Source: a virus. Taken from it: a stretch of 31,667 nt of DNA. A model generated the notes under the pieces. It did not search any database. It was not told the origin of the DNA and worked only from the letters and a program-made list of their open reading frames with translations. Of the stretch, positions 1-31,667 are shown in pieces. The stretch spans positions 1-31,667 of the IMG/VR virus record IMGVR_UViG_3300026280_000006. One strand, given 5' to 3'. The position numbers were made by a program, and so were the translations under genes. How positions within the stretch are numbered: position 1 is the first letter of the stretch; each line of letters starts with the position of its first letter.

Positions 1-462
1 TCTTTGCACTATCCCCTGCTCCGACTTCACCAGGCGCCCATCCACACTGGTCCACGGTCCTTTTCCACTGCACCACCCTTCGCCAATCCAACAACACAAT
101 CCCCATATCCACCAACCCGCCTTTTGGGCGTCGTAGTAATCCGGGTCGCCCATGAGGCGCTCGATGTCGGGCGGGTTCTGCACCAGCCAGATGTGTCTTG
201 CCATCACGTCTATCTCGTTGGCCGGCCAATCCACATATTCCGCCACTGCATCCGGGTCCCTCTGGATGGCCCGCCAGGCATTGGTCAAATAACCATCAAT
301 GTCGTTGACAATTTCCATCCCGTGGGGGTCGGGACGGTTCAAGAGCACCGCTCCTCCGCCAAAGAAGGGCTCGATGTAGAGGTCGACGTCTCCCAGACGC
401 GACCAGACTAAATCAGCCACCTGAGACTTGCTACCAAACCACGGGAAAGGAGGTTTCAGCAT
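1..462 (-). CDS. D12-class DNA N6-adenine methyltransferase, partial (C-terminus beyond the left edge)
   Basis: The minus strand from the ATG at 462 to base 1 is open for 154 codons and continues outside the window. The N-terminus reads PFPWFGSKSQVADLVW, followed by YIEPFFGGGAVLLNRP (about residues 29-44), which is the S-adenosylmethionine-binding motif I of Dam/D12-class adenine methyltransferases. NDID at about residues 53-56 fits the region after motif I. The DPPY catalytic motif would lie beyond the window and cannot be checked. Family members methylate adenine in double-stranded DNA, and in phages they usually protect against host restriction. It is the last visible gene of the leftward late operon and starts 3 nt after the 42-aa zinc-ribbon stop. 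The Shine-Dalgarno site is weak, so translational coupling is likely. Target sequence cannot be inferred. Confidence 0.9.
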   Translation of the reverse strand, partial: MLKPPFPWFGSKSQVADLVWSRLGDVDLYIEPFFGGGAVLLNRPDPHGMEIVNDIDGYLTNAWRAIQRDPDAVAEYVDWPANEIDVMARHIWLVQNPPDIERLMGDPDYYDAQKAGWWIWGLCCWIGEGWCSGKGPWTSVDGRLVKSEQGIVQR

Positions 463-465
463 ACG

Positions 466-594
466 CTATCCGCAATGGGGTGTCTTCTTCCTACACTTGG
501 TACAGACCCAGTCATTTCCACGGCGTTCGCGCTTGGTGACCTTTTTACATTCCTTGCAATACCTGTGTTGTTCTGTCGGATGTCTGAGGCCCAT
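466..594 (-). CDS. Small zinc-ribbon protein (42 aa)
   Basis: This ATG-to-TAG frame of 42 residues has two CxxC knuckles, YCKEC (near residue 13) and VCTKC (near residue 31), in a very basic background, so it looks like a minimal zinc ribbon. A strong ribosome-binding site (AAGGAGA, 6 nt before the ATG) lies inside the 3' end of the preceding gene, and the two frames overlap by 50 nt. The strong site and paired cysteines argue that it is expressed. It sits between a 200-aa unknown protein and the adenine methylase. Its function is unknown; nucleic-acid binding is plausible only by analogy with other zinc ribbons. Confidence 0.7.
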   Translation of the reverse strand: MGLRHPTEQHRYCKECKKVTKRERRGNDWVCTKCRKKTPHCG

Positions 595-1147
595 CGCTCA
601 TCTCCTTGACATCGGTAATGGGCGTCTTTTCCAATGTGCCCGTCAGCAACTGTTGCAATACCCGAGTCGTCGCACTGGGTGTCCGCAGCATGGCGATGAC
701 GTCTCTGTCCATCGCCCGGTGCATCGCGACCAGGGCCTTTACAATCGTCTCACTGTCCTGGGCCTCCTGAATGGCCTGCCGTGCCTGCACCGCCACTGCC
801 TCCACAGCAGACATCAATTCCCTGGTCTCGGCATGTTTCTGCAGCACCTGTGCCATGAGGCTTTTGGTGTCCATCCCCCGTGCGGCTGCCTCAGCGATGA
901 AAGCCGTTTCATCACCCTGCTGCGCTGCAACCGCCTTGTACAGGTGCACCTCCGCCCGTGGGTCCACACGGCGCAGTCCCTCTAAATGCTCCAGCGCCCA
1001 GGCGCGGAAATCCTCCAGACGAAGTTCATGTCTCTGGGGATTTCCATCCGTATCGGAGATGATGGAGGTGAAGACCGATTGCACAGCCTGATAGAGCGTT
1101 ATCGCATCATCCGCCTGAATAGTCATTGCCCCGACTTGTGCCTTCAT
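545..1147 (-). CDS. Helical protein of unknown function (200 aa)
   Basis: I do not recognise this protein. It is predominantly alpha-helical and rich in Ala, Glu, Gln and Arg, with no membrane segment or catalytic motif. The frame could open at a TTG at 1159, but the ATG at 1147 is chosen because GAGGTG lies 5-6 nt upstream of it. It follows the fibre gene by 8 nt in the late operon, so it could be a tail-fibre chaperone or assembly protein. That is a positional guess. The last 50 nt are shared with the 42-aa zinc-ribbon gene in another frame. Confidence 0.7.
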   Translation of the reverse strand: MKAQVGAMTIQADDAITLYQAVQSVFTSIISDTDGNPQRHELRLEDFRAWALEHLEGLRRVDPRAEVHLYKAVAAQQGDETAFIAEAAARGMDTKSLMAQVLQKHAETRELMSAVEAVAVQARQAIQEAQDSETIVKALVAMHRAMDRDVIAMLRTPSATTRVLQQLLTGTLEKTPITDVKEMSDGPQTSDRTTQVLQGM

Positions 1148-1155
1148 ATCACACC

Positions 1156-4100
1156 TCAAATGTTGGTCAGGAACCAGTCCACATAGGCATATTGCCCTGA
1201 GCCATAGAAACCCATCCCCCAGAAACTATTTAAAATCGTGGGGACTGCCACCGATGTCCGTGCCAGGTTTTGCGTCCAGCCCGCTTCGTTGACCACATAC
1301 GAGTAGACGTAGTTGTCCGTATGATGGAGTAGCCGGATTATCACCGGTTGCGTGGTATCCCAGAAGTAATTGGTCGCGATGGGGACATCACTGCCTCCCA
1401 GGTTGTGCTGGAGATGATAGATGATGGTATAGTCACTGGCACGGTATACCTTGCATGTCACATAACGCCAGGTGCCCGAGCAGTTGTAGAGGATGGTCAC
1501 CCCAGCGGACACATCTCCCGGCAGCACGCGTACCACAAAGTGCTTCCCCTGACACGCCGACAGGCTGGTCGGCCCATATTTGCCGAGAAGGTAGTTGGTG
1601 TTGGCGGCCCCTCCAACCGCCATGTAATCGTTAGCAACACCATAATTGACATATGGAGGCGTGCCACCGTGGTCCATCAAAGTGGTCCAGGAGTACCCTG
1701 AGGGAATGTAGCCACTGCGGAAGTGGTCGGTGGGGGTGCCATAAGGCTCATACACCCGCGCTGCGAGACCGCGGTTGTCACCTCTGGCGTAGATTTCACC
1801 GACTGCTACTCCCGTTATCGGGAGGACGTACACATTACCAAAAATAAGTTCTCTTTCTGCATACATTTTTAAATAGGCTTCGTCGTAATATGCATATGCA
1901 TCAAAGGATGCAGAACGCGAGCCGTACCTCGCCATGAGTGAGGCTGCACCATAATCGGGGTCAATGTGGAGCAAAACCCCACTCGTACGCGGCGAGCTTG
2001 ATAATGTAAGACCGATAAACACACTGTTAAACTGTGAAAACCGGTAACCGAACAGACCACCATATTCTGTGCCGCCGTAGCGCAGCGAGATGTGATTCGT
2101 CTGTGTGTCCGCAGGCATGTTGATGCGTATCACACTGTTCGACAGGGTGATGTTCCCAGCCACAATCTCGCCTGTGGTTGCATCGAACTTCACCCTCTGT
2201 GTGTTGTTCTGCAGGCCATATATCCCTGTGCGGTCTATCCAGATGCCCGTCCCGGAGGAAGGACCTGTCGGTGGTGTGGCACCGATGGCAATCGCGCTGG
2301 AGGTTCCGGGGAGGGTAATCCTGCGCGTCAGCTCGGCTGCCCCGGACGTGTTGAAGGTGAACACCGCATTGCCTGCGGTGTCGTTCAAGGTCAACACCCC
2401 GCTGGCATCCAAGGTAATGCGGTTCACGGTGTTGTTGCGGATATACACCCCACCAGGGGTGATGTAGACGTTGTTCCTCCCCGGCGCCACTTCCCCGATG
2501 GTGATGTTGCCAGAGGTGTCCCAACGCGCTTTTCGCGTGCTCCCCTGCATGATGCGGAATCCGTTAGTGGCGTCAACTCCAATCCATATCCCAGTCTCGG
2601 AACCAGCAGCCATTCCGTAAGCTGATGATGTGTACCCATAACTGCCCTGCAGCTCGCCTATGCGCACACGTAGGGCATAGTCATTGATTCCACTTCCATA
2701 CTGGTCAATGACACTGATGTGAGGTGTATGCGCCCCGTCACTCGCGTCCAGGACAATGCGATCCATCCAACGCACCACTGCTGTGCCTTTCGTCCAGGCG
2801 TACGCCGTTCCGGAAACAGCACGTGTCACAGTTACGGTGTTTCCAGAGATCGCGGTGATCCGCATGGTCTCGCTTCTCACAGCACCATCTATATAGTCCT
2901 GTAACCGGATGAAGTCATTGACGGAGAACGGAACCTCAGTCAGGTCAAATGAGGTCTGCGTGGCGCTTATGTCACTGGCAAGCGCTGCTGACGGCGCCAC
3001 GGCCAACACTCCGCCAGCGGCTTGTATCGTACCGAGGCGGAACACTGCCGCGCGCAGCTCCCCCCGAATGATGGCGCTGTTGAACTCAGCATCACCATCT
3101 CCAGTTATACGCCATCCACGCAGTCCAAACGAGTAATTACTGCTCTTTGACTCGCCGGTTACGGTCAAGCTCTGGACATAGGCGCTTCCGTCCTTGCCCA
3201 CACGGAACGGGGCGGATGACGCTGTGGCGTTCCCGGCCCATAGTCGGTAGGTAGCATCAGTGGCATCAATGACGCACACATTGTTTCCGCTCCCTAGTAT
3301 CAACTTTCCTGCGCTGTTCAGCTCAGCGTCACCGCCAACCAACTTGGTTGAACCGATCGTCCATCCACCAATCCTACCAGACGATGCATATATCGTCCCA
3401 CGCACAACCACGTCATTGAACTCAGCGTTGCCACTCCTATCCAGCCTCCATCCAGAGGTTCCCTCAACATAGTTGGCGCTGCGTAGCGTCTGTGCAATGT
3501 TTGCGCTGGTGATGCGCAGTTCTGGCCCACCGCGCCCAGAGAATATAGCCTCCTCAATACGGCTGAGACGCTCGTCGGCGTTTATATCACTAATCAACTT
3601 TTCCAGGTTCTGAACGCGTTGGAGGAGTTGGAAGTACTCATTCATAGTGCCTCCAAATAACATCTGTGTAAACGGCGCCTCACTAGAACCGCTTGCAAGT
3701 GGGTACGACGACGTTCCCCACAAATGCAATAAGTTGTTATCAATCCATCGTTCAAGCGCAGCTTCATCGCGAATCACACCTTCCCACAAGAACATCACTG
3801 TGTAGCCGAGCATCTCCAATAGCGCCTGCTGTGTGACATCGCGCGCTTCGACCTCCGGAGTGCTGTGCCAGTATTGGCTCATCACCTGGACAACCAGGCG
3901 TGGTACAGGAAACACAAAGTCCGCTAACAAACCACCCAGCTCGGCGCGCCCACCGAACTCGCTCGACTGGAATACGAAGTCCACGCCAGGGATGAACCCA
4001 TGATCCACCAACGCCTTGTAAAAGATGCGCTCTTCCAACGAGCCTTCCACGTCTTGGGCTGCGCGTGCCTCCAGGTAGCTGTCCGGGTCGTATCCCGTCC

Positions 4101-4281
4101 CGCGTCGCTTCGCATGCCTGCGTGGGCGTGGCTGTCGCAGCAGCTGTCGTACCACACCGCCCCACTTCAGCCTGCGGATCATTTTGCGTGGGCGGCGCGG
4201 ATATGGACGGATGTAGCGTGGATAACGCATACTCGGGCGTTCTTCGCGGCGTTCCCATGGATTGTACACTGGCGTTGGCAT
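1156..4281 (-). CDS. Tail fibre/tip protein with N-terminal Vsr/DUF559-like nuclease fold (1,041 aa)
   Basis: Four regions are visible. Residues 1-60 are Arg/Pro-rich and strongly basic. Residues about 80-185 resemble the Vsr/DUF559 branch of the PD-(D/E)XK superfamily: LLADFVFP (D121), then LVVQVMSQYWHS (the usual E replaced by Q132, histidine kept at H139), then LLEMLGYTVMFLWEGVI. Residues about 215-250 form a short coiled coil. Residues about 255-430 contain two fibre repeats of the form NYxxGxxGWRxxxxGxAEFN followed by xxRG. The middle is a Ser/Thr/Gly-rich beta fibre, and the last ~190 residues look like a beta-sandwich, carbohydrate-binding-type tip ending in YVDWFLTNI. Late operon position agrees with a receptor-binding fibre. 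The nuclease fold is inferred from motif order; activity is doubtful given the Gln substitution. The start follows the previous gene by 8 nt with a weak ribosome site. Confidence 0.8.
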   Translation of the reverse strand: MPTPVYNPWERREERPSMRYPRYIRPYPRRPRKMIRRLKWGGVVRQLLRQPRPRRHAKRRGTGYDPDSYLEARAAQDVEGSLEERIFYKALVDHGFIPGVDFVFQSSEFGGRAELGGLLADFVFPVPRLVVQVMSQYWHSTPEVEARDVTQQALLEMLGYTVMFLWEGVIRDEAALERWIDNNLLHLWGTSSYPLASGSSEAPFTQMLFGGTMNEYFQLLQRVQNLEKLISDINADERLSRIEEAIFSGRGGPELRITSANIAQTLRSANYVEGTSGWRLDRSGNAEFNDVVVRGTIYASSGRIGGWTIGSTKLVGGDAELNSAGKLILGSGNNVCVIDATDATYRLWAGNATASSAPFRVGKDGSAYVQSLTVTGESKSSNYSFGLRGWRITGDGDAEFNSAIIRGELRAAVFRLGTIQAAGGVLAVAPSAALASDISATQTSFDLTEVPFSVNDFIRLQDYIDGAVRSETMRITAISGNTVTVTRAVSGTAYAWTKGTAVVRWMDRIVLDASDGAHTPHISVIDQYGSGINDYALRVRIGELQGSYGYTSSAYGMAAGSETGIWIGVDATNGFRIMQGSTRKARWDTSGNITIGEVAPGRNNVYITPGGVYIRNNTVNRITLDASGVLTLNDTAGNAVFTFNTSGAAELTRRITLPGTSSAIAIGATPPTGPSSGTGIWIDRTGIYGLQNNTQRVKFDATTGEIVAGNITLSNSVIRINMPADTQTNHISLRYGGTEYGGLFGYRFSQFNSVFIGLTLSSSPRTSGVLLHIDPDYGAASLMARYGSRSASFDAYAYYDEAYLKMYAERELIFGNVYVLPITGVAVGEIYARGDNRGLAARVYEPYGTPTDHFRSGYIPSGYSWTTLMDHGGTPPYVNYGVANDYMAVGGAANTNYLLGKYGPTSLSACQGKHFVVRVLPGDVSAGVTILYNCSGTWRYVTCKVYRASDYTIIYHLQHNLGGSDVPIATNYFWDTTQPVIIRLLHHTDNYVYSYVVNEAGWTQNLARTSVAVPTILNSFWGMGFYGSGQYAYVDWFLTNI

Positions 4282-4289
4282 ACACTATC

Positions 4290-6356
4290 TCACACATAAA
4301 CAACTGTGCACCGCGCTACCTCTCCAGTGTGCACGACCTCCCCTTGTTCGTTGACGTAATCATGGAGCATGAAGCGCAGTGAGGAAAGGTATGCAGCGTG
4401 TGACTCTCCATATATATCGGTGAACGTGATCGGCGCAACACTGTCGCGCGCCGCCATCAACGCCCGACGGATTTGCTTGGCACTCAGCTCGCTCGCTCCC
4501 TGATCCGGGGTAAACATGTTATCCTCGACTATGACGTCGAACGTAGCACCGTACTTGACGTCTGGACGTGCCATCACCTTAAGCACAACAGCACGGATCA
4601 GTGGTGTGTTTGTCGAGCTGGTTGTCTTCAAGTTCAGACGTAACTGAATGCGTTTGCCTGTCGTGTTTGGTGGGAAGTCAAGATACTGTCCGGCGGACGT
4701 TATAGTTCCAAGCGTGGTGAACGACGTGCTGTCATCGACACGATAACCCACAACGACGCTCGCCCCGCTTGGGAAGTCACCATCCAACGTTACACGCGCG
4801 AACGATTTTGGTATCGGGATCATGTTGAGATCATAGAATGATGTGTAAAGATTATGATCGCCTGACGTCGGGAATGACCGGTGTGGAAGATCGCTCATAG
4901 GATCGAACTTCACACGGTAGATGTACAACCGGTTCGCATGCGCACTCGTGCGCACACCGTAGTACAGGTAATCATCCGCAGAGTCGTAGAACGCCAATGG
5001 GATGTCCTTCACATCGTACCCGCTCTGGTAAATATCTGCGATCTTATGCCACGACGCTGCGTCGTCAGTCCGGATAATCACTCCAAACTTGTTCTGTTCA
5101 GTAGATTCAAGCGTTGTTGTGTCGTTCGCGCGCCCAAACACGTGTAGGAACTTTCCGCGCGGCACAAGTGCGGAGAAATCTCCAAACGCCTTGAACGGCC
5201 AGCGTGTGTCCCAGTACGGCGGTGTTGCGTCCTGCAGACCAGATTTATAGCGGTACAGCTTGTTGCGCACGGTGAAGTATAGGAAACCGTTCCACACACA
5301 TGCCGCACGGAAGTTATTGACATGTGCCTCATCAGCGAAGTTCAGTAGGTGATATGCAACGTTATCGTCCCCAATGGCCCATATACCGTCCTCACGCATG
5401 ACAAGTAGCTGATTGTTGAATGCGATCATGTTATTGATCAGATACTCACCGGGGCCAACTCTTACAGCATTGACGTCTAAATTGCCATTCCCCTCCGCAG
5501 AGAATCCTTCGGTGTCTGACCAAAAATGTAAATAGGGGCTGTACGACTCCGCCCCCCATACATACCCACCGAACAATGCCAGCTTGCAGAAGTCATAAGG
5601 CGGATTCGCGGCCACACCGGCATCATTGAACACAATGAACCGGTCCCCTCCGGCAGGGTTTGTGTTCCACGCTGGTGATATCGTCAGCGAGTTGCTTGTA
5701 TTGGCAGTGACGTTACGTATTTGCCCAATCCCAACGCCGTCATAGATGTATACCCTTCCATTAGCAAACACCTGTGGCGTTGTAGACCAATACGGTTCAA
5801 CAAGTGCATATAGGTGCGTGCTGTCGGAGTGGCTTACTATACCAGCGTCAGCAACGAACATGCGCTTCGACGGTGATCCTGCCACGCCACGCCGCGCAAT
5901 GAACATGCGTGACCCATTACTAACGATACTTGTTATGGAATCGATCGCTGTTATTAGTTGCAGGTTACCATTCGAGCGTAGCCCGTATAGATACGACCCG
6001 GTGCCGATGAACAACAGATCACGATGCACACACCAGCTGGGTGGATAGTCCGGTATGTCATCAAGGTAGCCTAAGTAAGATGGCTCCGTGAACAGACACG
6101 CAAACCCGGCGGATGTGTCTACCAGGTGCCCTGTCCAGGCATATCCGCCAAGCTGTGTAAAGCGTTCGTACCCATACCCATGCTGGAATGACTCCTGTCC
6201 CACGTCCAGGTACAGCCCTAGCTCGGAGCGCGTCGGCATCCCTGTGACGGCACGTGGTGAGAAGTCGACAATGTCTACAACCGCCCATGACTCTGGTCGG
6301 ATGATGAAACGGTACTTTGTGCCGTTTACCGTCATCGTGACGTGCGATGTAGACAT
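4290..6356 (-). CDS. Large virion structural protein, probably tail-associated beta-propeller-like (688 aa)
   Basis: I do not recognise a named family. The protein is beta-rich, with many short blades that pair aromatic/Gly motifs with hydrophobic strands, such as LLFIGTGSYLYGLRSNG, LLVMREDGIWAIGDDN and FLYFTVRNKLYRYKSG. This looks like a WD/kelch-type propeller over residues about 100-480, followed by a beta-sandwich-like part (residues about 500-620). It lies between the adaptor-like gene and the fibre, so a tail nozzle, hub or spike-base role is likely. It starts 2 nt after the adaptor stop and is probably translationally coupled. No signal peptide or transmembrane segment is seen. Confidence 0.7.
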   Translation of the reverse strand: MSTSHVTMTVNGTKYRFIIRPESWAVVDIVDFSPRAVTGMPTRSELGLYLDVGQESFQHGYGYERFTQLGGYAWTGHLVDTSAGFACLFTEPSYLGYLDDIPDYPPSWCVHRDLLFIGTGSYLYGLRSNGNLQLITAIDSITSIVSNGSRMFIARRGVAGSPSKRMFVADAGIVSHSDSTHLYALVEPYWSTTPQVFANGRVYIYDGVGIGQIRNVTANTSNSLTISPAWNTNPAGGDRFIVFNDAGVAANPPYDFCKLALFGGYVWGAESYSPYLHFWSDTEGFSAEGNGNLDVNAVRVGPGEYLINNMIAFNNQLLVMREDGIWAIGDDNVAYHLLNFADEAHVNNFRAACVWNGFLYFTVRNKLYRYKSGLQDATPPYWDTRWPFKAFGDFSALVPRGKFLHVFGRANDTTTLESTEQNKFGVIIRTDDAASWHKIADIYQSGYDVKDIPLAFYDSADDYLYYGVRTSAHANRLYIYRVKFDPMSDLPHRSFPTSGDHNLYTSFYDLNMIPIPKSFARVTLDGDFPSGASVVVGYRVDDSTSFTTLGTITSAGQYLDFPPNTTGKRIQLRLNLKTTSSTNTPLIRAVVLKVMARPDVKYGATFDVIVEDNMFTPDQGASELSAKQIRRALMAARDSVAPITFTDIYGESHAAYLSSLRFMLHDYVNEQGEVVHTGEVARCTVVYV

Positions 6357-6358
6357 GA

Positions 6359-7444
6359 CTAGCCCTCACGGAACGGCTCCGGCAGCAGTCTGCTGGTGCC
6401 CCACATCGCGATCACACCAGCATTGTGCCGGTATGCGTATGTCTGTGCATAAGCACGTGCCGCCTCACTGTACGCGCGCTGCAGCCCAATCCATGTGTCC
6501 ATCTCGCTACGCGGCGCAGAGGCAAGTCTGATCAGGTAAAGGCGCGCGATAGCTGCCAGCTCGATATACTCAGACGGACAGTCCGTCGTATCGGTGTCAG
6601 AGGAAAGCGGTTGGAACTCTGCCTCGTAGTCCACGCGCGCTATCAAGCCGTAGTGGTACTCTAGCGATGTCAGGAACTCCACAGCATTAGAATTGCTCGC
6701 GCCCTGAACGTCCCACACAAACACAATGTCGTAGTCGGAGTCCTCCGCCGCGTTTGGCGCTATCGCGTATTCGCTGGTGGTGTCCAGCCTGCTGGTGAAT
6801 GCGGACGCCACCTTCACCGTGCTTGAGTTGATCACTTCAGTGATCACACGGCGATCCCCAGCAGACGTCCCCTTATGAATACGTACCTCTTTACCGATAT
6901 ATGAGGAGTCAAATGATTTCGATGAGTCCACCAGGTAGTCCTGCTGTGATGGAGTGCTGGTGACCGTTCCATGCTCCAGTGCGACATTCTCCACAGCAAC
7001 GCGATAGATGAACCTAGCAGTCTTGCTGAGTGACAGCCTGCTGTTGGTCCCGTATTTTATCACAATGTATTCGCGCACACTGTCGAAGAAGAAAGGCCAC
7101 GAGTCCAGTATTGCCTGGTTTATCGCGGCGTTGACATCGTGCGCACTGAACTGCCCCCATATCTCATAACGCTTGTCTGTGATGTTCCCAGATATTGGCT
7201 CGCGGAATCTTAGCGTCCCGGTACTGCTTACAAAGCCGGATATCACACGGCTTATGTCATACCCTGGAAGGTACAAATACTGACCGTTCCAGAAATCGTC
7301 TTCCTGCTTCAGATTACCTTGATCCACCAGTGATGTAGGACCGACGGAGGATGCTGTGAGGTATCCGCTGTTATAACGCTCGAAGAACGGCTGCCGCGTG
7401 CGCACACCAATGGAACGGCGCAGTTGTGCACGTGTCACACTCAT
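6359..7444 (-). CDS. Putative head-to-tail adaptor/connector protein (361 aa)
   Basis: There is no catalytic motif. The protein combines helical segments (residues about 100-135, HDVNAAINQAILDSWPFFFD, and the C-terminal 80 residues, EYIELAAIARLYLIRLA) with a central beta-rich insert. Two similar beta segments occur, one near LYLPGYDISRVISGFVSSTG and one near YIGKEVRIHKGTSAGDRRVI; both resemble small barrel modules followed by an 'ITxVxSxTxV'-like strand. This helical frame with beta inserts, its place after capsid genes, and its place just before tail genes suggest an adaptor or gatekeeper. The ATG overlaps the preceding stop as ATGA (7,441-7,444). Assignment is by context and may be wrong; a tail-tube-like ring protein is an alternative. 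Confidence 0.55.
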   Translation of the reverse strand: MSVTRAQLRRSIGVRTRQPFFERYNSGYLTASSVGPTSLVDQGNLKQEDDFWNGQYLYLPGYDISRVISGFVSSTGTLRFREPISGNITDKRYEIWGQFSAHDVNAAINQAILDSWPFFFDSVREYIVIKYGTNSRLSLSKTARFIYRVAVENVALEHGTVTSTPSQQDYLVDSSKSFDSSYIGKEVRIHKGTSAGDRRVITEVINSSTVKVASAFTSRLDTTSEYAIAPNAAEDSDYDIVFVWDVQGASNSNAVEFLTSLEYHYGLIARVDYEAEFQPLSSDTDTTDCPSEYIELAAIARLYLIRLASAPRSEMDTWIGLQRAYSEAARAYAQTYAYRHNAGVIAMWGTSRLLPEPFREG

Positions 7445-8070
7445 TCTTCACTCCACAACGTGTCAGGTCTCTGACCTCCGCTGCGCCATGCCTCCAGCGT
7501 TCCATATGGGAGCATGACATTGCGTATGCGTGAGTCACGCTGCTCGGCAAAGCGCTCTTCCTCTATATGTGCCTCCCATGCGGGAAGGAAAGCCTCTGGC
7601 AATTCCGACTCGCCCGGAGGCACGATCCAGCTCACCCCGTTGAGTGTCACCATGACCGGCTCCTTGGAAGGATTGACCACAGGAACGCGCTTTCCATTTC
7701 TAACCAGGTCGACCATTTTCTCCCGCTTCATCTTTACATTTTCAAGCGCCCGAACTGCAGCAACCCTTTCAACAATCGCTACGTTGTTCGCGTCTGGCAA
7801 AGGCTCCTTGCGCACCTGTTCGAGCTTTTCCAACGCAGCACGCAGCGCTTCCTCGGCTTGCTGCTTCTCACGCAATGCCTGTTCATGCTGTCTACGCAGA
7901 TTAGCAGATTCGTCGCGCAGAGCTTGCATCTCGATTGCTTGAAGCTTCTGTTGCGATTCTAACTGCTTAAGGCGTTTCAGCAGCACTTCCAGGCTCAGCG
8001 CGTTCGGGTCATTTTCCTCTATCCGTGCAGAACCACGGACGGATTGTCTCTGAGCACTCCGTGTGGCCAA
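7441..8070 (-). CDS. Coiled-coil virion-associated protein, TTG start (209 aa)
   Basis: Residues about 25-110 form a long charged coiled coil (KRLKQLESQQKLQAIEMQ, LRREHEQ-like heptads). A compact C-terminal domain follows, containing VPVVNPSKEPVMVTLNGVSW and then PPGESELPEAFLPAWEAH. The start codon is TTG, supported by AGGAGG about 7 nt upstream and by the lack of any nearby ATG. It lies between a capsid-associated protein and the adaptor-like protein. The C-terminal pattern, with a hydrophobic beta hairpin and a PPG turn, is of a kind seen in small virion proteins encoded next to capsid genes, but I cannot name a family. Confidence 0.65.
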   Translation of the reverse strand: MATRSAQRQSVRGSARIEENDPNALSLEVLLKRLKQLESQQKLQAIEMQALRDESANLRRQHEQALREKQQAEEALRAALEKLEQVRKEPLPDANNVAIVERVAAVRALENVKMKREKMVDLVRNGKRVPVVNPSKEPVMVTLNGVSWIVPPGESELPEAFLPAWEAHIEEERFAEQRDSRIRNVMLPYGTLEAWRSGGQRPDTLWSEE

Positions 8071-8094
8071 TCCCTTCCTCCTATTTTGTATGTT

Positions 8095-8122
8095 AGGGAG
8101 GGAGTTCGATCACTCCCTCCCT
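8095..8122 (-). terminator. Perfect hairpin after the capsid-associated gene (terminator-like, no U tract)
   Basis: AGGGAGGGAGT (8,095-8,105) and ACTCCCTCCCT (8,112-8,122) form a perfect 11-bp stem with a 6-nt loop. It sits in the 62-nt gap between the 136-aa gene and the coiled-coil gene, the largest gap among the late genes. Neither strand has a T run after the stem, so a classical intrinsic terminator is unlikely. It may partly terminate, stabilise or process the abundant capsid mRNA. Confidence 0.5.
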
Positions 8123-8132
8123 ATGCGGCTGC

Positions 8133-8543
8133 TTAGGACTTTATAGGTGCCCCAGTGATGGTGATGGTCAGATTTGTGGATGCGGTGCCAGGGACGGCAA
8201 TGACGTTCAACGACAGTGTACCTCCGCGCTCGATGAAAGTGACGTTCATGTTGTCGCGGGTGAAGTCCAAGTACTTGTTTGCGGCGTTGTAGGCAATCCG
8301 GCCCACACCAGTCCCAACCGTCCACAGATTGCCACTGCTGGTTGAGCCGCCGGACGGCGCGGTGTAGTAGACGTTAACGTCTGTGTTGCCGCTGGTGCCG
8401 CCGGTCGTTCCCAGCTTCATGTGCACTGAGTAAATTTCCATGTCGCAAGGAACAGTGATTACATCCTTGCCGTTCCCGGCGCTCAGTGTAGTCAGCTCAG
8501 AGAGCGTGAGTTGAATAACCTCACGAGGTTCAAGGTATGGCAT
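8133..8543 (-). CDS. Putative capsid-associated/decoration protein (136 aa)
   Basis: A small beta-rich protein, high in Gly, Ser and Thr, starting directly after the major capsid gene. Its ribosome site (AGGAGG) lies in the capsid stop region, about 4-5 nt before the ATG. The hydrophobic strand pattern (VITVPCDMEIYSVHMKLG near the N-terminus, LSLNVIAVPGTASTNLTITI near the C-terminus) fits a beta-sandwich. Small beta-sandwich proteins directly downstream of capsid genes are often decoration or head-fibre proteins. The assignment rests on size, fold impression and position only. Confidence 0.6.
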   Translation of the reverse strand: MPYLEPREVIQLTLSELTTLSAGNGKDVITVPCDMEIYSVHMKLGTTGGTSGNTDVNVYYTAPSGGSTSSGNLWTVGTGVGRIAYNAANKYLDFTRDNMNVTFIERGGTLSLNVIAVPGTASTNLTITITGAPIKS

Positions 8544-8544
8544 A

Positions 8545-9567
8545 TTAACCTCCTAATGTCGTGGTATGCTCAATGCGAACCATCGCCCATTCCAGCAGCC
8601 GCGCCGTGGTGAACGTGGTGTACCACGCGATCGTAGCACGCTGGTTCAGTGGGTCCGACGTGCCCGCGCTACCGAAGTCCTTCTGGATCAGGCGCAACGG
8701 CCGCACCTTGGCACCAGTGTTTGCGGACTCAGCGGAGTTGGTGGTCAGCTCACGCACGGCAGAAGGCATGTATCCAGCCAGACCACCGATTCCAAACGCG
8801 CCCTTACCGATGACCATGGTAGCATAAACGCTCTTACCACCGGCACCAGCACCCGCCCAGTACTTCGCATTGGGTGACACGAAGAAGCGACATCCAAGCG
8901 CATCACCGACGTAACCAGTCACGAGCGGATTCTCATCGCCGCGCTCCTTGACATAGTAGAACAGCTGTTTGAAGGTGTCGTCGCTCATGATGTCGTACTC
9001 AGTGTACGGATGGATGATCACGTAGTACTTACCGTCGGCCACGGGCAGTGCCTTATTGGCCTTGAGCGTCGCTACGGCCTCCAGAACCTCCGCTGCGGTC
9101 AACTTGTCCGAAACAGCAGAGCGCTGTGTTGCGGTGCCCGCGTACTGGACAGTTGTGCCAGCGACAATGACGTCGCGCACCAGCTGATCCAAACTGTCAC
9201 CGGCCTGCTCGCCCAGCGCATCCGCAGCCTCCGCGGCCACACGGTCGATCCCCATCAGTGCCAGCTTGCGTGTGTAGAACACATAGGCGCCGTACTCCTG
9301 GACGGTAGCCGTCACCGAGGTGATGCTGATGTCGTGCGGCTCAGGAGTGATTCCTTCCGTCAGAGGCGTGGTCACAGCGGCGAGCGAGGACATCCTCCGC
9401 CAGTTGATGGTGTCACCACTATTTTCGGGAACCTGTGATGCCGGAGCAATGCCCGTCTGCGCCATTGACAGGTGCGTGAAGGCACCCACAGCGCGCATGA
9501 GCATTTCCATCTCATAGAAAGTACGTTGTTCTGCAGTAAGTGTTGAGTATCTGGCAGCGTCAGCCAT
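8545..9567 (-). CDS. Major capsid protein, N4-gp56 family (340 aa)
   Basis: This is the HK97-fold capsid protein of the N4-gp56 type. Recognisable blocks in order are: DTINWRRMSSLAAVTTPLTE (about residues 52-71), SVTATVQEYGAYVFYTRKLA (about 84-103), EAADALGEQAGDSLDQLVRD (about 113-132), the AGTTVQYAG turn, AAEVLEAVATLKANKALPV, YVIIHPYTEYDI, and GCRFFVSPNAKYW. Length is slightly shorter than N4 gp56 itself but usual for the wider family. GGGAGGT lies upstream of the ATG. It follows a scaffold-like gene by 15 nt, the standard order for capsid assembly. There is no sign of a prohead protease cleavage site that I can recognise. Confidence 0.92.
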   Translation of the reverse strand: MADAARYSTLTAEQRTFYEMEMLMRAVGAFTHLSMAQTGIAPASQVPENSGDTINWRRMSSLAAVTTPLTEGITPEPHDISITSVTATVQEYGAYVFYTRKLALMGIDRVAAEAADALGEQAGDSLDQLVRDVIVAGTTVQYAGTATQRSAVSDKLTAAEVLEAVATLKANKALPVADGKYYVIIHPYTEYDIMSDDTFKQLFYYVKERGDENPLVTGYVGDALGCRFFVSPNAKYWAGAGAGGKSVYATMVIGKGAFGIGGLAGYMPSAVRELTTNSAESANTGAKVRPLRLIQKDFGSAGTSDPLNQRATIAWYTTFTTARLLEWAMVRIEHTTTLGG

Positions 9568-9582
9568 TTCTCATTTACCTCC

Positions 9583-10218
9583 CTATTCTAATGGTGGATA
9601 ATCTTCTGGTGTGGTAAGCCCAGCACGCGCGCGCTCCAACAGCCGCTGTCGTTCCTCAGGAGTCATCTGCCAGATGGTCTTGCGCGACGCTGACTTCCCC
9701 GACTCAACTGAACCGACACGCGGCGCCCCTTGACCAGGCGCCGCAGACCTGCGCAGCGCCTCATTTTCACGCCGCAACTTGGTAATCTCGCTGGTCAGGT
9801 GCGTCAACACCGAATGTTGCCATTCCGCAGGAGACTGCCCTCTGATCACGTTGGCAGGCACAAATCGGCTGTAGTAGCTGTACAGCTGTTGTGCATACTG
9901 CATCTCTGCTAGCTGTTGCTGTTGCTCTTCCAACTCGCGACGGCGTTTGTCCAGCTCCCACCGTGCACGCTCCTCATCATCCATCGCCGCGGTCTCATAC
10001 TCCTCAAGACGCGACTGTAGTTCACGGATGTGCTCAGTGGCTTGGGCGAGTTGTGTGCGCAACCACTCTATCTCTGCGGACGACGTCTGGGCCACCCCAA
10101 CTTCTTGTACAGGTTGAGGTTCCACAACGCTCGATTCCACCACAGGCTGTGCAGGAGGCGCTTCCTCTACCGCATCAGGTGTGGTTACCTCTTGTGCGTT
10201 GGCAAACTCCATATCCAT
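9583..10218 (-). CDS. Probable capsid scaffolding protein (211 aa)
   Basis: The N-terminal ~45 residues are acidic and rich in Pro, Val and Gln. Residues about 48-110 form a coiled coil (EWLRTQLAQATEHIRELQSR and a Glu/Gln-rich stretch). The C-terminus is basic with TPEERQRLLERARAG. A disordered acidic N-terminus, a central coiled coil and a positively charged C-terminus that contacts the capsid protein are typical of phage scaffolds, and the gene lies just upstream of the major capsid gene. A strong GGAGGAG site precedes the ATG. No protease domain is fused to it. Confidence 0.75.
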   Translation of the reverse strand: MDMEFANAQEVTTPDAVEEAPPAQPVVESSVVEPQPVQEVGVAQTSSAEIEWLRTQLAQATEHIRELQSRLEEYETAAMDDEERARWELDKRRRELEEQQQQLAEMQYAQQLYSYYSRFVPANVIRGQSPAEWQHSVLTHLTSEITKLRRENEALRRSAAPGQGAPRVGSVESGKSASRKTIWQMTPEERQRLLERARAGLTTPEDYPPLE

Positions 10219-10230
10219 TGTCTCCTCCGT

Positions 10231-13200
10231 TTACCGAATAACTTCTCCTAATGCCTTCTGTGTTATCGTTTCCTCAATGGGATACATACTTATGTCCATT
10301 TTACCACTTCCTGCCTCTTCGCGCAAGTCCTTCAGTCGTGATTTTACTAACTCCAATGCCTCCTTACGCCACTTCCAGTATCGCGATAACTGGGGATTTT
10401 GTTTCAACAGGTCCATCGCCCGCTTCCTGTTCTGACTATGTAAGTTCCAATAAGCCTCGTTCAGCGCATGGATTCCAGGCCAATAGGACTCAGCTGCAGT
10501 CTCCACAATAGACCATGCCACGCGGTCAACATCCTCCGGATCGGCGTAGTAGCGCAGCAGTATTGGATCGTTTACAATCTTATTGCGCAACCAGTCCCAA
10601 TACTTGAACAGCCCGACCTGCGCTGCATATGCGTTAGCAGCCTCCTTACCATCCCGCGCAGCGATCCGGAAGTATTCGGCTTGTTTATCCTGAATTCCAG
10701 GGAAGAGCCCCTCCGCCTCTCGGTACAAGGCTGAGCGGCGCTTGCGTGCTTCCTCAAATTCTAACACCTTTTCACGCTCCGGTGACTTCAGCTTCAGCGC
10801 AAGGTCTATGACAGCACGCTGCAACGCCTCCACGTCGCGTGGATGCCATCTCGACAAATCACCCTTGTCCTCATAGAACTTATTCAGCATCACGTCGGTC
10901 AGTCCAGCGGTGTTGAATATCTTCCTCCTAAGATCTCCAGGCGGTACGCGCCGCAGCACATCCCACGTCAGCGAGCTGAGCCTGGTAAGGTCGTTGTCGT
11001 ATGCCATCCATGCCACACCGACCCACGGAGCGTCATTTAACACACGGCGCGCCGCCTCGGAGCTGCCAACCTGCTTTGACAGCTCTACATAGCGCTGTGT
11101 GTGCCGTGCCAGTTCGTCCTCCCAAGTACCACGCGGTGTGACACGCAACCCAGTGAGCACAGCGAACAGCGCTGGAATGCGCTGTATCTTCAACACCTCC
11201 CACAACGCGTGCTCGAACGACGGCCCACTGCGCGTCGCTGCAGCGTACACTGCAGCATCTGGTGATACGATTCCACGACGCTGGAGTTCGGACAGGTAAC
11301 GCGTGGCGCGCGCCAGATTCCATTTCGTGCCACCCACGCCGGCACGCAGCTCACCAGTGTATGGATCACGTATCCATAGCCACGGCTCAAGGACTGTACC
11401 TGTCAACGACGCGAACGCACGCGTCACTGGCGCCAGGTACCCAATCGCCCTGAGTGCGTCACGATCCTCCTTCAGAAGTGCACGCTCCGCAGCATATGCC
11501 CACCACAACAGCGGGTGTGGTGACGGTCCAAACGATCCGAGCTGTGTCAGCGCCCTCCCAAGCACATCACGCGTCCTGTCTTCATCATCGAAGACTTCAA
11601 ACAACGTGCTGACCGGGAAGAATGTCCGTTCGATGTTCCAGTAGATGTGTCCATCGAATCCGGGAGGACGCAACACCAACGAACCACGAGCCCAATCTGG
11701 AAGGTCAAGGTTTCCTACGTTGGAGTTGCGGATCGCCTGTTTCAATTTAAAGTAAAACGCCCACAGCGCTGGCGACGTGGCAATTGACGATGCCCACTTC
11801 GGGATCATACGCGTGTACCAGTAGCCCCATGGGAAGATCAGCTGCAGGATGAAGTCGATGGTGCGGCGATCAGGATAATCCAGTAGCGCCTCGTTGCGCA
11901 CGAATGTAGCGTACCATGTAGCCGCAGCGTATATATCCGATTGATAGCTCTCAATCTTTCTAATCCACTGCGCCAGCGAATCATCCAGCGGGCCGATGGC
12001 ACGGCGTATTACTTCATCTGTCTGCGGAGCGCTAACCGACTGCGCATGTCGTATAGCTGCGTCAATGAACTCAAGCGCCTTCTCCGTGTTGAATGTCACT
12101 TGATCCAACGCGCCAGGCCCGGGAAGCGGCTTCGGGTTATTGATTGCGTTGCGCATCGAGTCCACCAATACCTTGGCATGGGGGTTATGTGCAACGCGTG
12201 CCTCAATGTCGTTCAAGTAATTTATGTAATCTTCCTTCGTAATTTCGTTGCCCAACCATTCCGGGCGACCTGGTGTTAACACATGGTGAATCCTCCCGGA
12301 CTCATCCTTGAAGTACGCAAATGGCGTCTTAGGTATTGGTGATGTGTCTCCTGGACGCGGCATCTCCTCTGCTGCCTCACGTGTCATCTTTGTAACCTCG
12401 TCCTCAGGGACAGCCTCAGAGCGCACAGCGAAGCGGCTGAGCAGCTCATCCACTACATGCTCGCCGCCTGGTTCAAGCCTGTCATACCGTATCAGATCAT
12501 CATAGATGCTATCCATCGTGTACAGCCGCTGTAGTGATGACGCATCCTTGCTGTACAATGCCTTGGCGTTCTCAATAACCCTGCGCAGCGCTGCAGCTTT
12601 AGCACGCATGTGTTCCTGCGCACGCGGAGATGCCTCCAACACACCGAGCACACGGTCGTACACTGCCATGACCTCTGGAGGAATGGTGTGTGCTGGTTGC
12701 TTCGTCAGCCAACGCATCGCGTGTCTTATCATGTTGCGGATGAAATCGAACACGCGCTCGAACACACCGAGGAGGTTTTCTGGCAGGTCTTTATGTCGTG
12801 TCAGGTAGGACACTCCTAACTCCGCAAACGCCTCCACAGCGTCACGATCCCATGCATACGGCGAGATTCCGAAGTATTCGGACAGGACAAGCCGATCGTC
12901 AAACGGTAACCATTGCTCCGCGAAGTGCAGCAGCTCATGGATAAGGGTCTCCGGGTTCGTGCCGTATAGCGGATCAAGCTTCACCAACCCACGCAGGAAC
13001 GGCATGTTCTCCGTGACGCTCTTGAAGTCAGCAACAAACTCCCCGGCGGCGCCGTTGCGCAACTCCTTGACCTTAATATTGAACAACTGATACCAATAAA
13101 TGCTTGGCTGCTGATACGTGTCACCCCATGCCCTTGCCATGGAGTCCAGCATGCCCATCACGTATTCCTTGCTCAGGCGTTCACTGGCAATGAAGTCCGC

Positions 13201-16200
13201 TACAATCCTCTCGACTTCCTTGCGCGCGGCAACCGCCTCCTCCATGTTGAGCATTGCAATGGTCTTCTTCTTCCAACCTTCCAGCTCAACATTGCGGGCG
13301 AGATACCATGTCTGCGGATTGTTGAGATCAAGGTTCAACAAGTTGTTCTCGATCTGTGCTATAGCCTTCTCAAAATCGGATATCGTCCCTCGCTCAGGAT
13401 ATAACACACCGACGTCCGGAACCTCAAGGATGACGCCGAAGCGCGGGAAACCGATATCCTTAAGCACCTCGATCGCGCGCTCGACCGGTACCTTGGAAGG
13501 TATCAAACGCATGTGGTTCTGCCCGACCATCTCCAACATGATCAGGTTGTCCACGTCAGTATTCATCGCGTAGGATATCTCCCACCACGGCATTGTGTAA
13601 GGGGCGGGTACTTCAATCCCACGATCCTGCCACCTCCAGTACATTGGAAACACACCGACGACGTGCTTTTCCTTTTCCTTTGGAAGTATTGCGATGCGTG
13701 AGTATACCGGTATGTGTTCCAAGTTACCGGTGAACCATTTCCATTCCTCATCGGTAAGCGTCGACGGGACGCGCATCGTAAATGACATGCCGAGCGGAGT
13801 GCTCCCATAAGTTGACGCCCTGGGTGCATCCACCGGAGCCATTTTGATGGATACTTCCTTATTCCCTCCCAATCCGAGGTTCAACAGATCAATAGGAAGC
13901 GGCTGCTTGTCAACAAACATAACATTCACTCCATCGCTGATCGGTCCGCGTTCCACGGTTATGACTGCGCGTGGAGTGCCATAAGCTTTCCCATGCATCA
14001 CCAGGTCTCTGGCCTCGATTGGATTCTCACTAAACACCACAAGCAGGCGCTTATTCGGATGAAATACGTTCTCGTCCATGAGAACCGCCGCCCACTGCAT
14101 CATTCGGTTGTCTTTGGAGCGGACGTACTGCGGTATCCATCTGAGTGAACTAAAGAAACCGTCTATCCGCCGCGGCTCCGGCCCAGCGAGCGTGGTTTCC
14201 ATGACGCGCCGCAGCTCTGCTGTGTCCTCCTTCATCTCTCTGATACCACGAGCCATTCCAGGGCTGAGGGGTTCCTTGTCCACGTTCATGCTGCGCAGGA
14301 GCAGCTCACTGACCTCAACACAGTTCCCATCGAGAGTGACGATATAATCATCCAGTATGGCTGGATTCTCATTTGCTGCCAACGCGATCGCCTCTACAAC
14401 GTTTCTATCCAGCGGATGGTCCCGCACCGTCACCCAATTTATCCGCTTCGTGAGCGTCGAATACCTTCCAATCAAAACGGCACGAGGATGTAAGATGTGT
14501 TCGGCACCAGTTAAGTCACGTACATAATCACTATACGGAACATTTCCAACGTAAAACCATACCTTCCCATTATCGACCACCAGTGACACGACACCATCAC
14601 CCGCCATCGTGCCACCGCTGTACTGACGCTCCCCTACAATCTCAAGCACATCGTCGTACGAGAATGCAATAGGATTGTTGTTCTCGTCTACGACCAGCCT
14701 TGGCTCCACAACGCGAGAACCGAACGACACCTTCTTCGGTGGGCCTCCGATGATATCGTCAAGGTACCGCAGTGCCTCCTCGCGTGACATGTCCCACATG
14801 TCATCAATCGATCTATTATGGGTAATTGCCATGGCATAGTCGACGACGCGGAAACGATATGGAATATCATCAGGAATGCGTTCAAGCACGCGTCGGATGT
14901 CGGCAGCGTTCCCAACCAAAGTGATGCGTGCTGCGACGTTGTCCACGTGGGCCGACACCATGCCAGGGTACACGATGTGATCTTCAAACATGAACGCACC
15001 ATAGCGGTCCAGTCGGAACATATGCTGGCTGCGCTTCGCCGCCTGACCCAGCATCATGTCAGAATCGATCATGACGTAGCTGTTCGCAGTGCGCCCGAGG
15101 AGATCGTCCATTATGTCACGCATCTCGGCGACGTTGAAGTAGCGTGGCATGTCCTCGACGCGTGTGATCCTCAACTTGTCAACTGTATTGTAGTAAAATT
15201 TTCCCTCAACGATTGGGAAGTTCTCCGGAATGTATATCTCCGGACCGACCGACCCAGGCATGATTGGGATGCGCAAGACCTTCCTTGACAAATCAGGCAC
15301 AGGCCTCAGATGGCGCACCGCGAAGTCATTGTTTAGATCAGCGAGGTAGACGTCACTGCGCATTGTGAGGTGTGTTGTGAGGCGCTCTCCATGTATCTCA
15401 AACACACCCCATCCCCATGATCCCCTGGCCCGTGAGTGATATGGGGCAGACCTGCTGATGGACTCAACGCTCAGGTCAGCATGGGTCATCGGAGGGAACT
15501 TGATGTCATCCGCGATGGTACGAAGGCCGCCGTGACGTTCCCTAACCAACACACGCCACTTGCTGGCGTTCGGGATCAGGTCTGGGTTGGCCCCGATGAT
15601 GTCGTACACATCCTCCAGTTCAACATCACCACCAACCAACGTAACAGTAACCGCCCTGTCGGACGTGCGGTAGAAGTACGCTTGAATCCCTAACTCGGGG
15701 ACGTTCATGCGATCCACCATGCCCAACCACAACGGCACGCTTGGATCGTCAGCGAGCTTTCTATCCAACAATTCCTTGAGGCCAATACGCACACCGTATT
15801 CGGGGATTTCCACAACTGTGTCTTCCGGGAACGGGACCCCCCTCAGACTCTCGATCCAACCTGCGAGCGTGTCAGCGCTGATGGTGCGCCTCTCACCGGA
15901 CATGACCCGCAACGTCTTACTCCTGACGTTATAGGAGTAGAACATCTCAACAGGCACACCCAAATTCGCTTTGAAGAGTTCACGGAGTGTGTCTATGTCA
16001 CGCACGCCGGTCACCACGGAGTGGAAATACGAGTCGAACTCCCCATACGGGTTGAACACAACACCGGAGAAGTCAATCGTGACGTCACGAGGCACGCCGC
16101 GGTACACCGTGCTTGGGCGGGAAATTCCAACATTCATAATGGTGTTGTAGTACAGGCTTATCGTCCCATCCCCCTGCGGGCCAAACCACACGAACGGAAC

Positions 16201-19200
16201 GTCCTCCCCAACACCAGCCTTTAGGAGTGCATGTATGGCTTCCCGACGTTTATCCCATGAGGATGTGATCAATATTCCGTCCGGTGTGCTCCAGGCGATG
16301 TAGATATCCTGCATGTCCATGAGCGGAACGTCCAACACACCAGAGATATACGCGTCCCCGGTCTTGCCGTTTATGATCAACATCTTCACGTTGGGATCGT
16401 CAAACTGCCCGGCAAGCGCACTTTTCACGATGCGTGCCGCACGCTCCATATCCATCGGGGTGTCGCGTTGCGCGTAGGTGAACCCTGTCCAGTTAGGAAT
16501 CTCCGCGGCTACCAAATCCGCTACCTTAGCGCCCTCGGAGAAATTAGATGACAAACGCATACCAGGTAGATTTAGTATTGGGAGGTCACCAAAATGTTCT
16601 TTCAGGTAGTGCCTGATCGGTGGAACCAAAACTTTATCGGAGGGATACCATTCACTGCCTAGAAGAACAACACCGTTCTTGTGGATTACCCCCCACACGA
16701 CCTTACCTGGTCTAGCGCCAAACTTCTTGCGCATTGCGTCAACGATTTTGCTGAAATCACCTGCGGCATCACCTATTCCAAAGAAGTGGTATCCTTCGAC
16801 GTCGGTCGATGCGAACGGGATGACATGCCCACTCTCGAATGCGTGTATGAGAGCAGGCGGCGGCTTGGCACCTTTCCGTGCGCTTACGACTATAACATCA
16901 GGAAACTCGATCGGTTGTTGAAGTGGGGGAGGACCTTCTTCAGTCAGATGAATGACCTTCTCCTTAGGCGCCTTACCTATCGCCGGAGCGCTCTTGAACT
17001 CTTGCATCTTCCCATGGAGCAGATCGCGCACACTCCCAGTCCGAATCACGTATGTGTCATCAATGGCTGGAGCGCAGGCATACCATGTTATCTCTGCGTT
17101 CGCAGGTAGGTCTAGTTTGCTGATCACACTCAAGACCGCTTGTGAATGCGTCCCATCAAGACCAGGCATCGGACTGATAATCACGTAGCGATCATCATCA
17201 ATCTTGTATACCGCGAAGCTCCATACCCTGGTCTTCTGCGCGTAACTGTCGCGTAGCTTGTCCGCCACCTGCGCCGGATAGCTGTTCTCCAACTTGAAGG
17301 ACGAAAACTTCGAAGCTTTTCCGTTGGGACGCGCCGACCACACACCCAACAACTCGCCCTTGCCCATGTTCAACTCAGAAAGTGCAGACGAGGCGGTCGA
17401 AATCTGTCCTGGTGGAATGTGTTTAGGAGGTGCAGTGGTGACGGCAGGAACCCCCACTGCCTCCCACTTACCCAACGCCGAGTTGAATTGTGGCATCTCC
17501 GCATGGATGCGCAGGTCGTGTGGGACGCTCCTGACAAGCCGTTTGAAGTCACGACCAAGCAACCTCAAAGAGCGCCGCACATCCTTCGCATTCATGAACG
17601 AAGGCGCATTCGGTGTTGTCGCGCGGTGCATAATATTGAGGAGTTTTACCTTCTCATCCAGACCTAACTGACCATACGGCTTACCCACCGCATCAACCAC
17701 AAACTTATGGAATTGGGCAAGCACATCCTCTGGGAGCGGTTTCCCGTACTTGGGAACAGCGCCAGTGATCAAGTTCATCTGGTAGGCATGCTCCATGACG
17801 ACATAATCGACGATGTACTCATCACTGGCAGCCACCAACATGTCATATGGGAGGTCAAATCCAGTTATATCCGCGGCCTCGTTGAAAAGGCGGCTGGCAT
17901 ATGCCTTATCCATGTGGTCAACAACGTCGTCGTAGATTTTCTTAATGTCCTGCATGAAGTCATGCAGTTTCGCCGCGGCCTCCTCAGGGCTGTCCGGAAC
18001 CGGGCTGGCCAGATACCTCGCCAACAGCTCACGCTGTGCCGCTGTCGCTTGATTGATCACATTGCGCTGGTCGTTGGCCAGCTCCTCGATGATGTGGTTA
18101 GCACGCAACTGATCCTTGGGAGCCGCCGTCAACGCCTTCATCTGTGCACGCGCATACAGCTCGCGCAGCTTGTTGTCTTGATCACTGACGTAGACAGCCA
18201 ACTCCTCAATTGCCTTCGCGATCGCGGGCTCATCAAGCTTGGGCACTTCCCTCGCGGTGTGATCCGCTGCAGACGCCACAATATCTACCGCCTCCGCGGA
18301 GAGTGATCCTGGAACAGGGCCAGGAGATGGCGGTTGCATATCAGCAATGCGTTTCAAATGATCCCGCAGATGTGCGCTCAACGCGTTGAGCTGGTTGATG
18401 TACTCGTCTGGAGACGAACTGGTCAGCGCCGCCAACTCAAGCGCCTGTGACAGGTCAGTCATTCCCAGGTCGTGCATCGCCTGCTCAATCTCCGGCGGAA
18501 GCTGCCTCCACGGCGCCCACGAGACTGATACGCTTGAGGGAGTGACCGACGCACCCTTCTTGGATAGGTAGTCCATGATCTCCTTCTGCAAGTGCTGTGG
18601 CCACTCACTCCCCATCCGTAACACACGCGCAACGCGCCCTTGTAACCACTTCATCGCCTGCGGGTCGCTCTTGAACACCGACGCCAGATCATCCGGCATC
18701 TGTGCAAATATGATCGCTGTGGCATCCTTAGACAACTGATTGACAGCGCGCTCAAACGCCTGCCCAACAACAATCTCGGACGCCAACTGCTCACCGCGCT
18801 GTCCTAACACAAGTCCGATGGTGGTTATACCCGGCTTCGCCATCTCCTCTGCAGCACCAATCCCACGCGAGGCTGCAAATATGCGTGCACCAACACGTTG
18901 CGCGATTTCCTTAGCACGCAGCGACGCGAACGGGCTGTACCCTACCATTGCGATAGACATAAGATTGCTCGCCATGTTGTTCACAGCGTAGCCTATATTC
19001 ATTCCCATGAACAGGCGGGAGAATATCCTGTCCAACGCTGCACGCTTGCGCAGGACCCCACGCACCGGGGATAACGACTTCTCCCACGACGGCGTTGGAA
19101 TCAGTTCCTCCAACACACGGTGCATTTTCTTTGTCCATAGTCTTGACACATCATCCGGGGACACGATCTTGCCAAGCCGCAACGCCTTGCTGATATCGCC

Positions 19201-21045
19201 GATATTACCTTCATTGTCTGTGACCATGCGACGCAGTATCAGCCCAAGCGTGCGTCCAGATCGTGAGGTAGGAACACGCCCTAATCCAAGCTGCTCAAGC
19301 ACAACCGCAGCGGCGCGGACCTCCTCAATGTTGTCAGACGCCAGCTTGACCATGTTCTCAGCCACCAACGACATCACCGCCTGGAAGCGCGATGCGTACT
19401 CCTTGGCAAACTCCTCAGTGCCCTCCTTGATACCACGCGCCACGACGTCAGGGTCTGCCAACATGCGCGCCCTGACGCGCTTGGAGATCACACCAGAAAT
19501 AAACTCTGCCATCTGCGAGGCGTCAGAGACCGTCTTGTACACCTGTGTGTCCTTGACGCGTGGAGCGACGAGCGCCATGAACTTCTCCACAGGTCCGGAC
19601 GCAGCGCGCGTCTGTCCTTTCACAGTTGCAAGGTCACGCAACCATTGCTCCACCTGGCTCGTCGGCGCAAGGTTCTTGAGGATGAACTCGGAGAGGGCAG
19701 CCTCATCAAGCCCCTTCGGTATCCTCACACCCTCAGCAAGCAACGGGCTCATGAGCTCACGGTGCCGTGCAATGGCAGAGGAGTGTCGAATGGCTCCAAT
19801 ACCAGACTCTAAGACGTTGATCGGGTCGAAAACCACCCTCCCGATGAATTCCTTGAGCGAGTCCTCATATAGTGCACGCAGCTCTTCAATGCGCGCCGAT
19901 GAGACGTTCGGCCCCTCACGCAGGATGGCGTTGTAGAGAGCACGCATGCGAATTTCGCCGCTGTACGTTGATCCCAGTGCCGCACTGAACGCACGGCGCT
20001 TCTCCGGCGTGTCCACTCCCCACTCCGCGGCTTTGTTCCCGTAGAGGATCGAGCCAAACCCCGTCTCCGCTACGCGCGCAGAGGCATCGTACACTTTTAG
20101 CACCGCGTCCACGACCGTTGGAATGACCCAATCCAGATTCAGCCCAGACGCGCCTTGATTCATCCATTGTTTTTGGAATTCCTCACTGCTCTTAATACGT
20201 TCTTCAGGCGCGGCTGCGCCAAGCCGTACTTGCGGAGGCGGTGTGGTCTGTGGCGTCGTAGCTGTGATATTGGAAATCCCTTCAGCCACGCGACGCTTTA
20301 TGTCATTCCATGCGTCGACCGCCCATTCCTTGAGGTAGTTGAGCGGTGAAGAATCCGTACTCCATCCATGCTCGGCGATCGGATTCTCAGGCTCACGGGT
20401 CTCTTCTTCCTTAGGCTTGGGTACCTCTGGCTCCTCTTCCAACGGTGTGGGCGTCGTCAGATAACGGAATGCCTTGGATATACCACCGTTGAACAGGAGC
20501 TCCCACACCGCCTTCCCGACAACACCTGGGAACGTAGGGACGACGTCCTTCACCGCTGAGGCCCACCCAAATGCCTCAACACCGCTTCCCGGCGTTTCCT
20601 CCAATGGCTTGGCAAGCACAGACTCCGACTGCACCGTAGGAGATGGAGCGCCAGACTGAACAGGCGCGGCAGAGGTCACCTCACTGACGGTTGGAGCACG
20701 CGTTGTAATGTTCTTCTCCAACGTATCACCAGCAGGGAGTTCTATGTATGTCCGTGGCTTCCCCTCTGGATAGATGTCATAACGGTTCGCCATCCAGCGC
20801 CGCATCTGGTACTCATTACCGATGTAGCGTGGATGTGGCCTCCAATGGCCCGGTGCGACGTTACTTCCCCAACGGTAATCCAGCCACGGTGATCTTGCAG
20901 GAAGCCCACGTATGATCGTGCGCATCGGCGTGCCACCACCACTAATCTCCCTAGCACCGGTTCGGAAAGGCGGTGGTGGTGGAGGAGGAGTAGGTGGTGA
21001 TGGAGAGGGTGTTTTACCTCCACCGTCGGTTCCGGTAAACTTCAT
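10231..21045 (-). CDS. Giant virion-associated polyvalent-type protein with HELLH metallopeptidase motif (3,604 aa)
   Basis: One uninterrupted frame. Residues 1-45 are Gly/Pro-rich and low-complexity; residues up to about 280 remain Pro/Glu-rich. About 320-770 is helical and includes a hydrophobic segment (FMGMNIGYAVNNMASNLMSI, near 680-700) seen in large phage ejection proteins. About 1,170-2,600 is a long alpha/beta stretch without recognised motifs. H2703-E-L-L-H2707 followed by EAFAE (E2738/E2742) is a gluzincin-like zinc metallopeptidase motif. About 3,050-3,250 (FPWGYWYTRMIPKW and following) resembles the LPD38-type associated domain of polyvalent proteins. The C-terminal ~250 residues are helical. 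Position beside portal, scaffold and capsid genes suggests it is packaged and injected. GGTGAGG precedes the ATG at 21,045. N4 also packages a ~3,500-residue protein, its virion RNA polymerase, but I do not see polymerase motifs here. Confidence 0.8.
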   Translation of the reverse strand: MKFTGTDGGGKTPSPSPPTPPPPPPPFRTGAREISGGGTPMRTIIRGLPARSPWLDYRWGSNVAPGHWRPHPRYIGNEYQMRRWMANRYDIYPEGKPRTYIELPAGDTLEKNITTRAPTVSEVTSAAPVQSGAPSPTVQSESVLAKPLEETPGSGVEAFGWASAVKDVVPTFPGVVGKAVWELLFNGGISKAFRYLTTPTPLEEEPEVPKPKEEETREPENPIAEHGWSTDSSPLNYLKEWAVDAWNDIKRRVAEGISNITATTPQTTPPPQVRLGAAAPEERIKSSEEFQKQWMNQGASGLNLDWVIPTVVDAVLKVYDASARVAETGFGSILYGNKAAEWGVDTPEKRRAFSAALGSTYSGEIRMRALYNAILREGPNVSSARIEELRALYEDSLKEFIGRVVFDPINVLESGIGAIRHSSAIARHRELMSPLLAEGVRIPKGLDEAALSEFILKNLAPTSQVEQWLRDLATVKGQTRAASGPVEKFMALVAPRVKDTQVYKTVSDASQMAEFISGVISKRVRARMLADPDVVARGIKEGTEEFAKEYASRFQAVMSLVAENMVKLASDNIEEVRAAAVVLEQLGLGRVPTSRSGRTLGLILRRMVTDNEGNIGDISKALRLGKIVSPDDVSRLWTKKMHRVLEELIPTPSWEKSLSPVRGVLRKRAALDRIFSRLFMGMNIGYAVNNMASNLMSIAMVGYSPFASLRAKEIAQRVGARIFAASRGIGAAEEMAKPGITTIGLVLGQRGEQLASEIVVGQAFERAVNQLSKDATAIIFAQMPDDLASVFKSDPQAMKWLQGRVARVLRMGSEWPQHLQKEIMDYLSKKGASVTPSSVSVSWAPWRQLPPEIEQAMHDLGMTDLSQALELAALTSSSPDEYINQLNALSAHLRDHLKRIADMQPPSPGPVPGSLSAEAVDIVASAADHTAREVPKLDEPAIAKAIEELAVYVSDQDNKLRELYARAQMKALTAAPKDQLRANHIIEELANDQRNVINQATAAQRELLARYLASPVPDSPEEAAAKLHDFMQDIKKIYDDVVDHMDKAYASRLFNEAADITGFDLPYDMLVAASDEYIVDYVVMEHAYQMNLITGAVPKYGKPLPEDVLAQFHKFVVDAVGKPYGQLGLDEKVKLLNIMHRATTPNAPSFMNAKDVRRSLRLLGRDFKRLVRSVPHDLRIHAEMPQFNSALGKWEAVGVPAVTTAPPKHIPPGQISTASSALSELNMGKGELLGVWSARPNGKASKFSSFKLENSYPAQVADKLRDSYAQKTRVWSFAVYKIDDDRYVIISPMPGLDGTHSQAVLSVISKLDLPANAEITWYACAPAIDDTYVIRTGSVRDLLHGKMQEFKSAPAIGKAPKEKVIHLTEEGPPPLQQPIEFPDVIVVSARKGAKPPPALIHAFESGHVIPFASTDVEGYHFFGIGDAAGDFSKIVDAMRKKFGARPGKVVWGVIHKNGVVLLGSEWYPSDKVLVPPIRHYLKEHFGDLPILNLPGMRLSSNFSEGAKVADLVAAEIPNWTGFTYAQRDTPMDMERAARIVKSALAGQFDDPNVKMLIINGKTGDAYISGVLDVPLMDMQDIYIAWSTPDGILITSSWDKRREAIHALLKAGVGEDVPFVWFGPQGDGTISLYYNTIMNVGISRPSTVYRGVPRDVTIDFSGVVFNPYGEFDSYFHSVVTGVRDIDTLRELFKANLGVPVEMFYSYNVRSKTLRVMSGERRTISADTLAGWIESLRGVPFPEDTVVEIPEYGVRIGLKELLDRKLADDPSVPLWLGMVDRMNVPELGIQAYFYRTSDRAVTVTLVGGDVELEDVYDIIGANPDLIPNASKWRVLVRERHGGLRTIADDIKFPPMTHADLSVESISRSAPYHSRARGSWGWGVFEIHGERLTTHLTMRSDVYLADLNNDFAVRHLRPVPDLSRKVLRIPIMPGSVGPEIYIPENFPIVEGKFYYNTVDKLRITRVEDMPRYFNVAEMRDIMDDLLGRTANSYVMIDSDMMLGQAAKRSQHMFRLDRYGAFMFEDHIVYPGMVSAHVDNVAARITLVGNAADIRRVLERIPDDIPYRFRVVDYAMAITHNRSIDDMWDMSREEALRYLDDIIGGPPKKVSFGSRVVEPRLVVDENNNPIAFSYDDVLEIVGERQYSGGTMAGDGVVSLVVDNGKVWFYVGNVPYSDYVRDLTGAEHILHPRAVLIGRYSTLTKRINWVTVRDHPLDRNVVEAIALAANENPAILDDYIVTLDGNCVEVSELLLRSMNVDKEPLSPGMARGIREMKEDTAELRRVMETTLAGPEPRRIDGFFSSLRWIPQYVRSKDNRMMQWAAVLMDENVFHPNKRLLVVFSENPIEARDLVMHGKAYGTPRAVITVERGPISDGVNVMFVDKQPLPIDLLNLGLGGNKEVSIKMAPVDAPRASTYGSTPLGMSFTMRVPSTLTDEEWKWFTGNLEHIPVYSRIAILPKEKEKHVVGVFPMYWRWQDRGIEVPAPYTMPWWEISYAMNTDVDNLIMLEMVGQNHMRLIPSKVPVERAIEVLKDIGFPRFGVILEVPDVGVLYPERGTISDFEKAIAQIENNLLNLDLNNPQTWYLARNVELEGWKKKTIAMLNMEEAVAARKEVERIVADFIASERLSKEYVMGMLDSMARAWGDTYQQPSIYWYQLFNIKVKELRNGAAGEFVADFKSVTENMPFLRGLVKLDPLYGTNPETLIHELLHFAEQWLPFDDRLVLSEYFGISPYAWDRDAVEAFAELGVSYLTRHKDLPENLLGVFERVFDFIRNMIRHAMRWLTKQPAHTIPPEVMAVYDRVLGVLEASPRAQEHMRAKAAALRRVIENAKALYSKDASSLQRLYTMDSIYDDLIRYDRLEPGGEHVVDELLSRFAVRSEAVPEDEVTKMTREAAEEMPRPGDTSPIPKTPFAYFKDESGRIHHVLTPGRPEWLGNEITKEDYINYLNDIEARVAHNPHAKVLVDSMRNAINNPKPLPGPGALDQVTFNTEKALEFIDAAIRHAQSVSAPQTDEVIRRAIGPLDDSLAQWIRKIESYQSDIYAAATWYATFVRNEALLDYPDRRTIDFILQLIFPWGYWYTRMIPKWASSIATSPALWAFYFKLKQAIRNSNVGNLDLPDWARGSLVLRPPGFDGHIYWNIERTFFPVSTLFEVFDDEDRTRDVLGRALTQLGSFGPSPHPLLWWAYAAERALLKEDRDALRAIGYLAPVTRAFASLTGTVLEPWLWIRDPYTGELRAGVGGTKWNLARATRYLSELQRRGIVSPDAAVYAAATRSGPSFEHALWEVLKIQRIPALFAVLTGLRVTPRGTWEDELARHTQRYVELSKQVGSSEAARRVLNDAPWVGVAWMAYDNDLTRLSSLTWDVLRRVPPGDLRRKIFNTAGLTDVMLNKFYEDKGDLSRWHPRDVEALQRAVIDLALKLKSPEREKVLEFEEARKRRSALYREAEGLFPGIQDKQAEYFRIAARDGKEAANAYAAQVGLFKYWDWLRNKIVNDPILLRYYADPEDVDRVAWSIVETAAESYWPGIHALNEAYWNLHSQNRKRAMDLLKQNPQLSRYWKWRKEALELVKSRLKDLREEAGSGKMDISMYPIEETITQKALGEVIR

Positions 21046-21211
21046 CCTGTAGCCTCACCAAATAATCACGCAGAATGAATTTTGGAACGCGCGGAGGTAC
21101 ACTGCGCGGGCGTTCAGGCTCAGAGCGCCGCTGCGTTTCCAACGAGGCGCGCAGAATATTGTACCATACCTCAAGTGCGCTGCGATAACCACGCTTCACA
21201 TCGTTTATCAT
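21014..21211 (-). CDS. Small basic protein (65 aa)
   Basis: Start and stop both overlap neighbours: the ATG shares ATGA with the stop of the 278-aa gene (21,208-21,211), and the 3' end runs 32 nt into the giant gene. The protein is very basic (RRSEPERPRSVPPRVP in the middle) with helices on either side and ends RNRRWR. This tight overlap in the operon supports a real gene, although it has no strong ribosome site of its own and would rely on coupling. Function is unknown. Confidence 0.6.
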   Translation of the reverse strand: MINDVKRGYRSALEVWYNILRASLETQRRSEPERPRSVPPRVPKFILRDYLVRLQDEVYRNRRWR

Positions 21212-22044
21212 GTCAGTGCTACGTTACGCAACATCCCACCACGCCTTGGAGTGTCCCGACCAGGCTGCAACACAGCGCGTGCGCCTCCGACACCACCCCA
21301 CTCAGGAGGACGGTTCATTGCAGGATTGACCAGCATGCGCGCGACACTTATCATAGCCGCCATCGGACGATTGCCTGCGGCAGCCGCAGCCTCTGCCTGC
21401 CGTTCGAGCGTGTACAGCGCATCCAATGCACCAAGGCGTTCGGCAGCAGTAGGCAGTGTCATCCTGCCGCCAACCATTCGCGGCGCGCCTCCAGCCGCGA
21501 CCTGCAGGTAAGAACGTAACCAATCCATCGCCTGCGCAAACTGCTGTAGGTTTTGATTTCTCTGGATAAGCCCGGGAACCTTGTCAGCAGGTCTGTTAAA
21601 CGCCCTTGCAATTACCGCTGTGGGGTCGAACAGGTTTGCCATTGCAAGGAAGCGATCCTGAGTGATGTAGGCGATCCCAGGGATGCGTTGGTTTGCTATC
21701 GACGGCGTGTTCCCTGACCGACTGGATGCGACACTTGGCGGAGCAGGCGGACGCAGGTTCATATAACCACCATACGTCTGATGTTCCTGCTGCCCAAGCC
21801 ACTGTGCCATGCGCACCTGTGTGTAATCATCCAAATACGGGATAGCCCTGTTTATGACATTGCGCAGCGCCGCGCTTGGATCACGCTCCAACGTCTCCCG
21901 TGTCAATTCTGGCCGCTGCAGCCAGTTCGGCGCCGTAGGCCCCGGCGGGTAGGAGCTTGTTCCCGGCGCATTGGGAAGCCAATCCCGCATTGTAGGACGC
22001 AGTCCACGATGTCGTCTGGTGCCCACCGGTTCCACTACAGGCAT
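21208..22044 (-). CDS. Virion-region protein of unknown function (278 aa)
   Basis: The first ~50 residues are Pro/Arg-rich and probably disordered. The rest is mostly helical (LRNVINRAIPYLDDYTQVRM, FAQAMDWLRSYLQVAAGG, ALDALYTLERQAEAAAAAGN). A Gly/Arg-rich tail follows. No catalytic motif or membrane segment is visible. AGGAG lies 6 nt before the ATG, overlapping the end of the preceding gene. It is flanked by a Pro-rich protein and the giant protein, so it is probably an internal or injected virion component. That is inference from position. Confidence 0.65.
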   Translation of the reverse strand: MPVVEPVGTRRHRGLRPTMRDWLPNAPGTSSYPPGPTAPNWLQRPELTRETLERDPSAALRNVINRAIPYLDDYTQVRMAQWLGQQEHQTYGGYMNLRPPAPPSVASSRSGNTPSIANQRIPGIAYITQDRFLAMANLFDPTAVIARAFNRPADKVPGLIQRNQNLQQFAQAMDWLRSYLQVAAGGAPRMVGGRMTLPTAAERLGALDALYTLERQAEAAAAAGNRPMAAMISVARMLVNPAMNRPPEWGGVGGARAVLQPGRDTPRRGGMLRNVALT

Positions 22045-22045
22045 C

Positions 22046-23188
22046 TCACACTCCTATTCCAGGTCCAGAGATCGGAAGCGTTATCGCCTCATAACCACCG
22101 CCGCCCTGCTGCGGCGATCCACGTCTCCTACCACCGCGCCCACGCCGGTTCCACGGTTCACCCCAACCGCGCGGACCCCATCGCCTCGCCCAGAAGCGTC
22201 CCCAACCAGCCCCAAGCGGCGCGCCAAAGAACGCAGGGTTGTCGTAATCGTACGGACCAAGGCCGAAACGGTTGGCATACCACTCCGACTTATACTCCTC
22301 CTCAGTCGGCGGGCGCCCATGCCGCATCATGAAACGCATACCCCAATCGCGTGCTGCCACATTCTCACGCAAAACCTCAGTAGGATGAAACGACCCAGAC
22401 CACGGAGGATAACCATGCTCACGCGTAAACGCATCAACCCATGCATCGAACTCCTCAAACGTTCCAGGCCACATCGAGTCAACCTCACGCCAATTAACAA
22501 ACTCCGCGCCGGTTCCAGGGAGTTTGCGTGCATAGTAGTCAGTTAATTCATCAACGGACCGTGGCGTCCCGGCTGGAGGCGCCGCCACACCAGCAGTAGT
22601 CCTAGGTGGCGCCACCGCCGTTGTGCCTGGGACCGCAGTCTGTGGTGCGGCAGTACCTGTCGCAGCGGTCGCACCAGCTTCAGTTCCAGTAGTTGCCACC
22701 GGGGACGTAGGATTGACCACTACACTCACCGTCGGAGACGCCAGACCGGCAGCCGGGTAAGGAGGCGTAGGTGGTTTTGGTACTACACCACCACCAAAGT
22801 CCGGCTCCACGGCAGGCATGGGAGCTGGTGTGAGCGTGACACCATACCGCGCCGTCGCAGGTGGTACAAGGGTAGGAACAGGCCCACCAGCAGTCACATC
22901 CGCCTGCGCATGGGGCGATCTGGGCTTCCCCCCACCACCCTGCGTACCAACGCCAGCAGGCGCAGCACCAGGCGTAGGAGTGATCTGTGGAGTAGGGGAA
23001 GGCCTCGCACCAGGCGCAGGAGGGCTCTGCGGAGCAGGGGAAGGCCCCGCACCAGGCATCGGACGGTAAGGTGCCGCCCTTCCTCTTCCGGATTCACCCC
23101 CACCCTGGCTCCGGGACTCCCGCGGATTGTATTCACGTGTGCTAGGAGTTGGTTGCGTTACCCTCGATCCACCACCGGTAAACAGCAT
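22046..23188 (-). CDS. Pro/Gly-rich virion-region protein with 14-residue repeats (380 aa)
   Basis: Residues 1-230 are low-complexity and rich in Pro, Ala, Gly and Thr, including two copies of a 14-residue repeat (PGAxPSPxPQxxPx; DNA repeat 22,965-23,048). Residues about 235-330 look folded (FEEFDAWVDAFTREHGYPPW, RDWGMRFMMRHGRPPTEEEY). The C-terminus is Gly/Arg/Trp-rich. The first residues, MLFTGGG, resemble MKFTGTDGGG at the start of the giant protein, suggesting a shared N-terminal signal. AAAGGAG, overlapping the stop of the 53-aa gene, precedes the ATG by 9 nt. Function is unknown. A disordered, injected or capsid-internal protein is plausible. Confidence 0.7.
   Translation of the reverse strand: MLFTGGGSRVTQPTPSTREYNPRESRSQGGGESGRGRAAPYRPMPGAGPSPAPQSPPAPGARPSPTPQITPTPGAAPAGVGTQGGGGKPRSPHAQADVTAGGPVPTLVPPATARYGVTLTPAPMPAVEPDFGGGVVPKPPTPPYPAAGLASPTVSVVVNPTSPVATTGTEAGATAATGTAAPQTAVPGTTAVAPPRTTAGVAAPPAGTPRSVDELTDYYARKLPGTGAEFVNWREVDSMWPGTFEEFDAWVDAFTREHGYPPWSGSFHPTEVLRENVAARDWGMRFMMRHGRPPTEEEYKSEWYANRFGLGPYDYDNPAFFGAPLGAGWGRFWARRWGPRGWGEPWNRRGRGGRRRGSPQQGGGGYEAITLPISGPGIGV
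22965..23048 (-). repeat. 42-bp tandem repeat (two full copies) inside the Pro-rich gene
   Basis: Copies at 22,965-23,006 and 23,007-23,048 differ at several positions. A third partial copy begins at 23,049 (GCACCAGGCA). The repeat encodes a 14-residue Pro-rich module in frame, so copy number could change without breaking the gene. Confidence 0.85.
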
Positions 23189-23202
23189 GTCAACTTACTC
23201 CT

Positions 23203-23364
23203 TTACTTCTTACCCGTGCGACCGCGTTTGCGCTTGCGCTTCTTTGACGCACCGGCGACGCGCAATGCGATCGCCACAGCCTGATCGAACGGACGCCCCT
23301 CATCAATGAGCATACGGATGTTGTCATGAATGTCCTTGTGCGATCTACCCTTCTTAAGCGGCAT
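23203..23364 (-). CDS. Small basic phage protein of the MPLKKGxS type (53 aa)
   Basis: The frame reads MPLKKGRSHKDIHDNIRMLI, then PFDQAVAIALRVAG, then a poly-basic tail (KKRKRKRGRTGKK). This matches a small family common in phage genomes near portal genes, whose members read roughly MPLKKGKS...QAVAIAL...AGKSKK. Their function is not established. GGAG lies 6 nt before the ATG. It is placed between portal and internal-protein genes; the Lys/Arg tail could bind DNA or capsid surfaces. Confidence 0.85.
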   Translation of the reverse strand: MPLKKGRSHKDIHDNIRMLIDEGRPFDQAVAIALRVAGASKKRKRKRGRTGKK

Positions 23365-23366
23365 AG

Positions 23367-23447
23367 TCAACTCCATTTGTAACGCGTCAAGAAATAATAA
23401 GCCAGAAACATACCTTTAATCAGAAGGTACCACTTAAGCCATTTCAT
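23367..23447 (-). CDS. 26-residue hydrophobic peptide between portal and basic protein
   Basis: An ATG-to-TGA frame overlapping the portal stop by 14 nt encodes MKWLKWYLLIKGMFLAYYFL followed by TRYKWS. It has basic ends and a hydrophobic, aromatic core of about 15 residues, like a minimal single-pass membrane peptide. GGGAGG lies 7 nt before the ATG. The stop ends 2 nt before the ATG of the 53-aa gene, whose ribosome site falls within this frame. The compact fit supports expression. A holin-like or membrane-anchor role is possible but unsupported by homology. Confidence 0.55.
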   Translation of the reverse strand: MKWLKWYLLIKGMFLAYYFLTRYKWS

Positions 23448-25293
23448 CGATCGGCCCTCCCTCACGCATGTTGAACGGCAATCCCATGCCCTGCTCCTCC
23501 ACAGGATTGCCCATCACTGCCTGTGGCATGCCCATGCCAATCTGACCCAACTCCTCTGGCTCTGGGGCACGCCCGCCCCCGGACGCTTCTCCACCAACCT
23601 TTTGTTGTACCATCGACATAATACGCTCGAGCACGACGGGCGCATACGGTGAACCCTGCTCCTGCAATACATTCGCCATGGCGATGAGCCGCACCAACGG
23701 ATCACGCATGATCTCATCCGCCATGACACGCTGTTTTTCATCCTCTGGCTGCGCAATACCGAAGTAGTGCTCAAGAATGTAGTCCATCGACACCGGCGGC
23801 TTGGGCAGCGACGCCAGCTGCGCACCGATGATAGCAAGGCGTTGCTCATCACTGGCCTGACGCTGCTTCAGATAAGCATCGACAACCATGCCCTCCGTCT
23901 CACGCCCGGCAAGCATGGATTCCAACGTACGGCCGCGCACCTGCACAGTCGTGGCGATGTGTTGATGATATGAGAACGCACGCAACAAACGGAACAACAT
24001 CTCACCAACATTTCCATATAACAACTCAAGATTCGAGCGCGGTGTGTCCATGCGCAGCGTGTCTGCACCAATCAGCTGGGACAATCCATAACCGCTGATG
24101 CGCGATGAAACCTGCCCATACATCGCACTGCTGAACGTCCCCTGTGATTCCTGGACGTCGATGTCCTCCAACACGCGCCACACGTCTGGGGGGTTCCCTG
24201 GCCACTGTGGAAATTCAATACGCTCGCGCTCATCCGTGAGGTTAATGATCTCACCCCATGTTCCTGTTATGGAAAGCGGCGTCGCACCACGGTGCACAGG
24301 TGGAAGGTTGGCAAGCATGTCCACGATGCGGAACACACGCGAACGCATGTATTCCTCACGTTCCACCGCCCATAGGATTGGATAGACAAACGGTAGATAC
24401 GCTAGCGACGACGTGTCGTGATCGACCTCCTTGAACGCGCCGATCACAAACGGGATGCACGGATACCCGATGGCACGCCGGGGAAGGACTTCCTGACCGT
24501 CATACACCACCATATAGTGCACATCGCCGTTGTCATCATATCCCCACCACTCCAGGTACAATGCCTCCCGTTCCATTGCAGGCACAGAAGGCCCACGCTC
24601 TTTGGTAGGACGCGTCGGCGCAGGAGGCATGGTGGCTCCCTCTACGTCTGCCCACTCTCGGTAAACGGCGGAATAGGGGCGCATGGCGGCATAAACAACC
24701 TCAGAGAACGGCGTGTCCTCCACCGGCGCGCCGATCGGATAGACACGATCCCAATGAAGCACATCCAGACGTAAGGGAATGCGCCCATCAGGATACGTCG
24801 CCACAACCCACGCATCTCCATCCGGCGCCTCGACCGTACGCACCTGCGGCTCTGGCGCATTGACGTCCCACGTCACCCGCACCACCACAGCCCCGTCTAG
24901 GATGCATCGGAAGCAGATGCGCCGGAACAGATCAGCGCTGCAGCGCCGCGAGTTGGCACGCCACACACCGAGCAGGAACTTCTCCGCACGCGACGGCAGG
25001 ATGTCGTCCGTACTGCCAGGAATGGTAACCCGGTACTGCGGAGGATACCCGCTCAGGATCGCAGTGGCAATGTCCACCGCGTTCTGCACACGATTGCTAG
25101 AGCACCAATACTCCGGAGCGACCGCGCGCCGCCATGCCGTCACACGCTCCCCCAGGAACGTGCTGGTGCGATCACGCTTCATCGCGTACATCTCGCGGCA
25201 TAGCTTTACTAGCTCATTGCGCTCACGGAATATCGTCTGCGCGTAGTTGAAGCGCTCCAGTATCTCGGCAGGTGTCTTAGGAAGAAGATTCAT
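23434..25293 (-). CDS. Portal protein (619 aa)
   Basis: Length and architecture fit dodecameric portal proteins. The N-terminus has a helical clip/wing (LERFNYAQTIFRERNELVKL, then YAMKRDRTST). The wing has VVVRVTWDVNAPEPQVRTV. The stem region includes REEYMRSRVFRIVDMLANLP. The C-terminal part is helical, and the last ~60 residues are Gly/Pro-rich and disordered. It lies two genes downstream of terL, the usual terminase-portal order. The motor and DNA pass through it during packaging, and it seeds capsid assembly. The ribosome site is weak (GAG, about 9 nt upstream). Confidence 0.82.
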   Translation of the reverse strand: MNLLPKTPAEILERFNYAQTIFRERNELVKLCREMYAMKRDRTSTFLGERVTAWRRAVAPEYWCSSNRVQNAVDIATAILSGYPPQYRVTIPGSTDDILPSRAEKFLLGVWRANSRRCSADLFRRICFRCILDGAVVVRVTWDVNAPEPQVRTVEAPDGDAWVVATYPDGRIPLRLDVLHWDRVYPIGAPVEDTPFSEVVYAAMRPYSAVYREWADVEGATMPPAPTRPTKERGPSVPAMEREALYLEWWGYDDNGDVHYMVVYDGQEVLPRRAIGYPCIPFVIGAFKEVDHDTSSLAYLPFVYPILWAVEREEYMRSRVFRIVDMLANLPPVHRGATPLSITGTWGEIINLTDERERIEFPQWPGNPPDVWRVLEDIDVQESQGTFSSAMYGQVSSRISGYGLSQLIGADTLRMDTPRSNLELLYGNVGEMLFRLLRAFSYHQHIATTVQVRGRTLESMLAGRETEGMVVDAYLKQRQASDEQRLAIIGAQLASLPKPPVSMDYILEHYFGIAQPEDEKQRVMADEIMRDPLVRLIAMANVLQEQGSPYAPVVLERIMSMVQQKVGGEASGGGRAPEPEELGQIGMGMPQAVMGNPVEEQGMGLPFNMREGGPIDEMA

Positions 25294-25336
25294 TTTACAC
25301 TACTCAAAACATCCATACCACGGACGACGCTCGCAC

Positions 25337-25591
25337 TCACCCCATTAAAGGCGGTGGTGGAAGCGTCCCCGGCGACGGTGTTGTGGTGGTCCGTCGACGT
25401 AGCGGGCCAATCGGAGCGGCACCACCCGCCATCGTCATGCCCATCGCAGCGGCTGTAGGCACAGATGGCGGCGCGATGGGCAACGGCTCTACTTCCTCAT
25501 TCACAACATCAATGCCAAGCAGGCGCTCGATCACACGCAGGCGCCGATCGAGGTCCTCAATCGTAACGGGAACGTCATGGTCTCCTTCCAC
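25337..25591 (-). CDS. Small helical/Pro-rich protein, GTG start (84 aa)
   Basis: The GTG start at 25,591 overlaps the terL stop by one base and has GGAGGG about 7 nt upstream. Residues 1-30 form a charged helix (TIEDLDRRLRVIERLLGI) that could be a short coiled coil. The rest is Pro, Ala and Thr-rich and ends PPPPLMG. It lies between large terminase and portal. No family is recognised. A packaging or portal-associated role is only positional. Confidence 0.65.
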   Translation of the reverse strand: MEGDHDVPVTIEDLDRRLRVIERLLGIDVVNEEVEPLPIAPPSVPTAAAMGMTMAGGAAPIGPLRRRTTTTPSPGTLPPPPLMG

Positions 25592-27204
25592 TAATTAACC
25601 CTCCACACAAGGCGATCTCGCACAGTCTCGACTGCTTGCTCTAACTCATCAAACACCCAGAAGCGCCGCCGCGGACGTTCAGGCATGTTCTCGGAAACAT
25701 TATACCCCTTCGATAACAAACTGTCAAGTAGTGGTTGGAGGTAGTTCACCGCCTGGGTGAGCGCGTCCACACGGTCGTCGTGTGCCGCGAACGGGAACGC
25801 ACTCAACTCCTCGATAAATCCGTCTGCCCACGGCGGTGGGGTGTTGGGGGAGGGGTAGAGCAAGCACAGCGCCTTCAATCCGACCCAGCGCATGGTGTAC
25901 TGCGCACGGGATACCTTATCCTTATCCGGTGTGATGGGGATGATGTGATGCATTGCCAGCCTTGGGTCGCGCCGCAGCGACTTGAATGCGACGTTCTGCG
26001 ACGCCACCGCCTCCACCAGGATCACAACCTCCCTTCCGTCCTGTTGTGCCATCGCAAGGATTTTCTCTGCGGACTCATTCCACTCGGCACGCCAGCGGGC
26101 ACAGTCCTCAACGACCAGCAGCGTATGCCCCTCCTTGTGATACACCGTAAGGAGCAACCCGACCGTGGCATCGGCGTGCTCGTCCGCGCTAAACGCCAGG
26201 TCATAAGAACGCACACGCGCAGCCACCTTGTACCCTTCCTCGACCAGCTGCGCCTGCGTCACCGCACGGATGTTGGCGCGCTCGAACATATTCCCCCGCG
26301 GCGCGACCGGGGAGCATTGGTACAGCCCTTGGTATTGGTAGCCCAACAACTCCTTAGCACGCCGCAGGAACTCACGGTCATAACCCATCTCCGGCCACAA
26401 CGGCGTCCCGCGCGGCCGCCCCAACGCGTCAGGGAAGATATACTTCCGCGAGAACGGATCAAGCGCATTCACATACGCTTCATCACACGTCGGATCGGTC
26501 CACGTCCCCAAACTCTCCGCGGGCAGCGCCAACACACGGAAATCCTTCCCCTCCGGGGAGTCCAATATCCGCCCTGCCAGGTCGCCCTCCGCCCAGTGCG
26601 TCATCACCACCAACACCTTCCCCTCACCGACGAGGCGTGTGCGCGCGGTGGTGGTATACCACATCCAGTTGCGCTCCTGCACGCTGGGCGAAACCGCCTC
26701 CTCGAAGTTCTTCACCGGGTCATCGATGATGAGCAAATGCGCCCCGTACCCGGTGATGCCGCCGCCCACACCTGCGGCGATCACGGTGTCACGGTACCCA
26801 TGCAACGCCCACCGGAACGCCGCACGTTGATTTGCGGACACGCGCACACCGGCGAACACCTCCCGGAACGCCGGACGCCCGTCGATGATGTCGCGCACTG
26901 CGATGCTGAACGACTCCGCCAGCGTCGCGGTGTGCGCGGTGATGATAACACGATGTGCTGGATTCCTTCCCAAGTACCACGCTGGGAAGAGCTGCGTGCA
27001 CGTCCAGCTCTTCCCACTGCGCGGCGGCATCAGGATGATCAACCGCCTTATCTCCCCCTCGGCGAGCTGCTGTAGGTGCTCCGCGATGAGCCGGATGTGC
27101 GGCGGCGCAGCATACGTCGGCTCCACCAGCTGCGCGAAGGTGATAAAATCCCGCCGCGCCAATGCCAGCCTGGCAGCCCGCCGCAGCTCCTCGGGGTCGA
27201 TCAT
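25591..27204 (-). CDS. terL: Terminase large subunit (537 aa)
   Basis: This is the packaging motor ATPase and nuclease. Walker A is MPPRSGKS (residues 59-66). Walker B is HLLIIDDP (residues 156-163, D161/D162). VMTHWAEGDLAG (about 201-212) is the coupling motif. The C-terminal RNase-H-like nuclease has RSYDLAFSADEHADATVG (first Asp), the ILVEAVASQN block and AAHDDRVDALTQAVNYL (last Asp). All catalytic residues expected for this family are visible. The ATG overlaps the small-subunit stop as ATGA (27,201-27,204), giving coupled translation. Length is typical. Packaging mode (pac, cos or terminal repeats) cannot be inferred. Confidence 0.95.
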   Translation of the reverse strand: MIDPEELRRAARLALARRDFITFAQLVEPTYAAPPHIRLIAEHLQQLAEGEIRRLIILMPPRSGKSWTCTQLFPAWYLGRNPAHRVIITAHTATLAESFSIAVRDIIDGRPAFREVFAGVRVSANQRAAFRWALHGYRDTVIAAGVGGGITGYGAHLLIIDDPVKNFEEAVSPSVQERNWMWYTTTARTRLVGEGKVLVVMTHWAEGDLAGRILDSPEGKDFRVLALPAESLGTWTDPTCDEAYVNALDPFSRKYIFPDALGRPRGTPLWPEMGYDREFLRRAKELLGYQYQGLYQCSPVAPRGNMFERANIRAVTQAQLVEEGYKVAARVRSYDLAFSADEHADATVGLLLTVYHKEGHTLLVVEDCARWRAEWNESAEKILAMAQQDGREVVILVEAVASQNVAFKSLRRDPRLAMHHIIPITPDKDKVSRAQYTMRWVGLKALCLLYPSPNTPPPWADGFIEELSAFPFAAHDDRVDALTQAVNYLQPLLDSLLSKGYNVSENMPERPRRRFWVFDELEQAVETVRDRLVWRVN

Positions 27205-27623
27205 TCTGACGCCTCCGTCTGCACAATGCGCCGCAGGTCGTCGGTGTTCAAGCGCTCATCGAGCATGTCGACCAGCGCCGTCATGTCGACGGGCGCCATC
27301 GTCTGGCTGCGCGCATCCACAAAGACGTTGTTGTAGGACAGCTGCACATGATACATCCCACGCTGGTGTTCGAGGAGGATTTTCAACAAGAGCAGGGTCG
27401 AGCGCTCGGAGAGCCTGTCATCCTTAAGCATCTGCTGAACCTTGCGCACCGTCTGCGTCGTAAGTGTGTTCAGGCGACGCTCCAACACAGGTCGGGGCTG
27501 TTGGGGACTGTAGAGCTCCCGGCGCAGCTTGCGCACATAGGCTGGAGAGACTTGAAAGCGCGCAGCAATCGCTACGACGTCTTCCTCACCGGATTTGAGC
27601 GCTTGAATGATCTGATCCTTCAT
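27201..27623 (-). CDS. terS: Terminase small subunit (140 aa)
   Basis: An N-terminal helix-turn-helix (VVAIAARFQVSPAYVRKLRR) is followed by a helical oligomerisation region (VRKVQQMLKDDRLSERSTLL) and a C-terminal tail. This is the DNA-recognition subunit that brings the phage genome to TerL, which directly follows with an ATGA overlap. The frame could open at a GTG at 27,644, but that codon lies inside the predicted promoter, so ATG 27,623 is chosen. No Shine-Dalgarno site precedes that ATG, and the predicted transcript would start at about the ATG itself. Confidence 0.85.
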   Translation of the reverse strand: MKDQIIQALKSGEEDVVAIAARFQVSPAYVRKLRRELYSPQQPRPVLERRLNTLTTQTVRKVQQMLKDDRLSERSTLLLLKILLEHQRGMYHVQLSYNNVFVDARSQTMAPVDMTALVDMLDERLNTDDLRRIVQTEASE

Positions 27624-27658
27624 AGCTTTACAATAACACAACACAGGAAAAATGTCAA
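27623..27658 (-). promoter_or_regulatory. Predicted late promoter, leaderless transcript
   Basis: TTGACA (27,658-27,653) and TATTGT (27,635-27,630) are separated by 17 bp. Only 6 nt (AAAGCT) separate the -10 box from the terS ATG, so transcription would begin at about the A of the start codon. This is the only good sigma70-type promoter seen for the leftward operon. Confidence 0.6.
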
Positions 27659-27665
27659 GGACAGG

Positions 27666-27720
27666 TTAGTTGCGGATTCGGGTAGACTTTGTCTGGATAA
27701 ATGTCGATTAGTTGCGGATT
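27666..27720 (+). repeat. 13-bp direct repeat TTAGTTGCGGATT
   Basis: Identical copies lie at 27,666-27,678 and 27,708-27,720, 42 bp apart, just upstream of the leftward promoter. They may bind a regulator of terS transcription. Confidence 0.8.
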
Positions 27721-27772
27721 TGGGGAGGGGGTCTAGCGCGCCAATACCCCGTCCCGTGCCAACCAGTCCCGT

Positions 27773-27798
27773 GGCAAATCTGCTGGCGCAGATTTGCC
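27773..27798. repeat. Perfect 11-bp hairpin in control region
   Basis: GGCAAATCTGC and GCAGATTTGCC flank the 4-nt loop TGGC. There is no T run, and it lies upstream of both divergent operons, so it is not an obvious terminator. Confidence 0.8.
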
Positions 27799-27799
27799 G

Positions 27800-27829
27800 A
27801 GGTTTGCGTAGGTTGGCGCAGGTTTCTGG
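27800..27829 (+). repeat. Three 10-bp-periodic AGGTT repeats
   Basis: AGGTTTGCGT, AGGTTGGCGC and AGGTTTCTGG follow one another without gaps. The period is about one DNA helical turn, so bound proteins would line up on one face of the helix. Confidence 0.6.
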
Positions 27830-27848
27830 CGGATGGCGGTTGGCATTG

Positions 27849-28160
27849 GCGTTATGTCAAGTCGGCACGCGCGGCTCGCGTTGGGCCAGCGCCACACGCA
27901 CGTTGACATAACGCGGCTAGCCCCACACGCACGTTGACATAACGCACCTAGCGTTGGGTTAGGGCCACATACGGTTGCGTTGGGTTAGCGCCACACGGGG
28001 TCGCAGTGGAGTTGCGGCACACCCGCCTGGACGTGTGGCACTACCGCCGCCGGCACGGCCATTGAACGCCACCGTTTCATCCCCAGCGGCGACCGCTGCC
28101 TAGGTAGCAGTGCGGCTACCTGGCCACCGCACCCCCACCCCAACACCCGACTTGACATAA
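27849..28160. repeat. TTGACATAA iterated sites (three direct, one inverted)
   Basis: An inverted copy lies at 27,849-27,860 (GCGTTATGTCAA). Direct copies of TTGACATAACGC lie at 27,903-27,914 and 27,934-27,945, inside an identical 23-bp repeat (27,892-27,914 and 27,923-27,945). A shorter copy, TTGACATAA, lies at 28,152-28,160. No -10 box follows any of them at promoter spacing, so iteron-like protein binding is more likely. Confidence 0.65.
27878..27997 (+). repeat. Three copies of GCGTTGGGxxAGxGCCACA
   Basis: Copies start at 27,878, 27,951 and 27,977, and they interleave with the TTGACATAACGC repeats. The core is GCGTTGGG followed by TTAG or CCAG and then CGCCACA or GGCCACA. Confidence 0.75.
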
Positions 28161-28163
28161 TCA

Positions 28164-28190
28164 CCCCCCACCCCCGCACCCCCACCCCCC
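28164..28190 (-). other. G-quadruplex-forming tract on the minus strand
   Basis: The plus strand has C runs of 6, 5, 5 and 6 separated by 1-3 nt, so the minus strand carries four G runs with very short loops. Additional C runs lie at 28,125-28,149. Such a tract can fold into a stable quadruplex in single-stranded DNA or leftward RNA. Confidence 0.7.
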
Positions 28191-28242
28191 TTTTATGACG
28201 CACAGTGCCGCAAACCGCAGCCCCGCGAAAGGTCTGTAGGGT

Positions 28243-28258
28243 AAATGTTATAACATTT
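28243..28258. promoter_or_regulatory. 16-bp perfect palindrome, operator candidate 1
   Basis: AAATGTTATAACATTT is a perfect inverted repeat. It is one of three copies of AAATGTNATNACATTT in the control region and is typical in form of a site for a dimeric regulator. Confidence 0.65.
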
Positions 28259-28274
28259 CAACCCAAAATTTGTA

Positions 28275-28292
28275 TCACAATGTGTATTGTGA
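28275..28292. repeat. Inverted repeat TCACAAT / ATTGTGA
   Basis: Seven-base arms flank GTGT. The inner CACAATGTG also recurs as CACATTGTG at 28,372-28,380 and 28,556-28,564, and CACAATTTTGTG lies in promoter P1. Confidence 0.6.
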
Positions 28293-28474
28293 AGAATTTC
28301 ACTAACATTTCGTCCAGAGCGCATACCGAAATGTAGGTTTACACAGGTTTTTTATTTGTGCGACAACCGCCCACATTGTGCTACGCCTGTGGCGCATTGC
28401 CGTAGAATGTAGGTTTACTTAGAATAAACGCGTCACACGACGCAGATTGTGAAGAATTTCACTAACATTTCGTC
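28286..28474 (+). repeat. 29-bp identical direct repeat
   Basis: Copies lie at 28,286-28,314 and 28,446-28,474. Each contains the dyad GTGAA-N4-TTCAC and a half-palindrome, TAACATTTCG, related to the 16-bp operator-like sites. Further direct repeats nearby are AATGTAGGTTTAC (28,330-28,342 and 28,406-28,418) and a 21-bp repeat with two mismatches (28,362-28,382 and 28,546-28,566). Confidence 0.85.
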
Positions 28475-28520
28475 TAGAAAACCTACTAAAATCTATAGCA
28501 CAGTGCCAATAGTGTAGGTT

Positions 28521-28536
28521 AAATGTCATGACATTT
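28521..28536. promoter_or_regulatory. 16-bp perfect palindrome, operator candidate 2
   Basis: AAATGTCATGACATTT has the same outer arms as the other two sites, with C/G in place of T/A near the centre. The co-variation of the two positions keeps the palindrome perfect. Confidence 0.65.
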
Positions 28537-28645
28537 CGCGCGTGTGACAATCACCCACATTGTGCTCCATATGTAACACAGCCAAATTCTAACAAAAACT
28601 ACATCGTTATGTAAAGTAAAATCTACGAAAATCTACATTCATCTA

Positions 28646-28743
28646 ACTAAAAGGGTGAAAAACCGCACGCGAAAGGGTACTACATTGTAGTTTACACATT
28701 AAATGTTATAACATTTGCGCGACGAGTTTTTCACCCTTTTAGT
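28646..28743. repeat. Long inverted repeat, 18-bp perfect arms, enclosing a palindrome
   Basis: Arms at 28,646-28,663 (ACTAAAAGGGTGAAAAAC) and 28,726-28,743 are exact reverse complements. The 62-nt interior holds ACTACATTGTAGT (28,679-28,691) and the third AAATGTTATAACATTT. The structure could form a cruciform or a DNA loop upstream of promoter P1. Confidence 0.8.
28701..28716. promoter_or_regulatory. 16-bp perfect palindrome, operator candidate 3
   Basis: AAATGTTATAACATTT is identical to candidate 1, lies inside the 18-bp inverted repeat, and is 104 bp upstream of the -35 box of promoter P1. Confidence 0.65.
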
Positions 28744-28819
28744 GAGATTTTCTAACGTTGTGGTACACACCTGTAACACACCCACCTGTTCGACCTGGGA
28801 AAGAAACCCTTCTGCCCCC

Positions 28820-28848
28820 TTGACAGACGCACAATTTTGTGGTACAAT
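28820..28848 (+). promoter_or_regulatory. Rightward promoter P1
   Basis: TTGACA (28,820-28,825), a 17-bp spacer and TACAAT (28,843-28,848). The spacer contains CACAATTTTGTG, a near-palindrome that overlaps the space between the boxes and could be an operator. It drives the first rightward genes. Confidence 0.85.
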
Positions 28849-28871
28849 GTAATCAGAGAGAGGGTAAAGAA

Positions 28872-29240
28872 TTGGCAGACCTATACGACAAAAAGGTCTA
28901 TCGAGTTATAAACCTGGGCCGCCAGGACACCAGGCTGCCTGGCGGCAGCACGGTAACAGGTTGGTGGACTTCAGAGGTGAAGTCCACCTTGAACCTGATC
29001 AGGGATATCGTCGAGGCGACGTTCGCCTTCGACGGCGGGTTCCCCTGGGAAGACGAGCTAATTGTGCTCGTCGCATCCCAAGGGGACTGCGAAATATCCC
29101 AGGATGGCCCCCGCACGGGGCCGTACAATCCCCGGTATGACACCGGGGAACTATTTGTGACGGCGGTCAGCCGTTACGAGAGGTTCAGCTGGCGTAAGTT
29201 CGCCCAGGCTATGGGCGAAGACCCTGACAAGTGGGTCTAG
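28872..29240 (+). CDS. Early protein of unknown function, TTG start (122 aa)
   Basis: The frame is open further upstream, to a GTG that lies inside promoter P1 and is excluded. The TTG at 28,872 has GAGAGGG 7 nt upstream and lies about 17 nt after the expected transcription start. The protein begins MADLYDKKVYRVINLGRQ. It is mixed alpha/beta with no recognised motif, signal or membrane segment, and ends FAQAMGEDPDKWV. First gene of the rightward operon. Its coding sequence contains a chain of stem-loops (28,918-28,946; 28,963-28,988; 29,041-29,086; 29,129-29,149 among others), and its stop codon lies within a large hairpin. Confidence 0.75.
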   Translation: MADLYDKKVYRVINLGRQDTRLPGGSTVTGWWTSEVKSTLNLIRDIVEATFAFDGGFPWEDELIVLVASQGDCEISQDGPRTGPYNPRYDTGELFVTAVSRYERFSWRKFAQAMGEDPDKWV

Positions 29241-29249
29241 CCCATAGCC
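29199..29249 (+). promoter_or_regulatory. Two mutually exclusive hairpins at the end of the first early gene
   Basis: Hairpin A pairs TTCGCCCA (29,199-29,206) with TGGGCGAA (29,212-29,219). Hairpin B pairs GGCTATGGGC (29,207-29,216) with GCCCATAGCC (29,240-29,249) and contains GACCC/GGGTC inside. They share bases, so only one can form at a time, which is the layout of an attenuator or switch. No U tract follows. Confidence 0.5.
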
Positions 29250-29285
29250 CGGGCGTAAGAAAAATTTGACAGGAGGCAGTCAAAA

Positions 29286-29537
29286 ATGAAACCCATTGAC
29301 AGAGAATTAATACGCGCCCATTTAGTCATTCTGAACTGTCCCCACTGCGGGGAAAAGTGGCAGTACCTAGGGAAAGACCCTAGGGACTGCGAAACCCCTG
29401 TCGAGTGCCCTAACTGCAGTGAAGGGACACCAGAGTATGGGGACTGGATCGAGTCAGAGATTGCTCTACTGGGGAACGACTTCATGGTCTTCCTCCAGGA
29501 AGGCAGGTGGGATGTGTTTCGTTTGACGCGGGTCTAG
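29286..29537 (+). CDS. Zinc-ribbon early protein (83 aa)
   Basis: Two cysteine pairs, CPHCG (about residues 18-22) and CPNC (about residues 41-44), form a zinc ribbon with a 20-residue spacing. The remainder is a small acidic alpha/beta domain (YGDWIESEIALLGNDFMVFL). AGGAGG lies 9 nt before the ATG. It is the second gene of the P1 operon. Zinc ribbons of this type are common in small phage regulators, but no specific role can be given. The gene contains the stem-loop at 29,361-29,389 (outer CAGT/ACTG, inner CCTAGGG/CCCTAGG). Confidence 0.75.
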   Translation: MKPIDRELIRAHLVILNCPHCGEKWQYLGKDPRDCETPVECPNCSEGTPEYGDWIESEIALLGNDFMVFLQEGRWDVFRLTRV

Positions 29538-29563
29538 TACAGCCTGCCAAAAGGAGGTAAGAA

Positions 29564-29599
29564 ATGAACGTACAACAGCGCCTGGCTGGGGCGCGATAA
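29564..29599 (+). CDS. 11-residue leader-like peptide
   Basis: ATG to TAA encodes MNVQQRLAGAR behind a near-perfect ribosome site (AAAGGAGG, about 6 nt upstream). It is too short for a folded protein. It lies at the start of a strongly structured stretch that ends in an intrinsic terminator, like a leader peptide, or it may be the remnant of a deleted gene. Confidence 0.4.
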   Translation: MNVQQRLAGAR

Positions 29600-29666
29600 A
29601 TGCCAGCTGGGGGTTTCCCAGGCACGTCAGTCGTGCCTGCAATAGCCCCCACTTGCTTTACGTTCA
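29565..29666 (+). ncRNA. Structured RNA candidate closed by an 8-bp long-range stem
   Basis: TGAACGTA (29,565-29,572) pairs with TACGTTCA (29,659-29,666) and encloses GCGCC/GGCGC (29,578-29,594), GGGGG/CCCCC (29,609-29,613 with 29,646-29,650) and the perfect hairpin CAGGCACG/CGTGCCTG (29,619-29,639). Alternative pairs (CTGGC/GCCAG; CTGGG/CCCAG) compete. It is followed at once by a terminator, so it may be a small RNA, a structured 3' end, or a leader. No known RNA family is recognised. Confidence 0.45.
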
Positions 29667-29672
29667 GACACG

Positions 29673-29714
29673 AAAAGACAGCAGGGGGTGGCGTCAATCC
29701 TCTGCTGTCTTTTT
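29673..29714 (+). terminator. Intrinsic terminator T1
   Basis: AAAAGACAGCAG and CTGCTGTCTTTT form a 12-bp stem, extendable by G-U and G-C pairs, ending in TTTTT. It closes the P1 transcription unit about 60 nt before promoter P2. Confidence 0.85.
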
Positions 29715-29774
29715 GTGCGTGCACTCTACCCCTGTTACTGGCAAAGAACTCTGACGCGTGTGCGCTCCACCCTC

Positions 29775-29803
29775 TTGACAAACGCCAAATTTTGTGATAC
29801 AAT
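29775..29803 (+). promoter_or_regulatory. Rightward promoter P2
   Basis: TTGACA (29,775-29,780), a 17-bp spacer and TACAAT (29,798-29,803). It shares most of its spacer with P1 (ACGC, then AATTTTGTG) and the downstream GTA-TCA. The start gene follows after GGAGGAGGGA. Confidence 0.88.
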
Positions 29804-29828
29804 GTAGTCAAAAAGTTGGAGGAGGGAA

Positions 29829-30134
29829 ATGATAGACAAGGAACTACTGAAGCAAGCGGACAGCGCACCGCTGCCCACAGCGGTGGATATAATGAGAAGC
29901 GCATTGACACTGGCCCGCATTGACGCGGGCTATGTGCCTTTCAAGGGGAGAAGCGGCAGGCGCACGCTGCGTTTTGCGCGTGCGCTGCTGGACGCGATGG
30001 AGCGTCCGCCAATTAGAATAGGAGAGGAGGAGCGGCGCGCGCTGGAGGCCCTCGAGGCCTTTCGGCGCGCGCCGTACGTCATTATCGGCGAACGCAAGTT
30101 CGCCGTGATAGAAGTAAGACGCAGGAGATGGTAA
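29829..30134 (+). CDS. Early basic protein of unknown function (101 aa)
   Basis: Starts with ATG behind GGAGGAGGGA. The protein is helical and basic (SGRRTLRFARALLDAMER, EEERRALEALEAFRRAPYVI) and ends in EVRRRRW. No motif is recognised. It is the first gene of the P2 unit and overlaps the next gene by one base (TAATG). The coding sequence contains stem-loops at 29,866-29,885, 29,913-29,930, 29,960-29,985, 29,990-30,007, 30,033-30,074 and 30,086-30,105, the last with a GCAA loop of the GNRA type. Confidence 0.75.
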   Translation: MIDKELLKQADSAPLPTAVDIMRSALTLARIDAGYVPFKGRSGRRTLRFARALLDAMERPPIRIGEEERRALEALEAFRRAPYVIIGERKFAVIEVRRRRW

Positions 30135-30478
30135 TGTTTAAGACATTCAGAGAAAGTGCTTTAGAAGCGCTCGAAGAGGCCTCCTTGGCCCTCAAGAAAG
30201 GGTCAAAAGTGGAGGCAGAGGCAAAAGTGCGGTACGCCCTAGACATAGTGGGCGTGCCCACGCCGTTCCGTGAGGGCACGCCTGATATTGCGGCGGCCCG
30301 CCAGTTGCTGGAGGTGTTCTGTCCGCACGACAGAACCGTGTACCCCACCGTCGAGGTGGGAAAAGCGGTTGTCCTAGAGGCGGACAGCCCCACGGCACAA
30401 ATTATAATCCGTATGGCCAAGAAAGGCGTGTGTGCCGTCGCTGAAGACGGCACCACGTTCTACGCAGTAGAGCTATAA
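30134..30478 (+). CDS. Early protein of unknown function (114 aa)
   Basis: The ATG at 30,134 is chosen over the ATG at 30,128 because AGGAG lies 6 nt upstream of it and the upstream stop overlaps it as TAATG. Residues 1-40 form an amphipathic, TPR-like helix pair (FRESALEALEEASLALKKGS). The rest is mixed alpha/beta. No family is recognised. Stem-loops at 30,155-30,171, 30,251-30,282, 30,316-30,336, 30,344-30,360 and 30,432-30,453 are embedded in it. Confidence 0.75.
   Translation: MFKTFRESALEALEEASLALKKGSKVEAEAKVRYALDIVGVPTPFREGTPDIAAARQLLEVFCPHDRTVYPTVEVGKAVVLEADSPTAQIIIRMAKKGVCAVAEDGTTFYAVEL
30381..30408 (+). promoter_or_regulatory. Weak internal promoter candidate P3
   Basis: CGGACA (four matches to TTGACA) and a perfect TATAAT (30,403-30,408) are separated by 16 bp inside the 114-aa gene. 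If active, it would start transcription just before terminator T2 and supply the ATPase gene. Confidence 0.3.
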
Positions 30479-30481
30479 CAC

Positions 30482-30517
30482 ACCCGTCCAACCCACGGTA
30501 GCGTGGGTTGGACGGGT
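30482..30517 (+). terminator. Very strong hairpin T2, terminator/attenuator before the ATPase gene
   Basis: ACCCGTCCAACCCACG and its exact complement form a perfect 16-bp stem with a 4-nt loop (GTAG), followed by TTTCATT. No good promoter lies between it and the ATPase gene 24 nt downstream, so it probably attenuates rather than fully ends transcription. Confidence 0.75.
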
Positions 30518-30540
30518 TTCATTCACTGGAGGAGGGAAAC

Positions 30541-31632
30541 ATGAATAAGAGTGCAACAGAACAGGTCGCAATTACTTTACAGACGGGCGTCCCTGTGCTG
30601 CTGCACGGGGACCCCGGCGTAGGGAAGACGCAGGGGCTGCGCGCAATCGCGCGCGCCCTAGGGCGCACGCTCCACGTGCTGGAGTTGGCGCTCCTGTTAC
30701 CTGAAGACCTTGGAGGTATCCCCTACGTCCAGGACGGGGTAGTGCGTGTGGCGCCACCCCACTGGCTTACAGGCGTAGGGGAAGGCGATGTGCTGTTCCT
30801 GGACGACCTTGGCGCGGCGCGTCCAGCGACACTGAATGCCGCGCTGGGTCTCATCCTGGAGCGGCGCGCGGGCGTGCACGCGCTGCCCGCAGATGTCGCT
30901 ATTGTGGCGGCGACGAACGCCGCCACCCAGTACGGGAACGCGGATATACCGCTGCCCGTACTGACTAGGATGGCACACGTGGAGGTCGGCCTCGACGTCG
31001 AGGCCTGGGCAGAGGGGGTGATTGCGGACTTTCCCACCCCCAAAGTGCCCATAGTGCCACCAGATTGGCGGGGATACTTGCCTATCTGGCGCGCGCGCGT
31101 CGCCGCGTTCGCGCGCGCCCTGGGGCATGCCCACCCATCCCCACTCCATGGGGACGAGATTGCCGAAGGCGACTATACCGTGCCTACCCCACGAGGGTGG
31201 CACGGCATCGCGCTGCCGCTGCTGGCGGCCTGTCACGCGGTGTTCGGAGAGGCTGCTATGTGGGCGACGGCGTTCCCACTGCTGTGCGGGGCAGTGGGGC
31301 GTGGTGCAGCAGCACAGTTTCGGGGATGGGTTGAGACCGTTCGGTTGCCGTCCCCACAGGAGCTGCTCTCAGGGGCGCCGCTCCCCACGCGGCCAGAAGA
31401 GATGTGGGCCGCGCTGTCCCAGCTGGCTGCGTGGGCGGCCAATTCGGCCGACCTGCCCCAGTTGTGGGAGGCGTGTTGGGATGTTGTATTGAGGGCGTTT
31501 GAGTCGTCCGAGGATGCCGCCGTGCCTGCCATGCGCGTCCTGGCACAGGCAGGGGTGCGCAATCGCCTGCGCATCCCCGCGGACGCGTTGAGGCACGCGG
31601 CGGCGCTGCTACGGGACGTTGGACTGATGTAG
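30541..31632 (+). CDS. MoxR-type AAA+ ATPase (363 aa)
   Basis: Walker A is GDPGVGKT (residues 23-30), Walker B is VLFLDDL (84-90), sensor 1 is IVAATN (121-126) and an arginine-finger candidate follows in VLTRM (R143). LELALLLPEDLGGIPY between Walker A and B is the insert typical of the MoxR group. MoxR ATPases usually remodel partner proteins together with a von Willebrand A-type protein encoded next to them. N4-type phages, as I recall, also carry such a pair. The ATG at 30,541 has GGAGGAGGGA upstream; the open frame extends further back, to 30,508, but across the spacer. The C-terminal 200 residues are helical and family-specific. Hairpin T2 lies upstream. Confidence 0.85.
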   Translation: MNKSATEQVAITLQTGVPVLLHGDPGVGKTQGLRAIARALGRTLHVLELALLLPEDLGGIPYVQDGVVRVAPPHWLTGVGEGDVLFLDDLGAARPATLNAALGLILERRAGVHALPADVAIVAATNAATQYGNADIPLPVLTRMAHVEVGLDVEAWAEGVIADFPTPKVPIVPPDWRGYLPIWRARVAAFARALGHAHPSPLHGDEIAEGDYTVPTPRGWHGIALPLLAACHAVFGEAAMWATAFPLLCGAVGRGAAAQFRGWVETVRLPSPQELLSGAPLPTRPEEMWAALSQLAAWAANSADLPQLWEACWDVVLRAFESSEDAAVPAMRVLAQAGVRNRLRIPADALRHAAALLRDVGLM

Positions 31633-31644
31633 GAGGAGGGAAAG

Positions 31645-31667
31645 ATGCGCAGGTCAGACATAAAGGG
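31645..31667 (+). CDS. Start of the next rightward gene (partial)
   Basis: An ATG follows AGGAGGAGGGAAAG, the same ribosome-site motif as the two preceding P2-unit genes. Only MRRSDIK is visible. By MoxR context a von Willebrand A-type partner would be expected, but nothing here tests that. Confidence 0.5.

Follow-up and report, generated by a model that had tools for sequence, protein, structure and literature searches.

The window, by which we mean the whole 31,667-nucleotide stretch analysed (positions 1 to 31,667 of IMG/VR record IMGVR_UViG_3300026280_000006), comes from an uncultured bacterial virus of a hot spring and carries a block of genes, probably early ones, that is saturated with short perfect hairpins. 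Sixteen perfect stems of at least 8 bp, with loops of 3 to 14 nt, lie between positions 28,877 and 31,298 (15 if overlaps are removed; those at 31,088 and 31,091 are overlapping registers of one site), compared with a mean of 0.4 in 20 dinucleotide shuffles of the same sequence, and the original observation of at least 15 such repeats in about 2.4 kb, where random sequence would yield about 0.4, is borne out. Fourteen of the 16 fall inside reading frames when stem coordinates are set against the ORFs and 10 have loops of 4 to 6 nt, as had also been noticed; their sequences are mutually unrelated, and 13 contain neither GCGC nor CGCG. Shuffles preserving protein and codon usage predict 1.37 stems in the five early genes, where 14 are observed, and 4.84 in 13 late genes, where 5 are observed, and positions 1 to 27,700 hold 6 stems versus approximately 5.3 in shuffles, so that the impression that late genes lack such density was correct. 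Four of the five early genes have codon-shuffle folding-energy z scores of -4.0 or lower, whereas the most negative score among the 13 late genes (those longer than 3,000 nt trimmed to 3,000) is -1.84; the pooled sense-strand z of the early module is -10.9, and the late genes, at -1.35, show almost no over-folding. The excess is local, being absent from the late genes and the other early genes of both this phage and its sister. Stem counts, codon shuffles, and folding scores confirm that it is real, regional, and, as had been proposed, a matter of structure and not of one repeated sequence.

We infer the early status of the module from its gene content, orientation, and sigma-70-like promoters. 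The features of the region are as follows, with identities given to the sister phage, whose source is a Yellowstone spring (55 C mesocosms).

28,200 to 28,860, no strand assigned: AT-rich control region, a possible origin or operator, with the palindrome TAAATGT[T/C]AT[A/G]ACATTT three times and a 34-nt inverted repeat; it lies at the cumulative GC-skew minimum, and 28,533 to 28,780 is 87% identical to the sister.
28,820 to 28,848, plus strand: putative sigma-70-like promoter, TTGACA-17-TACAAT, as read from the sequence.
28,872 to 29,240, plus strand: unknown protein (TTG start picked by eye), the gene densest in stems (28,918-28,946, 28,963-28,988, 29,129-29,149, 29,199-29,219); z of -6.15 sense and -8.31 antisense, computed over 28,854-29,240; no Pfam match and no homologue in a viral scan.
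28,877 to 31,298, plus strand: the hairpin-saturated block as a whole, with its 16 perfect stems (8 bp or longer), 14 in coding sequence.
29,286 to 29,537, plus strand: small protein with a weak zinc-ribbon resemblance (Pfam matches all below cut-off); the exception within the block, with a z of -1.03 and zero stems of 8 bp.
29,677 to 29,714, plus strand: apparent terminator-like hairpin and trailing T5, shared with the sister.
29,775 to 29,803, plus strand: second putative sigma-70-like promoter, TTGACA-17-TACAAT, also present in the sister.
29,829 to 30,134, plus strand: unknown protein, 101 aa, 77% identity, z of -4.99; stems at 29,866-29,885, 29,960-29,985, and 30,086-30,105.
30,134 to 30,478, plus strand: unknown protein, 114 aa, 65% identity, z of -4.04; stems at 30,251-30,282, 30,316-30,336, and 30,432-30,453.
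30,482 to 30,517, plus strand: intergenic perfect stem of 16 bp; the sister carries one of 14 bp at this place, in a different register.
30,541 to 31,632, plus strand: MoxR-like AAA ATPase (AAA_5, 35.3 bits; cut-off, 22), 81% identity, z of -4.89; stems at 30,904-30,926, 31,088-31,119, and 31,275-31,298.

Viral scans and a genome scan, from which records very near the window may have been omitted, yielded this one close relative of the module. Across the greater part of the late block the two phages share 93 to 95% identity, against 76% in the early module, and the sister alignment lacks a counterpart for two genes at the head of the block. The sister module is also over-folded, with a pooled codon-shuffle z of -11.0 on the sense strand, at a perfect-stem density of 7 in 4.4 kb. 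In this single comparison the retention of individual stems is close to that expected from independent substitution, and compensatory changes show no excess over the null; unchanged pairs in stems of at least 5 bp number 146 against 129.7 expected, a difference that disappears with a stricter null. Half of what had been put forward as grounds for refutation was thus found, since stems and pairing are not conserved in the relative, but early folding scores are far below those of late genes and shuffles; the phenomenon survives the loss of individual stems because the relative has its own pattern of over-folding in the module. Each lineage folds more strongly than the other predicts: given the sister, the window has 10 perfect stems versus 3.7 predicted, and given the window, the sister has a z of -4.84 sense versus -1.72 antisense. 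The same genes are over-folded in the sister, mostly through other stems, so that structure itself, and not any particular stem, is what is rewritten or selected.

The two modules differ in strandedness. The energy excess per 120 nt of the window is -8.0 sense and -8.5 antisense, an antisense/sense ratio of 1.07, whereas the sister is sense biased (ratio, 0.76; strand-difference z, -2.11). Thirty-two equilibrium runs of simulated selection for sense-RNA folding, begun from random coding sequence at 37, 60, or 70 C, gave ratios of 0.36 to 0.79 and mean perfect-stem counts of 2.5 to 5.0, and a separate set of simulations gave a mean of 1.1, versus 14 in the 2.4 kb of early coding sequence; stems of at least 6 bp had simulated means of about 10 to 19 versus 39 observed. 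Sense-mRNA selection at 37 to 70 C therefore reproduced neither the strand symmetry of the window nor its perfect Watson-Crick stems. A comparison of G-T with A-C mismatches was dropped when calibration indicated that it does not tell the strands apart.

We suggest, and hold this loosely as the best of several readings none of which commands even odds, that a strand-blind process acting on DNA keeps writing perfect inverted repeats with short spacers, often of 4 to 6 nt, into the early module, which adjoins the control region. Its most likely form would be the homogenization of quasi-palindrome arms by template switching, in which the polymerase, during replication or repair, uses one arm as its template for the other; ordinary substitution would then erode the stems, and the module would stay saturated while single stems turn over because writing continues as stems decay. 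On this reading a weaker selection for folded sense mRNA would act in addition and be visible in the sister. The homogenization mechanism, its direction (judged without an outgroup), and any link to an origin are our inferences. Strand symmetry and a perfect-stem number beyond that of simulated sense selection argue for this reading, as do the unconserved pairs, the lack of compensatory excess, and over-folding of the window beyond what its sister predicts. Stems of 6 bp or longer are spread evenly over the codon phases (13, 12, and 14 of 39; at 8 bp they are too few), amino-acid differences are equally frequent within and outside stems of at least 8 bp (13 of 55 codons versus 118 of 524), and amino-acid order alone adds to folding in the window (z of about -3), all of which are compatible with writing at the DNA level. 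Template switching had been among the causes originally listed; it fits the symmetry and the perfect stems but leaves no clear footprint, as window-sister differences are not concentrated in one arm and an arm-copy scan of the coding sequence, with low power at this divergence, gave no excess over the null. At the 30,482 intergenic stem, one loop side seems inverted in the sister, a possible inverted spacer. Simulated homogenization with 22 events reached mean z scores of only -3.5 sense and -4.5 antisense, far short of -11. The leaning of the sister to sense also counts against DNA-level writing, as do the weak excess in gene 29,286-29,537 and the slightly lower frequencies of amino-acid differences in stems of 6 to 7 bp or more (0.19 versus 0.23) and of silent differences in stems of at least 8 bp (0.36 versus 0.42 outside). 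A bolder version, to which we give rather little credence, is that the DNA of a defined module is constantly being turned into perfect hairpins, whether through synthesis templated by hairpins close to an origin or through some dedicated activity, and that this rewriting, about as fast as ordinary substitution, shapes the codon choice and protein sequence of early genes.

A close rival, itself plausible but short of probable, is that selection favours local folding in early mRNA, which would be the DNA-phage counterpart of genome-scale ordered RNA structure (GORS). Short stable hairpins might resist RNases, heat, or RNA-targeting defence or might hinder Rho loading and backtracking, and stems would drift because the identity of the paired bases is irrelevant. 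The excess is present in both phages although their stems differ, as in GORS (available part of PMC7642675), the ratio and stem density of the sister fall within the range of simulated sense selection, and G-U pairs in window stems of at least 7 bp are retained more often than the null predicts (20 versus 14.6; P, 0.015), which tells against DNA-level writing. So does the sharp start of the excess at the first gene of the block, the 300 bases upstream having none; mRNA selection would also suit the surroundings of start codons, which are less paired than the remainder of the genes. Against mRNA selection stand the symmetry and perfect-stem count of the window, which lie outside all simulations, and the lack of excess in the late genes and remaining early genes of either phage and in stretches of five thermophilic phages. 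Ordered mRNA structure, as originally proposed, is consequently weakened as sole driver for the window, although it fits the sister; protection of RNA by covering has also lost ground, as there is no depletion of open 8-mers at 37 C and the paired fraction is raised only modestly at 60 to 70 C.

Structured single-stranded DNA, another of the four causes named at the outset, is possible, but we think it unlikely that the module is single stranded or strongly supercoiled at entry, replication, or transcription and that hairpins or cruciforms are selected for a function. Simulated selection for single-stranded DNA folding was strand symmetric in all 8 runs, as the window is, and the module adjoins the repeat-rich control region at the GC-skew minimum, but those runs yielded 0 to 3 perfect stems per 2.4 kb versus 14, and many unrelated intragenic stems match no known DNA-hairpin signal. 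Less likely still, the module came from a donor lineage in which one such process operates, with nothing special occurring in the present phage; its lower identity and the two genes without counterpart would suit an exchange, but the sister's version is over-folded too, the trait is therefore older than the exchange, and the question merely moves to the donor. Chance or composition is refuted: the module is somewhat GC richer than the genome (0.557 and 0.615 at 29 to 31 kb) and 3 of the 16 stems contain GCGC or CGCG, but composition-preserving dinucleotide and codon shuffles give 0.4 and 1.4 stems, and the late stretch at 26 to 27 kb, with a GC content of 0.631, holds one.

No stretch of 15 named control phages reaches the stem density of the window. 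In 15- to 20-kb stretches of RM378, TMA, GBSV1, THSA-485A, and phiOH2, maxima are 2 to 6 stems per 2.4 kb and the lowest 2.4-kb z scores are -0.7 to -2.1; thermophily in general was rejected as the cause, since these five thermophilic stretches lack saturation, although Thermus phage P23-45 is over-folded. Nor is saturation a trait of terminase relatives (17 loci, L003 to L019, none with more than 3 stems per 2.4 kb) or of AAA or DUF2201 genes, for which 17 distant relatives (5 of 5 AAA and 12 of 13 DUF2201 loci, the sister excluded and L057 left out) have 1 to 7. The matched gene is over-folded in five of these 17 (z of -3.5 to -4.5), among which L032 to L034 agree in value and length and probably represent a single gene; over-folding without stem saturation thus does occur in some relatives. 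Bacterial loci L036, L037, and L038 have up to 3, 4, and 6 stems per 2.4 kb. A conserved structured RNA element was rejected, as Rfam gave five weak microRNA-model matches in 27,600 to 31,667, none at cut-off, and compensatory changes are not in excess; no tRNA array was found. Among the open-licence titles that literature searches listed, none concerned a hairpin-saturated module in a double-stranded DNA phage.

Among known systems, the hairpin promoters of the phage N4 virion RNA polymerase are likewise short hairpins in an early region, but, in the available part of PMC4496689, they are few, have conserved bases in common, and serve an injected polymerase, whereas the window hairpins are many, unrelated in sequence, intragenic, and beside putative sigma-70-like promoters. 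We rejected this type for want of shared bases, and Pfam and PHROGs, which remote forms could escape, identified no virion RNA polymerase in the 3604-aa protein. REP-like repetitive palindromes were also rejected, as the stems differ and 14 of 16 lie inside genes, in contrast to L060, where one GC-rich hairpin is repeated among 7 stems. P23-45 is similar in being thermophilic and in having, by annotation, a VWA-domain gene adjoining an AAA-type protease gene; the 69 genes tested there show over-folding in their averages (mean z of -1.65, -1.83, and -1.47 in three regions), and tiles between 39.8 and 42.2 kb average a z of -2.6, as in the module of the sister, but its over-folding is spread along the genome, and over the first 50 kb the perfect stems never exceed 7 per 2.4 kb. 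Ordinary selection on intragenic mRNA folding, as far as described in the part of PMC7063772 available, also makes folding stronger inside genes and weaker near starts; here, the effect is restricted to one module.

Template switching is known to homogenize arms and invert spacers in coding genes (available part of PMC8604942), and the perfect arms, short spacers, and indifference to strand and codon phase seen here are what it would produce; perfect short-spacer arms without strand preference are found in the window and not clearly in the sister. The events described in that part are rare and scattered (39 yeast genes), whereas here a whole module would be affected, and no arm-copy footprint is seen. 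Should the cause prove mutational, the module is a natural site for measuring template switching together with what it does to proteins; should it prove selective, the question becomes what early phage mRNAs must withstand. GORS, as set out in the available part of PMC7642675, resembles our case in an energy excess over shuffles throughout coding sequence and in poorly conserved pair positions among relatives. Both modules fold beyond sequence-order controls (z of -10.9 and -11.0) and, in the one relative compared, folding is conserved while pairs are not, but of the two only the sister is biased to the sense strand. The excess over codon shuffles, 18.6% for the window and 14.8% for its sister, is comparable to or larger than the approximately 8% of HCV and 11% of human pegivirus, obtained with a different shuffling method. 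Unlike GORS, which is genome wide in RNA genomes, the excess occupies one module of a double-stranded DNA phage and is, in the window, strand symmetric and rich in perfect short stems. Strongly folded coding sequence, familiar from RNA viruses, is thus found in a single DNA-phage module that keeps its folding while its stems turn over, and the contrast between early and late genes within one genome provides an internal control that RNA viruses lack.

The window, a 31,667-bp linear virus record from IMG/VR, is organized as two divergent blocks, the left 27.6 kb forming a single leftward block; the features that matter here are as follows.

1,156-4,281, leftward block: tail-tip protein
8,545-9,567, leftward block: major head protein
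10231-21045, minus strand: ORF for a 3604-aa protein
25,591-27,204, leftward block: terminase large subunit (Terminase_6N match)
28200-28860: AT-rich, repeat-rich region between the divergent blocks, adjoining the early block

The 3604-aa protein contains a zinc-peptidase-like HELLH stretch, spotted by eye, and searches of Pfam and PHROGs gave no confident match. The rightward block starts at 28.87 kb and continues past the end of the record; its position, a MoxR-like AAA ATPase (AAA_5 match) and two sigma-70-like promoters identified by eye suggest that it comprises early genes.

Perfect stems (8 bp or more, loops of 3-14 nt) are concentrated in this early module: 16 lie within 28,877-31,298, against 0.4 in dinucleotide shuffles, and the first 27.7 kb contain 6, against about 5.3. 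Codon shuffles, which preserve protein and codon usage, yield 1.37 stems for the five early genes, which contain 14, and 4.84 for 13 late genes, which contain 5; ~20% of early bases, compared with 4% of late bases, belong to arms of perfect stems at least 6 bp long. Folding energy relative to codon shuffles gave z values of -6.15, -1.03, -4.99, -4.04 and -4.89 for the early genes and -1.84 to +1.13 for the 13 late genes. In 100-nt tiles, z remained between -0.5 and 0.9 across 28,501-28,900 and then fell to -6.1 at 28,901; a few tiles farther left in the control region reached -2.4 to -3.3. The excess is local, being fully present with pair span limited to 30-50 nt, and approximately equal on the two strands (-8.0 sense and -8.5 antisense per 120 nt). 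No reduction in open 8-mers was seen at 37 C, and the paired fraction of the window was modestly raised at 60 C (0.576 versus 0.541) and 70 C (0.541 versus 0.499). In the early genes (28872-31632), but not in the late genes, amino acid order itself favors folding (z about -3); the early proteins look as if they had been shaped by stems, part of this signal perhaps being a residue of the shuffling method.

A terminase scan recovered one close relative, a 53,321-bp record (the sister). Late-block segments of 19.7, 2.6 and 2.3 kb are 93.7%, 94.0% and 95.1% identical to the window and short ones 91.8% and 84.1%, and the early module is 76.2% identical over 1.9 kb. The sister module is arranged as follows.

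24.9 to 20.4 kb, minus strand: seven genes, namely counterparts of the final three genes of the window, an 87-aa protein, a DUF2201 metallopeptidase/VWA-like protein and two unknown proteins

Sense z values for these seven genes were -4.80, -1.88, -5.66, -1.58, -4.36, -4.08 and -3.20. Of the other sister genes, 18 were tested and the late ones were tiled; no sense z among the 18 lay below -3 (lowest, -2.96), and one had an antisense z of -4.04. The sister excess per 120 nt was -5.9 sense and -4.5 antisense, and the pooled energy excess over codon shuffles, 1.8% for six late genes, reached 18.6% in the window and 14.8% in the sister. The metagenome of the sister, LCB019, derives from a Yellowstone spring and was incubated at 55 C as the in situ temperature, according to PMC10033731; from this habitat we infer heat as the setting of these phages.

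Mapping window stems onto this single relative, a two-way comparison in which stem gain and stem loss look alike, revealed a slight excess of unchanged pairs in stems at least 5 bp long (146 versus 129.7, P 0.012, per-codon-position null) and no excess of restored double changes (4 versus 7.0). Under a stricter codon-permutation null (six pair sets per direction, uncorrected P values), G-U pairs were raised in window stems at least 7 bp long (20 versus 14.6, P 0.015) and WC+GU departed in the same stems (P 0.029), among the window's probable sense pairs (P 0.013) and among the sister's probable antisense pairs (P 0.017); compensatory changes were in excess in none of the pair sets in either direction. 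Folding exceeds prediction in both directions: z is -4.84 sense and -1.72 antisense for the sister's three shared genes, predicted from the window plus the substitutions seen, and -3.44 sense and -5.01 antisense for the window predicted from the sister, with 10 perfect stems versus 3.7. Thus, both lineages have kept or regained structure, largely with different pairs.

To calibrate the strand figures, selection was simulated with simple models, in few and short runs, on random coding sequence that belongs to no organism. When single-strand DNA folding was selected (8 runs), the outcome was strand symmetric, with 0-3 perfect stems. Sense-RNA selection with early stopping left 18 perfect stems in 38 kb and produced strand-difference z values of -2.3 to -6.6 in all 16 runs, against +0.65 observed for the window and -2.11 for the sister. 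Longer runs, 16 at 37 C and 16 at 60-70 C, gave antisense/sense ratios of 0.51-0.78 and 0.36-0.79; perfect stems per 2.4 kb averaged 2.5-5.0, and the highest value, 9.9, came from one short run. Imposed arm homogenization (8 runs) was symmetric, with 15-18 perfect stems by construction, and 22 events produced mean z values of only -3.5 and -4.5. Since its ratio is 1.07 with 14 perfect stems, the window looks, by these models, like the work of a process that ignores strand and makes perfect inverted repeats more strongly than the simulated one; the sister, with a ratio of 0.76 and 7 stems in 4.4 kb, fits either sense-RNA selection or a mixture.

We lean toward homogenization of quasi-palindrome arms at the DNA level, which would generate the perfect inverted repeats of the early module and is favored by the short spacers, the indifference of stems of 6 bp or more to codon phase and the equal frequency of amino acid differences inside and outside stems of 8 bp or more. 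Against it stand the sense bias of the sister, the sharp onset of the excess at the first gene and the outcome of a search for an arm-copy footprint between window and sister, which found none; selection for mRNA folding is almost as likely to be the driver. The sister DNA polymerase (L026:6645-9014, minus) carries a uracil-DNA-glycosylase domain ahead of exonuclease and PolA domains, and a third record, L039, whose coverage is confined to the polymerase region, has a 96% identical copy; that this enzyme is an actor in homogenization is speculation.

Three 17-mer palindromes, a direct repeat of 50 nt (84%) and an inverted repeat of 34 nt lie in the region at 28200-28860, and the cumulative GC skew minimum is at or beside it in both records; it could be an origin or an operator cluster, or simply regulatory DNA separating divergent operons. 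Several hairpins occupy 29540-29715, the last a terminator-like stem common to the sister; this is a possible small RNA, with no Rfam match at cutoff.

Ten named phages (seven whole, three as the first 50 kb) had maxima of 0-7 perfect stems per 2.4 kb, compared with 15 in the window and 6 in the sister, and five thermophilic phage stretches had 2-6 (z -0.7 to -2.1). For the 2.4 kb with the strongest folding, mean tile z was -1.1 to -1.9 in nine of the ten and -2.6 in Thermus phage P23-45; the window reached -3.3 and the sister -2.5. The only outlier in stem count is thus the window, and P23-45 matches the sister in folding. P23-45 (L041, 1-50000) shows moderate overfolding all along its coding sequence (69 genes tested) and, at 39.8-42.2 kb, one stretch of strong folding. 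Distant AAA or DUF2201 genes in L032, L033, L034, L063 and L064 had z values of -3.5 to -4.5 and few perfect stems. In L060:1588-4533, on a phage contig that has a DUF2201 gene, the GC-rich hairpin GGCCCGC...GCGGGCC occurs at 1588, 1959 and 4510, one repeated element, unlike the window. Perfect inverted repeats with arms of 10 bp or more across 118,019 genomes are, as surveyed in PMC13155455, mostly intergenic, again unlike those of the window.
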